NCBI RefSeq assembly: GCF_038624605.1
Contig: NZ_CP152020.1
Coordinates: 1,481,312 to 1,545,311 of the forward strand
Source of the DNA: Psychrobacillus sp. FSL K6-4046
Lineage (GTDB): Bacteria > Bacillota > Bacilli > Bacillales_A > Planococcaceae
Direction of reading: 5' to 3'
Length of the DNA stretch: 64,000 bases
Positions within the stretch are counted from its first letter, which is position 1. Each line of letters starts with the position of its first letter. The notes under the pieces are model-generated. The model had not been told where the DNA came from. It saw only the letters and a program-made list of their open reading frames with translations, and did no database searches. Shown here piece by piece: positions 1 to 64,000 of the stretch. A program made the position numbers and the translations under genes.

Positions 1-630
1 TGTGTATTTTTCAGGGTTAAATTCAGTAGTTAGCTGTTCGACTAATAGCAAGGCAGTTTCTAATTCCTTTTGTACGACTGTTTGGTCAAGTGGGATATTT
101 GGAACGTCTGAAGCCTTTCTCACTTCATCAGGGAAATGAATGGTTTCCATAACGAGCAATTCCTTGTATACACGCACAACTGCTAGCTGTTCTTTAGCTC
201 TTATAATAATTTTAGCTACGCCAATTTTGCCAGATTCCTCTAAAGCTTTTGTTAAAAGGGAGTATGCCTTAGAGCCACCACTGTCAGGAGCTAAAAAATA
301 GCTTTTTTCAAAATAGATAGGATCAATTTCTTCTAGTTTCACAAAATCGATTATTTGTACGGCTTTATCCTCATTTTCCTTTCGCAGCTTTTCAAGTTCC
401 TCTTCATCCAAGACGACAAACTTGTTTTTAGAATACTCGTAAGCCCTCACGATATCTTCAGGTTTCACTTCTTCACTACAGCCCTCACAAACCTTTTTAT
501 AGGAAATAGGCTTCATGCATTCCTTATGAAGTTGGCGTAATTTAATATCTTTATTATCAGTTGCAGTATGAAGCTTTACAGGAATATTGACAAGTCCAAA
601 ACTGATGCTTCCTTTCCAAACTGTATGCAT
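1..630 (-). CDS. ku: Ku DNA-end-binding protein (NHEJ), 3' end outside window
   Basis: Bacterial Ku forms a homodimeric ring on double-strand break ends and recruits LigD. The minus strand reads MHTVWKGSISFGLVNIPVKL from an ATG at 630 and stays open to base 1, giving 210 residues of the ~270-300 usual for the family; the C-terminal tail lies outside the window. The N-terminal signature W-K-G-S-I-S-F-G-L-V-N-I-P and the later Y-F-x-K-x-Y-F-L-x-P segment are typical of the Ku beta-barrel core. It diverges from ligD at 741, the usual NHEJ pairing. A CATAGTA heptamer (complement of 659-665) 29 nt upstream resembles a sigma-G -10 element, which would fit forespore expression as in B. subtilis, but the matching -35 is poor. 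Identity is nearly certain; regulation is a guess. Confidence 0.96.
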   Translation of the reverse strand, partial: MHTVWKGSISFGLVNIPVKLHTATDNKDIKLRQLHKECMKPISYKKVCEGCSEEVKPEDIVRAYEYSKNKFVVLDEEELEKLRKENEDKAVQIIDFVKLEEIDPIYFEKSYFLAPDSGGSKAYSLLTKALEESGKIGVAKIIIRAKEQLAVVRVYKELLVMETIHFPDEVRKASDVPNIPLDQTVVQKELETALLLVEQLTTEFNPEKYT

Positions 631-740
631 ATGTGTTACACCTGCTTTTCTTTTCCCTTACTATGATATCTTTCGACTGGTTTTATGTATGAGGAAGATA
701 AATTTATCAAAAGCTAATGAAAAAGAAAGGAGGAAAAAAT

Positions 741-2573
741 ATTAAACCGATGCTTTTAACTCCTAGTGATGAAATTCCTTTAGATAAGGATTGGATATAT
801 GAAACTAAATATGATGGTTTTCGATGTATATTAGAATGGTATGAGGAACCTATAATAAAAAGTAGAAATGAGAACGTTCTTAATAAAATGTTTCCAGAAA
901 TTATCCAATTTTGTCTTTCTATTCAGGACAAAATAAAACCATACTTACCAATAGTGATGGACGGGGAGATTGTACATTTAGTAAATAATTATAAGAGTAA
1001 TTTTACAGTCGTTCAAACAAGAGGCAGGATGAGAACTAAAGATGCAATTGAACAGCATGCTGCTAAATTCCCTTGCCATCTTGTTATCTTTGATCTTTTA
1101 ACTATTAAAGGAGAGGTAGTTAATAACTTGCCACTTGTTGGTCGTAGAGAGAAGCTTAGTACTATGTTTAAGAAACTTAAACTCCCTACTATTAATAGTG
1201 AAAGTAATAAACGACTACAAATAATTGAACAAAGTAAAGTGAGTAAACAGCTATGGGGAAAAATTGTAGCTTATAATGGAGAAGGTATGGTTGCAAAGAA
1301 AAAGAAGAGTTTTTGGGCAATAGGCAAGCGTTCAACTGATTGGCTAAAAATCAAAAATTGGAAGATTACAACGATCATTTTAACCGCGTTTGATAAAACT
1401 AATAATTATTTTTTTGGTGCAATTTATGATCAAGGGTCGTTAATTGAAGTAGTTAACTTTAGTCATGGGCTAAAGGAAGAGGAGCTTCAAACACTTCAAT
1501 CCTTTTTTTATACAAATGGTCAAGCAGTTGGAAAAAATAAGTGGATTATTGAACCTTCCATATGTGTGGATATTGCTTCTATTGATTTTGACGGTAAAAG
1601 ATTAAGAGAACCTAGATTCTATCGTTTTAACTTTGACTGTGAACCGGCCGAGTGCACAAGAAAACAATTTAATTTCCAATTATACTCGATACCCGAAAAT
1701 GTAAAGGTAACTCATCCAGATAAGCCTCTATGGGTTTCAAATGACATTAGAAAAGAGGACTATCTCTATTATCTTCAACGAGTTTCATCTTATATCATCC
1801 CATTTTTAAGAAATAGACTCTTAACTGTAATTCGATATCCTCATGGCACAATAAGAGACGAGCGTTTTTATCAAAAGAATTGGGAGGATAACATTCCTAA
1901 ATATGTTGAAACAAAACTGGTTGAAGATAATCGGTACGTTATTTGCAACAATATACAAACACTTCTTTGGCTAGGGAATCAGATAGCACTAGAATTTCAC
2001 ATTCCTTTTCAAACAATTGATACAGAGATGCCAACAGAAATAGTCTTTGACTTAGATCCGCCATCCGTTGATTATTTTTGGATGGCAGTCGAAGCAGCTA
2101 TTAGAATGAAGGCTATTTTTGATGAATTTTCTCTTGTTTCATTTATTAAAACGTCGGGAGGGAAAGGGTTGCAAATCTATATTCCAATACCTAAAGGTAT
2201 CTTCTCTTATGAGAATACCAGGGTATTTACTAAGTTTGTATGCGATTTTCTGTGTGAGCAGGAGCCAAATCTTTTTACGACGGAACGCATGAAAAAGAAT
2301 CGAGAAAACAAGCTTTACTTAGATTATGTTCAGCATCATGAAGGAAAGACAATTATTGCTCCTTATTCTACTCGCGGTAATGAAGGCGGATTTGTCGCTA
2401 CTCCATTATATTGGGAAGAGGTAAATAAGGAGCTGAGTCCTACTTTGTTTACTATTCCAATTGTTTTAGAAAGAGTTAGCAAGTATGGAGATATATTTCA
2501 TTCGTTTAGACACGTAGACAATCAACTTGCATTCAAAAAAGTAATAGAACAGTTAAAAAACATATTATTTTAA
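741..2573 (+). CDS. ligD: ATP-dependent DNA ligase D (ligase-polymerase fusion)
   Basis: LigD seals double-strand breaks with Ku. The N-terminal half is the adenylating ligase with motif I E-T-K-Y-D-G-F-R (lysine is the AMP acceptor), followed by EGMVAKKK and DWLKIKNWK motifs. The C-terminal half is the primase-like polymerase: FDLDPP supplies the metal-binding D-x-D and SGGKGLQIYIP the nucleotide-binding loop. No phosphoesterase domain is present, so the order is LIG-POL as in B. subtilis YkoU. The reading frame is open from an ATG at 717, but that ATG has no ribosome-binding site. AAAGGAGG at 726-733 lies 7 nt before an ATT at 741, giving (M)KPMLLTP and 610 residues, close to the 611 of B. 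subtilis. ATG 750 is the conventional alternative, but its spacing is 16 nt. I therefore give the ATT as the best-supported, unusual start. Confidence 0.95.
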   Translation: MKPMLLTPSDEIPLDKDWIYETKYDGFRCILEWYEEPIIKSRNENVLNKMFPEIIQFCLSIQDKIKPYLPIVMDGEIVHLVNNYKSNFTVVQTRGRMRTKDAIEQHAAKFPCHLVIFDLLTIKGEVVNNLPLVGRREKLSTMFKKLKLPTINSESNKRLQIIEQSKVSKQLWGKIVAYNGEGMVAKKKKSFWAIGKRSTDWLKIKNWKITTIILTAFDKTNNYFFGAIYDQGSLIEVVNFSHGLKEEELQTLQSFFYTNGQAVGKNKWIIEPSICVDIASIDFDGKRLREPRFYRFNFDCEPAECTRKQFNFQLYSIPENVKVTHPDKPLWVSNDIRKEDYLYYLQRVSSYIIPFLRNRLLTVIRYPHGTIRDERFYQKNWEDNIPKYVETKLVEDNRYVICNNIQTLLWLGNQIALEFHIPFQTIDTEMPTEIVFDLDPPSVDYFWMAVEAAIRMKAIFDEFSLVSFIKTSGGKGLQIYIPIPKGIFSYENTRVFTKFVCDFLCEQEPNLFTTERMKKNRENKLYLDYVQHHEGKTIIAPYSTRGNEGGFVATPLYWEEVNKELSPTLFTIPIVLERVSKYGDIFHSFRHVDNQLAFKKVIEQLKNILF

Positions 2574-2613
2574 CTAAATACTTGAGAGGAAGGCACTATT
2601 TTAAGGATAAAAT

Positions 2614-2638
2614 GTTTTAGTCTTTAATAGGTGGGAAT
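2614..2638 (+). promoter_or_regulatory. candidate sigma-B promoter of KGG gene pair
   Basis: GTTTTA at 2614-2619, 13-nt spacer, GGGAAT at 2633-2638. The sigma-B consensus is GTTTAA-N12-14-GGGTAT, so 10 of 12 bases match. It lies 54 nt before a gene encoding a GsiB/KGG-type stress protein, a class known to belong to the general stress regulon. This is inference from sequence only. Confidence 0.45.
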
Positions 2639-2691
2639 ATGATTAGTGAGCTTGATAGTAGCTCAAAAACAAAGTAAGAGGAGGAATTAAT

Positions 2692-2922
2692 ATGGCTAAC
2701 AACAACCAAAACAATCGCGGAAGAAATAACAATGGAAACATGTCGTTTGAAGAAGCAGGACGTAAAGGCGGGGAAGCTACCTCCAATAATCACGGACAAG
2801 AATTCTACGAGGAGATCGGACGTAAAGGCGGAGAAGCCAATTCCGACAACCATGACAAAGACTTTTACAAAGAAATTGGTAAAAAAGGCGGAGAGTCGCG
2901 AGGCAACTCCAACAACAATTAA
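2692..2922 (+). CDS. KGG-repeat general stress protein, copy 1
   Basis: A 76-residue, very hydrophilic Asn/Gly/Lys-rich protein with three copies of a ~20-residue unit ending in (R/K)KGGE (for example EEIGRKGGEA). This is the KGG / stress-induced protein family (PF10685) that includes B. subtilis GsiB. Members resemble hydrophilins/LEA proteins and accumulate under stress; no enzyme activity is known. The start is an ATG with a strong GAGGAGG site 9-12 nt upstream. A sigma-B-like promoter lies upstream at 2614-2638. It is followed by a paralogue at 3064 with nearly identical DNA over the central repeats, so the pair arose by tandem duplication. Confidence 0.85.
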   Translation: MANNNQNNRGRNNNGNMSFEEAGRKGGEATSNNHGQEFYEEIGRKGGEANSDNHDKDFYKEIGKKGGESRGNSNNN

Positions 2923-3063
2923 ACTCAAGGCTATATGAATAAACTTAAAATGTTAATCTCTAACTAAAATCCAAGTTCTAAAAACCGAACTAAAAATAAT
3001 CCGAATGAAATATTAAGAGAATCTAAATAGTGAGTTTTAACTATTACTAGGAGGATGATTTTA

Positions 3064-3279
3064 ATGGCTACAAACAATCGAGGAAACAATAATGGTAAAA
3101 TGTCTGTAGAAGAAGCAGGACGTAAAGGCGGAGAAGCTACCTCCAATAATCACGGACAAGAATTCTACGAGGAAATCGGACGCAAAGGCGGAGAAGCCAC
3201 ATCCGATAACCATAACAAAGACTTTTATAAGGAAATTGGACGTAAGGGCGGGGAAACTCGTCAACAAGGTAATAACTAA
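3064..3279 (+). CDS. KGG-repeat general stress protein, copy 2
   Basis: A 71-residue paralogue of the preceding gene with three (R/K)KGGE repeats and the start MATNNRGNN. An in-frame ATG at 3055 directly abuts AGGAGG (3049-3054), which is too close for initiation. ATG 3064 has 9-nt spacing and aligns with the start of copy 1, so it is preferred. The central ~70 bp are almost identical to copy 1, indicating recent duplication or gene conversion. A strong terminator at 3326 closes the unit. No separate promoter is obvious in the 140-bp gap, so it may be co-transcribed with copy 1. Presumed function is a hydrophilin-like stress protectant. Confidence 0.85.
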   Translation: MATNNRGNNNGKMSVEEAGRKGGEATSNNHGQEFYEEIGRKGGEATSDNHNKDFYKEIGRKGGETRQQGNN

Positions 3280-3325
3280 TTACTAATTTCTTCAATCTGA
3301 TATACAAAAAAAAGACCATTTCTGC

Positions 3326-3358
3326 AATACCCGAGTCGATTATGACTCGGGTATTTTT
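3326..3358 (+). terminator. Rho-independent terminator after KGG genes
   Basis: A perfect 12-bp stem, AATACCCGAGTC (3326-3337) pairing with GACTCGGGTATT (3344-3355), with a 6-nt loop and a run of T at 3354-3358. Confidence 0.9.
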
Positions 3359-3783
3359 GGTTATTAGCATATTGTAAATAACAATATATCAGATTTATAC
3401 ACGCAGGTTAAAGGTTTTAAAATAATACTTATAAAGAATTCCTTTTTGTATTCAAAGAAAGAATACTGTTTATTTCCTCGGAAATGATATAAGTATAATT
3501 ACATCTTAATTAGTCGTCATAACCACATGTTACATAATGTTAGATATAGAATTATAAAAATTAAAAAGAGATCACAACTAGCGTGCCCCTGGACACAGAT
3601 AAGTGAAAAACACTTCTAATTGCTTATTAAAAAGCATATACAGTTCATTATGTACTTACTTACTTGAATTGTGATTTAAGATTGTATGCAAAAATATTGT
3701 AAAATTTTAGTTATTGTTATATAGTATTACTCATTGAAAACTTGTCCTAAGAATAAATACATAAGGGGTAAAAAAGAAACAAA
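3359..3783. other. AT-rich intergenic region without recognisable gene
   Basis: No open frame with a ribosome-binding site is seen in these 425 bases. A stretch near 3690-3727 (TATTGTAAAATTTTAGTTAT) closely resembles one near 6510-6540 upstream of the GHL10 gene. It could be a shared promoter or regulatory element for the gene at 3784, but I cannot assign it. Confidence 0.5.
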
Positions 3784-4341
3784 ATGACAGATGTTAAAAC
3801 ACAAAATAATATAGAAGAAATAATCCATTCAACAGTGCACTCGGTTAACATGACCATGGAGGTTTATAAAGACAATTCAGGGATTAATATGAGCTACAAC
3901 TTTATAGGCAATTATATCGGAGTAGATTTGCACAGATTATTTATAGCCATAGAAGAGATGCCTTGCTCTTTAACAATGGAGTTATATGTTAAAATACTAA
4001 CAATGCATGAGCTAGGTCATGCCATGGATCGTGTTGCATTAATGAATACTCTGGAGCGAACAAAAGAAATTTTTCATATGAAACGAAATCATTCGATAAA
4101 AGAAATTTACAATAATTTAGAAATGTTATCTGTGATTTTAGAAGAACATGAAATGAATCTTGTCTTTGAGGAAACAGCCTGGACTAATGCGGAGACACTT
4201 AACGAAACATATAAAATAGTAGATCCTGTTCATTTAGAATTTGTTAAAAAACATAGCTTGTCTACCTATATAAATTCATACGAGGCTGATCTTTCTATTT
4301 ATAACAGTCTTATGGAAGAAAACAATGAACAAATCGCGTAA
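3784..4341 (+). CDS. uncharacterised HExxH-motif protein (putative metallopeptidase)
   Basis: I do not recognise this 185-residue protein by family. It contains TMHELGHAMD, with HELGH at residues 75-79. This is the zinc-binding, catalytic HExxH of zincin peptidases, and its flanking hydrophobic residues fit an active-site helix. About 50 residues downstream, EETAW (residues 129-133) could supply the third, glutamate zinc ligand in a gluzincin-like arrangement. There is no signal peptide or membrane segment, so it is likely cytoplasmic. The start ATG follows an AAGGGG-like site at about 3762. It stands alone between terminators and has no informative neighbour. It could be an ImmA/IrrE-like regulatory protease or a non-catalytic relative, but no helix-turn-helix partner is adjacent. 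Confidence 0.7.
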   Translation: MTDVKTQNNIEEIIHSTVHSVNMTMEVYKDNSGINMSYNFIGNYIGVDLHRLFIAIEEMPCSLTMELYVKILTMHELGHAMDRVALMNTLERTKEIFHMKRNHSIKEIYNNLEMLSVILEEHEMNLVFEETAWTNAETLNETYKIVDPVHLEFVKKHSLSTYINSYEADLSIYNSLMEENNEQIA

Positions 4342-4349
4342 GTCCTAGT

Positions 4350-4384
4350 CATCTGTAATCTATATACAGATGGCTTAATTTTTT
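4350..4384 (+). terminator. terminator after HExxH gene
   Basis: An 8-bp stem, CATCTGTA (4350-4357) with TACAGATG (4365-4372), followed by a T-rich run at 4379-4384. Confidence 0.75.
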
Positions 4385-4392
4385 CTCTAAGG

Positions 4393-4417
4393 GTTTCACT
4401 AATCTCTAAAAGGGAAT
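4393..4417 (+). promoter_or_regulatory. candidate sigma-B promoter of small repeat-peptide gene
   Basis: GTTTCA (4393-4398), 13-nt spacer, GGGAAT (4412-4417). Ten of twelve consensus sigma-B bases match, with the same spacing as the element before the KGG gene at 2614. It lies 39 nt before the ATG of the 55-residue protein. This is inference only. Confidence 0.4.
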
Positions 4418-4456
4418 ATATATAGTAAATCCATCTAGAGAAAGAAGGAAATCTTA

Positions 4457-4624
4457 ATGCAACAAAAAAACGAACAAAAAGATATGAGACAACCAAATAG
4501 CTTTCAAGAGCAAGGTAATTCTGCTCATCCCAAAGATGAAAAAGATACTAGGCAGCCTAATAGTTTCCAGGAGCAGCCTCCAAATACGGAAAAAAACCAC
4601 ACCCAAAAAGCCAAAGAAAACTAA
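4457..4624 (+). CDS. 55-residue hydrophilic protein with duplicated RQPNSFQEQ motif
   Basis: A short gene of 55 codons starting MQQKNEQKDMRQPNSFQEQG, with an AAGAAGGAA ribosome-binding site 7 nt before the ATG. The nonapeptide RQPNSFQEQ occurs twice (about residues 11-19 and 32-40). The remainder is Gln/Lys/Asn/Glu-rich with no hydrophobic core, no cysteine and no signal peptide. That suggests an intrinsically disordered, hydrophilin- or SASP-like small protein. A sigma-B-like promoter precedes it, which puts it with the neighbouring KGG stress proteins as a possible general-stress gene. Function unknown. Confidence 0.6.
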   Translation: MQQKNEQKDMRQPNSFQEQGNSAHPKDEKDTRQPNSFQEQPPNTEKNHTQKAKEN

Positions 4625-4741
4625 GACTTTCCGATGAATGATACAATTAGTAGACAAGAAGATAGCTTCAATAAATAAGTGAGTGTTTGAAAGGGTATTC
4701 CTTGAAAGAATTATTTAGGGATATCCTTTTATTTTTATATA

Positions 4742-5080
4742 AAGCTTTGTTAAAGTTATGGGTTTATTTTGACTAACATTTCTTATTTATAGTGACTGTT
4801 AACTATATATAAGTGACCTTCAAATGACTACTAAAATCATAAATAAATTATGAAATTGGGGTTGGTGACATTTTTCAGCTTTGTTTACGCGAGTAAATTT
4901 TTAGCGATTTATAAATAATGCTAAAGCTGTTCCATGTATTGATTGGAACGCCAGACGGCGACTCCTACGGGATGAGTGAGTCAGATAAGACATCACAACC
5001 ACGCGCGTAAGCGATGGGTGATGGCTTATCGCTCACCCCGAGGAAAGCGTCCGGCTGGTGCGAAAAATCAATTTCAATGA
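4742..5080 (+). repeat. dispersed ~345-bp repeat element, copy 1
   Basis: The copy begins AAGCTTTGTTAAAGTTAT and ends with a GC-rich palindromic core (about 4950-5070) running from TTGATTGGAACG to GAAAAATCAA. The same element recurs at 24610-24950 (same strand) and 31364-31712 (inverted). A decayed fragment lies at 24437-24533. The core contains GGCGACTCCTACGGGATGAG and GAGGAAAGCGTCCG. No open reading frame fills it. Together with flanking AT-rich DNA it occupies the whole 4625-5321 gap, in which no gene is seen. Confidence 0.85.
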
Positions 5081-5321
5081 TTTCTTTACATCATAAATCA
5101 ACCCTACTCTTTAACGTAGCCTTATATAATAATATGACCCTATCTTAATAACGTAATTTCTCACATAGTTATTTTTATATTAAGTAAAATATGACAAGGC
5201 TGGTTTTATTTCTTCTGATTATAAATGAATTACCTTTTTTACAGTTTGTAGTTAGTACATAAGTAAGAGTTAGTATAAAATAATACATATACATAGTGAA
5301 AATAAAAGGCGGCGGAATATA

Positions 5322-6317
5322 TTGAAGAAGAAAAAACATAAACTTCAAACAAATGAAAATGTAATTGTGTTTCCGGGAATGGTGGACACATTAATAAGTG
5401 ATGGGCTTGCCTATGCGGAGGCTAATAATTATGTCAAAGCAGCAGCTTGCTTTGACGAAGCGAAGAAATATGTGGTACTCGATGATGTGATTCTAAGTGT
5501 TTATGTGCTTACCTTATTAGAAACTAGGAGGGCCAAAGAGGCAAAGCAAATATGTGAGGGCCTACTTGAAGAGAAATCTCCGGTTTTTGAACAGATAGTA
5601 GAGCTTTACTTGACTATATTATTAGATTTAAAGGAGTATTACGAGTTAAATCAAGTAATTAACCGAATTTTAACTGAATATAATTTTTCAGATGAAAGAA
5701 AGACCAATTTTAATCAGCTAAAAGATTTAAGTAATCGCCTTGCTAATGAGCAACCGCTTATAGATAATAATGAGGAAACTGCTCTTATACCTATTGAGAA
5801 GGAGCAACTTGAGTTAAAAACGTTTAAACAACTAAGCTTTGTTGAACAGGAGCAAATTCTACAGCAAGCTTTTTATAGAGACATCCATTCAGCTATTCCT
5901 GAAATTAAGGCAATTGTAGAATATCCTGACGTTTCTCCGACCGTTCAAACACTAGCACTTTTACTATTGGGTAGTGCTGGAATTACAGATACGATCACAA
6001 TCAGTAAGTTTGGTTTGACTCAGCAGGTAAATCCTTCTTCTCCTCCTCCTCAAACAGGTGTAGATCGAATGGAAGAAATAAATCAGCATGTACAAGAATA
6101 TCTTCAAAAAGACCCATCTAAGCAAATGCTTACGACGGAGCTTTTACACCGCCATGCCTATGCTCTTTTTCCTTTTGACTGGCAAGGGTACAAAAATGAA
6201 GAGGTTGCAATGGCGTACATTGATTTTATTAAAATTATGTTTGGGGAAGAAAACGTGCATTTAAATTCCTTGTTGGAATTTATTGAGACAATAGAAAATT
6301 CGATAGAAAAGCCTTAA
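5322..6317 (+). CDS. TPR-like protein (DUF3196-type), unknown role
   Basis: A 331-residue soluble protein with helical TPR-like repeats in the first ~150 residues (for example GLAYAEANNYVKAAACFDEA and the following LxxLLETRRAKEAKQICEGL). A second helical half ends in a conserved-looking ALFPFDWQGYKNEEVAMAYI segment. TPR arrays mediate protein-protein contacts, and such proteins in Bacillus have no firmly assigned partner. The start is a TTG at 5322 preceded by GGCGGCGG with 7-nt spacing. It is monocistronic, with a strong terminator at 6372. There is no signal peptide or membrane segment. The family assignment (DUF3196) is from memory and moderate. Confidence 0.75.
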   Translation: MKKKKHKLQTNENVIVFPGMVDTLISDGLAYAEANNYVKAAACFDEAKKYVVLDDVILSVYVLTLLETRRAKEAKQICEGLLEEKSPVFEQIVELYLTILLDLKEYYELNQVINRILTEYNFSDERKTNFNQLKDLSNRLANEQPLIDNNEETALIPIEKEQLELKTFKQLSFVEQEQILQQAFYRDIHSAIPEIKAIVEYPDVSPTVQTLALLLLGSAGITDTITISKFGLTQQVNPSSPPPQTGVDRMEEINQHVQEYLQKDPSKQMLTTELLHRHAYALFPFDWQGYKNEEVAMAYIDFIKIMFGEENVHLNSLLEFIETIENSIEKP

Positions 6318-6371
6318 GTTAATTTCTCGCGTCTTTTAAAGGAATATAAATCTTTATTTCATAAATATAAG

Positions 6372-6422
6372 AAACTCATTCGTTACTGCTTAAGCTTAAG
6401 TAGTAATTAATGAGTTTTTTTA
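6372..6422 (+). terminator. terminator after TPR gene
   Basis: A long, slightly imperfect stem: AAACTCATT...TTACT...CTTAAG pairs with CTTAAG...AGTAA...AATGAGTTT (6372-6417), followed by Ts. Confidence 0.85.
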
Positions 6423-6564
6423 ATGGGAAAAAATGAAACTATATTTTATTTAAAAAGAATTATATTGACTTTTTTTATCAATTCAAATAATATACAAATT
6501 ATTGCTAATATTTTGTAAAATTTAGTTATTTTGAGAAATAGTGTTGTAAAGTAATCATCTTGTT

Positions 6565-6620
6565 GTGGCAACGGGCCACTAAAGTGGAGAAAGTGAGCCA
6601 ATAAGAAACCACACTTACAT
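6565..6620 (+). promoter_or_regulatory. structured leader upstream of GHL10 gene
   Basis: The 422-base gap 6318-6739 holds the terminator above and this element. GTGGC-AACGG-GCCAC (6565-6579) forms a hairpin, and the following AAGTGG can pair with CCACACTT about 20 nt later, giving two adjacent stems some 120 nt before the start. It does not match a riboswitch class I know. It could be an operator, a 5'-UTR structure or chance. Confidence 0.3.
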
Positions 6621-6739
6621 GTATTATAGATTTTTCTTCTCTAGCATCACACTAATAACTTAGTATTATATAAATTTTATGGAAAAGGAGGGCATTTATT
6701 AGTTGTATAAAAATAAGAATTGGAAAGAGGAGGAAAAGA

Positions 6740-8269
6740 ATGAATAAAAGGTATTTTAAAGCCTTTATTGCTGTGTTACTTACGTTTACCTTATTCTTTA
6801 CAAGTATCGAAACAGGAAGTGCGGTGAGTACAATCTCTCCTAAGGTTGAAATGAGAGCTTCATGGATTTCTACTGTTGCAAATATAGACTTGAAGCCAGG
6901 TATGGATGAAGCTGCTTATACATCATGGGCTCGCTCTACCATCAAAGAGTTAGAACGAAAAAATTTTAATACAGTTGTTTTTCAAGTTAAACCAACTGCA
7001 GATGCATTATATCCATCTGAGTTAGCACCTTGGTCACGTTATATTACAGGTAGTAAACAAGGGACAAACCCAGGTTACGACCCGTTGCAAATTATGCTAG
7101 ATACTGCACATGAACATGGTATGGAGTTACATGCTTGGATCAATCCTTACCGAGTTACGATGGCTAATCAAAAACTAGAGGAACTAGCACCAAATAATAT
7201 AGCTTCTATTCATCCAGAATGGGTAGTAAAGCATGGGACTCAATATTACTTAAATCCAGGAATTCCGGGAGTTCAAAATTATTTAATTGACGCTGTAAAA
7301 GAACTAGTTACAAATTATGACGTGGATGCGGTTCACATGGATGATTATTTCTATCCAGGAGTTAATTTTGATGACGCTGCAACCTACGCACAGTATGGTG
7401 CTGACTTTAACGACATCGGTGACTGGAGACGTAATAACGTCAATGAACTAGTTCAACATATTAATAGTAACATCAAACAAATTAAGCCTTGGGTACAATT
7501 TGGTATTTCTCCATCAGGAATTTGGAGAAATAGTAAGGACGATCCGAATGGAAGCGAAACAAATGGATCTGCTCATTATGACTCACTTTTTGCAGACAGC
7601 AGAAAGTGGATTCAATCAGGGTATATAGACTATATTACACCGCAAGTATACTGGTCTCGTCAGTTGGCTATAGCAAACTATTCGGTGCTTCTAGAGTGGT
7701 GGAGCAGACAAACAGAAGGATATCCGATAAATCTTTACATTGGAATGGCAGATTACAAAGTTAATGCTAACTTTGATACAGCGTGGGACAATCCGTATGA
7801 ATTACCAGAGCAAATTTTGGACAACCGTATAAATGGAAAGACGATGGGCCAAATGCATTTTACTCTCCGGGATATCCTTGCAAATAAGCTTGGCTATGCT
7901 GATATAGTAGAAAATGAAATTTATCAGACAAAATCCTTAACCCCTCCTACTCCATGGAACGGAGCAGAAGAACCTAAAAAACCTATACTAGTTACTGCTA
8001 AAAATGATGGGAACTCTGTTCAAATTTCAATCGACAATAAGAAGCGGAAAGATGCTAGGAAATATGTGATTTACCGCTTCGAGGGTAATAAAGCAGGGGA
8101 TTACAGTAATCCCCAAAATATAGTAGGAGTTGTTTTTGATCAAGATGGCTTTGCCACTTTCCAAGATAAAAAAGTGGATCCGAATAAGCGATACACTTAT
8201 GGTGTAACATCTATTTCTTACACAGGGATGGAAAGCAAGAATGCCGAGGAAACAAAAACCAAAAAGTAA
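6740..8269 (+). CDS. yngK: secreted GHL10 (DUF187, YngK-type) glycosidase
   Basis: A 509-residue exported protein. The signal peptide MNKRYFKAFIAVLLTFTLFF... spans roughly residues 1-29. The mature part opens with MRASWISTVANIDL, the start of a TIM-barrel glycosyl-hydrolase-like 10 domain, with HAWINPYR, AVHMDDYFYPG and FGISPSGIWRN motifs of the family. A fibronectin-III/Ig-like tail occupies about residues 415-509. The length equals that of B. subtilis YngK (~510). The E. coli GHL10 member DigH acts on denuded peptidoglycan glycan strands, so a cell-wall role is plausible. The gene lies directly upstream of the MurNAc/GlcNAc salvage cluster, separated only by an IS element. SD: GGAGGAAAAG just before the ATG. 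The family is certain; the substrate is inferred. Confidence 0.88.
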   Translation: MNKRYFKAFIAVLLTFTLFFTSIETGSAVSTISPKVEMRASWISTVANIDLKPGMDEAAYTSWARSTIKELERKNFNTVVFQVKPTADALYPSELAPWSRYITGSKQGTNPGYDPLQIMLDTAHEHGMELHAWINPYRVTMANQKLEELAPNNIASIHPEWVVKHGTQYYLNPGIPGVQNYLIDAVKELVTNYDVDAVHMDDYFYPGVNFDDAATYAQYGADFNDIGDWRRNNVNELVQHINSNIKQIKPWVQFGISPSGIWRNSKDDPNGSETNGSAHYDSLFADSRKWIQSGYIDYITPQVYWSRQLAIANYSVLLEWWSRQTEGYPINLYIGMADYKVNANFDTAWDNPYELPEQILDNRINGKTMGQMHFTLRDILANKLGYADIVENEIYQTKSLTPPTPWNGAEEPKKPILVTAKNDGNSVQISIDNKKRKDARKYVIYRFEGNKAGDYSNPQNIVGVVFDQDGFATFQDKKVDPNKRYTYGVTSISYTGMESKNAEETKTKK

Positions 8270-8277
8270 GCTATTCA

Positions 8278-8306
8278 AAACCTGAAGCCGTTTAGGCTTC
8301 AGGTTT
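8278..8306 (+). terminator. terminator of GHL10 gene, left copy of 29-bp target duplication
   Basis: AAACCTGAAGCC-GTTTA-GGCTTCAGGTTT, a perfect 12-bp stem with a 5-nt loop. The identical 29 bp recurs at 10014-10042 on the other side of the IS element, so this is the left copy of a target-site duplication spanning an entire intrinsic terminator. Here the T-run is interrupted by the IS end. Confidence 0.9.
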
Positions 8307-8318
8307 CAGAGTGTAGAC

Positions 8319-8355
8319 AAAAGGGTTGGAAATCGAAACGATTTCCAACCCTTTT
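8319..8355. terminator. bidirectional hairpin at left end of the IS
   Basis: AAAAGGGTTGGAAATCG pairs perfectly with CGATTTCCAACCCTTTT around an AAA loop. The flanking A and T runs allow termination in both directions: of the transposase transcript, and of read-through from the GHL10 gene. Confidence 0.8.
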
Positions 8356-8414
8356 GCTATTATCACAGTTTACATTCTGGAAAAAGAGCTAATTCAACTC
8401 TCGATTTTTTTGTT

Positions 8415-9773
8415 TTACGCCATTTTTGGCATTTTCCAGGTCCAGCTGGCCAACTTCTTAAGATTTAAGGCAGCAAAAGTTAGCATCGCCTGCATGGACA
8501 ATTTTTTAAGACCCTTTAAGGTTGTCCATCGCATACCATGCTTTTCTTTGGCATCGGCAAAGACACGCTCGATCGTCTCTTTACGCTTCCCATAAATTTC
8601 TTTCATTTCATAGTTATGACGTAAGTCCTCAGCTACATCCAAATAATCTTGCCAGATATGACGTTGAATCATCTTTTGTTTATTCTTACTCTGCGTGCAT
8701 TGGTCAATCACTGGACACGTGGCACAAATAGAAGGAGTTGAGGCATACTGGCGATAACCTTCCTTCGTTGTTGTTCGGTAGTTAAGAACCTGTCCTTCGG
8801 GACAGAGATAGCAGTCATAATGTTCGTCATAAACATACTCGTGTTTTTTAAAGAAGTCTTCTTTTGTCATTGGTCGTTTGTACGGAAGTGCAGGAAGGAC
8901 ATGATTCTCTAAAAGGAAATTCGCAATAGCTGGTGTCTTGTAGGCTGCATCAGCGGCAACAACGACTGGGCGTCCCACCCGGTCGATGACCTTCTGAACC
9001 AGTGGTTCAAGCATATGGCTGTCGTGAACATTTCCAGGTGTGACAATGTTTGCAAGCACAAAACCCTTCTCGTCTGTTGCAGCATGAAAAGAATAGGCGA
9101 ACTGCTTTGTCCGTTCATCTTTTACGTAGTAACCACTTTCAGGATCTGTTGTCGATTCCTTAATCTCCTTGTACTCTTCCTTTTCAAACTTTTCAGGTGG
9201 GAATGGTTTCTTCCCATGCTTTTCCCGGTCGAGGTTGAGCTCCTCCTGGAGCCTCTTTTCATAAGCCCGCGTCTCTTTACGAACAACCTTCTTCTCAAAC
9301 TTTCTCTTATTCGCACTAGCTTTCACATGGGTCGAATCAATAAAGACATGATCCGGGCTTAGGAGCCCACGATCTGCGACCTCCTTTAATACTCTGTAGA
9401 AAATCTGCTCAAATAGATCTGTGTCTGCAAAACGACGGACATAGTTTTTCCCGAAAGTTGAGAAATGGGGAACCTCGGTATGGAAACCAAAGCCTAGAAA
9501 CCATCGGTATGCCATGTTGGTTTCAATCTCTTTAATGGTTTGGCGCATGGACCGTATACCAAAGGTATATTGGATAAAAGTCATCTTGATAAGTACCACT
9601 GGGTCGATACTAGGTCTCCCTATTGTCGAATAAAGATTTTCAACCAATGGATAGATAAAGGAAAAATCAATTGCCTCATCTAACTTACGAACAAGGTGGT
9701 CTTGTGGTACCAACTGTTCAATAGTCAAGATTTCTAATTGTTCGCGTTCATTGGTTTGATTTTTCGTCATCAT
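8415..9773 (-). CDS. IS1182-family DDE transposase
   Basis: A 452-residue transposase. The N-terminal domain reads LVPQDHLVRKLDEAIDFSFI... and IGRPSIDPVVLIKMTFIQYT, both typical of IS1182/DUF772 proteins. DDE residues are likely the Asp in DHVFIDSTHVKAS, the Asp in VVVAADAAYKT and the Glu in ETIERVFADAKEKHG. A C-x5-C-type cysteine cluster (CPEGQVLNY...CATCPVIDQC) precedes the last acidic residue. The open frame begins at 9791, but GAGGTG lies inside its first codons with good spacing to ATG 9773 (MMTKNQTNER), so that start is preferred. The frame is intact. It catalyses movement of the surrounding element. Confidence 0.95.
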   Translation of the reverse strand: MMTKNQTNEREQLEILTIEQLVPQDHLVRKLDEAIDFSFIYPLVENLYSTIGRPSIDPVVLIKMTFIQYTFGIRSMRQTIKEIETNMAYRWFLGFGFHTEVPHFSTFGKNYVRRFADTDLFEQIFYRVLKEVADRGLLSPDHVFIDSTHVKASANKRKFEKKVVRKETRAYEKRLQEELNLDREKHGKKPFPPEKFEKEEYKEIKESTTDPESGYYVKDERTKQFAYSFHAATDEKGFVLANIVTPGNVHDSHMLEPLVQKVIDRVGRPVVVAADAAYKTPAIANFLLENHVLPALPYKRPMTKEDFFKKHEYVYDEHYDCYLCPEGQVLNYRTTTKEGYRQYASTPSICATCPVIDQCTQSKNKQKMIQRHIWQDYLDVAEDLRHNYEMKEIYGKRKETIERVFADAKEKHGMRWTTLKGLKKLSMQAMLTFAALNLKKLASWTWKMPKMA

Positions 9774-9806
9774 ATCCATCACCTCATTCATTTTTTAGAA
9801 GGCCCC

Positions 9807-9933
9807 GTTGATTGGAGCGAAGAACGGCGACTCCAGCGGGAACAGCGCGAGCTGAAGACCCTGGACTGAGCGCAGCGAGGGAAGCGGCTGAAGCCGTGCC
9901 CGCGGAAAGCGTCCGTTCGTAGCGGAAATCAAC
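9807..9933. repeat. GC-rich palindromic repeat inside the IS
   Basis: It starts GTTGATTGGAGCG and ends GCGGAAATCAAC, so the ends are inverted. Internally it has CGGCGACTCCAGCGGGAAC near one end and CGCGGAAAGCGTCCG near the other. These segments match the core of the dispersed repeats at 4950-5070, 24790-24935 and 31375-31530, while the middle differs. Palindromes of this design are common in Bacillales intergenic DNA; here one is carried by an IS, upstream of its transposase gene. Confidence 0.8.
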
Positions 9934-10013
9934 TCTTCCTCGCGTTACTTCTATTTTAAAAGAAAAAAGACTGTAGGCAAACTCCAAAATTTTTGGAGTT
10001 TGTCTACAGTCTG

Positions 10014-10045
10014 AAACCTGAAGCCGTTTAGGCTTCAGGTTTTTT
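10014..10045 (+). terminator. right copy of duplicated terminator
   Basis: The same 29-bp palindrome as 8278-8306, here followed by its original run of T (10040-10045). It still works as a terminator sequence and marks the right target-site duplicate of the IS1182 insertion. Confidence 0.9.
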
Positions 10046-10164
10046 ATATGGATGAAATCTATCTTTATAAAAACATTAATTGAAATAATAAAACGAAAAT
10101 AATTATAAATTTCAAAAATTATGTTTCATTTTCAAAATAAATATGATATGTTATTTAATATTCA

Positions 10165-10181
10165 GACTTTATAGAAAAGTC
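10165..10181. promoter_or_regulatory. palindrome upstream of nagZ, possible operator
   Basis: GACTTT-ATAGA-AAAGTC is a perfect 6-bp inverted repeat 52 nt before the nagZ start, in an AT-rich promoter region. It is the best candidate operator for the RpiR-type regulator encoded at 20260. No sequence-specific knowledge supports this beyond position and symmetry. Confidence 0.25.
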
Positions 10182-10232
10182 GTTGTTGTGAGAACTGTTT
10201 TTTTAATTGATTAATATAAAGAAGGTGTTTAT

Positions 10233-11828
10233 TTGAGTCAACGGGTTGCATCTATTCAAGTCGGACAATTAATGGTTGTAGGATTTAAAGGGAAAATTGC
10301 ACCAGAGGGTATCATTGACCTGATCCATCGACACCGAATTGGTGGAATTATATTGTTTAGTCATAATGTTGGTACACCTCAGGAGCTCTTAAGTTTAACC
10401 TCTTCTCTTCAACGCGAAGCACAAAAAGCAGGCTATGAATATCCTCTTCTGATTTGCCTGGATCAAGAGAATGGGGTAGTACGTAGATTGGGAAAAGGGG
10501 CAACTACATTTCCTGGAGCAATGTCCATTGGAGCTACGGCAAACTCAGAAAATGCTTTTGATATAAGCCTTGCCACTGGAAAAGAGCTAAAAGAGTTAGG
10601 GGTTAATTGGAATTTAGCACCTGTACTAGATGTAAATAATAACCCGGATAATCCGGTTATTGGGGTTCGATCCTTCGGAGAAAATCCACATTTAGTAGCT
10701 GAATTTGGGAAAAATGCAATGAAGGGCTTGCAAAATGCAGGAGTGATCACTACATTAAAGCATTTTCCAGGTCATGGTGATTCAAATGTAGATTCCCATT
10801 TATCCCTTCCAGTGATAGGTCATACAAGAGCAAGGTTAGATGAAGTAGAGCTTGTACCATTCCAAGCTTGCATTGCCGAAGGGGCAGATACTATTATGTC
10901 TGCTCATGTTTATTTTCCTGCAATTGAGGACAGAGAAAATGTCCCTGCTACTTTGTCCAAAAAAGTAATTAGTGGGCTGTTGAGAGAGGAACTTGGATTT
11001 GACGGTGTGGTCACAACAGATTGTCTGGAAATGAAGGCAATTTCAGAAACAATTGGTACTGAAAAAGGTGCCGTTGAGGCCCTTAATGCAGGTGTAGACT
11101 TAGTAATGGTCTCACATACACATGAAGTTCAGCTACGTACGATAAAGGAATTAGAGCTAGCCTTAGCTCAGGGTGTATTACAAGAAGAGAGCTTAAAGGC
11201 TTCCCTTAATCGCATTAATAAACTGAAGGGAAAATATTTGTCATGGGAAAACACTCCCTTCCATTCCGAGTTTGTTTCACTTGGTAGTGAAGAACACAAA
11301 AATATAGCTGAGAAGGTATTTCAAGAGAGCGTTACAATCGTGAAAAATGAGGGCCTGCTCCCTTTACAGATGGATCAAAATATATTAGTCATTAATCCAC
11401 CTAACCAAACTATTTATGGTGTTGAGGATGTAAAAGAAATAAAAACAACACTAAGTGATGCAATGAAGGAATTTAGTAATCAAGTAGAGGCTTATGATTT
11501 ACCGACATCATTCACTCTTAAGGAAATGGATTTACTCATTCAAAGGGCAAAGGAATTTGATGTAATTGTTATTGGTACTCTATCTGTATCGGCTACTAGC
11601 TATGAGATAGAGTTGTTTAATAGACTTTTGAAATTAGGTATTCCGGTTGTTGGAGTAGCCATGAGAAATCCGTATGATTTAAGGTTTTTCCCGGATGTAA
11701 CGGCATATTTAGCAACCTATGAATTTACTTATCTTGCATTAAGAACCGCAGCTCAAGCGATATTTGGAAAAGTCTCGGTTAGTGGAAAACTTCCAGTAAC
11801 TTTACTTGAAACAAAGACAACATTTTAG
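10233..11828 (+). CDS. nagZ: cytoplasmic GH3 beta-N-acetylglucosaminidase NagZ
   Basis: NagZ removes non-reducing GlcNAc from GlcNAc-MurNAc or muropeptides. The 531-residue protein starts at TTG 10233 (SD GAAGGTG) and begins directly with MSQRVASIQVGQLMVVGFKG, without signal peptide or lipobox, so it is cytosolic. The catalytic His/Asp loop KHFPGHGDSNVDSHLSLP (about residues 176-193) and the nucleophile Asp in GVVTTDCLEMKAI (about 262) are present, followed by a second GH3 C-terminal domain. B. subtilis NagZ is exported and larger (~640 residues). It is the first gene of the salvage cluster. Loss of the export signal implies that GlcNAc-containing saccharides are imported intact before cleavage. 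Confidence 0.93.
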   Translation: MSQRVASIQVGQLMVVGFKGKIAPEGIIDLIHRHRIGGIILFSHNVGTPQELLSLTSSLQREAQKAGYEYPLLICLDQENGVVRRLGKGATTFPGAMSIGATANSENAFDISLATGKELKELGVNWNLAPVLDVNNNPDNPVIGVRSFGENPHLVAEFGKNAMKGLQNAGVITTLKHFPGHGDSNVDSHLSLPVIGHTRARLDEVELVPFQACIAEGADTIMSAHVYFPAIEDRENVPATLSKKVISGLLREELGFDGVVTTDCLEMKAISETIGTEKGAVEALNAGVDLVMVSHTHEVQLRTIKELELALAQGVLQEESLKASLNRINKLKGKYLSWENTPFHSEFVSLGSEEHKNIAEKVFQESVTIVKNEGLLPLQMDQNILVINPPNQTIYGVEDVKEIKTTLSDAMKEFSNQVEAYDLPTSFTLKEMDLLIQRAKEFDVIVIGTLSVSATSYEIELFNRLLKLGIPVVGVAMRNPYDLRFFPDVTAYLATYEFTYLALRTAAQAIFGKVSVSGKLPVTLLETKTTF

Positions 11829-11930
11829 GGGGTGAGGGATACATAAGCAGGGAGGGAAGAAGTGTTTACAAGAATAGTTTGTTTTGTTTCATAGCAATGA
11901 CTATTTTAAAAAAACTAGGGGGTATTACAA

Positions 11931-13532
11931 ATGAGAGGTAAAAAGATAATTTCGTTAGCACTTATAGCCGCATTAGCCTTAGCAGCATGTTCGGATGATG
12001 AAGCAAAAGGCACTGTAGAACCAGATAGCAAAAATTTTAACAAAACAGGAATGCCCATTGTAAACGAAACAATTAAGTTGGACATTTTTGCAGGTAAGTC
12101 AGCTACTACGGCTGATGATTGGAATGACGTTCTAATACTTAATGAATATGAAAAAATGTCAAATATAGATATTACCTGGCAGCAGGTACCAGCCGATGGA
12201 TTACAAGAAAAACGAAATCTTGCTTTAGCTAGTGGAACATTGCCTGATGTTTTTTATGCGGCAACTATTCCAGTAGGGGATTTACAGAAATACGGCCAAC
12301 AAGGCACATTTATTCCATTAAACGACTTAATAGAGGATTATGCACCTAATCTAAGTAAAGTGTTAGAAGCAAATCCTGAAATTAAGAAAGGGCTTACTTT
12401 CCCAGATGGGAATATTTATTCGTTCCCTACTATTTATTCACCAGAGTTCACGTCTCTATTAATAGGTGCTAAGCCTTGGATTAAACAAGATTGGTTAGAT
12501 CAATTAGGTATGAAAAATCCTGAGAATTTAGATGAGCTATATGCTTACTTGAAGGCAGTAAAAGAAACTGACCTGAATGGAAATGGAAAAAATGACGAGA
12601 TTCCTTTAAGTAGTGTTTCTATGACTCGTATACTACATTGGATTTCCGGAGCATTCGGTGTACAAAACAAAGGATCTCTTCATACTTTACTTGATACGGA
12701 TTCTGCTGGTGAGCTTCGTTTCTTCCCAACGGCTCCAGAGTATAAAGAAATGTTAGAGTATATGCATAAATTATATTCAGAAGGCTTAATCGATCAAGGT
12801 ATTTACTCCATTGACGTTCCTAAATATTTGGCTGCTGCAGCTGAGGAGTTGTATGGAGCTACTCAATTCTACAACCCTGTTGAACTCTTTGGAGAAGAAA
12901 TCGGTAAGGACTATGTGGTAGGAAATGCACTTGCTGGCCCAAGTGGGGAAAAATTATACACAGGAATTACCTCTCCATTAAGAGACTTAGGAAACTTTGC
13001 TATTACGAGTGAAAATAAATACCCTGCTGAAACGGTAAGATGGTTAGATCATTTCTACAGTGATGAGGGAGCTTTGATGTTCTTCATGGGAATTGAAGGA
13101 GAAACTTTTGAACAAACAGCAGATGGACCGAAGCTATTAGATAAAATCACAAATAGTAAAGACGGACTTACGATGACACAAGAACTAGCTAAATATTTAA
13201 TCAATCCAGGTGGAAATCATCCAGTAATGATTACAGATGATTACTTCACTGGTTCAGAGAATGCACCAGGTGATAAAGAGGCTACGAAAGAGCTTGAACC
13301 ATATTTAATAGATGAAGTATGGCCTAACTTTACCTATACTGCAGAGGAAAATGATCGAGTATCAGTTTTAAAAGCAGATATTGATAAATACGTACAAGAA
13401 ATGCAAGCGAAATTTATAACAGGAGAAACTCCTTTAACTGAATGGGACTCTTATGTGGGAACCATTGAAAAAATGGGATTAAAGGACTTCATGGAGCTTC
13501 AACAAAAGGCGTATGAAAGATACAAAGATTAA
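11931..13532 (+). CDS. ABC-importer substrate-binding lipoprotein (LplA-like)
   Basis: A 533-residue extracellular sugar-binding protein. The N-terminus MRGKKIISLALIAALALAAC is a lipoprotein signal with lipobox LAAC and lipidated Cys20. The mature protein has the family-1 solute-binding fold typical of the long LplA/YtcQ-type proteins (WKDYLDE-like repeats, ELYAYLKAVKETDLNGNGKNDEIPL with the DxNGNGxxDE loop). It is anchored outside the membrane and delivers substrate to the two permeases downstream. Placement between nagZ and namZ suggests a peptidoglycan-derived saccharide as ligand, but specificity cannot be read from the sequence. SD: AGGGGG before ATG 11931. A large stem-loop follows the gene. 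Confidence 0.9.
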   Translation: MRGKKIISLALIAALALAACSDDEAKGTVEPDSKNFNKTGMPIVNETIKLDIFAGKSATTADDWNDVLILNEYEKMSNIDITWQQVPADGLQEKRNLALASGTLPDVFYAATIPVGDLQKYGQQGTFIPLNDLIEDYAPNLSKVLEANPEIKKGLTFPDGNIYSFPTIYSPEFTSLLIGAKPWIKQDWLDQLGMKNPENLDELYAYLKAVKETDLNGNGKNDEIPLSSVSMTRILHWISGAFGVQNKGSLHTLLDTDSAGELRFFPTAPEYKEMLEYMHKLYSEGLIDQGIYSIDVPKYLAAAAEELYGATQFYNPVELFGEEIGKDYVVGNALAGPSGEKLYTGITSPLRDLGNFAITSENKYPAETVRWLDHFYSDEGALMFFMGIEGETFEQTADGPKLLDKITNSKDGLTMTQELAKYLINPGGNHPVMITDDYFTGSENAPGDKEATKELEPYLIDEVWPNFTYTAEENDRVSVLKADIDKYVQEMQAKFITGETPLTEWDSYVGTIEKMGLKDFMELQQKAYERYKD

Positions 13533-13545
13533 TAAATGAGTTGCT

Positions 13546-13589
13546 TTCTAATTTGCAGAGGAAGTATCTTCCTCTGCAATATTAGAAAA
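13546..13589 (+). other. stem-loop between binding-protein and permease genes
   Basis: TTTCTAATTTGCAGAGGAAG (13546-13565) pairs with a complementary arm at 13569-13589 with one bulge. No T-run follows, so it is more likely an mRNA-stability or partial-termination element. Such elements commonly allow excess binding protein over permeases in ABC operons. Confidence 0.7.
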
Positions 13590-13611
13590 ACGGGGAGAAG
13601 GGGGTAAAAAT

Positions 13612-14568
13612 ATGCACATTAATGAAACAAAAGCAAAGCATGGGGTTGTTCCGAAAGTGAGTCGTTTTGCTAAAATTAAAAGAAATTTCCTAAAAAGCTG
13701 GCAGCTCTATGTTTTCTTACTTCCTGCGCTTTTATATTTTTTAATCTTTCACTATGTTCCTATGTATGGAGTACAAATAGCCTTTAAAAACTTTATGGCT
13801 AATCAAGGGATTTGGGGAAGTCCGTGGATTGGATTTGATCATTTTACGCGCTTTTTTGATTCATACTACTTTTGGAGATTAATAAAAAATACAATCATTC
13901 TTAGTCTATATCAATTGTTATTATTCCCTTTGCCAATTATTTTGGCCCTTTCATTAAACGAGCTGAAAAATGGTGCTTTTAAAAAATGGGCTCAAACACT
14001 TACATATGCTCCTCACTTTATATCCGTAGTTGTAGTTGTTGGGATGATTGTCATTTTCTTAGATCCTGCAAATGGTTTAGTCAATCAAATCATCACTCTC
14101 TTTGGCGGGGAAAAAATACGCTTTTTAGATGAGGCTAGTTGGTTTAGACATATATTTGTTTGGTCTGGGGTATGGCAAACATTAGGCTGGAGCTCCATAA
14201 TTTACTTAGCCGCATTAGCAGGCATTAATCCAGAACTACATGAGGCGGCAGAAGTAGACGGTGCATCCAAATTACAACGAATTCTACATATCAACATACC
14301 GGGTATTTTCCCAACCATTGTCGTTCTACTTATATTGAACATTGGTAGCTTTATGTCTGTAGGATTTGAAAAGGTTTTACTATTACAAAATAGCTTGAAC
14401 TCTGAAACCTCAGATGTCATACAAACCTATGTATATCAAGCTGGATTACTAGAAGGTCAATATAGTTTTGCAGCAGCTATTGGTTTATTTGACTCCATCA
14501 TTAACATAGCTTTACTAATAACCTTCAATTATGTTGCAAGAAAAACTAGCAATAACAGCTTATGGTAA
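13612..14568 (+). CDS. ABC sugar permease, LplB type
   Basis: A 318-residue inner-membrane permease with six predicted membrane segments and the cytoplasmic EAA loop ELHEAAEVDGASKLQRILHINIPGI (contacts the ATPase). The N-terminal FLLPALLYFLIFHYVPMYGVQIAFKNF is typical of LplB/YtcO-like partners of large LplA-type lipoproteins. It pairs with the next gene as a heterodimeric pore. SD GAAGGGGGT. No ATP-binding subunit is encoded anywhere in the cluster; Bacillales importers of this class use a shared MsmX-type ATPase encoded elsewhere. Confidence 0.92.
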   Translation: MHINETKAKHGVVPKVSRFAKIKRNFLKSWQLYVFLLPALLYFLIFHYVPMYGVQIAFKNFMANQGIWGSPWIGFDHFTRFFDSYYFWRLIKNTIILSLYQLLLFPLPIILALSLNELKNGAFKKWAQTLTYAPHFISVVVVVGMIVIFLDPANGLVNQIITLFGGEKIRFLDEASWFRHIFVWSGVWQTLGWSSIIYLAALAGINPELHEAAEVDGASKLQRILHINIPGIFPTIVVLLILNIGSFMSVGFEKVLLLQNSLNSETSDVIQTYVYQAGLLEGQYSFAAAIGLFDSIINIALLITFNYVARKTSNNSLW

Positions 14569-14580
14569 GGAGGGGTTCAA

Positions 14581-15471
14581 ATGAAAAAAGTTAGTTTGTC
14601 TGATAAAGGCTTTGACGTGCTAAACAAAATATTCTTAACGGTCATCGTCATTTTAATAGTTTATCCGCTTGTCTTCGTTATTAGTGCCTCCATAAGTGAT
14701 CCCTTAGCCGTAAGCTCAGGGAAAATGTGGTTATGGCCAGTCGATATTACATTTGAAGGTTATAGAAAAATATTACAAAATGACTCTATTTGGCTAGGGT
14801 ATCGCAATACCATTTTATATACCGCAGTAGGAACACTTCTCCATTTATTTGTTCTGTTGCCATGTGCTTATGCACTTTCTAGAAAAGAGTTAATGGGAAG
14901 TAAGTATATCTTATGGTTTGTTCTATTCACAATGATGTTCAGTGGTGGTTTAATTCCAACTTATTTAGTGATCAAAACGTTAGGAATGCTTGATACCATT
15001 TGGGCTATTGTAATACCTGGAGTGGTTGGGGCTTGGTCTATTTTAGTAGCGAGAACTTTCTTCCAAAGCAGTATTCCGGATCAGTTAGTAGAAGCGGCTA
15101 AAATTGACGGAGCATCTGATTTTTATATGTTTATCAAAATTGTATTACCACTATCATTGCCAATTATAGCGGTTATGGCATTGTTCCATGCAGTTGGCTT
15201 ATGGAATCAATATTTTAATGCGTTAATTTATCTGTCTGATCGGGATAAATATCCTCTTCAGCTCATTTTGAGGGAGATATTAGTAGTAAATCAGGCACAA
15301 TTAGGCGAAGGGTCTGGGGAACAAACGGAATCGCTCATCCAACAGGTGAGGACAGGTGGTCTTATTAAATATGCGGTCATCATCATTTCCTCTTTACCAT
15401 TACTAATTGTTTACCCGTTTTTACAACGATTCTTTGTCCAAGGCGTATTAATCGGTTCGATTAAAGAATAG
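14581..15471 (+). CDS. ABC sugar permease, LplC/YtcP type
   Basis: A 296-residue permease with six membrane segments and the EAA loop LVEAAKIDGASDFYMFIKIVLPLSLP. The FVISASISDPLAVSSGKMWLWP and GLWNQYFNALIYLSDRDKYPLQL segments are characteristic of LplC/YtcP/CarB-type proteins. It begins 12 nt after the first permease with an AAGGAGGGG site, so both are translated from one message and form the transmembrane channel. The gene is followed by a palindromic repeat at 15481-15599. Confidence 0.92.
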   Translation: MKKVSLSDKGFDVLNKIFLTVIVILIVYPLVFVISASISDPLAVSSGKMWLWPVDITFEGYRKILQNDSIWLGYRNTILYTAVGTLLHLFVLLPCAYALSRKELMGSKYILWFVLFTMMFSGGLIPTYLVIKTLGMLDTIWAIVIPGVVGAWSILVARTFFQSSIPDQLVEAAKIDGASDFYMFIKIVLPLSLPIIAVMALFHAVGLWNQYFNALIYLSDRDKYPLQLILREILVVNQAQLGEGSGEQTESLIQQVRTGGLIKYAVIIISSLPLLIVYPFLQRFFVQGVLIGSIKE

Positions 15472-15480
15472 CTTTTCGTG

Positions 15481-15599
15481 GTGTCTAGCTTCGGCGCCTT
15501 GCCCCTTGGGTCAAATGGTTAAAAGTTACGGTGGCTGAAGAGCTGCCTCCTCGCTTTTTTCATTTGCCTGTCGGGGCAGGGATAGGCGCCTACGCTTTT
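15481..15599. repeat. second family of palindromic intergenic repeat
   Basis: This sits between the second permease and the YesL-like gene. The ends GCTTCGGCGCC and GGCGCCTACGC are inverted, and TTGCCCCTTGGGTCAAATGG faces CATTTGCCTGTCGGGGCA, giving a long imperfect hairpin with a GGCTGAAGAGCTGCCTCCTC centre. I recognise this type as a widespread repeat of Bacillales genomes. It is unrelated to the 345-bp family above and shows the operon has tolerated insertion of a folded element. Confidence 0.8.
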
Positions 15600-15628
15600 C
15601 AATTTAAACATAGAAGGGAGAGTCTACT

Positions 15629-16246
15629 ATGAACAGTTTTGTTAATGGATACTATCAGTTTGCGGTGTGGGCAATGAGGTTAGCATACTTGAACATACTT
15701 TGGTTTGTATTCACACTAGTAGGCTTGTTCTTTTTTGGACTCATGCCTGCTACAGCGGGTATGTTTGCTGTAGTAAGAAAATGGGTTTCTGGAGATACAG
15801 ATATTCCCGTATTTCAAACCTTTTGGAAATCTTATCGCCAAGAATTTTTTAAAGCTAATCTACTCGGATACATACTTGCCGGTATAGGATATCTACTATA
15901 TATTGAGCTGCAAATTTTAAGAGCTCAGGAGAATATGGTTTACTTTGTGGCAAGCTATGGGGTAATAGCACTTTTTATAGTTTTACTTATTGTATTGTTA
16001 TACTCTTTCCCAATCTTTGTACATTTCAATATAAGCACCTTACAAAATATTAAATGGGCGTTTGTAATAGGAGTCATTCATCCTATACTAACAATTGCAT
16101 TGATTGCAATATTATTATTTGTTCACTATGTAACTTTTATAACCATTCCCGCTTTACTCTTTTTCTTTGGTGGAAGTGTAACCGCCTTTATCCTAACGTG
16201 GGGAGCGTCTAAAACGTTTACAAAGTATGAGCCCTCAAATGTCTGA
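15629..16246 (+). CDS. YesL-like DUF624 membrane protein
   Basis: A 205-residue integral membrane protein with about five hydrophobic segments. It has the DUF624 opening MNSFVNGYYQFAVWAMRLAYLNILW and FGLMPATAGMFAVVRKW, as in B. subtilis YesL. Genes of this family are regularly found beside LplABC-type ABC sugar importers, but their role is not established; an accessory to transporter assembly or signalling is assumed. SD GAAGGGAG before ATG 15629. Co-directional with its neighbours, 16 nt before namZ. Confidence 0.88.
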   Translation: MNSFVNGYYQFAVWAMRLAYLNILWFVFTLVGLFFFGLMPATAGMFAVVRKWVSGDTDIPVFQTFWKSYRQEFFKANLLGYILAGIGYLLYIELQILRAQENMVYFVASYGVIALFIVLLIVLLYSFPIFVHFNISTLQNIKWAFVIGVIHPILTIALIAILLFVHYVTFITIPALLFFFGGSVTAFILTWGASKTFTKYEPSNV

Positions 16247-16262
16247 TTAGTGGAGGAAACAA

Positions 16263-17411
16263 ATGAAGCTAGGGGTAGAAGTGTTTTTGGAAGATGGCTA
16301 TAAACCTTTTATCGGAAATCGTATAGGCTTGGTGACGAATATGACGGGTGTAAACCAAAAGCTCACACCGACTATTGAATTGTTTGTCGATCATCCTGGC
16401 ATAAATCTTACAGCTTTATATGGTCCAGAGCATGGGATACGTGGAGATGCTAAAGAAGGAGAAGGAGTTCAGTCTTCGATAGACCCTTACACAAATCTTC
16501 CCGTTTACAGTCTATATGGTGATTCAAGGAAGCCTACAAAAGAGATGTTAGAATCTGTTGATGTCATTGTTTTTGATCTGCAGGATATTGGTTCAAGATA
16601 CTTCACGTACATTTATACAATGGCATATGTAATGGAAGCCTGTGGAGAGCAAGGAAAACAGTTTGTTGTATTGGATCGACCAAATCCAATTTCTGGTGAC
16701 CGAATAGAAGGAAACCTTGTGGAAGAGGATGTTCGCTCCTTTGTTGGTTTGTTACCTATTCCAAATAGACATGGGATGACTGTAGGAGAACTTGCACAGT
16801 TGTTTAAATATAAGTTTGGATATAATTGTGACTTAACAGTTGTTCCAATGGAGGGTTGGCTACGATCCATGTACTTTGATGACACTCCTGTATTGTGGGT
16901 ACCCCCTTCTCCAAATACTACTAATATTGATATGAATGTATTATATCCTGGAACCTGTTTAATAGAAGGAACTAACTTATCTGAAGGGCGAGGCACTACA
17001 AGACCCTTTGAATGGATCGGTGCTCCTTATGTGGATGGGCAAAGGCTAGCAAAGGTATTTAATGAGAAAAAGATAGAAGGCGTTATCGCAAGGCCCATTT
17101 CTTTTAAACCAACTTATCAAAAGCATATGAATGTTATTTGCAGCGGAATTCAGCTACATATTGTCGATCGCCGCATATTAAATGCTTGGGAAACTGGTCT
17201 CTTGCTTATAGAGACAATCGCAGAAATGTATCCAAAGGATTTCTCATTTATAGAAAATGGGCAGAAGAAGTATTTCTTTGACTTGTTGGCTGGATCTAAA
17301 AGTATGAGGGAACGTATTTGGAATGGAACGACAAAAGAATATATAGAGAATTGTCTATCTTTAATAGAAGGCTTTCAAAAAGAAAAGAAAATATACGACA
17401 TATATAACTAG
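16263..17411 (+). CDS. namZ: exo-beta-N-acetylmuramidase NamZ (DUF1343/GH171), no signal peptide
   Basis: NamZ (B. subtilis YbbC) releases terminal MurNAc from the non-reducing end of peptidoglycan saccharides. This 382-residue homologue has the family motifs [51 protein letters not shown] and [20 protein letters not shown]. It begins directly with [20 protein letters not shown], the start of the catalytic domain, and has no signal peptide, whereas YbbC (~414 residues) is exported. SD GTGGAGGAAAC before ATG 16263. Its start 16 nt after the YesL gene and 10 nt before murQ indicates an operon. Together with the cytosolic NagZ it implies degradation of imported GlcNAc/MurNAc oligomers inside the cell. 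Confidence 0.92.
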
Positions 17412-17421
17412 GATGATTAAA

Positions 17422-18342
17422 ATGAATGATTTATCTAATTTGAATAAACTGTCAACCGAACAGAGAAATAGCCATTCCATAAACATTGATCATATGTCTA
17501 CTAAAAGCATTTTAGCAATGATTAATGAAGAGGATAAACGTGTCGCTGAATGTGTACAGGATGAAATAGATGATATTGAAAGGGCTGCAGAGGCTGTATT
17601 CAACTCATTGAAATCTGGTGGAAGACTATTTTATGTTGGAGCGGGAACAAGTGGGAGACTAGGTATTTTAGATGCGGTCGAATGTCCACCCACCTTTGGG
17701 ACACCGTCCAATTTAGTGCAGGCTGTTATGGCAGGTGGCCTTTCAGCTTTCGAAAAAGCGGTAGAGGGCGCCGAGGATAGTCCAGAGAAAGGTAAAGAAG
17801 ATTTAAGAGAAAGAGCTTTGTCTAGTTATGATGTAGTGATAGGAATAGCAGCGAGTGGAAGAACGCCATATGTAATTGGGGCATTAGAATACGCTAATGA
17901 GGTGGGTGCACAAACGATCAGTTTAACTGCAAACAAAAATTCCTCCATTAGTGAACATGCTACTATTAAAATTGAAGTAGAGACTGGACCAGAGGTAATT
18001 ACGGGGTCTACAAGGATGAAAGCAGCTACTGCACATAAGCTCATTTTAAATATGATCTCAACAACGGTTATGATTAAGCTAGGTAAGGTTTATGAAAACT
18101 TAATGGTAGATGTATCCGTTAGCAATGAAAAGCTAAAAGAGCGAGCGAAGGGTATTATTCAAACGATTACTAACCAGTCATATCAAGAGGCAGAAGAATT
18201 TTTAGAACTTGCAAATAATGAAGTAAAACCTGCGATAGTAATGATGAAAGCTAATGTGAATTATGAAGAGGCAATAGATTATATTAAACAGGCAAACGGT
18301 TTTGTAAGAAAGGCTATTGAATTGGCGGATAGGAATTTATAA
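17422..18342 (+). CDS. murQ: N-acetylmuramic acid-6-phosphate etherase
   Basis: MurQ splits MurNAc-6-P into GlcNAc-6-P and D-lactate in the cytoplasm, the committed step of MurNAc use. The SIS domain is clear: [21 protein letters not shown] (about residues 70-90) and the [18 protein letters not shown] segment (about residues 195-212) are diagnostic. The usual length is ~300. The frame is open from ATG 17413, but the AGGATGA site at 17410-17416 serves ATG 17422 ([16 protein letters not shown]), which matches the normal N-terminus, so 306 residues are given. Its substrate would come from the kinase at 21187 or from AnmK, since no PTS (MurP) is present in the cluster. Confidence 0.96.
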
Positions 18343-18356
18343 GAGGAGGGAAAAGG

Positions 18357-20201
18357 ATGAATGAACATAAGATGCTAATCTTGGACGATTTCAATAATGC
18401 CAATCTTAGTGACTATGAAACCAATCATTCCTTTGTCTCCTCCTATTATTTATCTTTAAACAAAGATTACGTCAAGCATGGAAAGTATAGCTTAGAGGTT
18501 AGCTTTAATTACGGAGGTTGGGTTAAAGGAAATGGAGCTATGTATATCAAGTTTAAAAAGAAGTTAGTGACACAGCAGATGCCAAAAAAGCTGGCAGTGT
18601 GGGTCCATAGTGATGGAAAAACACCATGGCTACGAGCAACCATAATTGATGGAGATAATGAACGGAAGATAATTAACTTAACTAATGGAAATATAAGCTG
18701 GAATGGATGGAAATACTTAGATGTAGAGTTGGAGCAAAACTGGAAGCTTCCATTAAGGTTGGAGCAAATATATGCAGTTGAAACAAATTTGGTTAATCAA
18801 AAAGACTCCAGTATTAATGGAAAGTTCTATTTGGATCATATTACATTTGTATATGTAGATGATCAAGACTTAACGGGACCAATTTTTAGTGACATATTAC
18901 CGCAAAATGAGAAGATATATAGAAATTCCTTTGTCTTCTCTGCAGTAGTGAGCGATGACATGTCAGGTGTAGATTTCGATTCTTTAATCATGAAAATCAA
19001 TAATAAATTGGTTGTTCCTTCTGTTCAAGCGAACAAAATATCTTATCATGTAAAAGAGCTTCAAGAGGGAAATTGTAAAGTTAGCATCCAAGTAAAAGAT
19101 TTGGCTGGTAATTGGTCGGTACCGCATCTAGAAAAAAATTATTTAATAGATTTAAATGAAGATCATGAATGTCCTATTATATCTGATGTCACACCAAGTG
19201 ATTCCGCTGTAATTCATACAGCTACACCGCGAATTGGCTTTCGACTTTGTGATGAACATAGTGGGATTGAAAAGAACGATATAATTCTTACTATTAATAA
19301 TGAAAAGCAAAAAGTGTTCTATGATGAAGAAACCGGCTGGGGATTTGCAATATCTAGTAGTCATTTAATAGATGGTCCACATCACCTTTCTATTCATACA
19401 AAGGATCGAGCGGGAAATGAAATGGACCCATATCAGCAAAATTTTGTTGTTCACTCTATAAAAGGGCCAATAGACGAGGACAACTTTATAGTAGGCATAA
19501 TTCCAGATACACATACGCTGGAGCATGGAAAAGCTGCTTTAGTACATTTATTGGAGGAAGCACCTGAGTTTATCATACATATGGGTGACTTTGTAGATCA
19601 AGGAACAGAAGAGGAATTTAAGTTAGCGAAGACATCTCTATTTTCGGATATGAAGAAACATATACCCATATTAACGCTTGCTGGGAATCATGAAGCATTT
19701 CGAGGGAACTTAACGCTATATCAGAGCTTTATGGGTTCACCATCCTATCATTTTACGTATGGGAAAGTACTGTTTATCATTTTAAATAGTGCTTTAGGGC
19801 AAAGTCTCACGCTTTCAGACTCAACCCAATTAACTTACCTGAAGGAAGTATTATCTACCCATGAGCAAAAGCATATTGTAGTACTTACTCATGTACCTAC
19901 TAAGGACCATTTTGGAACTGCACATGAAATGGTATATGAAGATTCCGTTCAATTAGTAGAAATACTTACCGAACACAAAAGTGAATTACCTTCTAGAGAC
20001 ATTGTAGTTTTATTTGGACATTTACATACGCAAGACCAATGGGAAGTTAGCGGAGTGAGATACATTATTACAGGCAATGCCTCACCAAAAAAATATGTAA
20101 TGAAGCAGGAGAATAACATTGGTTACGGACTACTCCATATACAATCTAACGGTATGTATTATGAATACAAGCCTTTTAACTTAATACCTCCGGTGACCTA
20201 G
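18357..20201 (+). CDS. multidomain calcineurin-like metallophosphoesterase, novel member of MurNAc cluster
   Basis: A 614-residue protein with three parts. Residues ~1-170 look like a beta-sandwich carbohydrate-binding module (ILDDFNNANLSDYE..., WVHSDGKTPWLRATIIDGD, FYLDHITFVY). Residues ~175-370 are two Ig/bacterial cadherin-like modules (GPIFSDILPQNEKIYRNSFVFS; CPIISDVTPSDSAVI), and the rest is a calcineurin-like phosphoesterase. Metal motifs are all present: PDTH (~383), HMGDFVDQG, AGNHEA (~443), LTHVP and FGHLH (~555). No signal peptide is visible although the domains are typical of wall-associated enzymes. SD GAGGAGGG 7 nt before ATG; 14 nt after murQ. A phosphodiester or phosphomonoester on a wall sugar, such as a teichoic-acid linkage, is a guess. 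Confidence 0.85.
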   Translation: MNEHKMLILDDFNNANLSDYETNHSFVSSYYLSLNKDYVKHGKYSLEVSFNYGGWVKGNGAMYIKFKKKLVTQQMPKKLAVWVHSDGKTPWLRATIIDGDNERKIINLTNGNISWNGWKYLDVELEQNWKLPLRLEQIYAVETNLVNQKDSSINGKFYLDHITFVYVDDQDLTGPIFSDILPQNEKIYRNSFVFSAVVSDDMSGVDFDSLIMKINNKLVVPSVQANKISYHVKELQEGNCKVSIQVKDLAGNWSVPHLEKNYLIDLNEDHECPIISDVTPSDSAVIHTATPRIGFRLCDEHSGIEKNDIILTINNEKQKVFYDEETGWGFAISSSHLIDGPHHLSIHTKDRAGNEMDPYQQNFVVHSIKGPIDEDNFIVGIIPDTHTLEHGKAALVHLLEEAPEFIIHMGDFVDQGTEEEFKLAKTSLFSDMKKHIPILTLAGNHEAFRGNLTLYQSFMGSPSYHFTYGKVLFIILNSALGQSLTLSDSTQLTYLKEVLSTHEQKHIVVLTHVPTKDHFGTAHEMVYEDSVQLVEILTEHKSELPSRDIVVLFGHLHTQDQWEVSGVRYIITGNASPKKYVMKQENNIGYGLLHIQSNGMYYEYKPFNLIPPVT

Positions 20202-20259
20202 TAAAAAGGGAGAGGTATAGTTAAAAAGCTATTTCAAGGAAGAAATGAGTGGATAAATT

Positions 20260-21126
20260 ATGTCATCTGCCAACGGTGGACTAGTTATGCTAAATGAAAT
20301 GGTGAATACATTGCCACCCTCTGAGAAGAAAATTGCAAGATATATATTAAATCATCCTCAAGAGGCAATTTCTTTAACTGCAGTTGAATTAGGGAAAAGA
20401 AGCTCTACTAGTGGGGCGGCAGTCATCAGGCTTTGTAAGTCATTAGATTTAAAAGGCTTACAAGATCTGAAGCTCAGAATTGCAGGAGATTTACAAAAGA
20501 CAACAGAGCATGGTTTTAGAGATATTGAACCGAACGAACCGATTATGTCGATAATAGATAAGATGACAAACAATAGTATTAAAACGATTCGAGAAACGGC
20601 AGAAATGCTAAATACCGAAGAATTAGAAAAAGCTATTGACCTGCTTAGAGTGGCAAATACAATCCATTTTGTTGGCGTAGGTGCTTCTAATATCATTGCA
20701 CAAGATGCTCAACAAAAGTTTTTACGCATTAACAAGAACTCTTATGCCTTTCCAGATATGCATTTAGCAATGACACTCGTAGCTACTGCGGAAAAAGGGG
20801 ATGTGGTTGTGGCAATTTCCTTTTCTGGAGAGACATCAGAAGTTGCTAGAGTTTTAGAGCTTGCTAAGGAAAAAGGTATCTCTATTATCAGTATTACGAA
20901 ATATGGTAACTCCATCGTTTCTAAAATTGCAGACATTAAGCTATATACGTCTGCCACTAGAGAATCAACGTTTCGTAGTGGCGCTACCTCGTCTCGAATT
21001 GGACAGCTGCAAGTGGTGGATATTTTGTTTATGGGAGTTGCTTCTCTGCAATATGAAGAAACGGTTAAGTATTTAGATGCTACCCGAGATGCGGTCAATT
21101 TTCTATCAAAGGATTCAAAGAAATAA
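20260..21126 (+). CDS. murR: RpiR-family transcription regulator MurR
   Basis: A 288-residue regulator with an N-terminal winged/helix-turn-helix domain (PPSEKKIARYILNHP..., SSTSGAAVIRLCKSLDLKGLQDLKLRI, about residues 15-85) and a C-terminal SIS sugar-phosphate-binding domain (IHFVGVGASNIIAQDAQQKF, VVVAISFSGETSEVARVLELAKEKG). It aligns along its start with B. subtilis MurR (MATGGLTII... LPPSE), which justifies ATG 20260 despite a weak SD. RpiR/MurR proteins sense sugar phosphates such as MurNAc-6-P and control the salvage genes. A candidate operator palindrome lies before nagZ at 10165. The downstream gap contains a weak hairpin. Confidence 0.92.
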   Translation: MSSANGGLVMLNEMVNTLPPSEKKIARYILNHPQEAISLTAVELGKRSSTSGAAVIRLCKSLDLKGLQDLKLRIAGDLQKTTEHGFRDIEPNEPIMSIIDKMTNNSIKTIRETAEMLNTEELEKAIDLLRVANTIHFVGVGASNIIAQDAQQKFLRINKNSYAFPDMHLAMTLVATAEKGDVVVAISFSGETSEVARVLELAKEKGISIISITKYGNSIVSKIADIKLYTSATRESTFRSGATSSRIGQLQVVDILFMGVASLQYEETVKYLDATRDAVNFLSKDSKK

Positions 21127-21186
21127 TTATTCATAAGCTGACTCTTCTATGAGTTGGCTTGTTTATTGTCAAAAGGGGTGTAGAGA

Positions 21187-22164
21187 ATGTATGTGTTAGG
21201 GATTGATGGCGGAGGAACGAAAACTACTGGAATCATTGCTACATCTAAAGGTGAAGTAGTAGCAAAAGCGACGGTTGGTGGAACTAATATTAATAGTATG
21301 GGGAAAATAGCTGTCCAATCAGAACTGCAAAAGCTTATAAGGGAACTAAAAGAATTGGCACCACAAAATTTCTTACTAGTAAAGCGTGTATTTGCTGGTA
21401 TGGCAGGAGCGGGCAATATAACCAACCAAGACGCCTTAAAAGCCATACTACAACCTCTATTTTCTTCAGAGGTAAGTATTACTATAGACCATGATGCGAT
21501 TACAGCACTTTATTCCGGGACAATAGGAAAACCAGGGATAGTCCAAATTGCTGGAACTGGAGCAATCACATACGGTGTGAATGAAGCCTCTGATCGAGCG
21601 CGTGTAGGAGGATGGGGCCATCTGTTTGGAGATCAAGGTAGTGGATATGCCATTGGTAGAGATGCATTAGAAGCTGCCTTTAAAGCGAGGGATGGTCTCA
21701 TGGAACAAACATTATTGTCTGACCTACTTATCCAGCATTTCAATAAAGAAGAATTACCGGATATTATTCCGGTTATTTATCAGGCAGACAATCCGAAAAA
21801 GCTGATATCCTCGCTCACGGTACTTGTTATGAAGGCGGTAGAACGTAATGATTTATTGGCTAAGCATATCATCGATCATAATGGAGCAGAGCTTGGAATG
21901 GCGATATCTGCTATTGTAAAACAGCTATTCAGCCAAGGGAATGATGTTATACGAGTTGTTTTAGTAGGTGGACTTTTTAATAGATATGACATTTTGAAAG
22001 AATCAATCGAAAGAACGATTAAAAATGAAGGTATTCATGTAGATATAATCTTTCCAAAAATATTACCGGCTGGTGGGGCAGTAGTTGCTGCTCTTTTAGA
22101 AGAAAATATAGAAATAGATGAGTATTTTTTAGAAACATTTAATAGAACAAACTATGATAATTGA
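21187..22164 (+). CDS. murK: BadF/BcrA-type amino-sugar kinase (NagK/MurK-like)
   Basis: A 325-residue ASKHA-fold kinase. MYVLGIDGGGTKTTGIIATS is the phosphate-1 motif, GIVQIAGTGAITYGV and GGWGHLFGDQGSGYAIGRDA are the second phosphate/sugar motifs typical of GlcNAc kinases, and VVLVGGLFNRYDI is the adenosine motif. In Clostridium acetobutylicum a homologue (MurK) phosphorylates both MurNAc and GlcNAc at O6. Here it would convert the free sugars released by NamZ and NagZ to MurNAc-6-P for MurQ and GlcNAc-6-P for NagA, replacing a phosphorylating PTS. SD AAGGGGTG 6-10 nt before ATG 21187. The symbol is by context; NagK is possible. Confidence 0.85.
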   Translation: MYVLGIDGGGTKTTGIIATSKGEVVAKATVGGTNINSMGKIAVQSELQKLIRELKELAPQNFLLVKRVFAGMAGAGNITNQDALKAILQPLFSSEVSITIDHDAITALYSGTIGKPGIVQIAGTGAITYGVNEASDRARVGGWGHLFGDQGSGYAIGRDALEAAFKARDGLMEQTLLSDLLIQHFNKEELPDIIPVIYQADNPKKLISSLTVLVMKAVERNDLLAKHIIDHNGAELGMAISAIVKQLFSQGNDVIRVVLVGGLFNRYDILKESIERTIKNEGIHVDIIFPKILPAGGAVVAALLEENIEIDEYFLETFNRTNYDN

Positions 22165-22173
22165 GGTGAAAGC

Positions 22174-23121
22174 ATGCAGTTGATAGAATGGCGGTTAGAT
22201 AGACTAGATGAATTGGTGAGTTTGTGGAATCAAGAGCTAGGTAGAGATTTTCCAATGCGAAAGGAGCTATTTGAGCAAAATAGTTTTAAGGATGAAAATA
22301 TTTGCTATGATGCTTCGCGAATAGCTGTAAATGAGCAAGGTCAAATTATCGGGTTTGTAGTAGGTAAAAGGTGGCAGGAAGAATTAGAGATACCGATGAA
22401 GGATAAAACAGGCTGGATTCAAGTAATCCTTGTTCATCATGAGTACCGAAACAAGGGAGTCGGCTCTAATCTATTAAGGCATGCAGAGGACGCTTTTCAA
22501 TTAGCTGGAATGCAGGAAATATTATTAGGAAAAGACCCATGGCACTATTTCCCTGGCGTCCCATTAGATAGCTATGAAGATTGGTTTGAAAAAAGAGGCT
22601 ATCATTCTTTTGGAAAAGAGTTCGATATGCTCTGTAAATATGAAGGGGAGGTAGCGAAAGAATTACCTGCCCTTCCTAATGTTGAGTTTTCGATATTAAA
22701 GCATGAGGAAAAAGAGGCATTCCTTGCATTTTTACATCGATGCTTCCCAGGACGATGGGAATACGAGGCTCATCAATATTTCCAAAAGGGTGGGAATGGT
22801 AGGGAATTTGCCGTTCTTAAAAAAGAAAATAAGATTATTGGGTTTTCAAGAATTAACGATAATAGCTCGCCCTTAATCGCTCAAAACGTGTACTGGGCAC
22901 CGCTATTCAGCCAAGAATTAGGCGGGGTAGGACCTTTAGGGGTCGATTCTGCGGAACGCGGGAATGGCTACGGTATAGCAATCGTACAAGCTGCTATAGC
23001 TTTTCTAAGAAATAGAGACATTAATCATATTGTCATTGATTGGACAGGGCTTGTCGATTTTTATCGTAAATTAGATTATAAGGTTTGGAAAGGCTATACC
23101 TCTTATAGAAAAGTACTCTAA
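22174..23121 (+). CDS. two-domain GNAT acetyltransferase (GlmA-like)
   Basis: A 315-residue protein with two GNAT modules. Acetyl-CoA loops are HHEYRNKGVGSNLLRHAE (residues ~90-107) and DSAERGNGYGIAIVQAAI (~256-273). It starts 9 nt after the kinase gene with a GAGGTGAAAGC site. In C. acetobutylicum the gene beside murK encodes GlmA, a glucosamine/glucosaminide N-acetyltransferase that repairs de-N-acetylated glucosamine. The same position here suggests this protein re-acetylates GlcN residues from the deacetylated peptidoglycan common in Bacillales before NagZ/NagA processing. The fold is certain; the substrate is inferred from neighbourhood. Confidence 0.82.
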   Translation: MQLIEWRLDRLDELVSLWNQELGRDFPMRKELFEQNSFKDENICYDASRIAVNEQGQIIGFVVGKRWQEELEIPMKDKTGWIQVILVHHEYRNKGVGSNLLRHAEDAFQLAGMQEILLGKDPWHYFPGVPLDSYEDWFEKRGYHSFGKEFDMLCKYEGEVAKELPALPNVEFSILKHEEKEAFLAFLHRCFPGRWEYEAHQYFQKGGNGREFAVLKKENKIIGFSRINDNSSPLIAQNVYWAPLFSQELGGVGPLGVDSAERGNGYGIAIVQAAIAFLRNRDINHIVIDWTGLVDFYRKLDYKVWKGYTSYRKVL

Positions 23122-23161
23122 TATGCTTTTATTATAAATTTCTTTATAGGGAGAGATGTAT

Positions 23162-24346
23162 TTGGAAGAGCAAACAAGCTATGTAGTTGGCCTTATGTCC
23201 GGAACATCACTGGATGGGGTAGATGCAGCTCTCATCAACATTATTGATATTAATGACAATTTGCAAATAGATTTAGTAACGTATTTGTCAGTCCCTTACT
23301 CAAGGGAACTAAAAGAAAGGCTTAGAGAAATTTGCACTCCTGAAATAGCAAAAGTAGCAGACATTAGTGGGATGAATATGTATTTAGCAGAAATCTTCTC
23401 TGAGGCTACCTTATCTATTATTCAACAAGCAAATTTAACGCCGAAAGATATTTTACTTGTAAGCTCCCATGGTCAAACTATCTTTCACCAGCCGACTTCC
23501 ATTAACATTGAAGGAAGAGATGTTACATCTACTCTACAAATAGGGGACATAGCAGTAATTGCTGAACGTACCGGTATTACAACTGTTGGTGATTTTAGGA
23601 CACGAGACATGGCTGTAGGGGGAGGGGGAGCTCCGTTAGTCCCTTATGCTGATCATATGCTTTATACGAATAAGAGTCATGGGAGAGTGCTCGTTAATAT
23701 AGGAGGAATAGCTAACATAACTGTCCTTCCGAAAGGAGCTACAGCATCGGAGGTTATTGCATACGATACCGGTCCAGGAAATATGATCATTGATGCATTT
23801 GTCCATTGGGCAACAAATGGGAAGCGTGACTATGATCGCGAAGGGGCTATCGCAGCAAGCGGCAATGTGAATGAAAAATGGCTAACTAAGCTACTTGCTT
23901 ATCCGTTCTTCCATCAGGATTACCCAAAAAGCACCGGTAGAGAGATGTTTGGAAGTCAATTTGCGAGAATGCTGTGGGACGAAGCTGAACATTTAGCTAT
24001 TAGTCTGGATGATCGGATTGCTACCATTACTGCATTAACTGCACGGACGATTGCTACAGAGATTTTGAAATTCATTGAATCTGCACAGATAGAAGAAGTA
24101 ATTGTTAGTGGCGGGGGGAGACATAATTTGACCCTTTTCAACAGCCTGCAAGTTTATATGTCAGATCGTGTTTCTGTGGTTGGAATGGAAGCATATGAAA
24201 TAAGCGCAGATGCTAAAGAGGCGGTAATTTTCGCTTTATTAGGCTATCAATGCTTAAAGAAAAAAACAAATAACCTCCCTTCAGCTACCGGAGCTAAAAA
24301 AGCAGTTGTTATGGGCAAAATAGCTTGGGGAAATTCGATTGTGTAA
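23162..24346 (+). CDS. anmK: 1,6-anhydro-N-acetylmuramic acid kinase AnmK
   Basis: AnmK opens the anhydro bond of anhydroMurNAc and phosphorylates it to MurNAc-6-P in the cytosol. The protein of ~394 residues carries YVVGLMSGTSLDGVDAALIN at the N-terminus (phosphate-1), SSHGQTIFHQP, TVGDFRTRDMAVGGGGAPLVP, NIGGIANITVLP and YDTGPGNMIIDAFV, all diagnostic. The frame is open from ATG 23156, but AGGGAG (23148-23153) is only 2 nt from it and 8 nt from TTG 23162, so TTG is preferred. It is the last gene of the cluster. Its product feeds MurQ. Gram-positive cells seldom make anhydro-muropeptides themselves, so an environmental source or a side activity is possible. Confidence 0.95.
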   Translation: MEEQTSYVVGLMSGTSLDGVDAALINIIDINDNLQIDLVTYLSVPYSRELKERLREICTPEIAKVADISGMNMYLAEIFSEATLSIIQQANLTPKDILLVSSHGQTIFHQPTSINIEGRDVTSTLQIGDIAVIAERTGITTVGDFRTRDMAVGGGGAPLVPYADHMLYTNKSHGRVLVNIGGIANITVLPKGATASEVIAYDTGPGNMIIDAFVHWATNGKRDYDREGAIAASGNVNEKWLTKLLAYPFFHQDYPKSTGREMFGSQFARMLWDEAEHLAISLDDRIATITALTARTIATEILKFIESAQIEEVIVSGGGRHNLTLFNSLQVYMSDRVSVVGMEAYEISADAKEAVIFALLGYQCLKKKTNNLPSATGAKKAVVMGKIAWGNSIV

Positions 24347-24436
24347 GTGGATTTAATACAGGGATCGTAACCAAAAAGCATTTCTTCTGTACGGATTGCG
24401 AAAGTTGCATGTGCTATATAAGTAGGGATGAAAGAG

Positions 24437-24533
24437 ACAGCTAACACATCAAAATTGCGCGTGTTAATGACGGGTGATGACTTATCGCTTACCACGTGAA
24501 ATGCGTCCGAATAAAGGATAATCAATTCTACTC
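24437..24533 (+). repeat. decayed fragment of the 345-bp repeat
   Basis: GAGACAGCTAACACATCA through GCGCGTGTTAATGACGGGTG, GACTTATCGCTTACC, AATGCGTCCG and AATCAATTCTACTCT can be aligned with the core of the 24610-24950 copy. It has many substitutions and lacks the left part. It lies in the 956-bp gap between anmK and tig, which otherwise holds only a full repeat copy and the tig promoter. Confidence 0.7.
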
Positions 24534-24609
24534 TATAAATATAAAAGCATTCTAAATGTCATAATTCTTATATTTGTAGCTTGCGTTAGCAAATCAAAAT
24601 AAAAAATAT

Positions 24610-24950
24610 AAGCTTTGTTAAAGTTATTGGTTGATTTTTACTAACAATTCTTTTTATAGTGACTGTAAACATAAACAAGGAACTTTCAAATGGCTATTAA
24701 GAACATAAATAGATGATGAAATTGGGGTTAGTGACAGTTTTTCAGCTGTTTATGTTAGTATTTGTTAGCGCTTTATCGATGCTAAAGCTGTTACCGTTTA
24801 TTGATTGGAGCGCCAGACAGCGGCTCCTACGGGATGAGGGAGACAGATAAGACATCACAACCACGCGCGTAAGCGATGGTGGATGGCTTATCGCTCACCC
24901 CGAGGAAAGCGTCCGACCGGGAAGAAAAATCAATTCTACTCTCTGATTTA
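24610..24950 (+). repeat. dispersed ~345-bp repeat element, copy 2
   Basis: Collinear with copy 1 (4742-5080) from AAGCTTTGTTAAAGTTAT to the GC-rich core (CGGCTCCTACGGGATGAG ... GAGGAAAGCGTCCG) and AATCAATTCTACTCT, with scattered substitutions only. Same strand as copy 1, opposite to copy 3. Confidence 0.88.
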
Positions 24951-25169
24951 AGATTTCTCCTAACCTTTTACATAGCCAAATTATAAATTCAATTCATTTT
25001 ATGAATAGGAAAGACAGTAATTCCGATTTTATAGTTGACAACCCTATAAGGATTAAAGGATTATAAGTAATGAAGGTTATCTGTTAGGTAATAGTTTTAA
25101 AACCTTTACATAGCATATAGAAAATAGTTTACTAGGAAAATAGGCGAGCTTACTTGTATATCAATAATG

Positions 25170-25197
25170 TTGAAAGTCTAGTCAGTTATGCTATAAT
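25170..25197 (+). promoter_or_regulatory. sigma-A promoter of tig
   Basis: TTGAAA (25170-25175), 16-nt spacer, TATAAT (25192-25197) with an extended -10 TG one base before it. It lies ~105 nt before the tig start. Confidence 0.75.
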
Positions 25198-25302
25198 ATA
25201 CAAGTTGTCAATATAATTAGTGAAAAACTGTCCTGTTAAGTTTCAAACTTTTAATATACAGGCTACTAAATTATTGTAATTTATTTATTGGAGGTAGAAT
25301 AA

Positions 25303-26583
25303 ATGTCAGTTAAATGGGAAAAACAAGAAGGAAATAATGGTCTTTTAACAGTTGAAGTTGCTGCTGATGTAGTGAACAAAGGTTTAGACCAAGCTTTTAA
25401 GAAAGTGGTTAAGCAAATTAATGCACCTGGTTTCCGTAAAGGAAAAATGCCACGCCCAATTTTCGAAAAAATGTACGGAGTTGAGTCTTTATACCAAGAT
25501 GCATTAGATTTCATTCTTCCTGAAGCATATGCTTCAGCAATTGATGAGGCTGGAATCGATCCAGTAGATCGTCCAGAAATCGACATCGTAACTATGGAAA
25601 AAGGTCAACCTTTAGTGTTTACTGCTAATGTAGTAGTAAAACCAGAAGTAACTCTTGGCGATTACAAAGGTCTTGAAGTTACTAAGTTAGATCAAACAGT
25701 TACAGACGAAGAAATCGAAGAGCAACTTAAAGGGCATCAAGCTCGTTTAGCTGAATTAGTTGTAAAAGAAGATGCAATCGTTGAAGGTGACACTGCAGTA
25801 ATCGACTTTGAAGGATTTGTAGACGGAGAAGCATTTGAAGGTGGAGCAGGACAAGATTATCCTTTAGAAATCGGTTCTAACTCTTTCATCCCAGGCTTTG
25901 AAGGTCAATTAGTTGGCGTTAAAGCTGGCGAATCAAAAGACGTAGAAGTTACATTCCCAGAAGAATATCATGCAGCAGAATTAGCTGGTAAAGCAGCAAC
26001 TTTCAAAGTTACAGTTAAAGAAGTAAAAGGAAAAGAACTTCCTGAACTTAATGACGAGCTTGCTAAAGAAATTGATGCTGAGGTTGAAGGTCTTGAAGCT
26101 TTACGCACTAAGCTAAAAGAAGCAGCAACTGAAGAGAAAAAACAAATGTCTGAACAAAACCTTCGTGATGATCTAGTAGAAGCTGCAGCAGCAAACGCTA
26201 CTATCGATATCCCAGAAGCTATGATCGAAACAGAAGTAGACCGCATGCTACAAGAATTTGGTCAACGTCTAGAGCAACAAGGTATGAACTTAGAGCTTTA
26301 CTTCCAGTTCTCTGGTCAAGACGAAGCTGCTTTACGTGAGCAAATGACAGAAGATGCTAAAAAGCGTGTAAAAGTACAATTAACTATTGAAGCTATCTCA
26401 GAAAAAGAAGAGCTTCAATCTTCTGAAGAAGAGGTTAATGCTGAACTAGAAAAAATGAGTGCTCAATTCAATATGTCAGCTGATGATATTAAACGTGCAC
26501 TTGGTGGTACGGAAGTTCTTGAAAAAGACCTTCGCTTCCAAAAAACTGTGGAATTCTTAGTAGAAAACGCTAAAATTTCATAA
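25303..26583 (+). CDS. tig: trigger factor (ribosome-associated chaperone)
   Basis: Trigger factor binds ribosomal protein L23 at the exit tunnel and shields nascent chains. This 426-residue protein has the N-terminal ribosome-binding domain with signature [13 protein letters not shown] (residues ~45-57), a central FKBP-type PPIase domain ([35 protein letters not shown]) and the long helical C-terminal chaperone arms. The length equals that of Bacillus homologues. SD GGAGG 8-10 nt before ATG 25303. It precedes clpX as in B. subtilis. A terminator separates the two genes. Confidence 0.98.
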
Positions 26584-26607
26584 TTACACATAACGCGTTA
26601 TAATATA

Positions 26608-26640
26608 ACAAGGTACAGCATCTGTCTGTGCCTTGTTTTA
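26608..26640 (+). terminator. terminator between tig and clpX
   Basis: AACAAGGTACAG pairs with CTGTGCCTTGTT around a short loop, followed by a T-rich run. It separates the two transcription units. Confidence 0.8.
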
Positions 26641-26823
26641 TACATACATAACTTTTTTAGTATGGCGCTGTTGCTATCGTTGTCACTTGTATCTAGTCTG
26701 AATACTGCCTTGAGTAATGCAATCCGATGTTACAGCGTATATAGAATAAATCTTAAGCAAACTTATTATTTGATTCTGGACAAAGAATCTTGTAAGATAA
26801 TGGCTTGAATAGGGGTGAATATT

Positions 26824-28095
26824 TTGTTCAAATTCAATGATGAAAAAGGGAACTTAAAATGTTCTTTTTGTGGCAAGCCACAAGAACAAGTTCGTAAACT
26901 TGTTGCAGGACCTGGAGTTTACATTTGTGATGAATGTATAGATCTATGTTCTGAAATAGTGGAAGAGGAACTTGGCACAGAAGAAGAAGTAGAGTTCAAA
27001 GAAGTTCCAAAACCAAAAGAAATTTTAGCTATTCTTGATGAATACGTAATTGGCCAAGAGCGAGCAAAAAAATCACTTGCAGTAGCTGTTTATAACCATT
27101 ACAAACGTATTAATTCCAATAGCGTAATTGATGAAGTTGAATTATCTAAATCAAACATAGTTTTAATCGGACCAACAGGGAGCGGTAAAACTTTACTAGC
27201 TCAAACTTTAGCTAGAATTCTGAATGTTCCTTTTGCTATTGCAGATGCGACTTCATTAACAGAAGCTGGGTATGTTGGAGAAGATGTTGAGAATATCCTG
27301 TTAAAGCTTATTCAGTCAGCAGACTATGATATTGAAAGAGCAGAAAAAGGTATTATATATATAGATGAAATAGATAAAGTAGCTCGAAAATCTGAAAATC
27401 CTTCTATTACTAGAGATGTTTCAGGTGAAGGGGTACAACAAGCACTTCTAAAAATATTAGAAGGAACTGTTGCAAGCGTTCCACCACAAGGCGGACGTAA
27501 GCATCCTCATCAAGAATTCATTCAAATTGATACAACAAACATATTGTTTATCGTTGGAGGAGCATTTGATGGAATCGAACAAATTATTAAACGCCGTTTA
27601 GGTGAAAAAGTAATTGGTTTCGGTGCAGATCCAAATAAAGCAATAGTAGATGTAAAATCAGTATTATCCCAATTAATTCCTGAGGATTTACTAAAGTTTG
27701 GTTTAATCCCAGAATTTATAGGTCGTCTTCCAGTATTGGCTAGCTTAGAGCAATTGGATAACAATGCATTAGTACAGATTCTTACTGAGCCTAAGAATGC
27801 ACTAGTGAAGCAATACCAAAAAATGATTGAGTTGGATAATGTTAAGTTAACATTTGAAGATGAAGCTTTAGTGGAGATTGCGAAAGAAGCTATTGAGCGT
27901 AAGACTGGTGCTCGTGGATTACGTTCTATCATTGAGAATACAATGCTAGACGTTATGTATGAATTACCATCTCGTGAAGATATTGTGGAATGTGTGATTA
28001 CGAAAGAAACAATTACACAACACTCTCGTCCTAAGCTTTTATTGGAAGATGGGTCTGAACTTAAAGAAATAGACAACGAAAAAACATCGGCTTAA
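26824..28095 (+). CDS. clpX: ATP-dependent protease ATPase subunit ClpX
   Basis: ClpX is a hexameric AAA+ unfoldase that feeds substrates to ClpP. An N-terminal C4 zinc-binding domain (CSFCGKPQ... ICDECIDLC, residues ~12-37) is followed by the AAA+ module with Walker A GPTGSGKT, Walker [10 protein letters not shown], pore loop GYVGEDV, and the VIGFGADP region that docks on ClpP. The frame is open from GTG 26815, but AGGGGTGA overlaps that codon and is correctly spaced from TTG 26824. The latter gives [18 protein letters not shown], matching the conserved N-terminus (B. subtilis MFKFNEEKG), so the TTG start (423 residues) is used. Confidence 0.98.
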
Positions 28096-28255
28096 TAGCC
28101 ATTGAAAAAGCTGGCTTCCAAACTACGTGCACAGGCGCGAGCAAGGATGTCAGCTATTTCTCTTTATAACGTGAAATCTACCTCTTTTTATCCAGAGGAT
28201 TTACTGTATTATTAGGATATATAAAGGATACAATATGATGGAGGTGACTTCCAAG

Positions 28256-30571
28256 ATGGCAGAAAAGACGTATTACCCGGTATTACCCCTTCGTGGATTA
28301 TTTATATTTCCTACCATGGTGCTTCATATAGATATAGGTCGCGAGCGCTCCATCGCCGCTTTGAATACAGCAATGGAACGTGAGGAAAAACTATTTCTTT
28401 CTGCTCAGAGGGATTTAGGTATTGAACAGCCAGTGCAAGAGGATATTTATGATGTGGGAATAATTGCACACATAAAACAAGTGGTTAAACTACCTAACGG
28501 AACGATGAGAGTTTTAGTGGAAGGTTTACAGCGTGCAATTTGGGATGAATATAAAGTGACGGATACAATTGATGAAGTTACTGTATCGGCTTATATTGAG
28601 CCTAAAAACGCTGATCAAGAAGATCAAGCTTTAATGCGTACTCTATTACATAATTTCGAAAAGTATTCTAAAGCTTCGAAGCACGTATCGGAGGAAACAT
28701 ATCGTTCAGTAGCTGATATTGAAGAACCAGGTAGATTAGCTGATATGATTGCAGCAGCTCTGCCGTTAAAGATTTCAGGCAAACAAGAGATTTTGGAAAT
28801 TATGGATGTTAAAGAGCGCATGGAAACTTTAATCGTGCAGCTTTATAATGAACAAGAAATTTTGAATCTTGAGAAAAAAATTAACAATCGAGTTAAAAAT
28901 GCGATGGAAAGAACACAAAAAGAGTTCTACCTCCGTGAGCAAATGAAGGCGATTCAAACAGAGCTTGGTGATAAAGAAGGTAAGACTGGCGAGGTTGCCG
29001 AGTTAAAAAAACGAATTGAAAAAGCAGGCTTACCTGAGTCTACTAAAAAGAATGTACTGAAGGAATTAGACCGTTATGAAAAGCTGCCAACTCAAGCTCC
29101 AGAAAGTGGAGTAATTCGTAACTATATTGAATGGATTGTCTCTATTCCATGGTCTAATTCTACAGAAGACCAGTTAGATATTAAACGCTCAGAGCAAATT
29201 CTAGATCGCGATCATGATGGATTAGAAACTGTTAAAGAACGTGTACTAGAATATTTAGCAGTTCGTCAATTGACTAAATCACTAAGAGGACCAATTCTTT
29301 GTCTGTCTGGGCCACCAGGAGTCGGGAAAACCTCATTAGCTAAATCTATTGCAGAGTCACTTGGTAGAAAATTCGTTCGTATCTCTCTTGGAGGGGTAAG
29401 AGATGAATCAGAAATCCGTGGACATAGAAGAACCTATGTAGGCTCTATGCCTGGTCGTATTATTCAAGGGATGAAAAAGGCAGGAACGATCAATCCGTTA
29501 ATTCTCTTAGATGAAATTGACAAGATGTCCAATGACTTCCGTGGTGATCCTGCAGCTGCAATGCTAGAAGTGCTAGACCCAGAGCAAAATAACTCCTTTA
29601 GTGATCACTACATTGAGGAGACCTATGACTTATCCAATGTATTGTTTATTGCTACTGCTAATGATTTAAGCACAATTCCAGGTCCATTAAGAGACCGTAT
29701 GGAAATTATATCAATTGCGGGATATACAGAAATTGAAAAGCTGTCTATCGCTAAAAATCACTTGCTACCAAAGCAGCTTAAAGAGCATGGATTAAAGAAA
29801 ACTCAGCTTCAAGTGAAGGACGATGCACTTATAGATGTCATTCGTTATTATACTCGTGAGGCGGGTGTTCGTAGCTTAGAGAGAGTATTAGCTAATATTT
29901 GCCGTAAAGCAGCTCTGCTCATTGTTTCAGGTGATAAAAAACGAGTTACTATTTCCACAAAGAATTTGGAAGATACTATTGGTAAGCGAAAATTCCGTTA
30001 TGGACAAGCTGAATCGGAAAATCAAGTAGGCGTTGCAACTGGTCTTGCTTATACAACAGTTGGTGGGGATACACTTCAAATAGAGGTCTCCTTATCAGCC
30101 GGATCAGGTAAATTACAGCTTACAGGTAAACTTGGAGATGTTATGAAGGAATCGGCTCAAACCGCCTTATCTTACGTTCGCTCTAAGGCAGCTGATTTCG
30201 GAATTGATCCTACCTTCCATGAAAATAAGGATATTCATATTCACGTACCAGAAGGTGCTGTTCCAAAGGATGGCCCATCTGCAGGTATAACGATTGTGAC
30301 GGCACTTGTTTCTGCACTATCTAAACGACCAATTTTACGTGAGGTCGGGATGACTGGTGAGGTTACATTAAGAGGTCGAGTGTTGCCAATCGGTGGTTTA
30401 AAAGAAAAAACATTAAGTGCTCATCGCGCTGGCTTGACGACAATTATTTGTCCAAAAGACAACGAGCGTGATATTGAAGATATTCCAGAAAGTGTTCGCG
30501 AAGTATTAACATTCCATTTTGTTTCCGATGCTGAAGAGGTGCTTCAACTTGCATTAGAGGAGGCAAAATAA
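28256..30571 (+). CDS. lon: Lon protease (LonA)
   Basis: LonA is the cytosolic hexameric AAA+ serine protease for misfolded and regulatory proteins. At 771 residues the order is N-domain (YYPVLPLRGLFIFPTMVLHIDIGRE), coiled-coil linker, AAA+ with Walker A GPPGVGKTS and LLDEIDKM, and the protease domain with catalytic Ser in PKDGPSAGITIV and Lys in GGLKEKTLSAHRAG. An earlier in-frame ATG at 28235 precedes the ribosome-binding site GGAGGTGA (28240-28247). ATG 28256, 9 nt after it, gives the conserved MAEKTYYPVLPLRG start. It abuts ysxC, whose ATG follows the stop immediately. Confidence 0.97.
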   Translation: MAEKTYYPVLPLRGLFIFPTMVLHIDIGRERSIAALNTAMEREEKLFLSAQRDLGIEQPVQEDIYDVGIIAHIKQVVKLPNGTMRVLVEGLQRAIWDEYKVTDTIDEVTVSAYIEPKNADQEDQALMRTLLHNFEKYSKASKHVSEETYRSVADIEEPGRLADMIAAALPLKISGKQEILEIMDVKERMETLIVQLYNEQEILNLEKKINNRVKNAMERTQKEFYLREQMKAIQTELGDKEGKTGEVAELKKRIEKAGLPESTKKNVLKELDRYEKLPTQAPESGVIRNYIEWIVSIPWSNSTEDQLDIKRSEQILDRDHDGLETVKERVLEYLAVRQLTKSLRGPILCLSGPPGVGKTSLAKSIAESLGRKFVRISLGGVRDESEIRGHRRTYVGSMPGRIIQGMKKAGTINPLILLDEIDKMSNDFRGDPAAAMLEVLDPEQNNSFSDHYIEETYDLSNVLFIATANDLSTIPGPLRDRMEIISIAGYTEIEKLSIAKNHLLPKQLKEHGLKKTQLQVKDDALIDVIRYYTREAGVRSLERVLANICRKAALLIVSGDKKRVTISTKNLEDTIGKRKFRYGQAESENQVGVATGLAYTTVGGDTLQIEVSLSAGSGKLQLTGKLGDVMKESAQTALSYVRSKAADFGIDPTFHENKDIHIHVPEGAVPKDGPSAGITIVTALVSALSKRPILREVGMTGEVTLRGRVLPIGGLKEKTLSAHRAGLTTIICPKDNERDIEDIPESVREVLTFHFVSDAEEVLQLALEEAK

Positions 30572-31153
30572 ATGAAAATTCATAACGTCGAACTATTAAT
30601 AAGTGCCGTAAGGCCAGCGCAATATCCAGAAGGTGACTTACCGGAATTTGCGCTTGCTGGGCGCTCCAATGTTGGAAAATCTTCGTTCATCAATAAGATG
30701 ATTGGGAGAAAAAGCATGGCTCGTATTTCTTCCAAGCCAGGTAAGACACAAACACTGAACTTTTATAAGCTAGAAGAAGATCTGCTATTTGTCGATGTAC
30801 CTGGATACGGATATGCAAAGGTATCAAAATCGGAACGTGCCGCGTGGGGTAAAATGATCGAAACTTATTTTACCTCTCGTGAGGTTCTAAAAGGTGTGCT
30901 ATTAATAGTGGATTTAAGACATCCACCTACTAAAGATGACTGTATGATGTATGATTTCTTGAAGCATTACAACATTCCATGTATCGTAATCGCTACAAAA
31001 GCGGACAAAATTCCTAAAGGAAAATGGGACAAACATAAGAAGATTGTTAAAGACGAACTTCAAATGGATAAAAGCGATCCACTAATTGTTTTCTCTTCCG
31101 AAACTGGGCTAGGATTCGATGCAGCTTGGAAGGAAATCGAAACTAGAATGTAG
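30572..31153 (+). CDS. ysxC: ribosome-biogenesis GTPase YsxC/EngB
   Basis: An essential small GTPase for 50S assembly. In its 193 residues the G motifs are G1 [10 protein letters not shown] (residues ~31-40), G2 around KPGKTQT, G3 DVPGYGYA and G4 TKADK, with G5 SSETGLG. It starts at the base after the lon stop codon, so it is translationally coupled to lon, an arrangement conserved in Bacillus. A terminator at 31213 ends the unit. Confidence 0.97.
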
Positions 31154-31212
31154 TATTTTCATATACACTTTTTTTGCCTTAAATTAAGTCGTTAATAAGT
31201 CTAGATAAGATT

Positions 31213-31257
31213 AAAAAAGATTAATTGGGGAATACCATCCTTAGTTAATCTTTTTTT
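31213..31257 (+). terminator. terminator after ysxC
   Basis: AAAAAAGATTAA (31213-31224) pairs with TTAATCTTTTTT (31245-31256), and the A and T flanks extend it. It probably works in both directions. Confidence 0.8.
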
Positions 31258-31363
31258 GTGCGAATAGTTAATCTAATAAAGCACCAATTACTAGCAAGCG
31301 TCGTTTAGATGAGCGGAAGGCATCCGCCGAGAGCTTAAACAAAAGGGTTGATTTGTAATACAA

Positions 31364-31712
31364 AGAAATTTTAAATCAGAGAGTAGAATTGATTTCCGCC
31401 CCAGCCGGACGCTTTCCTCGGGGTGAGCGATAAGCCCTCACCCATCGCTTACGCGCGTGGTTGTGAGGTCTTATCTGTCTCACTCATCCCGTAGGAGTCG
31501 CCGTCTGGTGCTCCAATCAATAAATGGAGCAGCTTTAGCATCCATAAAGCGCTAACAAATTTACTCCCAGAAACATAGCAAAAAATGTCACCAATCTCAA
31601 TTTCATCATCTATATATGTTCTTAATAGCTATTTGAAAGTTCTTTTGTTTATGTCTACAGTCACTATAAAAAAGAATAGTTAGCAAAATCAACCAATAAC
31701 TTTAACAAAGCT
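31364..31712 (-). repeat. dispersed ~345-bp repeat element, copy 3 (inverted)
   Basis: The reverse complement of copies 1 and 2: it reads AGAAATTTTAAATCAGAGAG and AGAGTAGAATTGATTTCCGC on the left, then the GC-rich core (CGGACGCTTTCCTCGGGGTG ... CATCCCGTAGGAGTCGCCG), and ends AATAACTTTAACAAAGCT. It fills most of the 817-bp gap between ysxC and hemA. The rest of that gap holds a terminator, a short GC-rich hairpin near 31310-31325 and the hemA promoter region. Confidence 0.88.
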
Positions 31713-31855
31713 AAAAGTATTAAAAAGTATTAATTATCGTGATTTAATTAAAAATAGGAATTATGATAATGGTCAAAAATTAAAATTGAATAGTTAATCT
31801 TTTATAAACTTGGACAGAATGTTTGTATTGGCCAATCTTTTTTGCTATTATTAAT

Positions 31856-31870
31856 TTATAATAATTCTAA
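31856..31870. promoter_or_regulatory. near-consensus PerR box upstream of hemA
   Basis: TTATAATAATTCTAA matches 14 of 15 positions of the PerR operator consensus TTATAATNATTATAA. In B. subtilis PerR represses hemAXCDBL and lifts repression on peroxide stress, so a box 100 nt before hemA fits. It lies about 55 bp upstream of the -10 hexamer, rather far for simple promoter occlusion. Confidence 0.65.
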
Positions 31871-31922
31871 ATAAGATTTCATAGCTTGTTCACAAATGTC
31901 GAATTCTCTACTTGTGAACCTA

Positions 31923-31931
31923 TGCTATAAT
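31923..31931 (+). promoter_or_regulatory. extended -10 promoter of hemA operon
   Basis: TGCTATAAT, an extended -10, 40 nt before the hemA start. No good -35 hexamer is seen at 16-18 nt, which is common for extended -10 promoters. Confidence 0.6.
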
Positions 31932-31970
31932 AGGTCTTATGAAATGAACGTGAAAGGGTGACATGACTCC

Positions 31971-33335
31971 ATGCACACACTAGTGGTAGGTGTCAATTAT
32001 CGTACTGCACCTGTTGAGATTCGTGAAAAGCTTTCTTTTGTTGAAGCTGAGCTTCCAAATGCGATGCAGGCGTTACAAGAACAGAAAAGTATTTTAGAAA
32101 ACGTTATTGTGTCTACATGTAACCGTACTGAAATTTACGCTACTGTAGATCAATTGCATACAGGAAGATACTACGTTAAACAATTTCTAGCAAATTGGTT
32201 CGATATCCCAATGGAGAACCTTTCTAGATATTTATTTATTCATGAAGATAATGAAGCAAATAATCACTTATTCCGTGTTACTGCTGGAGTCGACTCCATG
32301 GTTCTAGGCGAGACTCAAATTTTGGGACAAGTGAAGAAGAGCTTTTTAAATGGGCAAGAAAATGGGACAACTGGCACGATATTTAACCAATTATTTAAAC
32401 AAGCAGTGACGTTTGCGAAACGTGCTCATGCGGAGACATCTATTGGTGAAAATGCAGTATCTGTTTCTTATGCGGCAGTTGAGTTAGGTAAAAAAATATT
32501 TGGTTCGTTAAATCATAAGCACGTGGTCATTCTAGGTGCCGGAAAAATGGGCGAGTTAGCTATCCAAAACCTACATGGTAGCGGGGCTGAAAAGGTAACC
32601 GTTATAAATCGTACGTATGAGAAAGCAAAGGAGCTTGCTTCTAAATTTGCTGGAAATGCTAAGCCGATGGACGAACTTCAATGTGCATTATTAGAGGCGG
32701 ATATTCTTATCAGCTCTACAGGTGCTACTGAATATGTAATTGACCTGGAGCTAATGCAGTTCGTAGACCGTTTACGTAAAGGGAAGCCTTTATTCATGGT
32801 AGACATTGCTGTACCGAGAGACTTAGATCCACGTATCGGTGATTTACCAAACGTGTTCTTATATGATATTGATGATCTTCAAGGAATTGTAGAAGCGAAT
32901 CTTGCAGAAAGAGAACGTGCTGCAGTCCAAATCAATAAAATGATTGAGACAGAAATTGATCAGTTTAATGAATGGGTAGCTACGCTTGGAGTAGTGCCAA
33001 TCATATCTGCATTACGTCAAAAAGCTAACAGAATTCAAATGGAAACAATGAGTTCTATTGAAAACAAGATGCCGAACTTATCTGATCGTGAACGAAAAAT
33101 ATTAAATAAACATACGAAATCAATTGTTAATCAGCTTTTAAAAGAGCCAATACTACAAGCTAAAGAGCTTTCTACTTCTAAAAATCCAGGTGAACAGCTT
33201 CAATTATTCCAACAGATCTTTGGTATTGAGGATGATGTAAAGAAGGAAGTAGAAAGCCAAGCTGAAAAAGCAAAAATTAATTTGAAGCAAGCGTTAATGC
33301 ATCAAGATTTAAAAGAGAACTTAACGTTCAATTAA
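31971..33335 (+). CDS. hemA: glutamyl-tRNA reductase
   Basis: HemA reduces glutamyl-tRNA to glutamate-1-semialdehyde with NADPH, the first and controlled step of C5 haem synthesis. This 454-residue protein has the catalytic domain [20 protein letters not shown] with the active-site Cys50 in [11 protein letters not shown], the NADPH-binding GAGKMGELA (~190) and a helical dimerisation tail. SD AAAGGGTGA before ATG 31971. First gene of hemAXCDBL. Likely regulation is by PerR through the box at 31856, and by haem/HemX acting on HemA stability. Confidence 0.97.
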
Positions 33336-33337
33336 TC

Positions 33338-33395
33338 TAAAGGAGGTGTTTTTGTATCTTTATGGAAACTAGAGAGATATAAAAACGCCTTTTTT
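33338..33395 (+). terminator. stem-loop/attenuator between hemA and hemX containing an orphan SD
   Basis: AAAGGAGGTGTTTTTGTATC (33338-33357) pairs with GATATAAAAACGCCTTT (33376-33392) with a small bulge, followed by Ts. The left arm is a perfect Shine-Dalgarno sequence, yet only a six-codon frame (ATG 33364, METREI) follows it. It may be a partial terminator or a leader-peptide attenuator that lowers downstream hem expression. Confidence 0.55.
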
Positions 33396-33418
33396 GTTGT
33401 ACAAAGGGAGAAATTTAT

Positions 33419-34249
33419 ATGGCTGATTTGACGATGACACGGCTCCACGAGATTATGGTCGTCCTTCAATCCGTTAGCCTTGTCTTCTATTTTATAGATT
33501 ATCTTAATAAGGATCGGCAAGTTCATCGCTTGGCGGTAGGGCTTCTTTCCATCGTCTGGCTACTTCAAACGGTGTTTTTAGTGTTGTATATGGTTGAAAT
33601 GAAGCGCTTTCCAATTTTATCGTTGTTTGAAGGGATTTACTTTTATGCATGGCTCATCATTTTGCTTTCCTTAGTCATGCAGCTAGTTTTCAAATCAGAT
33701 TTGCCTGGATTCTTTTTAAATATTATTGGTTTCATATTTATGACTATCCATACATTTGCCCCGAGTCAATTGGAGCAATCTCCAGTAGGTGATGCACTCC
33801 GATCGGAGTTATTATTCATTCACATTACATTTGCATTTTTAGCATACGCAGCATTTGCTTTATCGTTTGTTTTTTCTATTCTTTATTTGATATTGTATAG
33901 AGTGTTGAAGAAGAAAAAGTGGACAAAGCAATTTAGTAGATTACCTTCACTACAGCATGCGGAAACAGGAATGACTCTGTCTATTATTACTGGAATACCT
34001 TTATTGTTTGTAAGTCTCGTTCTTGGGTTACAATGGGCTTATATATCTTTAAATGAGTTTTCTATATTTGATTTTAAGATTGTTAATTCCTTTATTCTAT
34101 TAGTTCTATATATTGTCGTTCTTTTAATAAGAAAGGGTGTACGATATAAAGGAACGAATTATGCGTGGATTCACGTATATGCATTTTTATTTGTTATAAT
34201 TAATTTTTTACTAGGTAGTCAATTATCACAATTCCATTTTTGGTATTAA
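33419..34249 (+). CDS. hemX: HemX, membrane protein controlling HemA level (CcsA/YtpJ-like)
   Basis: A 276-residue integral membrane protein with eight or so hydrophobic segments and the cytochrome-c-assembly-type fold ([40 protein letters not shown]). In B. subtilis the equivalent HemX lowers the amount of HemA post-translationally. SD AAAGGGAG before ATG 33419. It lies between hemA and hemC as in the canonical operon and is separated from hemA by the attenuator-like hairpin. Confidence 0.93.
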
Positions 34250-34265
34250 GAAAGGTAGCGTGTTT

Positions 34266-35195
34266 ATGCGTAAAATTATTGTAGGTTCAAGAAGAAGTAA
34301 ATTAGCTCTAACACAAACGAAATGGTTTATTCAACAAATGAAAGATATGGGCGCACCATTTGAGTTTGAAATAAAAGAGATTGTTACAAAGGGAGATCAA
34401 ATCTTAAATGTAACACTTTCCAAAGTTGGAGGGAAAGGTCTATTCGTTAAGGAAATTGAGCAAGCGTTATTTGACAAGGAAATAGATTTTGCCGTACATA
34501 GCATGAAGGATATGCCATCAGTCTTGCCTCCTGGCTTAGTAATGGGATGTACTCCTAAGCGTATCGATGAACGTGATGCTTTCATTTCTACAGGACATGT
34601 GAAGCTAATGGATTTACCTAAGGGAGCTATTGTAGGGACAAGTAGTCTACGCAGAAGCGCTCAATTACTATTATTACGTCCAGATATCGAGATTAAGTGG
34701 ATACGAGGCAACGTGGATACAAGGCTGCAAAAGCTTCAAGATGGAGAATATGACGCTATAATCTTAGCAGCAGCTGGACTTAAACGACTTGGCTGGAGTG
34801 ACGAAGTAGTAACAGAGTATATTTCCGTTGAGGATTGTGTTCCAGCGGTAGGGCAAGGGTCATTGGGAGTTGAATGTCGTGAAGATGACAAGGAGCTTCT
34901 AAATGAGCTTCAAAAACTTTCAGACAAAGAAACTTGGGATACCGTTCTTGCTGAACGTACATTTTTAGCTGCTATGGATGGCGGATGTCAGGTTCCGATA
35001 GCAGGGCATGCTGTTATGAATGGCAATGAGATTACGTTCACTGGACTTATTGCAGCACCAGATGCGTCTGTTGTGTACAAAGAAGTAGTATCTGGAACAA
35101 ACCCAGTAACAGTAGGGAAAGAAGCGGCACGAATTTTAACGGAACAAGGAGCTTTCGATTTAATCCAAAAGGTTAAGGCTGATTTAAATGTTTAA
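34266..35195 (+). CDS. hemC: porphobilinogen deaminase (hydroxymethylbilane synthase)
   Basis: HemC joins four porphobilinogens into hydroxymethylbilane using a covalent dipyrromethane cofactor. The 309 residues include [18 protein letters not shown] at the start, [35 protein letters not shown] and the cofactor cysteine in [11 protein letters not shown]. The frame is open from GTG 34260, but AAAGGT (34251-34256) is only 3 nt from it and 9 nt from ATG 34266, which also gives the conserved N-terminus. It overlaps hemD by 8 nt. Confidence 0.97.
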
Positions 35196-35943
35196 AAATT
35201 CACCTCTACAAAATGAGCATATCATTTTTACAGGGGTGAATAGATCAGATGAGGCAGCAAACCTTACAGCTAGTTTAGGAGGGGTTCCCTATGTGGCACC
35301 CTTCATAGCTACTAAGGAAATTGTGGAGCCCGAAGACAAAGATAAACTCTTAAACAGTAAAACTTACCAATGGTTTATATTTACGAGTCAGGCTAGTGTA
35401 GCTGCTTTTCATCAAAAGATGCTTACCTATCATTTAGGTGTAGAAGCTTTTCAGGTTAAAATGGCCGCTGTCGGTTCAAAAACGGCGTCAGCTCTCGAGA
35501 AAATTGGATTTAAAATAGATTTTATGCCGACTACCTTCAGTGCAGATGTTTTTATTAAAGAATTTCCACGCGTAGCAGCACCGGAAGATACATGTTTGTA
35601 TTTCCGAGGGAATCTTGCAAAAAATACAATTACAGAGGGTCTGGTCAATTCAGTTGATGAATGGACAGTCTATGAGACCGTGATGCTAGAAGATAATGTA
35701 GAGATGGTGAAGGAGCTTTTAACTAGTGGGAAAAGCTGCTCGGTAGTGTTCACAAGTCCTTCTTCGGTGAATGCCTTTCATCAAACGATTGGCAAGGATC
35801 TAGGCTATAATAGCTTTACCGTGTGTGCTATTGGTCATATAACGAAAAACCATTTAAAATCATTAGGTGTTACCGTGCAGGTAATGCCTAAAACCTATAC
35901 TTTAACAGAGGTAGTAAATGCGCTAGCTCAATGGAAGGGATGA
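35188..35943 (+). CDS. hemD: uroporphyrinogen-III synthase
   Basis: HemD cyclises hydroxymethylbilane with inversion of ring D. The protein of 251 residues is poorly conserved as usual for the family, but shows [20 protein letters not shown] at the start, the [13 protein letters not shown] segment and [15 protein letters not shown] in the second domain of the bilobed fold. It overlaps the 3' end of hemC by 8 nt and is itself followed by hemB 5 nt later, so expression is translationally coupled in the hem operon. Confidence 0.95.
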
Positions 35944-35948
35944 ATGTA

Positions 35949-36932
35949 ATGACAGACTTATATTTTCAACGTCACCGCCGTTTAAGACAATCGGCTGGTA
36001 TTAGAGCAATGGTAAAAGAAACTTACTTACATAAAGAGGATTTAATCTATCCGATTTTCGTTATGGATGGAGAGAATATTAAAAATCCCGTTAACTCCAT
36101 GCCGGGAGTTTTCCAATTTTCATTAGATCGTTTAGGTGAAGAAGTAGATGAGGTCGTTTCTTTAGGAATCCCATCCGTTATTTTATTTGGTTTACCTGCA
36201 ACAAAGGATGCGGAGGGAACTCAAGCGTATCACGATCATGGAATAGTGCAAAAGGCAATTCGCTTGATCAAGGAGCGTCATCCAAACTTAGTTGTTATAG
36301 CTGATACTTGCCTATGTGAATTTACGGATCACGGTCATTGTGGAGTAGTAGATGAGCATGAAAGAATACTGAATGACCCATCATTAGACTTGTTAGCAAA
36401 GACAGCTGTAAGTCAGGCTCAAGCTGGAGCAGATATTATTGCACCTTCTAACATGATGGATGGATTTGTAACTGCTATTCGTCAAGGATTAGACAGAGCT
36501 GGTTTTCACGATGTACCAATTATGTCGTATGCAGTTAAATACGCATCCGCTTATTACGGTCCATTCCGTGAAGCGGCAGATGGAGCTCCTAAATTTGGAG
36601 ACCGTAAAACTTATCAAATGGATTATTCTAACCGAATGGAAGCTATACGCGAAGCCACTTCTGATATCGAAGAAGGAGCAGATTTCTTAATCGTAAAACC
36701 AGCATTAGCGTATTTGGATATTATTCGTGATGTTAGAAATAGCTTCGACGCCCCTATTGTGGCATATAACGTAAGCGGAGAATATGCAATGGTGAAGGCT
36801 GCTGCCATCAATGGCTGGATAAACGAAAAAGAAACAGTTTTAGAAACGTTAACAGGAATGAAACGTGCTGGAGCAGATATCATCTTAACGTATCATGCTA
36901 AAGATGTAGCGCGTTGGTTGGAGGAGAAATAA
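35949..36932 (+). CDS. hemB: delta-aminolevulinic acid dehydratase (porphobilinogen synthase)
   Basis: HemB condenses two 5-aminolevulinates to porphobilinogen. Of 327 residues, the zinc-binding cysteine cluster is [14 protein letters not shown], and Schiff-base lysines are in [18 protein letters not shown] and [12 protein letters not shown]. The upstream in-frame ATGs at 35931 and 35940 fall inside the hemD 3' end and the ribosome-binding site. AAGGGATG fits ATG 35949 ([14 protein letters not shown]), which matches family starts. Its stop TAA shares one base with the hemL ATG. Confidence 0.97.
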
Positions 36933-38224
36933 TGTCTAAATCATACAAATTATCTAAAGAAGCATATGCAGAAGCAAAGGACTTAATGCCAGGTGGCGTA
37001 AATAGTCCGGTTCGTGCGTTTAAATCGGTCGACATGGATCCGATTTTCATGGAAAGTGGAAAAGGCGCTATCTTGAAAGATATTGATGGTAATGAATACA
37101 TTGATTACGTACTTTCTTGGGGACCACTTATTTTAGGTCATACGGAGCCTAATGTCGTGAAGGCAATTCAAGATGTAGCTGCAACTGGGACTAGCTTTGG
37201 AGCATCTACGTTAGTTGAAAACAAACTTGCAAAATTAGTTATGGAGCGAGTGCCATCTATTGAAATGGTCCGTATGGTTTCCTCTGGTACAGAGGCTACT
37301 ATGAGTGCTTTGCGATTAGCTCGTGGTTACACTGGCCGCAACAAGATTTTAAAATTTGAAGGGTGCTACCATGGACATGGAGACAGCCTGCTTATTAAAG
37401 CCGGTTCTGGTGTTGCTACACTAGGTCTTCCAGATAGCCCAGGTGTTCCTGAGTCGATTGCTAAAAATACGATTACGGCACCTTATAATGACATTGAGAG
37501 TGTTCGCTATGTGTTTGAAAACTTTGGTGACGATTTAGCAGCAGTTATTGTGGAGCCAGTGGCAGGTAATATGGGAGTTGTACCTCCAATTGAAGGATTC
37601 CTCGAAGCATTGCGTGAATTAACAGAGAAAAATGGAACAGTTTTAATCTTTGACGAAGTAATGACTGGTTTCCGTGTAGATTATAACTGTGCACAAGGAC
37701 ATTTTGGTATTACTCCAGATTTGACTTGTCTAGGTAAAGTAATCGGAGGTGGCCTACCAGTAGGAGCTTTCGGTGGGAAACGCGAAATCATGGAAATGAT
37801 TGCACCAGCAGGATCTGTATATCAAGCAGGTACCCTATCAGGGAATCCTCTGGCGATGACAGCAGGCTATGAGACATTATCACGCTTGAACGAGGATACG
37901 TATAAGTATTTCGTAAAGCTTGGTGACATGCTTGAAAAAGGGTTCAGAGAAGCTGCAAGCAAATACAACATTCCTCATACAGTAAATCGTGCTGGTTCTA
38001 TGATCGGCTTCTTCTTCACTAATGAAAATGTAGTGAATTATGACGTAGCTAGAACAGCAGACTTAGACTTATTCGCAAAATACTATCGTCTAATGGCTGA
38101 GGAAGGAATCTATTTACCACCTTCTCAATTTGAAGGAATGTTCCTTTCCACTGCGCACACCGAGGAGCATATTGAAAAAACAATTCAAGCCTTCCATACA
38201 GTGTTTGAAAAGTTAGCTCGATAA
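36932..38224 (+). CDS. hemL: glutamate-1-semialdehyde 2,1-aminomutase
   Basis: HemL is the PLP-dependent aminomutase that makes 5-aminolevulinate. It has 430 residues. PLP lysine lies in [21 protein letters not shown], with upstream [28 protein letters not shown] and [11 protein letters not shown]. The frame is open from 36914, but GGAGGAG before ATG 36932 sets the start ([16 protein letters not shown]), overlapping the hemB stop by one base (TAATG). Last gene of the hem operon, followed by a terminator at 38234. Confidence 0.97.
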
Positions 38225-38233
38225 TAAATATTG

Positions 38234-38279
38234 AACAGACAAACGTTCTAAGCAATTAGAATGGCTTGTCTGTTTTTTT
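38234..38279 (+). terminator. terminator of hem operon
   Basis: AACAGACAAACG-TTCTAA pairs with TTAGAA-TGGCTTGTCTGTT, followed by seven Ts (38273-38279). Confidence 0.85.
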
Positions 38280-38367
38280 ATTCTCTTTTATATTTACAAA
38301 TAGCTGTAAGAAGAGGCGAAACTCCTTGAAAGAAAGCGAAGACTGGGGGTAAAACTTTTGAAAAGCT

Positions 38368-38397
38368 GGCATATTCGTATGGTATTTTTCATATTTT
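38368..38397 (+). promoter_or_regulatory. sigma-E-like promoter of spoVID-like gene
   Basis: GGCATATT, 14-nt spacer, CATATTTT. The sigma-E consensus is GTCATATT-N14-CATACAAT; the -35 is near perfect, the -10 matches in its CATA part. Spacing is exact. It supports mother-cell expression of the gene at 38442. Confidence 0.55.
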
Positions 38398-38441
38398 CTT
38401 ACGTTGAAACATAATTTGTCCTATATGAAGGAGGATGAAAA

Positions 38442-39128
38442 ATGGAAGTTAAAAGTTGGGAAGTTAAGGAACAGTTCTGTTTTCCGCAAAGCTTTGGAGT
38501 GCCTAAGGAAGTAAAGACAATTAATGTAACCCCTCAGTATTTTCATGAGGAAATGGACAACATGGTGCATATCAACGGTATTTATCATATTACTTGTCAC
38601 GTGGAGTTTGAGGAAGGTGAAGTGGAGCATCACGCAACAAGTGAATTTACGGAAATCGAAGACCTAGATTTAAACGGTGAGCTTGGTTATTTTGAATATG
38701 CGGTACCGATGAGTGTAGAGATTAGTAAAGATAGAATACAAGCCGAAACGTTACCGACAGTAAGTATAGAAACTATAAATTGCAAGGCAGAGTCAGATGG
38801 TATTGAAATCGTATGGCTAGTCAATTGTGAATATGAAACGCATCGTCCTAAAACGGAGGAAGTAGTAGCAGAAGTAAGACAAGAAATGATTGAAGAAGTA
38901 GAAGAAACCCTAGTATTAGAGTCTAGTAGCCATAGAGAGGCCTTTGTAAGTAATGAACAGCAGTCCCCACGTACGGTACAGGAACCAGTTCAGGAGCAGA
39001 CTAATGTGACGATTAAAAATAGAGAAGTGGAAAGCCCGGCTGAGGATGATTCTGAGCTACAGTTTATATTTAATTTGGAGGATGGTTATACCAAGCTTTC
39101 CTTTCCATCAAATAATGTCCTTAAATAA
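38442..39128 (+). CDS. short SpoVID-like spore coat assembly protein, lacking LysM
   Basis: A 228-residue acidic protein starting MEVKSWEVKEQFCFPQSFGV with GAAGGAGGATG SD. The N-terminal ~140 residues look like the all-beta SpoVID N-domain (FPQSFGVPKEVKTINVTPQ, DNMVHINGIYHITCHVEF). SpoVID lies directly after hemL in Bacillus, and a sigma-E-like promoter precedes this gene, so position and regulation agree. B. subtilis SpoVID has ~575 residues with a C-terminal LysM domain; here the frame ends after an acidic linker (DDSELQFIFNLEDGYTKL). It is therefore either a naturally short form or a truncated relic. No ysxE follows. The assignment rests mainly on synteny. Confidence 0.6.
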   Translation: MEVKSWEVKEQFCFPQSFGVPKEVKTINVTPQYFHEEMDNMVHINGIYHITCHVEFEEGEVEHHATSEFTEIEDLDLNGELGYFEYAVPMSVEISKDRIQAETLPTVSIETINCKAESDGIEIVWLVNCEYETHRPKTEEVVAEVRQEMIEEVEETLVLESSSHREAFVSNEQQSPRTVQEPVQEQTNVTIKNREVESPAEDDSELQFIFNLEDGYTKLSFPSNNVLK

Positions 39129-39299
39129 TAGAAAACCAAGAAATGCTAGAAATACTAGCAAGAGAAAATCCCATGTTGTTGGAACAATTAAAACACGAAC
39201 AAGTTGAAAGCAACCGATTGGTATAATGATTCCTTTCACGTAAAAACGAGTTCTTCGTAACCAGTCGGGCAGTAAATAGGGGTTGTATCCTCTTTTCAT
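39108..39299 (-). CDS. small membrane protein of 63 residues, convergent to spoVID-like gene
   Basis: MKRGYNPYLLPDWLRRTRFY is followed by two hydrophobic segments (GIIIPIGCFQLVRVLIV and DFLLLVFLAFLGFLLF). On the minus strand the ATG at 39299 is preceded by a perfect AAAGGAGG site 9 nt away, which marks it as a real gene despite its size. The positive N-terminus suggests N-in topology. Its 3' end overlaps the end of the convergent spoVID-like gene by 21 nt. I do not recognise the family. Its promoter would lie in the region shared with the valS promoter. Confidence 0.7.
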   Translation of the reverse strand: MKRGYNPYLLPDWLRRTRFYVKGIIIPIGCFQLVRVLIVPTTWDFLLLVFLAFLGFLLFKDII

Positions 39300-39328
39300 A
39301 GTGTTTTCCTCCTTTCACAAGACTATGC

Positions 39329-39356
39329 TTGACGGCATATAATAATATCCTATACA
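39329..39356 (+). promoter_or_regulatory. sigma-A promoter of valS
   Basis: TTGACG (39329-39334), 16-nt spacer, TATACA (39351-39356). It lies just upstream of the T-box leader, with an expected start near 39363. Confidence 0.65.
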
Positions 39357-39362
39357 ATAAAA

Positions 39363-39618
39363 ACAACTATATATGGATGCTATGAATGGGAAGAGTAAAA
39401 TGACACGGTTATCTAAAGAAAGGAAACAATTTGCTGAAATGTTTCCGTTAGCCACCATTTGAAGGTAGCCCAAGAGCAGCTTTTGTGAACTAACAGTAGC
39501 AATTGCCGGTTTGAAGCCGTTATCTAATTGAGAGCGTGATGTGTTATATTGCATCTGCGAATAAAGGTGGTACCGCGAACAAACTCCTTCGTCCTTTAGT
39601 GATGATAGGAGTTTTTTT
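39363..39618 (+). promoter_or_regulatory. T-box riboswitch of valS
   Basis: The diagnostic T-box sequence AAAGGTGGTACCGCG is at 39563-39577, followed by a terminator (AACTCCT ... AGGAGTT with Ts at 39612-39618). The 200 nt before it hold several stems as expected for stem I-III. Uncharged tRNA-Val pairing with the specifier codon and with GGTG would favour the antiterminator and allow valS transcription. I could not fix the specifier codon by eye. Confidence 0.93.
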
Positions 39619-39644
39619 ATATTCTTTTTTAAGGAGGAAACGAT

Positions 39645-42287
39645 ATGACAAATGAGACAACGATGTCAACCAAGTATGATCCGCAGTCAATCGAAAAAGG
39701 CCGCTATGAATGGTGGTTAAAAGGTAAATATTTTGAGGCGCATCCAGAAAGTGAAAAGGAACCATATACCATTGTGATTCCACCGCCTAACGTAACAGGG
39801 AAGCTACATTTAGGTCACGCCTGGGATACAACTCTTCAAGACATTATTATTCGCATGAAGCGTATGCAAGGATATGACGCTCTATGGCTACCAGGAATGG
39901 ACCATGCAGGTATCGCTACACAAGCAAAGGTAGAAGAAAAATTACGTGCTGACAATATTTCGAGATATGACCTAGGTCGTGAAAAATTTGTGGAAGAAAC
40001 TTGGAAATGGAAAGATGAATATGCAGGACATATTCGCAAGCAATGGTCAAAACTAGGTCTAGGCTTAGACTATTCTCGTGAACGCTTCACTTTAGATGAG
40101 GGTCTTTCCAATGCAGTAAAGGAAGTATTTGTTAAGCTTTATAACAAAGGCTTGATTTACCGCGGGGAATACATTATCAACTGGGATCCTGCTACAAAAA
40201 CAGCACTTTCTGATATCGAAGTAATTCATAAAGATATACAGGGTGCATTCTATCATATGCATTACCCACTTGCAGATGGTACTGGTTCAATCGATGTTGC
40301 AACAACTCGACCAGAAACAATGCTAGGGGATACAGCGGTTGCAGTACATCCTGAAGATGAGCGCTACAAACACTTAATCGGAAAAACGGTGAAATTACCA
40401 ATCGTTGGCCGTGAAGTTCCAATCGTAGCAGATGATTACGTAGATATGGAGTTTGGTAGTGGCGCGGTTAAGATTACTCCTGCACATGACCCAAATGATT
40501 TTGAAATAGGTAATCGTCATAACCTAGAGCGTATTTTAGTTATGCATGAAGATGGTTCAATGAACAAGAATGCAGCTAAATATGAAGGAATGGATCGCTT
40601 TGAATGCCGTAAACAAATCGTAAAAGATCTTCAAGATGCAGGTGTTTTATTTAAAATTGAAGAGCATGCACACTCTGTAGGCCACTCTGAGCGAAGCGGA
40701 GCAGTAGTTGAGCCTTACCTTTCTACTCAGTGGTTTGTAAAAATGCAGCCACTTGCAGAAGAAGCGATTAAGTTGCAAGAATCAGAGGGTAAGGTTAATT
40801 TTGTACCGGATCGCTTTGAAAAAACGTATTTACGATGGATGGAAAATATACATGACTGGTGTATTTCACGTCAGCTTTGGTGGGGACACAGAATTCCAGC
40901 GTGGTACCATAAAGAAACTGGCGAAGTGTATGTTGGGCATGAGGCTCCAGCAGACGAAGAAAATTGGAAGCAGGATGAAGATGTACTAGATACATGGTTC
41001 TCCTCTGCTTTATGGCCTTTCTCTACGCTAGGCTGGCCGGATGTAGAAAACGAAGAAATGAAGAAGTATTACCCAACAAATGCCCTTGTTACAGGTTATG
41101 ATATTATATTCTTCTGGGTGTCACGTATGATATTCCAAGGAGTAGAATTTACAGGAACTCGCCCATTCGATGATGTATTAATTCATGGTCTTGTTCGTGC
41201 AGAAGATGGACGTAAGATGTCTAAATCCCTTGGCAATGGTATCGACCCAATGGACGTAATTGATAAGTACGGAGCAGATTCACTACGCTATTTCTTAAGC
41301 ACTGGTTCTTCTCCAGGACAAGATTTACGTTTCTCAGTAGAAAAAGTAGAGGCCGTTTGGAACTTTGCCAATAAAATCTGGAATGCTTCACGCTTTGCGT
41401 TGATGAATATGGATGGATTGAAATACGAGGAAATTAATTTAGATGGGAAAAAATCCGTTGCAGATGCTTGGATCCTAACTCGTTTAAATGAAACAATCGA
41501 GCAAGTTACAAGACTTTCAGAGAAATATGAGTTTGGCGAAGTTGGTCGTGCCCTATACAACTTCATCTGGGATGATTTCTGTGACTGGTATATCGAAATG
41601 TCTAAGCTTCCACTAAACGGAGATGACGAAGAAGCGAAGCATATGACTCGCTCGGTTCTAGCATACGTATTAGACAACACAATGCGTTTATTGCACCCAT
41701 TTATGCCTTTCATAACAGAAGAAATTTGGCAAAACCTACCGCATGAAGGCGAATCCATTACAGTAGCGGCATGGCCGACAGTAAACGAAGAGCTTTCTGA
41801 TCAAAGCCAAGCAGCAAGCATGAAGCTACTTGCAGAGATTATTCGCTCTGTTCGTAACATCCGTTCAGAGGTACAAACACCGATGAGCAAAAAAGTACCG
41901 TTATACATTTCTGCAAAAGATGCAGATACGCTAGCAGTACTAGAAGCAAACGCAAAATACTTAGAGCGTTTCTGTAACCCAGAGCCTCTAGTAATCGGTC
42001 AAGACCTAGATGATCCGGGCCAATCGATGTCAGCAGTAGTAACAGGTGCTCTTTTATACCTTCCATTACAAGGCTTAATCGATATTGAGGCTGAAAAAGC
42101 ACGTCTAGAAAAAGAATTAGAAAAATGGGCAAAAGAAGTGAAGCTAGTTCAAGGGAAACTATCCAATGAACGCTTCGTATCAAAAGCTCCTGAGGCAGTA
42201 GTAGCCGAAGAGCGTGCAAAAGAACAGGACTACCTGGAAAAACACGCAACCGTTCTAAAACGTATCGAGGAATTAAATAGCTTGTAA
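39645..42287 (+). CDS. valS: valyl-tRNA synthetase
   Basis: This class I synthetase charges tRNA-Val. Its 880 residues have the HIGH signature as KLHLGHAWD (~49-57), the editing CP1 domain with [24 protein letters not shown] as [14 protein letters not shown] (~525), the anticodon-binding helical domain and a C-terminal coiled coil ([24 protein letters not shown]). Length and order match Bacillus ValS. SD AAGGAGG before ATG 39645. Controlled by the T-box leader directly upstream and closed by a terminator at 42297. Confidence 0.98.
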
Positions 42288-42296
42288 AACAAAGTA

Positions 42297-42339
42297 AGTG
42301 TAGCCAGAACCGATGAGGTATCTGGCTACACTTTTTTTA
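42297..42339 (+). terminator. terminator of valS
   Basis: AGTGTAGCCAGA (42297-42308) pairs perfectly with TCTGGCTACACT (42321-42332), followed by Ts to 42339. Confidence 0.93.
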
Positions 42340-42370
42340 TTGGGATTGGGAGGTGTTGCATAGATGGGGA

Positions 42371-42807
42371 GTGATTTTTACGGGGAAAGAGGGGAATCTT
42401 GCGGAGACGAGGAAGAACCTTGCGGAGATGAGGTAGAATCTTACGGAAACGGAGAAACCTTGCGGAGACGGAGGAGAACCTTGCGGAGACGGAGGAAAAC
42501 CTTGCGGAGACGGAGGAAAACCTTGCGGAGACGGAGAAACCTTGCGGATATGGGGAAGAACCTTGCAGAGACGGGGAAGAACCTTGCGGAGACGGGGAGA
42601 AACCTTGCGGAGATGAGAGAGAACCTTGCAAGTGACATGTTTTTAGAAGTAAGGTATGAAAGTATTGCAGAGATAGAAGAAAGTGTTGCGGAGATGAGGC
42701 AAAGTGTTGCGTAGACAGTAGAGAGTGTTACGGGAAATAGAGAAAGTGTTGCGTGAAAGAGAAGAAGTGTTGCGGGGACGTGGCAAAGTGTTGCAGAAAA
42801 TATAGCA
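42371..42807. repeat. degenerate 21-bp tandem repeat array
   Basis: About 20 units, mostly 21 bp long (a few 19-22). The first half has consensus ACCTTGCGGAGACGGAGGAA, the second half GTGTTGCGGAGATGAGGCAA, more diverged. Frames are open on both strands because the unit is seven codons without stops. One plus-strand frame (42364-42714) even has a GGAGGTG site before its ATG and would give Arg-rich LRRRRKT and then NLAETGK repeats. With coding potential equally present in other frames and no conserved fold, I treat it as a non-coding array. It occupies the whole gap between valS and the ATP-grasp genes. Confidence 0.85.
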
Positions 42808-42865
42808 GAGTAGAGATAGTTTAAGGAAAGTCAAAGGTATAACTCTATAAAAAAGCACATCAAGC

Positions 42866-43675
42866 TTATCGCTCAATGTACTCTCTTAGCTGCTCATCGA
42901 TATACTCCATTATCGGTATAGCGATATCCGTCTGGGTTGTTTGATAATATGATCTTGCTCCAACTGGATCCTCTAATTCATTGAAAAGCCATCTGCCGTC
43001 GGGTAGAAGTAAGAAATCAATTCCTACGTAATCGCTTTTAATGGCTTTTGCTATTTTAATTACATCTGCTTCTTGAGTTGCAGAGAGCTCATATTTTTCT
43101 ACGGTTCCACCTAGCGTGAAATTGGATTTAAAGCTATTTGGAGCACCGATTCTTTTTACTGCTCCAATTACCTCGCTACCTAGCATAAATACTCTTACAT
43201 CGGTAGCATTCGTTTCTACATAGGCTTGGGCGATAATGGTCTGGGATGAAAAGTCATTTAGAAATACATCAGCATCTTGTGCCTCAGTAAACTTTTCTAC
43301 CTGCATTCCCCCATGTCCGCCAGTGGTCTTAAGTACAACCGGATAATCTCGTATGTCTTGAACGTCGTTAATTTTATAGGTTGGAACTGTAGCGATACCA
43401 AGCATTTGGACTAGCTGGATTGCTTTCCACTTATCATTAGCAATGACGTTGACCTCTGATCGGTTGAACATGGGAACACCCCGTTGCTCTAGCTTTTTTG
43501 AAAGCTCAGGATTCCTTGCTCGGAAGAAAATGAAATCACAATCAGGAAATTCGATTTGATTATCATCTATAACGGTAAGAGAATGGCCATGCATTTTTGC
43601 TGCTTGGATTAGCCGATCTATAAAGCTTTGATTTCGCTCAATCTCTTTATATTCATATATCAATAGGCCGTTCAT
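42866..43675 (-). CDS. RimK-type ATP-grasp ligase, second of a pair
   Basis: A 269-residue ATP-grasp protein of the RimK (alpha-L-glutamate ligase-like) group. It has an N-terminal pre-ATP-grasp domain (MNGLLIYEYKEIERNQSFID...), ATP-binding PVVLKTTGGHGGMQVEKF, and metal-binding segments DYVGIDFLLLPDGRWLFNELEDPVGARS. Such enzymes couple amino acids, often glutamate, to carboxylates of proteins, peptides or cofactors. Its ATG overlaps the stop of the upstream homologue (ATGA), so the two form a coupled unit. The acceptor is unknown and no precursor peptide is evident nearby. Inserted between valS and folC, unlike B. subtilis. Confidence 0.8.
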   Translation of the reverse strand: MNGLLIYEYKEIERNQSFIDRLIQAAKMHGHSLTVIDDNQIEFPDCDFIFFRARNPELSKKLEQRGVPMFNRSEVNVIANDKWKAIQLVQMLGIATVPTYKINDVQDIRDYPVVLKTTGGHGGMQVEKFTEAQDADVFLNDFSSQTIIAQAYVETNATDVRVFMLGSEVIGAVKRIGAPNSFKSNFTLGGTVEKYELSATQEADVIKIAKAIKSDYVGIDFLLLPDGRWLFNELEDPVGARSYYQTTQTDIAIPIMEYIDEQLREYIER

Positions 43676-44550
43676 ATAACAACAGCACCAATTTTAGATA
43701 AAATGTAGTTGATCATCGCATCTCCTACGTTAATGCCTGTGACGTTATAAATGTTACGTATATGGGCTACTCCGTTAACTTCACATACTAAGGGCTCTTC
43801 ATTTTCCCCAAATAGAAGATCTACTCCTGCGAACTCAGCATTCAGTGCAGTAGCAGCTTGAATAGCTACTTCCTTTTGTCTTTCTGTTAAAATAATTTCA
43901 GTTGCAGTTCCACCATTAGTAATATTAGCGCGGAAATCTGTAGCTGATTGGCGATGCATGCAAGCAACGACTTGGCCACCTACCACATTCACCCGTATGT
44001 CTCTTCCTCTGCTAGATGCAATAAATTGCTGGAAGACATACTCTACACCCTTAAGTTCTTCTACTTTATCAAAGAACTGCTCTCTTGTTTCAATTAGGTA
44101 TACACGCTGACCAAAGGAGCCATGCGCTTCTTTAATGATCATTGGCAGTTGAAGTATTTGTAGCACTTGTTCGTAATAACCTGTATGCAAAATAGTGAAT
44201 TCAGGATAAACTTTTGGTGCTATGATCGTTATAGGCATTGGTACATCAGCTGTTGCTAGCTCGAGATATTGATGTGCTTTGTTATCACAAATCTCAATTA
44301 CACTAGGATCATTGAACACTGGTATGCCCGCATTCTTCAGATATTTCGCAAGCAAAATATCTTTATCAAGAAAGACGACAAAATCAGGCCTCGCTGATAA
44401 GCTTTCATGAACGTTCATCAGAAGTTCATAATTCTTTACTAAAATAGCTTGTAAGCCTTTTTTCTCTGCGGCTTCTTTAAGGAGGAGAGCCTGATCGAGA
44501 AACTTATCATGTGTAAGACTACCATTGTAAATGATCCAACAAGTTTGCAT
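43672..44550 (-). CDS. RimK-type ATP-grasp ligase, first of a pair
   Basis: A 292-residue ATP-grasp protein related to its downstream partner. It starts MQTCWIIYNGSLTHDKFLDQ (SD GGAGGT 10 nt upstream), with ATP-binding LPMIIKEAHGSFGQRVYLIE, the RDIRVNVVGGQVVACMHRQS strand and metal-binding FAGVDLLFGENEEPLVCEVNG. The C-terminal EVNGVAHIRNIYNVTGINVGDAMINYIL is typical for RimK/LysX-like enzymes. Two non-identical RimK-type ligases in one overlapping unit suggest sequential or heteromeric ligation. Divergent from folC across an 87-bp promoter region containing TATAAT. Substrate unknown. Confidence 0.8.
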   Translation of the reverse strand: MQTCWIIYNGSLTHDKFLDQALLLKEAAEKKGLQAILVKNYELLMNVHESLSARPDFVVFLDKDILLAKYLKNAGIPVFNDPSVIEICDNKAHQYLELATADVPMPITIIAPKVYPEFTILHTGYYEQVLQILQLPMIIKEAHGSFGQRVYLIETREQFFDKVEELKGVEYVFQQFIASSRGRDIRVNVVGGQVVACMHRQSATDFRANITNGGTATEIILTERQKEVAIQAATALNAEFAGVDLLFGENEEPLVCEVNGVAHIRNIYNVTGINVGDAMINYILSKIGAVVI

Positions 44551-44637
44551 AATTAAATGACCTCCACGGGTACGTGTTATAATGTGTTCACAAGAAGTTT
44601 AGCAGAAAAGTAACCAAGACGGAATAGGGTGAATGAC

Positions 44638-45858
44638 TTGGAAATAAAAAAATTTAACAATTATAAGATAAAGTGGAATATTAATAGTGAAACTATGATT
44701 AAACCTGGCTTGGATAGGATAAAAAAGGCTTTGGATTTGCTTGGAAATCCTCAAGATAAACAAAAAATAATTCATGTTGCAGGAACAAATGGAAAAGGTT
44801 CAACGATTGCTTTTATGAGAGCGATCGCGTCTGAACATAAACTCAAGTACGGAAGTTTCACATCTCCCTGTTTAATTGACGTACATGATCAAATTCAACT
44901 GAATGGTAATAATGTGACAGAGGCTCAAATGGATCACGCGTTTGAACAACTAGTGAATGTGGGTATTAGTGGAATGCTTACTGACTTCGAACTGTTAACA
45001 GTTGTTGCGTTTATAGTCTTTGCAGAACAAGAATTGGATGTAGTATTCATAGAAGCCGGTATGGGTGGAAGATTTGATAGCACAAACGTGATTAAACAAT
45101 CAGTAGGGGTAATACCGAGTATTTCTATAGATCATACTAATTTCCTTGGGGAAACAATCGAAGAAATTAGTTGGCACAAAGCAGGAATTATTAAGGAACA
45201 TGGCAAATTGATATTAGGTGATACTTTACAGTCTTCTAAAGAAGTTATATGGAAAGAAGTAAATAGTCAAAATGCAGAGCTGATAGAGATAAATAAAGAT
45301 TTTCAAATCCGTAAAAACAGCTATAATTATAAAAACTATGCATTTGACGAACTAACCCCTCAGATGCTAGGGAAGCATCAGCTTTCTAATATGGCCCTTG
45401 CCATCACTGCAATGATAGAAACTGGTTTTATATTAAATGAAGAGAACGTTAGAAAAGCTGTTATAAAAGCTTCACTTCCTGGTCGCATGGAAAAGTGGAA
45501 TGACCATGTTTACATGGATGGTGCACACAATCAAGCTAGTATAGATGCACTCGTTGATACCATTAAGCAGTATTTCCCTAATGAACATATTCACTTTATT
45601 ATTGGTATTTTAAAAGATAAAGATTATAAATATATATTAAGTAGACTAGAAGAAGTTGCGACTAGCTTTGAATTCGTTGACTTCAAACATGAACGTGCTT
45701 TAGCCGCTACTACATTATTTAACCACTGTTCCCATAGTGATAAACGTGTAACTAAAGATATACATTTGATAGACCTACATAAACCTAAACAAGAAAGCGT
45801 GACTATTGTATCAGGGTCATTGTATCTAATTACCGAATTAAAAGGAATAAACAGTTAA
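44638..45858 (+). CDS. folC: folylpolyglutamate synthase / dihydrofolate synthase
   Basis: FolC adds glutamates to folates. It has 406 residues with P-loop HVAGTNGKGSTIAFMRAI (~46-63), the TSPCLIDVHDQIQLNG segment, EAGMGGRFDSTNV, SISIDHTNFLGETIEEI, and the C-domain DGAHNQASIDALVDT. The frame is open from GTG 44629, which lies inside the AGGGTGA site; TTG 44638, 5 nt after the site, is the more likely start (MEIKKFNNYKIKWN). Placed after valS as in B. subtilis, but separated from it by the ATP-grasp pair and the repeat array. Confidence 0.94.
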   Translation: MEIKKFNNYKIKWNINSETMIKPGLDRIKKALDLLGNPQDKQKIIHVAGTNGKGSTIAFMRAIASEHKLKYGSFTSPCLIDVHDQIQLNGNNVTEAQMDHAFEQLVNVGISGMLTDFELLTVVAFIVFAEQELDVVFIEAGMGGRFDSTNVIKQSVGVIPSISIDHTNFLGETIEEISWHKAGIIKEHGKLILGDTLQSSKEVIWKEVNSQNAELIEINKDFQIRKNSYNYKNYAFDELTPQMLGKHQLSNMALAITAMIETGFILNEENVRKAVIKASLPGRMEKWNDHVYMDGAHNQASIDALVDTIKQYFPNEHIHFIIGILKDKDYKYILSRLEEVATSFEFVDFKHERALAATTLFNHCSHSDKRVTKDIHLIDLHKPKQESVTIVSGSLYLITELKGINS

Positions 45859-45955
45859 AATGTAATTTTAATTATTCAGTTTATATATGTTATAATCTTT
45901 ATAATACAAATATATGTAAAATTAATAGATATGTTGAAGGGAGGTCTAAAGGTCT

Positions 45956-47662
45956 ATGGAATTCACTCAGAGAGCAAAAAATATAATGATAGCCGTATGG
46001 TTTATCTTTGTTCCACTAGGTACTCTGTTAGTGTATATAAATTCCCCAACAAAACCTACCGAATGGGAAAACTACGGCTACTATTTGCTTTTAGCCTTGT
46101 TATCTAGTGTATTTCCTTTTGTGATAGCCGGATCCACCATTGTTCTAGTCCTTTGGGTCAATGTAGCAATTTTCATGCAGTTCGGTATACTAGCAGAATT
46201 AATTTCGATGCAATTATGCATGTTTCCTATTATCTACCACATGAAAATAACACGTGAAACGTTATTTAAATACTTCTTCAACTCATCTATGTTTTTCTTT
46301 CTTTCCGTAATATGCGGAAGTCTTATTATTGGACTTGGATTTGAAGTGGGTAGTGTGAATATAATGGACGTTATTATTTTTGGTTCCTTATATGCCATCT
46401 CTTATATTTTCATAAACCATATTATATTATATGGGCGAGAAGTAATTTGCGGCTTTAAACCACTTTTTCTTACAAAAGATTTCTATTGGGAAACTGCATG
46501 TCTTTTAATGACATTGCCTTTTGGGCTAAGCTTATATTTATTTGAAGCTGCAATAGGTCCCATTGCTTTATTGTTAATGGGAATCCCGTTAATGACAATA
46601 ACTGTGATCGTTCGTTTATATAGTGATTCAGAAAAAGTCAATAATGATTTGAATAAGGCTAGTGAATTTGGACATGAGTTAGCGGAACGTTTAACATCTA
46701 ATGAAATACTAGATATTTTTGTGGAAAGAGTTTCTAACATGTTCCCTATTGATAGTGCTTTTATTGTTGATAATTTAAATGGCAAATTTATTATTTTACG
46801 CGCAATGGTAGATGGAAGTATGAAAGAGCTAGAATTCCCTCATGAAGAAATTCAAAATAGCTTTGTAGGTGCGTGTTACGATAAAGGGGAGCCAACCCTG
46901 TTTAATAAACAGGTAGAATGGACTTCACAAAAGCCTCCATTTTTATCAACAGAAATGCAAAGTGTCATGTGTGTACCAATTTACCGCAACAAAAAAATTG
47001 AGGGAGTATTGGTTCTAGCAACAAAGAGTAAGTTCGCATTTGAGCCATATCAGTTAAATATAGTTCATTTATTATGCTCCTATTTTGCTGTTTCCCTTGA
47101 AAAAGCAAGATTTGTTCGCGAAGCTGTTGAACAAAGTGAAATTTGTGAGCTTACAAAACTCTTTAACTATAGATATCTAGACAAACAAATAGCGCGCGAT
47201 ATGGCAAAAATGGAGGTAGGGGCTTATCAATCTCTGTCATTAATCATGCTGGACATAGATAAATTTAAAGCCGTGAATGATACGTATGGACATCATAGTG
47301 GAAACCTAATTCTTAAGGAATTTGCTCAGCTCATAAAAAGTGAAATTGGCAAGGAAGGCACTGTAGGAAGATACGGTGGAGAAGAGTTCGTTGTCATCCT
47401 TCCTAATTACACCAAGCTACAAGCCATGAATCTCGCCGAGCAGCTGCGATTAAAAATCGAGCAAACGCCATTTATGGTCGAGCTAGACCTAGCTGATGTA
47501 ACAAGAGAAGAAATCATCTTTATTACAGCTAGTATTGGCGTTTCGACTGCTCCAGAGGACAGCGACGAGGGCAACTCTCTTATCCGTAATGCCGATCGGG
47601 CACTGTATATCGGAGCGAAGCAGGCAGGTAGGAATAGGGTTGCGGAGTATGTGAAGTCTTAA
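45956..47662 (+). CDS. membrane diguanylate cyclase with GAF and GGEEF domains
   Basis: A 568-residue sensor enzyme that makes c-di-GMP. Six or seven hydrophobic segments occupy residues ~10-225, then a GAF domain (~245-385; FIVDNLNGKFIILRAMVDGS, SVMCVPIYRNKKIEGVLVLATKS), then a GGDEF domain (~395-565) with active site RYGGEEFVVILP and DKFKAVNDTYGHHSGN. The inhibitory RxxD site expected five residues before GGEEF is absent (KEGT), so product feedback at the I-site is unlikely. SD GGGAGG before ATG 45956. It lies directly before the type IV pilus genes. Confidence 0.92.
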   Translation: MEFTQRAKNIMIAVWFIFVPLGTLLVYINSPTKPTEWENYGYYLLLALLSSVFPFVIAGSTIVLVLWVNVAIFMQFGILAELISMQLCMFPIIYHMKITRETLFKYFFNSSMFFFLSVICGSLIIGLGFEVGSVNIMDVIIFGSLYAISYIFINHIILYGREVICGFKPLFLTKDFYWETACLLMTLPFGLSLYLFEAAIGPIALLLMGIPLMTITVIVRLYSDSEKVNNDLNKASEFGHELAERLTSNEILDIFVERVSNMFPIDSAFIVDNLNGKFIILRAMVDGSMKELEFPHEEIQNSFVGACYDKGEPTLFNKQVEWTSQKPPFLSTEMQSVMCVPIYRNKKIEGVLVLATKSKFAFEPYQLNIVHLLCSYFAVSLEKARFVREAVEQSEICELTKLFNYRYLDKQIARDMAKMEVGAYQSLSLIMLDIDKFKAVNDTYGHHSGNLILKEFAQLIKSEIGKEGTVGRYGGEEFVVILPNYTKLQAMNLAEQLRLKIEQTPFMVELDLADVTREEIIFITASIGVSTAPEDSDEGNSLIRNADRALYIGAKQAGRNRVAEYVKS

Positions 47663-47670
47663 TAACAAGT

Positions 47671-47711
47671 ATAAAGGCGAGTATGCTGTTAACTAGCATA
47701 CTCGCCTTTAT
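47671..47711. terminator. stem-loop between convergent cyclase and minor-pilin genes
   Basis: ATAAAGGCGAGTATGCT (47671-47687) pairs perfectly over 17 bp with 47695-47711. It lies between convergent genes and can serve as a terminator on both strands, although the T-runs are short. Confidence 0.8.
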
Positions 47712-47756
47712 CTGTTATAACATTTTGAACTGTACTATTAGGGTGGTCAAGTTTAC

Positions 47757-49445
47757 TTATAGTTCTCTATCCTTAACTATAGGAGGTTCGACTTTATATA
47801 TAATAGGTTCAGGTTGTTTAAGGTTAGAGAAGGTTTCAATTATATCCTCGTCGTATATAATCTGAAGTCTAGAGTTTCCGTTTCTTTCTTTGTTGCCATT
47901 CAAAATAACCTTAGGTGCTGAAACTCCTCCTTTAATTTTTAAATTAGAAAGTACACCGAAAATTTCCAGATCTTTTTCTGAGTAGAAGAAGCCATTTATT
48001 TCACTAGGGGTATTTTCTAATACAGAGTTAAAATTTATTCTGATTTTTCCTTTGGAAAAAATTATGAGATTTCCCATTTTGTCATCAGTTAATTGCTTTC
48101 CTTTAATTTTTGAAAAGTGAATATCTACATCACCTTCTGCATATATTAGTAAGTTACTCGTTAATTCTGCTCCTTGAATATTGACATTTTCTCCAACATA
48201 TATTGGTCCATCTAAAATATTTTTATTAACTGGTAGTAAGATAGCTTTACTGCCTACATGTAGGTTACCACCTACATGTAGACCATTTTTAAAGGTAATA
48301 TCAGAATTATATATATGAAGATCACCTATCGTAGAGAATTTATTGAAAATATGATTTCCTGTTAAACTAAAGGAAGCGTTTGGGTCCTCTATTTCTCTAC
48401 ATTTTAAAAGAAGACCTTCAAAATAGCATCTGTCTTTTGTTACTGTAGGTATGAGAGTATCTATCTCTTTTGTCGAAGGATTTATTGGTAGATTAAATCT
48501 ACCCGTCGAATAATTCCCTTGTGAATTAATCATAAAGTTCTTTTTTTGGTCGGTGATATTAATGAAACTACTAGAAGGTTCTTTTTTTATAAACTCGGCT
48601 TGAGACTTAGAGAAAAGATTATTAAGGTCTCTTTCTTTAGTATAATAACTTTTATCTAAAAAATCTTTTTTATTGATATGTTTATTGTAATTAATATTAA
48701 ACCATTCATGTATCTTGTAAGAGTTCCCTGCAAGAATTATTTTAGATTTTTCTTTTCCCTTAGTTGGTGATATAGTCGGTAATTCATCTCGTGCCCAAGT
48801 AGGCAAGTACAAGTATGTTTTTTCAGAAGTGATGAGATTTCCATCTATTTTCACGTCACCTGTTATAGACACGCCCCCATGAAGAAATAAATTTCCTTCT
48901 CCGTCTTCAATTCCATCTTTTTTATTTAAATTTGTTCCAACAGCATAATTTAAAACTTCTGGTGAAACCTCGGCACCGATTTCAATATCTGTGTAGATAA
49001 TCCTTGAAAGGTCACCTGATTTTCCTATACTTTTAATTGTTATCAGTTTTCGTAAGTTATTCTTTTTTTCTATTCCATTGGTTACTTCAACTACAGGGGC
49101 TGAGTTGGTTATACATGCTGTATAAGTATTTGCTTTTAAATTTTCTTCTGTTTCACAATTATTAAAATCGGGCATATACGGAATTTTATTTAAATTACTT
49201 TCAAAAATCTTCCTTTCAACGCCATCTCCAATTCCTTCAATCAATTCTGAATTAATCTCTTGAGTCATTCTGTCTATACCTTTTTCAGCTAAAGCAGAAG
49301 CTCTTACCTCATCTTGTCTTACCTCATTTTTACTTGCTCCACTTAAAGTTAAAGATATTAAACTAAGGCCTAATATACTAAAAATTAAGAGAAGAACAAT
49401 AGTGATTATAAAGGTATTTCCTTTTTTGTTTTTAATAACATCCAT
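47757..49445 (-). CDS. PilX-like pilus protein with beta-repeat (bactofilin-like) C-terminal region
   Basis: A 562-residue protein. The N-terminus MDVIKNKKGNTFIITIVLLL and following hydrophobic stretch, then ASKNEVRQDEVRASALAEKGIDRM, resemble PilX_N-type minor pilins without a canonical G/FTLxE cleavage site. The long C-terminal region has repeated short beta units (HNDITFKNGLHVGGNLHVG-like, GPIYVGENVNIQGAELTSNL) as in bactofilin or beta-helix proteins. SD GAGGAA serves ATG 49445, preferred to the in-frame ATG 49466, and follows the pilW-like stop by one base. It is the last gene of the minor-pilin unit and probably a large pilus-tip or surface component. Confidence 0.72.
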   Translation of the reverse strand: MDVIKNKKGNTFIITIVLLLIFSILGLSLISLTLSGASKNEVRQDEVRASALAEKGIDRMTQEINSELIEGIGDGVERKIFESNLNKIPYMPDFNNCETEENLKANTYTACITNSAPVVEVTNGIEKKNNLRKLITIKSIGKSGDLSRIIYTDIEIGAEVSPEVLNYAVGTNLNKKDGIEDGEGNLFLHGGVSITGDVKIDGNLITSEKTYLYLPTWARDELPTISPTKGKEKSKIILAGNSYKIHEWFNINYNKHINKKDFLDKSYYTKERDLNNLFSKSQAEFIKKEPSSSFINITDQKKNFMINSQGNYSTGRFNLPINPSTKEIDTLIPTVTKDRCYFEGLLLKCREIEDPNASFSLTGNHIFNKFSTIGDLHIYNSDITFKNGLHVGGNLHVGSKAILLPVNKNILDGPIYVGENVNIQGAELTSNLLIYAEGDVDIHFSKIKGKQLTDDKMGNLIIFSKGKIRINFNSVLENTPSEINGFFYSEKDLEIFGVLSNLKIKGGVSAPKVILNGNKERNGNSRLQIIYDEDIIETFSNLKQPEPIIYKVEPPIVKDREL

Positions 49446-49446
49446 T

Positions 49447-49944
49447 TTATTCTTCCTCTCTATCATTTATAGTTTTTACTTGAGTTTCAAACATCTTCTC
49501 TTGATTATTTTTTTTATTAGTTAGAACGAGAATGACTTTATAGAGACTGTTATCAGTTTTTTGGATATATGATTTGGATGAGATACCAATATGTTTATTT
49601 TCAGGGCGAATGTAACTGTCTTCTATAACAATTTGATCATTGTCAAAACCACTTTTTCTGGGAGGGGAATTATCTTTTTTTATTAAAAAATAATTTTTAT
49701 TTGAGACTTTATCGGGCAATGATTCGATTTGTGTTTCTTTTGTTGTATATATTTCTTTTGTTAATGTAGCTATTAGAAAATCAGCTTCATCTCTCATTGC
49801 ATTAGAAACTTTTATATTTTCATAATGCTCTACTCCTTTTGTTATTAAGGAAAAAGAAAAAATTGCTATTGTAGTGTATAAAAGTAGAGATGCTAATAAC
49901 TCTAAAAGTGTTAATCCACTTGAATTAGATAGATACTTACTCAT
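49447..49944 (-). CDS. prepilin-type minor pilin (PilW/ComGF-like)
   Basis: A 165-residue protein with a class III (type IV) prepilin signal: MSKYLSNSSG then LTLLELLASLLLYTTIAIF. Cleavage is expected after Gly10, giving Leu at +1 and Glu at +5, by the prepilin peptidase at 60412. The start ATG 49944 lies inside the last codons of the preceding pilin gene and is ~9 nt from a GAAGGG site; an earlier ATG (49953) is too close to it. The C-terminal part is hydrophilic and beta-rich as in minor pilins. Part of a three-gene unit read towards the cyclase gene. Confidence 0.82.
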   Translation of the reverse strand: MSKYLSNSSGLTLLELLASLLLYTTIAIFSFSLITKGVEHYENIKVSNAMRDEADFLIATLTKEIYTTKETQIESLPDKVSNKNYFLIKKDNSPPRKSGFDNDQIVIEDSYIRPENKHIGISSKSYIQKTDNSLYKVILVLTNKKNNQEKMFETQVKTINDREEE

Positions 49945-50338
49945 AAACCACATACCCTTCTACTGAGCTATTGTTTTGACTAGATAAAGATTTTATTTCG
50001 ACTTTGGCGTTAAAAATTTGCAGTTCCTTTTCTCTCATATCTTGAAATGTATAAGTTACTATTTTGTAATTTTCATCGTTTAATTTTATTTCACGAGTAA
50101 AAGACGTGTTGTATAACAAATTTGAGTCTTTTTCAATCTTATCTATGTGTTCAAATGGGTTAATTTTTAATCTTTCCAATTCAGCCTCAGCTAAATAAAT
50201 CATGACTAATTTCTCATTATTTTTAACAGTATTGACACTAGTATTTATAAATAATTGAAAAAACGAAAGTAGAACTATTGATATGATAGCTAATGATGCA
50301 AGAACTTCAACAAGTGTTAACCCCTTTTGATTTACCAA
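49937..50338 (-). CDS. prepilin-type minor pilin (PilV-like)
   Basis: A 133-residue prepilin with a very short leader MVNQKG followed by LTLVEVLASLAIISIVLLSF (cleavage after Gly6, Glu at +5). The start codon is TTG 50338 with a GAGGGTG site 4 nt upstream. First gene of the minus-strand minor-pilin unit. Such minor pilins prime pilus assembly together with the PilX-like and PilW-like partners. The 242-bp gap to the divergent VanW-like gene should hold both promoters. Confidence 0.83.
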   Translation of the reverse strand: MVNQKGLTLVEVLASLAIISIVLLSFFQLFINTSVNTVKNNEKLVMIYLAEAELERLKINPFEHIDKIEKDSNLLYNTSFTREIKLNDENYKIVTYTFQDMREKELQIFNAKVEIKSLSSQNNSSVEGYVVYE

Positions 50339-50589
50339 AAAAACACCCTCTTTGACCTATTAATATTTAAAGTAATCTATTATACTTCCAATATTATCAT
50401 AAAAAATTCGAATAAATAGATACAAATATAGAGTTTTTAGAAGAATTATGAAAAAATAGCTACTAAAGTCATGTGTAATTTTACTTAAATTACGTTATTA
50501 TCTTTAATATACTCTTATTTTTAAGAAAAAAATCCATTTTATAGGTTAAAAAAGGTAATAATAAGTGAATTAAGAAGTGGGTGAATAAT

Positions 50590-51897
50590 ATGAGGAAGAT
50601 TATTTTAATATCTATAGTATTTGTCTTATTTTCAATAGTTATCCTTAACGGTGTGGCAAATGCCGAGAAGAAAACAGATGGTGGTAGCTCCACTATTGGT
50701 GGCGTAACTATAGAAACTAAAGATCGTGAAGAGGTCATTGCTCTTTTAAATGAAGAAATAGCAAAGTGGAAAGAACGACCAATAATCTTAAAAACTCTAG
50801 CCAAGGAAATTGTACTTGATCCAAATAGCTTTAGTTTTAATGTGGAATATAGTTCTCAATCCTATATCGATGCAACTTCCAATGCTTGGTTTAAATTTTG
50901 GAAGAAAGATGCTGAGGTGAATCTTCCTTTAACAGTTGAAATAGATGAATCTTTAATAGAAATGCTAGCTCAATATCCATCACTAAATATAGAGAAAACG
51001 ATTGAAAATATAAAAAGAAGTGTAGAGAATCTAGTATCAACGCCAATTGAAGCTGTAGAGCTCGATTATACTATTTTAGAATCCGAGAGAATCGCCTTTA
51101 GTCTTGAAAGTGTAACTCAAAATTTAGTGGGACAGGCAGATATTATTGAAGCATTGAATGATGTGGTCATACCCGAAGGTCAGACTTTTTCGTTATTAAC
51201 TAAGCTACAGGAGTCAAATGTTCCATATAACGATGCCACAATGGACTTCATTGCTTCGCTCTTATATGCGACTGTCCTTCAAACAAATTTTGAAATCGTC
51301 GAGAGACACTCGCAAGGAATAATTCCTTCGTACTTAGAGCCTGGTATTGAGGCTGATGTAGAAAGTGATTTTAGTAAAGACTTTAAATTTATAAATTCTA
51401 TTCAACTACCGGTTGTCTTGAAGGTTGGTATAAAAGGAAACGAAATATTAGTTGAATTTTATATAGCTCAATCTGAAATAAAAGGCACTTATGAAGTTTT
51501 AGAAAAGGAAATTGTTAATCCTCGTACAATCTACCGTTACTCTAACAGTTTAAAAGAGGGAGAAGAGGAGTTAGTTCAGGAGGGGGAGCCAGGTTTAAGA
51601 GTTACTGTATATCGTACAGTAGCGGATAAGATAGGCCCTTATGAACTACAAGAAGTAATTAGCAAGGATTATTATCCACCAAAGCATCGAATCGTACTTA
51701 CGTCTATTAAAACTTCAGTAAGTGCTGGATCTAATACTTTGACTGACATAGATTTAAATGGAGATGGGTTGCCAGATATAGAAGAAACAGATAAAGGTCC
51801 ATCTAACACTCCAGATTCACCTAATTCAGAGCAAACTGGTGAATTACCAGAAGGTAGCTATTACGATAAGGCTGGAAATATTATTACACCGAAATAA
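50590..51897 (+). CDS. exported VanW-like protein with Ca-binding-type motif, pilus-locus member
   Basis: A 435-residue protein with signal peptide MRKIILISIVFVLFSIVILN... (cleavage near NAEA). The middle resembles the VanW family: VIPEGQTFSLL, ATVLQTNFEIVERHSQ and PGIEADVESDFSKDFKFIN. It lacks the GGGVCQ motif usual for VanW. The C-terminus contains DIDLNGDGLPDIEETD, a thrombospondin-3/EF-hand-like calcium-binding loop, followed by a Pro/Asn-rich tail. ATG 50590 is preferred to GTG 50581, which lies within the site GGGTGA. It begins the plus-strand pilus operon, 21 nt before pilB, so a surface or pilus-associated role is inferred. Confidence 0.75.
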   Translation: MRKIILISIVFVLFSIVILNGVANAEKKTDGGSSTIGGVTIETKDREEVIALLNEEIAKWKERPIILKTLAKEIVLDPNSFSFNVEYSSQSYIDATSNAWFKFWKKDAEVNLPLTVEIDESLIEMLAQYPSLNIEKTIENIKRSVENLVSTPIEAVELDYTILESERIAFSLESVTQNLVGQADIIEALNDVVIPEGQTFSLLTKLQESNVPYNDATMDFIASLLYATVLQTNFEIVERHSQGIIPSYLEPGIEADVESDFSKDFKFINSIQLPVVLKVGIKGNEILVEFYIAQSEIKGTYEVLEKEIVNPRTIYRYSNSLKEGEEELVQEGEPGLRVTVYRTVADKIGPYELQEVISKDYYPPKHRIVLTSIKTSVSAGSNTLTDIDLNGDGLPDIEETDKGPSNTPDSPNSEQTGELPEGSYYDKAGNIITPK

Positions 51898-51918
51898 AGA
51901 AATACGAGGTGAGAAAAA

Positions 51919-53583
51919 ATGAAAAGCAAGACTCGTAAATTATTAGGAGACCTACTAGTTGAATCACATGTTATAACTTCAACTCAACTTGATCATGCGT
52001 TAAAAAACAAAAAACGAGAAGAGAAGCTTGGAGATTATTTAATTAGTGAGAACTTAATTACAGAGCAACAATTAATAGAAGTTCTAGAATTTCAATTAGG
52101 TATTCCACATGTGAATTTAAACCAGTTTTCTATAAATCCTGAACTCATCCAATTGGTTCCTAAGGAATTAGCAAAGCGAACTAATGTAATGCCTTTAAGA
52201 AAAACGAAAAATAAATTATTGATTGCTATGGCAGACCCTATGGATTATTTCGCTATCGAAGAAATACGAATGGCCACTGGATGTCAAATAGAGACAGCCA
52301 TTGCAGCTAAGGATGATTTATATCGCACGATTACAAAGTATTATGATTTTCAGGAATCCATGGAGCAAGCGTTAATTGATATGTCTCCAAAGGAAATGGA
52401 AAACGATACGCAAATAACGGACGAGGATTCGCCAATAGTTCGCCTAGTCAATCAAATCATAGCTAATGGTGTTGCTCAAAGAGCTAGCGATATACATTTT
52501 GATCCTCAAGAGACGGAATTGCGAGTACGTTATCGTGTGGATGGGATGCTTAAAACAGAGCGCTCACTTCCTAAATACATGCAAAATGTCGTACTGGCCC
52601 GTATTAAAATTATGGGAAATCTTAATATTACTGAAAATCGTATACCTCAGGATGGCCGTATTAAAATAACAGTTAATATGAGGTCGATTGATATTCGTCT
52701 ATCTACTCTTCCAGCAATTTACGGGGAGAAAGTAGTAATGAGGATACTAGATATGTCAAATGCCTTAAATGATGTGACTAAACTTAACTTTAGCGATAAA
52801 AATTTAGCTGCATTTAAGAAAATGATTGAACATCCAAACGGAATCGTTTTAATAACTGGCCCAACAGGTTCAGGGAAATCATCCACTCTTTATGCAGCAC
52901 TTAACAAGCTGAACGATGAGCATATTAATATTATTACGGTTGAAGATCCAGTGGAATATCAATTAAATGGGATAAATCAAATTCAAGTCCGCGAAGAAGT
53001 AGATTTAACGTTTGCAGTCGGATTAAGATCTATATTACGACAAGATCCCGATGTAGTAATGGTAGGAGAAATTCGAGATCTTGAGACTGCTCAAATAGCT
53101 GTTCGAGCTTCTTTGACTGGTCACTTAGTTTTAAGCACTCTACATACTAATAGTGCGGTAGAGTCGGTATCCCGCTTAAAGGATATGGGAATCGAGCCAT
53201 TTTTATTATCTTCTTCGCTAGTAGGTATAGTAGCTCAAAGGCTTGTGCGAAAAGTATGTAGAGATTGTAGAGAAAGTGTAGTTCCGAGTGGAAGAGAAAA
53301 AGAGATTTTCATGGAAAGAGGAATAGAGATAGACAAGATCCGACGTGGGAAAGGTTGTCCAGCCTGCAATCAAACTGGCTATCGGGGCAGACTCGCAATC
53401 CACGAAGTCCTACGGGTAGATGAATACGTCAAAGATATTATTTTAACTGGGAAAAGCCCATCTGTTTTAAAAAGTCATATGAAAGAAACTGGTTTTCTTA
53501 GCCTTTTAGATGACGGGTTAATGAAGGTTAGAGACGGACTAACTACTACTGAGGAAGTATTGAGAGTAGCAACTGTTAACTGA
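51919..53583 (+). CDS. pilB: type IV pilus assembly ATPase PilB (GspE family, MshEN N-domain)
   Basis: PilB powers pilus extension from the cytosolic face. The N-terminal ~150 residues hold MshEN-like helical motifs (LLGDLLVESHVITSTQLDHA and KLGDYLISENLITEQQLIEV), a known c-di-GMP-binding domain in MshE and some PilB proteins. The ATPase core has Walker A TGPTGSGKSS, Asp box, Walker B with VMVGEIRDLETAQ and the His box TGHLVLSTLHTN. A zinc tetracysteine (CRDC ... CPAC) follows. At 554 residues this is a normal length. SD CGAGGTGAG before ATG 51919; pilT starts about 10 nt after its stop. Confidence 0.95.
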   Translation: MKSKTRKLLGDLLVESHVITSTQLDHALKNKKREEKLGDYLISENLITEQQLIEVLEFQLGIPHVNLNQFSINPELIQLVPKELAKRTNVMPLRKTKNKLLIAMADPMDYFAIEEIRMATGCQIETAIAAKDDLYRTITKYYDFQESMEQALIDMSPKEMENDTQITDEDSPIVRLVNQIIANGVAQRASDIHFDPQETELRVRYRVDGMLKTERSLPKYMQNVVLARIKIMGNLNITENRIPQDGRIKITVNMRSIDIRLSTLPAIYGEKVVMRILDMSNALNDVTKLNFSDKNLAAFKKMIEHPNGIVLITGPTGSGKSSTLYAALNKLNDEHINIITVEDPVEYQLNGINQIQVREEVDLTFAVGLRSILRQDPDVVMVGEIRDLETAQIAVRASLTGHLVLSTLHTNSAVESVSRLKDMGIEPFLLSSSLVGIVAQRLVRKVCRDCRESVVPSGREKEIFMERGIEIDKIRRGKGCPACNQTGYRGRLAIHEVLRVDEYVKDIILTGKSPSVLKSHMKETGFLSLLDDGLMKVRDGLTTTEEVLRVATVN

Positions 53584-53593
53584 GGTGAATGAG

Positions 53594-54634
53594 ATGGATT
53601 TAAATATTTTTGACTTATTAGAAAAAGCATATCAAGATAAAGCCTCTGATCTTCATTTAACAGTTGGCCTGGCGCCGGTTTTTCGAGTTCATGGGAAGCT
53701 TGAAAACTTTGGAGATTACCAGTTGCAGAATAATGACACTAAAAAAATGCTGGAAGATCTGTTAGATACGGATGCTCTGCATGAGTTTTCACAAAAAGGA
53801 GAGCTGGACTTTAGTTTTGCTCTAGAGGACTTATGTAGATTTCGGATCAATGCGTATCTCCAACAAAATAACGTTGCCATTGCTATAAGAATAATTGAAT
53901 CGAGCATACCTTCAGTTGAAGATTTGGGAATGCCTAACGTCCTTTACTCACTTGCCGATAAACCTCAAGGTCTAATTCTTGTGACAGGACCTACTGGTTC
54001 AGGAAAGTCTACAACTTTAGCTGCTATGATCGATTATATTAACGCAACTAAATCAAAACATATTATTACGCTTGAAGATCCGATTGAATATGTTCATAGA
54101 CATAAGAAATCTATCGTCAATCAAAGAGAGGTTGGTTCGGATACTCAAAGTTTTGCCAATGGATTGCGTGCAGCACTGCGTCAAGATCCCGATGTAATTC
54201 TAGTAGGAGAAATGCGAGATTTAGAAACTATCTCTACAGCAATCACAGCAGCTGAAACGGGTCATTTAGTAATGGCTACATTACATACGAGTAGCGCACC
54301 AACTACCATAGACCGCATTATTGACGTGTTTCCTCCGCATCAGCAAGGTCAAATTCGAATCCAGCTTGCAAATGTCCTACAGGGAATTGTGTCCCAACGT
54401 CTCTTCTCTAAGGTTAATGGAGCAGGCAGAGCTGTAGCGACTGAAATCTTAATCCAAACGCCGTCGGTTACTAACCTTATACGCAACGAGAAAATTCATC
54501 AAATCAAAAATGTGATGCAAACTAGTCGAGCGTTAGGAATGCATACCCTTGAATCATCTATTCAGCAGCTCCTAGTCACTAAACAAATTACTTTGGAGGC
54601 TGCGAAGCCGTTTATGAATGCAGGTGAATTTTAA
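53594..54634 (+). CDS. pilT: type IV pilus retraction ATPase PilT
   Basis: PilT depolymerises pili and drives twitching. The 346 residues include KASDLHLTVGLAPVFRVHGKL, Walker A TGPTGSGKST, the VGEMRDLETISTAITAAETGHL segment and C-terminal ARAVATEIL. The AIRNLIRE-type motif is here SVTNLIRNEKIHQIKN. The frame is open from GTG 53585, but that codon forms part of the TGAGGTGA site; ATG 53594 is correctly spaced. The stop overlaps the pilC ATG by one base. A dedicated retraction motor separates this locus from the ComG competence pseudopilus, which has none. Confidence 0.95.
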   Translation: MDLNIFDLLEKAYQDKASDLHLTVGLAPVFRVHGKLENFGDYQLQNNDTKKMLEDLLDTDALHEFSQKGELDFSFALEDLCRFRINAYLQQNNVAIAIRIIESSIPSVEDLGMPNVLYSLADKPQGLILVTGPTGSGKSTTLAAMIDYINATKSKHIITLEDPIEYVHRHKKSIVNQREVGSDTQSFANGLRAALRQDPDVILVGEMRDLETISTAITAAETGHLVMATLHTSSAPTTIDRIIDVFPPHQQGQIRIQLANVLQGIVSQRLFSKVNGAGRAVATEILIQTPSVTNLIRNEKIHQIKNVMQTSRALGMHTLESSIQQLLVTKQITLEAAKPFMNAGEF

Positions 54635-55839
54635 TGACTGTATACAAATATGTCGGGAGAACCACGACAGGAACCATTAAAAAAGGAATCGTGGATGCAC
54701 CAAATAAACAAGATGCCGTTGTCAAACTGCGTTCTCAAGGAATCAATGCTAGAGAGATTGACGAATCGAAGAGTATTCTTCATAAAGAATTATCGCTTGG
54801 CGGCAAGGTGAAGAATGAAGATTTTGTTATTTATAGCAGACAATTTGCAACACTTATCCGTGCAGGTGTATCGATACTTGAATCTACGAAAATTTTAGCC
54901 GAGCAGACCTCAAGCAAGCCTTTAAAAAATGGGCTGCTAGCAATTGAGGAAGATGTTCGCTCTGGTATTTCCTTCTCTGATGCAGCTTCAAAAAATCCAA
55001 AAGTTTTTCCTGCATTATTTGTCAACATGATTAAGGCTGGAGAGGCTACCGGTAACTTAGATTCAGCATTAGATCGTTTAGCGTTTTCCTACGAAAAACA
55101 ATTCAATTTAAAGAAAAAGGTTCAATCGACATTAGCTTATCCTATTATTCTTTTATGTTTAACCTTAATTGTCTCGGTCTTTTTAATGCTAACGATTGTC
55201 CCTCAATTCGTGACGATGTTTGATGACATGGGAGCAGAGTTGCCGTGGATCACTAAAGCGGTAATGGGGTTAAGTGAATCTCTCCAAGCATCGTGGTATA
55301 TCTATTTATTACTTATTATATTAGTAGTTTTTATCTTTCATTACTTCTTTAAAAACAATGAGAGGTTTAACTATTCCGTACATTTGTTTCTTTTAAGAGT
55401 TCCAGTATTCGGTAAGCTGCTACAAAAATCCGCCATAGCGAGAATGACACGGACTCTATCATCATTATTCAGTAGTGCCGTTCCAATCCTTCAGGCGTTA
55501 ACGATTGTTGAAAGAGTAATTGGTAATCCAGTAGTAGGAAAAGTGGTAAAAGAATCAAGATCGAGCCTAGAAAAAGGGGGTACATTATCTGCTCCACTTT
55601 CTAAAAGCTGGATTTTCCCTCCACTAGTGTCACAAATGACTGCAATAGGTGAGCAAACCGGTTCATTAGACTATATGTTGGAAAAAATAGCCGATTTCTA
55701 TGAGGATGACGTTGACAGAACAGTTGATAGTTTAAAATCTCTTATCGAGCCATTAATGATCCTTCTTTTAGCAGGAATTGTAGGAACAATCGTTATGGCC
55801 ATCATGATTCCAATGTTTAGCATGTATGAACAAATATAA
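54634..55839 (+). CDS. pilC: type IV pilus inner-membrane platform protein PilC
   Basis: A 401-residue membrane protein with two T2SSF domains (EDFVIYSRQFATLIRAGVSILES ... GNLDSALDRLAFSYEKQ; then ARMTRTLSSLFSSAVPILQALTIVE ... GEQTGSLDYMLEKIADFYEDD) and three membrane segments. It forms the platform coupling PilB/PilT to pilin insertion and extraction. It overlaps pilT by one base (TAATG) and is followed by pilA. Confidence 0.95.
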   Translation: MTVYKYVGRTTTGTIKKGIVDAPNKQDAVVKLRSQGINAREIDESKSILHKELSLGGKVKNEDFVIYSRQFATLIRAGVSILESTKILAEQTSSKPLKNGLLAIEEDVRSGISFSDAASKNPKVFPALFVNMIKAGEATGNLDSALDRLAFSYEKQFNLKKKVQSTLAYPIILLCLTLIVSVFLMLTIVPQFVTMFDDMGAELPWITKAVMGLSESLQASWYIYLLLIILVVFIFHYFFKNNERFNYSVHLFLLRVPVFGKLLQKSAIARMTRTLSSLFSSAVPILQALTIVERVIGNPVVGKVVKESRSSLEKGGTLSAPLSKSWIFPPLVSQMTAIGEQTGSLDYMLEKIADFYEDDVDRTVDSLKSLIEPLMILLLAGIVGTIVMAIMIPMFSMYEQI

Positions 55840-55870
55840 AAACAACTCATTTAAAGGAGGTGAAAAAGTC

Positions 55871-56395
55871 ATGGATATAAATCAACATGTATCAAATGAA
55901 ATGACAAACAAAGGGGATAGTTCAATGAAAAAGATGAAGCACTTATTAAAAAATCAAAAAGGTTTAACGCTTGTCGAGTTACTAGCAGTTATTGTAATCC
56001 TAGCAATCGTATCAGCAATCGCAGTTCCAGCAATCGGTGGAATTATAGAAAATAGTAGATATAGCGCAGTAAAAGCAGATGCAACAAATGTATTGAATGC
56101 AGCGAAGATGTATTTTATCGATAATCCGGAAGAGAAGGTTACTGATGGAGGAACTAAAACAGGTACTTTAACAGTAGATGTAGCTACACTAAAAAAAGAA
56201 AACTATTTAGAATCGTCTGGTAAAATTGAAACCGGTACAGTTACGAAGGGAAGTCCAAATACTATCAGTGCAGGCCCTATAACATTCTCGGGAAGTAAAT
56301 CTATTACTTTTACTGATGCAACTTTAGATGATATCAATAAAGATACACAAAAAGGTAGCGGGGATATTAAGCCTATAGTAGGAACTAAAAAATAG
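55871..56395 (+). CDS. pilA: major type IV pilin PilA, unusually long leader
   Basis: The signature KNQKG then LTLVELLAVIVILAIVSAIA is a canonical type IV prepilin (cleavage after Gly, Glu at +5), followed by IGGIIENSRYSAVKADATNVLNAAKMYF and a beta-rich globular part. Mature length is ~143 residues. Two starts are possible. AAAGGAGGTGA (55853-55863) is ideal for ATG 55871 and gives a 31-residue leader. AGGGG 8 nt before ATG 55925 gives a 13-residue leader of normal size (MKKMKHLLKNQKG). I give the first because its site is stronger. No Cys pair is seen in the mature part. A terminator-like hairpin follows at 56411, allowing excess pilin expression. Confidence 0.9.
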   Translation: MDINQHVSNEMTNKGDSSMKKMKHLLKNQKGLTLVELLAVIVILAIVSAIAVPAIGGIIENSRYSAVKADATNVLNAAKMYFIDNPEEKVTDGGTKTGTLTVDVATLKKENYLESSGKIETGTVTKGSPNTISAGPITFSGSKSITFTDATLDDINKDTQKGSGDIKPIVGTKK

Positions 56396-56410
56396 TTAGA
56401 TATCTGGATA

Positions 56411-56439
56411 CTACAGCAGCCCTGCGCTGCTGTAGCTTT
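56411..56439 (+). terminator. terminator/attenuator after pilA
   Basis: CTACAGCAGC-CCTGC-GCTGCTGTAG is a perfect 10-bp stem, followed by CTTTT. It separates the abundant pilin from the assembly proteins downstream and likely lets only part of transcription through. Confidence 0.85.
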
Positions 56440-56513
56440 TAGTAAAACTTTTGAGCAAACGATCTTCGTTCATTGAAAAGTGTTACTAATTCTTATACAT
56501 AGGGGAGAATGTC

Positions 56514-57491
56514 ATGTTTGATCGATTCAAAAAAAAATCCAATCGATTTGTCGTTATGGATATCAATGAGTTTTTAATTAAAGCTGTTGTGTTAAACACA
56601 AACCAAATTGAAAATGCTGTAATTTATCAATCTCCTTTAGAGGATGGCATATTTGACGGAGATACATTAGTAGACGAGATGGCGTTCTATGAGCTAATGA
56701 AGGAACTCTTAGAAAAATGGGGGTTGAAGCGTTTAGATGTTCGTTTTTTTGTCCCTGAAAGTACAGTTATGATGAAAACTTTTGAGCATCCAGATGATAT
56801 TGCAACTGAGAATTTAAAGGGATTTGTAGAAATGGAGCTTGGGAGATCTATTCATCTACCATATTCTCAGCCTTTACTCGATGTTTATGATTTTAAGCAA
56901 GGGGATGGAGAGGCTACTCTTTTTGCTGCTCCCTCAGAAGAAATTATTAAAGTGGCTGGTCTATTAGATGATTTATCTTTACATCCTTCTGTTGCAGAAA
57001 TAAGAGCATTGGCTTCTATACGATTTTTTGAGGAAGTAATGAATATAGAAAGTACTAAGAGCTACTTAATAATGGAATGGTCTATTGCTGGAGTTTCTAT
57101 CAGTATTTATTCGGGTGGTAAAGTTGAATTTCTGCGTTATCAATCAATCGAAACAGAACGTTCTAAATGGATTATCGAGACTAAAGATGAGGAATTTATA
57201 TATGAATATACCGGAGACCCTGAAGAATATCGGGGCCAACTCATTGATCAAATTGCTGAAATTGACCGCATTTTAAACTTTTATCGTTTTTCTTTGTACA
57301 AAGGAGAAAAAGCGGTTGATGAGATTATTATATTTGGAGACAGTCCTGAAATGGAATATATCTATTCAGAAATGGTAGCTAATTTAGTTACCCCTATCCA
57401 GTATTTTGATGACACAAAGGTAAAAAACAAGTATACGAATTTTAATTCAAGAGATATTCCGTTAATTGGGCTTATTTATAGGGAGGTATAA
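56514..57491 (+). CDS. pilM: type IV pilus assembly protein PilM
   Basis: A 325-residue actin-like (FtsA/SHS2 fold) cytosolic protein that binds the N-terminus of PilN. The start RFVVMDINEFLIKAVVLN is the phosphate-loop strand, followed by MELGRSIHLPYSQPLLDVYD and SYLIMEWSIAGVSISIYSGGKVEFLRYQ. It is directly followed by pilN (2 nt gap) and pilO as in all PilMNO systems. SD AGGGGAG before ATG 56514. Gram-positive versions work without PilP/PilQ, and neither is present. Confidence 0.88.
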   Translation: MFDRFKKKSNRFVVMDINEFLIKAVVLNTNQIENAVIYQSPLEDGIFDGDTLVDEMAFYELMKELLEKWGLKRLDVRFFVPESTVMMKTFEHPDDIATENLKGFVEMELGRSIHLPYSQPLLDVYDFKQGDGEATLFAAPSEEIIKVAGLLDDLSLHPSVAEIRALASIRFFEEVMNIESTKSYLIMEWSIAGVSISIYSGGKVEFLRYQSIETERSKWIIETKDEEFIYEYTGDPEEYRGQLIDQIAEIDRILNFYRFSLYKGEKAVDEIIIFGDSPEMEYIYSEMVANLVTPIQYFDDTKVKNKYTNFNSRDIPLIGLIYREV

Positions 57492-57493
57492 CC

Positions 57494-58081
57494 ATGGTTC
57501 CAAATATAAACCTCTTACCTCAAATGGAGAGAAGAAAAAGTAATTCCATACTAGTATTAGTTATTGGAATTATTTTAATTGTGACAGTTCTTTTGTGGTT
57601 TTTTATTCAATACATGAGTTTAAAGGGTGACATAGAGCTTTTAGAAAATGAAGAAATTTACTCCATAGAAGAAAAGACGGATCTAGCAGATTATATGTCT
57701 AATGTAGATCTTTCATCGGAAGGGGACTTCCCTTCTTCTGTTGCTTTTGCAGAAACAATTTCTTATCCTGTTAGCCCTTTACTTATAGAAGTAGATACGT
57801 TAATAGAGGAGCATACATACTTACGACAGTATGGATTTTTAGAACAAGGAATGACTTTAGTAGTCGATATTGAAACATTAAGTTCTCTTTCCTATTTAGT
57901 TACCAATCTATTAAATAGTGAGTATTTTACAGATGCGAAAATTGAAAGCATCGCTAACTTCAACCCAAGTAATGATACTGAAAACAATGAAGTACATTTT
58001 AATATAATTCCTAGGTATTCAGCTACATTAACTTTAGAAATAGATACAGGTTACTTAAGAAATGGGGGTGGAACTCCTTGA
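57494..58081 (+). CDS. pilN: type IV pilus assembly protein PilN
   Basis: A 195-residue bitopic protein starting MVPNINLLPQMERRK, the PilN motif INLLP that docks on PilM, then one membrane segment (ILVLVIGIILIVTVLLWFFI) and an extracytoplasmic coil plus ferredoxin-like domain. SD GGGAGG before ATG 57494. Its stop overlaps the TTG start of pilO by 4 nt, so the two are translationally coupled. Confidence 0.88.
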   Translation: MVPNINLLPQMERRKSNSILVLVIGIILIVTVLLWFFIQYMSLKGDIELLENEEIYSIEEKTDLADYMSNVDLSSEGDFPSSVAFAETISYPVSPLLIEVDTLIEEHTYLRQYGFLEQGMTLVVDIETLSSLSYLVTNLLNSEYFTDAKIESIANFNPSNDTENNEVHFNIIPRYSATLTLEIDTGYLRNGGGTP

Positions 58082-58800
58082 ATGAATTAGTTAGCAATAA
58101 AAGAAATGCTTATTTAATAATAGGGGCCCTTGTCTTGTTATTGTTATTTGCTATCTATTATTTTATTATTTCTCCACTAAAGGCTGAAAAATATTCGAAA
58201 GAGATCTCTGTCGAAGTACTTCAGGGGGAAGTGGCTTCATTAAAAGAACAATATAATTCGTTTCAAGCTTCAGATGTAAAGGTTGATAATATATTTGCGT
58301 TAGAGTCTAAAGTTCCATATGAACGTGAATTAGATGAGCTTTTGCTATCATTGGAACAAGTGGAATTAATTAGTGATTCTAAAATTGAAGCTATAGAATT
58401 TAATAATTATGATGGGATACTTGACCAAATGCAGCTAGAGATATACCAAGAAGGTAGTGTGGAAGAAGAAGTAACGGATTCAGAAGAGGGTATTGAAGCT
58501 GAAGAAGAATCAGAATCAGCGGAAGTTACTGAAGGCACAGTGGAGGAGCCTCCTAGTTCACCTGTAGCTGATGCGCCTTTACCAGCTAATCTGAAATTGA
58601 TTACCTTTAATGTATCTGTCCAAACTAAAAATTATGAGCATTTAGTTCTTTTAATAGAAGAAATTGAAAATTTAGAGCGAGTAGTGAGAGTAGATCAAAT
58701 TACGATGAATGCTCCTGGGGAACAAGAGCTGCTAAATGAAGAATCACCGACTGCTACCTCAGCTACTATTCAATTGACTACATTCTTTCATAAGGAATGA
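58078..58800 (+). CDS. pilO: type IV pilus assembly protein PilO
   Basis: A 240-residue protein with one N-terminal membrane segment (AYLIIGALVLLLLFAIYYFI), a coiled coil and a C-terminal ferredoxin-like part (LKLITFNVSVQTKNYEHLVL). A Glu/Ser-rich linker (~130-165; EEEVTDSEEGIEAEEESESA) is unusual and may act as a flexible spacer in the cell wall. The start is TTG 58078, overlapping pilN, with GGGGGTGG as SD. It forms the alignment subcomplex with PilN. Confidence 0.85.
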   Translation: MNELVSNKRNAYLIIGALVLLLLFAIYYFIISPLKAEKYSKEISVEVLQGEVASLKEQYNSFQASDVKVDNIFALESKVPYERELDELLLSLEQVELISDSKIEAIEFNNYDGILDQMQLEIYQEGSVEEEVTDSEEGIEAEEESESAEVTEGTVEEPPSSPVADAPLPANLKLITFNVSVQTKNYEHLVLLIEEIENLERVVRVDQITMNAPGEQELLNEESPTATSATIQLTTFFHKE

Positions 58801-58842
58801 TTCATCTAACATTTAAAATATAACTAGATAGGGAGTCTATCT

Positions 58843-60402
58843 ATGTCGATATCTCATTTGTGTATGTATCTAGCCGTGTATGTGCTGCCGGCTTTATATT
58901 TGTTTGGCTTAGCTTGTGTGGTGCTAATACAGCAGTCCAGGAGATTGGAAAATAGATTGATTACGGCTATTTTAGTCGCCTACAGTTTCCTTTATTTTGG
59001 GGAGTTTTTTCGGCACCTGTTACCGATTGAATATAGTTCAGCCGTTTCTGGTATTGGACTTGGTTTAATTAGTTTGTTAGTGGTGAGTCTTACTCTCCAT
59101 TTATATATACACGTTTCCAGCTTGTACATATATATCCCTCGTATCGTATATCCTAGCGTCTTTTATGTACCTTTTTTGATTGTTCTAGTGGCTCAAATTT
59201 TACAATGGAGGATTATTCCATTTATTTTACACGAGCCAAGGGGCTTCTGGTACGTGCCTATTTATAATGAGGAATATTATTTCATTTTAACGATATCAGC
59301 TATATTGACCCTTATAATGGTTTTTATTTTAATTATGGGCTTGCGAAAGACCGTAAATTTACAGCAACGCAAGCTATTAAAGTTTTTAATGGTTTGTACT
59401 TTGGTTGTGTTTACTTTAAAGGCTTCTATGGGTTATCTAAATTTCGGTGAACATATACCTCCCTATACATTTCTTATCGAAGGAATTGTTTTCTCTATTT
59501 TTATATCTTTTTCCTTCCTGCATAACGATTTACTGCCAAACATCTCTCGGCGGTATCGAACCTTATTTGATATCAGTCCCATACCAATCATGATATTAGA
59601 TAATAACTTGGATATTTTAGAAATAAACAAGCAAGGTAAGTTTCTGTTGAATATCAGTGATCCTACAGATATGAATTTGATGAAATATGCGCGGACCAAG
59701 CATAATAAAAAGCTTCTCCGGAAACTTATCGAACAACTTCAGCTAAAAGGTACTTTACGAGACTATTCTTTGGCGCTAGACAATCTATACCTTGATGGCC
59801 GAATACACATCTCCATAGATGCCAAGTACGTGGTTACTGGAAAGGAAAGAATCTTCTACGCTATGCTTAGAGATGTCACGAGCGAGGTGGAAAAGGAAAA
59901 GATGATTATGCATATGGCCTATCATGATGTCCTGACCGATTTACATAATCGAGCTTTTTTTGTCACGCATATTAATAAAAAATTAGTAGAACTGTCGCAG
60001 AGGGAAGCTGGAGAGGCATACTTTGTTTTACTAGATTTAAATCAATTTAAGATTATTAACGATAGCTTTGGTCATTCGGTGGGGGATCAAGTACTGCAAT
60101 ATACTGCTGAAGTTTTGAAAGATGCAACGAATAAAAACGATTTGGTAGCCCGTTTTGGTGGAGATGAGTTTGTTTTATTTTTAGATGACTTTAATACCCG
60201 TGAAGACTTTGAAGGATGGCTATCTCAATTAAGAATGACATTTGAGGAAAAAAACTTTATTTATAACGATATCCATATCAAGGTAATACCAAGTATTGGG
60301 ATAGCCTACTGCCCTGAGCAGGGAGATTCCTTTGAGGATCTTTTTCATGTAGCTGACCTCAATATGTATGCAGATAAAGAAAGTTTAAAAAGTAGGAAAT
60401 AA
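58843..60402 (+). CDS. membrane PAS-GGDEF diguanylate cyclase embedded in pilus operon
   Basis: A 519-residue enzyme. About seven membrane segments lie in residues 1-235 (a 7TM sensor arrangement). A PAS domain follows (RYRTLFDISPIPIMILDNNLDILEINKQG), then a GGDEF domain with HDVLTDLHNRAFF, DLNQFKIINDSFGHSVGDQV and active site RFGGDEFVLFLDDF. The I-site position reads NKND rather than RxxD, so feedback inhibition is doubtful. It is placed between pilO and pilD in the same direction, which suggests local production of c-di-GMP for pilus control. SD AGGGAG before ATG 58843. Confidence 0.92.
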   Translation: MSISHLCMYLAVYVLPALYLFGLACVVLIQQSRRLENRLITAILVAYSFLYFGEFFRHLLPIEYSSAVSGIGLGLISLLVVSLTLHLYIHVSSLYIYIPRIVYPSVFYVPFLIVLVAQILQWRIIPFILHEPRGFWYVPIYNEEYYFILTISAILTLIMVFILIMGLRKTVNLQQRKLLKFLMVCTLVVFTLKASMGYLNFGEHIPPYTFLIEGIVFSIFISFSFLHNDLLPNISRRYRTLFDISPIPIMILDNNLDILEINKQGKFLLNISDPTDMNLMKYARTKHNKKLLRKLIEQLQLKGTLRDYSLALDNLYLDGRIHISIDAKYVVTGKERIFYAMLRDVTSEVEKEKMIMHMAYHDVLTDLHNRAFFVTHINKKLVELSQREAGEAYFVLLDLNQFKIINDSFGHSVGDQVLQYTAEVLKDATNKNDLVARFGGDEFVLFLDDFNTREDFEGWLSQLRMTFEEKNFIYNDIHIKVIPSIGIAYCPEQGDSFEDLFHVADLNMYADKESLKSRK

Positions 60403-60411
60403 GGTGTTTGA

Positions 60412-61167
60412 GTGGAAATCGTAATCGCAATATTTGTATTTATATATGGTTTAGTGCTTGGCTCTTTTTATAATGTAGTGGGACTAAGGGTGCCGAAAGG
60501 TGAATCTATTGTTCGCCCGCCTTCTCATTGCACGACATGTGATCGCAATTTAACGGCTAAAGACTTGGTGCCGGTCTTATCCTATGTTTTTTTGAAGGGG
60601 AAGTGCCGAGGATGTGATACTAAAATCCATTGGGTTTACCCAGTCATCGAGCTAACTACAGGCGTATTATTCACATTTGCATACTTCCAACTAGGTTTTT
60701 CGTGGGAGTTCTTTGTTTCGCTATTGTTTATTTCTTTATTGATTATCATTACAGTTTCCGATATTGCGTATATGCTCATCCCTGATAAAATACTTTTATT
60801 CTTTTTAATTCCACTAATTATTGGTCGCATTATCTCACCTTTAACTTCTTGGTGGGACAGTGCAGTCGGAGCAATTGTTGGATTTGGAATATTACTCTTA
60901 GTCGCTATGGTGTCGAAAGGTGGCATGGGTGGTGGTGATATCAAGCTGTTCTTTGTTATTGGTGTCGTGTTAGGAACGGTATCCACCTTAGTGACATTAT
61001 TTTTAGCCTCAGTTATAGGAACGGTAGTGGGTATTATTATGTTGAAAATATCAAAGCAGGGAAGGAAAACTCCTATTCCATTTGGACCTTCTATAGCAAT
61101 CGCAGCGATCATTTCTTTTTTCTATGGTCAAGCAATTGTCGACTTGTACATTAATTTGTTTTTTTAG
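60412..61167 (+). CDS. pilD: prepilin peptidase/methyltransferase PilD (ComC)
   Basis: A bifunctional membrane aspartic protease that cleaves prepilins and methylates the new N-terminus. Its 251 residues contain the CxxC pair (HCTTCDRNL ... KCRGCDTKIHW) and catalytic aspartates in TVSDIAYMLIPDK and GMGGGDIKLF. The start is GTG 60412 with AAGGTG upstream. It serves the pilin genes at 47.7-56.4 kb and possibly ComG pilins elsewhere. In B. subtilis comC occupies this syntenic position before spoIIB-maf-radC. Confidence 0.95.
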   Translation: MEIVIAIFVFIYGLVLGSFYNVVGLRVPKGESIVRPPSHCTTCDRNLTAKDLVPVLSYVFLKGKCRGCDTKIHWVYPVIELTTGVLFTFAYFQLGFSWEFFVSLLFISLLIIITVSDIAYMLIPDKILLFFLIPLIIGRIISPLTSWWDSAVGAIVGFGILLLVAMVSKGGMGGGDIKLFFVIGVVLGTVSTLVTLFLASVIGTVVGIIMLKISKQGRKTPIPFGPSIAIAAIISFFYGQAIVDLYINLFF

Positions 61168-61181
61168 CTCGATAAGTTTTT

Positions 61182-61213
61182 AGGACAAGCCGACAAAGGT
61201 CTTGTCCTTTTTT
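61182..61213 (+). terminator. terminator after pilD
   Basis: AGGACAAG (61182-61189) pairs with CTTGTCCT (61201-61208), followed by Ts to 61213. It marks the end of the pilus operon. Confidence 0.85.
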
Positions 61214-61253
61214 AATTGGGAAATGGTAAAGTGGTGAAAAAAGAGGTGAATTT

Positions 61254-61910
61254 ATGCCATTTCGAAAAAAAAATCCTAAGAAAATGATTTTAATGGCTGG
61301 ACTACAAGGGCTTGTTATAGGAGTTGTCGGGGTTTTATTGTTTGGTTTGTTATTAAATATAGCTAATGATCGGAAGGTAGAAGGGGAAGCAAGTGGAGGT
61401 AAGAATACGGAAAAGCCGGCTACCGAAAATGGAAAGGAAACGGGAGGAGAAAAGGTAGAGACATCTGCGGAGCCGTCCCTAACTTTCAAGGCCAAGCAAT
61501 ATGGAATGTTCTCTACAAAAGAGAGTGCCATTTCTTTTATGGCAGTTGAACCCTCACTAGAGCGTGCCGGTATTGTTCAGGCAGAAGGGCAGTTTTATAT
61601 TTGGAGTGATTTATATGTAAAAGAAACTGCTGCTGTTAGTACAGAAGCATTGCCATCCTTTATAAAAAATTTTTACGTGTCTACTAGTAGCTGTGAGAAT
61701 CCAAAAGTTAAAAACATGATGACATTATTAACCGAGGAAAATTTGTCTAAAAATTTTTTTGATTCTATTGCCAGTAAAGAGAAATATCCTGATGATCTAG
61801 CAACAATTGTTCAAGCTATCACAACGTTTTCGGACAGTCCATCAGTCATTCGACTGCATGTTTTTACGCACTATTTAGAACAGAACGATTGTATAAAATT
61901 AAATTTTTAA
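61254..61910 (+). CDS. SpoIIB-like bitopic protein with SPOR-like domain
   Basis: A 218-residue protein with a basic N-terminus (MPFRKKNPKKMILMAG), one membrane segment (~17-37), a Gly/Glu/Lys-rich linker and a SPOR-like region (FKAKQYGMFSTKESAISFMA ... GQFYIWSDLYVKE). It lies between comC/pilD and maf, the position of B. subtilis spoIIB (~330 residues), a protein that targets the septum in engulfment. It is shorter than SpoIIB and sequence similarity is low, so the name rests on synteny and architecture. SD AAAGAGGTGA before ATG 61254. Confidence 0.65.
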   Translation: MPFRKKNPKKMILMAGLQGLVIGVVGVLLFGLLLNIANDRKVEGEASGGKNTEKPATENGKETGGEKVETSAEPSLTFKAKQYGMFSTKESAISFMAVEPSLERAGIVQAEGQFYIWSDLYVKETAAVSTEALPSFIKNFYVSTSSCENPKVKNMMTLLTEENLSKNFFDSIASKEKYPDDLATIVQAITTFSDSPSVIRLHVFTHYLEQNDCIKLNF

Positions 61911-62003
61911 ATAAGAAAACAGCTCAAAATCAAATAGTCACGTTTTTAACACAATTTTCATTTTCTCCATTCTTTTGTATGCTTAGAAAAAGGGGGAATT
62001 TCA

Positions 62004-62606
62004 ATGAAAATAACAACAAATAACAGAATTATTCTAGCAAGCGAGTCGCCAAGAAGAAAAGAGCTTTTTGGTAGATTAGGGATCCCATTTGAGATACAAG
62101 CCTCTGGTGTATCCGAGGAAGTTGAACAGGAGCTATCTCCAGAGGAATTTACACTTGCGATAGCGACCAAAAAATCAGATGAAGTAGTACAAGGAAATGA
62201 GGATGCCATCGTTATAGCGGCGGATACTACTGTATATTTAGGCGAAAAGCTATTAAGTAAGCCAGTTGATTCTAATCAGGCAAAAGAGTTTCTTCAAGCA
62301 CTATCTGGTCAAGAGCACCGGGTAATCACAGGAGTATCCATCCAAGGAGCAGGTATTTCTATTGGCTTTACCGAAACTACTGCCGTGCAATTTTACGAAC
62401 TGACAGAAGAACAGATAGATGCTTATGTTGCTAGCGGAGATTCACTCGATAAGGCAGGCGCTTACGGTATACAAACAATGGGTGGAATGTTCGTTGAAAA
62501 AATCAATGGCGATTACAACAATGTAGTCGGATTACCACTAGGCCGTTTGTTCCAGACGCTTTTAACATTGAAAGTCATCCAATTAGAGAAGGAGACTTCG
62601 GAATGA
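62004..62606 (+). CDS. maf: Maf-family nucleoside triphosphate pyrophosphatase
   Basis: Maf hydrolyses non-canonical or dTTP/UTP nucleotides. The 200 residues include the signature ILASESPRRKELFGRLGIPF, AADTTVYLGEKLLSKP and DKAGAYGIQTMGGMFVEKINGDYNNVVGLPL. SD AAAGGGGG before ATG 62004. It overlaps radC by 4 nt (ATGA), an arrangement conserved in Bacillus together with mreB. Confidence 0.96.
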   Translation: MKITTNNRIILASESPRRKELFGRLGIPFEIQASGVSEEVEQELSPEEFTLAIATKKSDEVVQGNEDAIVIAADTTVYLGEKLLSKPVDSNQAKEFLQALSGQEHRVITGVSIQGAGISIGFTETTAVQFYELTEEQIDAYVASGDSLDKAGAYGIQTMGGMFVEKINGDYNNVVGLPLGRLFQTLLTLKVIQLEKETSE

Positions 62607-63301
62607 ATGTTAAAATTCCTCCCGCTCTCATGATCCGAGATGTACATATAGCGGACAGACCAAGAGAGAGACTAATTAGACAAGGCGCCTCAAGTTTATC
62701 AAACCAAGAACTACTTGCAATCTTGCTTCGTACTGGAACGAAGCAAGAGTCTGTTCTTCATCTTGCCAATCGAGTATTGGGTTTTTTTGAACAGATTCAA
62801 GAGTTAAAAAATGCTACACTGGAAGAAATGATGACGGTTAAAGGAATTGGCCAAGCAAAGGCTGTCCAGATTCTAGCAGCTGTCGAGCTAGGAAAAAGAT
62901 TATCACAGCAAAAAACGAATGAAAAGTTTACCATAAGGTCCCCAAATGATGCAGCCACTTATTTAATGCCAGATATGACCTCCCTCACGCAAGAACACTT
63001 CGTAACTTTATTCCTAAATGTAAAAAATCAAATACTACACAAGCAAACGATATTTATCGGGTCTTTAAACGCTTCCATTGTTCACCCTAGGGAAATATTT
63101 AGAGAAGCGGTAAAACGTTCCGCTGCATCCATTATTTGTGCTCACAACCATCCTTCAGGAAACCCTTCTCCTTCGACTGAAGACATAGATGTAACGAAAC
63201 GGTTGATGGAGGCGGGAAAGCTTATGGGTATTGAGCTTCTTGACCATGTAATCATAGGAGACCATCAATTTATAAGTTTAAAAGAAAAGGGGTATATGTG
63301 A
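62603..63301 (+). CDS. radC: RadC/MPN family JAB-domain protein
   Basis: A 232-residue protein with an N-terminal helix-hairpin-helix (MMTVKGIGQAKAVQILAAVELG) and a C-terminal JAMM/MPN metal-binding motif HNHPSGNPSPSTEDIDVTKR. It was once linked to DNA repair, but its biochemical role is unresolved; a DNA-associated hydrolase or decoy role is proposed. Its start overlaps the maf stop, and mreB follows. Confidence 0.95.
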   Translation: MNVKIPPALMIRDVHIADRPRERLIRQGASSLSNQELLAILLRTGTKQESVLHLANRVLGFFEQIQELKNATLEEMMTVKGIGQAKAVQILAAVELGKRLSQQKTNEKFTIRSPNDAATYLMPDMTSLTQEHFVTLFLNVKNQILHKQTIFIGSLNASIVHPREIFREAVKRSAASIICAHNHPSGNPSPSTEDIDVTKRLMEAGKLMGIELLDHVIIGDHQFISLKEKGYM

Positions 63302-63327
63302 CACTGTGCATTTTTCTTTCTTTCCGT

Positions 63328-63333
63328 TATAAT
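63328..63333 (+). promoter_or_regulatory. -10 element of mreB promoter
   Basis: TATAAT at 63328-63333, 61 nt before the mreB GTG. No convincing -35 is seen, so this is tentative. Confidence 0.4.
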
Positions 63334-63387
63334 AAGTGTTATTACTTAAAAAATAAGTGAAACTTGTTTAGATTAGAAAGGGAGTAA

Positions 63388-64000
<613 letters not shown>

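What the first reader, a model, noticed from the sequence alone, without database searches (positions are those of the whole stretch)
10233..24346. MurNAc/GlcNAc salvage cluster built on an ABC importer and a sugar kinase instead of the MurP PTS
The sequence shows nagZ, LplABC-type importer genes, a YesL-like gene, namZ, murQ, a phosphoesterase, murR, a MurK/NagK-type kinase, a GNAT and anmK on one strand within 14 kb. B. subtilis imports MurNAc by MurP with phosphorylation (known pathway). Here no PTS gene occurs, and a BadF-type kinase could make the phosphorylated sugars after uptake. Inferred pathway: import of cell-wall saccharides, cleavage by NamZ and NagZ, phosphorylation by the kinase, then MurQ. 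I know of no described Gram-positive system with exactly this set.
Basis: partly seen in the sequence, partly recalled or inferred. Interest (0 to 1): 0.85.

Follow-up and report, generated by a model that had tools for sequence, protein, structure and literature searches.

The report
PTS-free cell-wall sugar recycling operon
A Gram-positive bacterium carries a gene cluster that appears to import fragments of bacterial cell wall with an ATP-driven pump and dismantle them inside the cell, a route that in many relatives stands where the textbook sugar importer is missing, although the pump has not been tested on such sugars.

Summary
Observation confirmed: twelve same-strand genes at 10233-24346 encode a GH3 NagZ, an LplA-type ABC importer, DUF624, NamZ, MurQ, a phosphoesterase, a MurR-like regulator, a BadF-type kinase, a GNAT and AnmK. 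The complete genome has no MurP; its only glucose-type EIIBC is GlcNAc-specific.
New: (1) NamZ and NagZ lack signal peptides, so cleavage should be cytoplasmic. (2) GNAT and kinase are closest to structures recalled as C. acetobutylicum GlmA and MurK, the nearest precedent. (3) Among 250 family genomes MurQ is in 103, MurP in 40. NamZ genomes split: 31 with MurP (secreted-type NamZ in the 30 examined) and 21 without (cytosolic-type NamZ beside an ABC importer in all 21). (4) Of 55 related loci, 54 carry ABC permeases of six distinct classes and none holds MurP; importers were exchanged while the enzymes stayed. (5) Upstream is a secreted Cwp19-like GHL10 gene, separated here by an IS1182 insertion, which could make the anhydroMurNAc that AnmK uses.
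Verdict: a real, recurrent, PTS-independent variant of a known salvage pathway. Substrates, kinase specificity and regulation are inferred; the phosphoesterase is unexplained.

The parts
6740..8269 (+). GHL10 protein, 509 aa, signal-like hydrophobic N-terminus; Cwp19-like, inferred secreted lytic transglycosylase that could supply anhydroMurNAc ends
   Evidence: Pfam GHL10 280 bits; closest solved chain Cwp19 5oq2, 370 bits over residues 32-403; Cwp19 shown to be a lytic transglycosylase in PMC6016235 (passages); directly upstream of nagZ in L035 and L036; only GHL10 over cut-off in the genome
6434..6448 (.). best match in the window to the operator-like motif TGAAATnnnATTTCA
   Evidence: 13.2 bits with a matrix trained without Psychrobacillus; same site in L035, weaker (11.8) in L036; not significant for 64 kb (88 of 200 simulated sequences reach it)
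8306..10014 (.). IS1182-family element, 1709 bp (transposase 8415-9791 on the - strand), between GHL10 and nagZ
   Evidence: NCBIfam IS1182 466 bits; 27-bp repeat, a terminator-like hairpin behind GHL10, at 8279 and 10015, and matching element ends; absent between these genes in L035 and L036
10233..11828 (+). GH3 beta-N-acetylglucosaminidase (NagZ-type), TTG start, no signal peptide; KHFPGHG motif present
   Evidence: the L035 copy has a hydropathy maximum of 1.87 in its first 40 residues
11931..13532 (+). LplA-type solute-binding lipoprotein
   Evidence: nearest solved chains 5g5y/5g5z (210 bits), AlgQ1/2, Smon0123
13612..14568 (+). ABC permease (LplB-type)
14581..15471 (+). ABC permease (LplC-type)
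15629..16246 (+). DUF624 membrane protein (YesL/MusI-like), probable importer accessory
   Evidence: Pfam 106 bits; MusI_fam 31.5 bits, below cut-off 160
16263..17411 (+). NamZ exo-beta-N-acetylmuramidase, form without signal peptide; the only NamZ of the genome
   Evidence: (L004)
17413..18342 (+). MurNAc-6-phosphate etherase MurQ
   Evidence: TIGR00274 407 bits, over cut-off
18357..20201 (+). modular metallophosphoesterase: N-terminal beta-sandwich, Ig-like part, GpdQ/purple-acid-phosphatase-like domain; PDTH, GDF, GNHE, GHLH motifs present; no signal peptide; role unknown
20260..21126 (+). MurR/RpiR-type regulator
21187..22164 (+). BadF-type sugar kinase, MurK-like
   Evidence: [quoted passage not shown] DGGGTKT motif
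22174..23121 (+). double-GNAT, GlmA-like glucosamine/glucosaminide N-acetyltransferase
   Evidence: closest solved chain 5kf1, 182 bits over residues 12-311; also the acetyltransferase half of RmNag 4zm6, 95 bits
23156..24346 (+). 1,6-anhydroMurNAc kinase AnmK

Best explanation
A peptidoglycan-sugar salvage operon that works without the PTS. Inferred order: short, largely peptide-free glycan fragments, some with anhydroMurNAc ends made outside by enzymes such as the GHL10 protein, are bound by the LplA-type lipoprotein and imported whole by the two permeases, driven by a MalK/MsmX-type ATPase encoded elsewhere. Inside, the GlmA-like GNAT re-acetylates glucosamine ends, NagZ removes GlcNAc and NamZ removes MurNAc from non-reducing ends, AnmK phosphorylates anhydroMurNAc and the MurK-like kinase phosphorylates MurNAc and GlcNAc. 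MurQ turns MurNAc-6-P into GlcNAc-6-P, which NagA takes on. The MurR-like protein controls the cluster. Shown here: gene content, order, conservation, absence of MurP, lack of signal peptides, presence of NagA and of two MalK-type ATPases. Inferred: every substrate, the ATPase pairing, the regulation.
For: Family assignments. No MurP in the complete genome. NagA over cut-off (361 vs 226 bits); two MalK-type ATPases, of which L002 has no permease in the 3-kb stretch seen. Hydropathy maximum of the first 40 residues of NamZ at most 1.98 in 55 of 55 cytosolic-type loci, at least 2.77 in 30 of 30 family loci of the other type, L005-L034. Survey of the same 250 family genomes: NamZ 52, full-length MurP-like match 40 (314 bits or more; next row 206), MurQ over cut-off 103. 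Crossed by hand: all 40 MurP genomes have MurQ; of 52 NamZ genomes 31 have MurP and 21 do not; in all 21 (window plus 20 regions) both ABC permeases and MurQ lie beside NamZ. Of 55 cytosolic-NamZ loci 54 carry at least one ABC permease (53 both), 53 a MurR-like gene, 48 MurQ, none MurP within the locus.
Against: No substrate was tested. The lipoprotein's solved relatives bind alginate or glycosaminoglycan pieces (AlgQ recalled; Smon0123 from abstract starts) or bear no ligand name. A second GH3 gene with an anchor-like hydrophobic N-terminus lies elsewhere in the genome, so some cleavage may be external. Outside the family the split is not absolute: Salipaludibacillus L070, L072 and L074 combine secreted-type NamZ with an ABC importer. 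The kinase is seen in only 33 of 55 loci (lower bound, loci end at 10 kb or a contig end). GHL10 beside the cluster is seen only in Psychrobacillus (2 of 55). No strong operator-like site precedes nagZ in the window.
Confidence: 0.72

Rival explanations
1. The importer carries free MurNAc (or GlcNAc) released by external enzymes; cytosolic NamZ and NagZ only trim side products, and the kinase does the main work.
For: Salipaludibacillus loci pair an ABC importer and MurK-like kinase with secreted-type NamZ; 15 of 20 sampled MurQ+ MurP- NamZ- genomes have CUT1-type permeases, kinase and MurQ without NamZ; an anchored GH3 exists in this genome.
Against: In the window and 55 related loci NamZ has no signal peptide; in the window and the 20 family regions it sits next to permeases and murQ. 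AlgQ- and Smon0123-type binding proteins take oligosaccharides (recalled).
Confidence: 0.15
2. The importer takes other amino-sugar oligosaccharides, such as chitin pieces, and MurQ, NamZ and AnmK are only neighbours.
For: NagZ is closest to GH3 N-acetylglucosaminidases 4zm6 and 6k5j, the first from a fungus and linked to chitin metabolism (PMC4680927 abstract start); L052 has a GlcNAc-like PTS and a chitin disaccharide deacetylase in place of the ABC genes.
Against: NamZ, MurQ and AnmK act on peptidoglycan sugars (known families) and stay together beside six distinct importer classes; chitin use needs none of them.
Confidence: 0.08
3. The cluster imports peptide-bearing muropeptides, and an amidase elsewhere frees the peptides.
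For: In 36 of 55 relatives a beta-lactamase-fold protein, a possible cytosolic AmiE, is in the locus; Opp-type importers stand in L131 and L138.
Against: The window and both Psychrobacillus relatives lack that protein in the cluster; the reducing-end products of Cwp19 had unsubstituted MurNAc (PMC6016235 passage).
Confidence: 0.05

Closest known systems
Clostridium acetobutylicum murein salvage enzymes (MurK, GlmA, NagZ; Reith, Berking and Mayer 2011; Reith and Mayer 2011; papers not held, content recalled)
   Same: Kinase and GNAT are closest to chains recalled as these enzymes; intracellular cleavage implied in PMC4974736 (passage).
   Different: The window adds cytosolic NamZ, AnmK, an LplA-type importer, DUF624, a phosphoesterase and GHL10. 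The C. acetobutylicum locus was not examined.
Bacillus subtilis murQ-murR-murP-amiE-nagZ-ybbC(namZ)
   Same: MurQ, MurR-type regulator, NagZ and NamZ in one cluster.
   Different: MurP PTS and extracellular AmiE and NagZ (PMC5061867 passages); here no MurP, no signal peptide on NagZ and NamZ, ABC importer plus kinase.
Tannerella forsythia murTKQ
   Same: PTS-independent uptake, then a MurNAc kinase and MurQ (PMC5790795 passages).
   Different: [quoted passage not shown] the kinase is a distant relative (23-26 bits to the 8ow entries; their origin in T. forsythia is recalled).
Agrobacterium YejBEF-YepA
   Same: ABC importer used for peptidoglycan recycling (PMC9790009, abstract start).
   Different: Gram-negative; its importer is of another, peptide-type ABC group (recalled).
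Gram-negative AmpG-NagZ-AnmK-MurQ recycling
   Same: Anhydromuropeptide import, NagZ, AnmK and MurQ in the cytosol (PMC5061867 passage, for NagZ, AnmK and cytosol; AmpG recalled).
   Different: No AmpG-type permease over cut-off here; ABC importer instead.

Membership tests
MurP-PTS MurNAc pathway (E. coli, B. subtilis) | MurP EIIBC transporter-phosphotransferase | tested here: not met
   one EIIB in the genome, GlcNAc type; best MurP-model match in the genome E 2.3e-7, the EIIB part of that protein
MurP-PTS MurNAc pathway (E. coli, B. subtilis) | MurQ etherase | tested here: met
   407 bits vs cut-off 302
C. acetobutylicum-type cytoplasmic salvage | MurK-type MurNAc/GlcNAc kinase | tested here: inconclusive
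   closest solved chain 8zo3, 149 bits; activity not testable
C. acetobutylicum-type cytoplasmic salvage | GlmA-type glucosaminide N-acetyltransferase | tested here: inconclusive
   182 bits over residues 12-311 to 5kf1, by sequence only; that 5kf1 is GlmA is recalled; activity not testable
C. acetobutylicum-type cytoplasmic salvage | NagZ without signal peptide | tested here: met
   N-terminus read; hydropathy maximum 1.87 in the L035 copy
C. acetobutylicum-type cytoplasmic salvage | same gene order as in C. acetobutylicum | not tested
   that genome was not looked at and one of the papers was asked for and is not held
NamZ (GH171) | NamZ N- and C-terminal domains with conserved core | tested here: met
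   290 and 161 bits; invariant columns shared with two secreted-type forms
NamZ (GH171) | exo-beta-N-acetylmuramidase activity | not testable with these tools
   needs an enzyme assay
Secreted-type NamZ | signal peptide | tested here: not met
   hydropathy maximum 1.43 (L004) against 2.77 or more in L005-L034
Cwp19-type GHL10 lytic transglycosylase | GHL10 domain with secretion signal | tested here: met
   280 bits; hydrophobic N-terminus read, 2.76 and 2.96 in L035 and L036
Cwp19-type GHL10 lytic transglycosylase | formation of 1,6-anhydroMurNAc | not testable with these tools
   needs an assay
LplA/AlgQ-type ABC importer | large family-1 binding protein plus two permeases, no ATPase gene in the cluster | tested here: met
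LplA/AlgQ-type ABC importer | peptidoglycan-sugar ligand | not testable with these tools
   needs a binding assay
AnmK | AnmK domain over curated cut-off | tested here: met
   352 bits vs 24; 460 vs 387
Gram-negative AmpG pathway | AmpG permease | tested here: not met
   best TIGR00901 match 20 bits vs cut-off 350

The most novel reading that the evidence does not exclude
A Gram-positive counterpart of the AmpG pathway: a secreted GHL10 lytic transglycosylase makes anhydro-ended, peptide-free disaccharides, a dedicated LplA-type importer brings them in whole, and cytosolic GlmA, NagZ, NamZ, AnmK, MurK and MurQ finish the job. Across Bacillales at least six distinct ABC importer classes have taken over this task in place of MurP, so several groups of binding proteins without a known ligand would be peptidoglycan-sugar receptors.
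Probability: 0.35. Interest if true: 0.68.

Novelty: new variant of a known kind. Interest (0 to 1): 0.5.

Why it matters
In 63 of 103 MurQ-bearing genomes of this family no full-length MurP-like match is found (crossed by hand), so a search for MurP alone would miss most of them. If ABC importers fill the gap, MurNAc recycling is commoner than such a search suggests, and several sugar-binding lipoproteins gain a testable ligand. The split between secreted-type NamZ with MurP and cytosolic-type NamZ with an ABC importer gives a simple genomic rule, with known exceptions outside the family, for where wall fragments are cut.

Tried and rejected
The operator motif: TGAAATnnnATTTCA recurs upstream in relatives (32 of 40 non-Psychrobacillus loci at or above the 99% level of a base-shuffled control; these loci also trained the matrix, so this is an in-sample figure). 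In the window its best site scores 13.2, just under that level (13.3), and is not significant in 64 kb (88 of 200 simulations reach it). I keep it as weak support only. An earlier 21-base matrix had the window in its training set and was replaced.

Of the 42 MurQ+ MurP- NamZ- genomes only 20 were looked at: 15 CUT1-type ABC, 2 Opp-type, 3 without an adjacent ABC importer, one of these (L137) with a NagE-like PTS gene in the locus. The 31st NamZ+MurP genome (G047) had no NamZ locus laid out. MurP was called at 314 bits or more, below the curated cut-off of 516, which none of the 250 reaches; of the 14 controls one passes the cut-off.

Wanted but not possible: protein-database searches with NamZ and the phosphoesterase (switched off), and two papers asked for by id (not held).
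Full report
Observation. The genome is one contig of 3,885,841 bases, 99.97% complete; the nearest named loci are from Psychrobacillus (NamZ 99% and 84% identical in L035 and L036).

MurP. The EIIB domain of glucose-type PTS transporters (PF00367) occurs once, in a protein over the curated cut-off for the GlcNAc-specific transporter (660 vs 553 bits) with 29 bits to the MurP model. MupG, the phospho-muramidase of the S. aureus PTS route (role recalled), is not found, and no AmpG-type permease is over cut-off.

Where the enzymes work. NagZ starts with TTG behind a plausible ribosome-binding site and has no signal peptide; nor do NamZ, the kinase, the GNAT, AnmK or the phosphoesterase by inspection of their N-termini (hydropathy of the near-identical L035 copies, and of L004 for NamZ). 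In B. subtilis NagZ and AmiE act outside the cell (PMC5061867, passages); that its NamZ is secreted is recalled. A second GH3 protein with a hydrophobic anchor-like N-terminus is encoded elsewhere in this genome, so external cleavage is not excluded.

Kinase, acetyltransferase, GHL10. [quoted passage not shown] its origin in C. acetobutylicum is recalled). The GNAT matches 5kf1 over nearly its full length (182 bits), which I recall as C. acetobutylicum GlmA; it also matches the acetyltransferase half of the fungal enzyme RmNag (95 bits), whose GH3 half is the best match of the window's NagZ (412 bits). In RmNag the acetyltransferase is required for cleavage of (GlcN)2 but not of (GlcNAc)2 (PMC4680927, passages). 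This supports a glucosamine-repair role, useful where wall sugars are de-N-acetylated (recalled for many Bacilli). The GHL10 gene at 6740-8269 is the only one over cut-off in the genome, matches Cwp19 with 370 bits, and Cwp19 is a demonstrated lytic transglycosylase (PMC6016235, passages). It precedes nagZ directly in both Psychrobacillus relatives; here an IS1182-type element of 1709 bp has entered the terminator-like hairpin behind it, duplicating 27 bp. The link to the cluster is by position and a weak operator-like site only, and was seen only in this genus.

Comparative survey. In 250 genomes of the family (the same handles in the three calls), NamZ is found in 52, MurQ over cut-off in 103, and a full-length MurP-like match in 40 (314 bits or more, next row 206; none reaches the curated cut-off of 516). 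Crossing the lists by hand: all 40 MurP genomes have MurQ; 63 of 103 MurQ genomes have no MurP. Of the 52 NamZ genomes, 31 have MurP and 21 do not. In a sample of 20 of the 42 MurQ genomes without MurP and NamZ, 15 have a CUT1-type ABC importer with kinase and a beta-lactamase-fold protein, 2 an Opp-type importer, 3 no adjacent ABC importer.

Wider loci. From 45 named loci plus the unnamed regions, 55 distinct loci hold the cytosolic NamZ type. They contain at least one ABC permease in 54 (both in 53), a MurR-like gene in 53, MurQ in 48, NagZ in 44, a GlmA-like GNAT in 38, a second GNAT in 38, AnmK in 36, the beta-lactamase-fold protein in 36, a PIG-L deacetylase in 34, the kinase in 33, the phosphoesterase in 6, GHL10 in 2 and MurP in 0 (lower bounds, since loci end at 10 kb or at a contig end, and whole genomes of the named species were not searched for MurP). 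The one locus without ABC permeases, L052, has a GlcNAc-like PTS gene and a chitin disaccharide deacetylase. Permeases fall into seven classes at 50% identity (single linkage), six of them in these 55 loci. On the NamZ tree the importer label needs 11 changes among the cytosolic-type rows (quick tree, 10 of 57 inner branches open, long branches flagged), which points to repeated exchange of importers while the enzymes stayed. Against a strict rule, Salipaludibacillus L070, L072 and L074 combine secreted-type NamZ with an ABC importer and kinase.

Ligand. The lipoprotein's nearest solved relatives are 5g5y/5g5z (deposited only as an ABC transporter substrate-binding protein; recalled as pneumococcal), AlgQ1/AlgQ2 and Smon0123, the last part of an importer of glycosaminoglycan pieces (PMC5430744 and PMC5717064, search listing and abstract starts only). 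An acidic amino-sugar disaccharide is thus plausible, not shown.

Regulation. The motif is common upstream of relatives' clusters but weak in the window, as told under Tried and rejected.

Phosphoesterase. It carries PDTH, GDF, GNHE and GHLH motifs. PDTH and GHLH are kept in the four closer relatives (L035, L036, L055, L063) and altered in the two Paenibacillus ones; GNHE is kept in all seven sequences. Its catalytic part resembles GpdQ. A role in removing wall teichoic acid phosphate from MurNAc would fit, but nothing here tests it.

Literature. Ten searches of the open-access library were made. In the seven directed at this question none of the listed titles or abstract beginnings describes an ABC importer for MurNAc or its disaccharides in a Gram-positive; I saw listings, not the papers, and subscription journals are mostly not held. 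S. coelicolor is already noted to have MurQ without MurP (PMC5061867, passage), and a 2026 preprint speaks of an unknown MurNAc transporter in mycobacteria (PMC13041923, passage). The C. acetobutylicum kinase paper, the closest precedent, is not held.

Verdict. Ordinary in its enzymes, notable in its arrangement: a recurrent PTS-independent, probably cytoplasmic variant of MurNAc salvage, with an importer that deserves a binding test.

Noticed in passing
8279-10041: An IS1182-family element sits in the terminator-like hairpin behind GHL10 and is flanked by two copies of the whole 27-bp palindrome; the two Psychrobacillus relatives lack it there.
   Followed up: yes
L035, L036 against L101, L103-L106: Psychrobacillus NamZ groups with Oceanobacillus, Pseudogracilibacillus and Paucisalibacillus (support 86), away from other 'same genus' genomes whose clusters use another importer; this suggests horizontal transfer of the cluster (quick tree).
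   Followed up: partly
L035, L036, L055, L063, L066, L067: The modular phosphoesterase occurs only in loci without the beta-lactamase-fold protein (6 of 6).
   Followed up: partly
many of L037-L062 and L103-L119: A PIG-L type deacetylase (34 of 55 loci) and a second double-GNAT protein (38 of 55) are frequent members of these clusters; their roles are unknown.
   Followed up: no
L002 (own genome, C1:353832): MalK/UgpC-type ATPase without importer genes in the 3-kb stretch seen, a candidate partner for the importer.
   Followed up: partly
L131, L138: Opp-type ABC importer genes with an SBP_bac_5 binding protein sit with MurQ and AnmK, another apparent replacement of MurP.
   Followed up: partly
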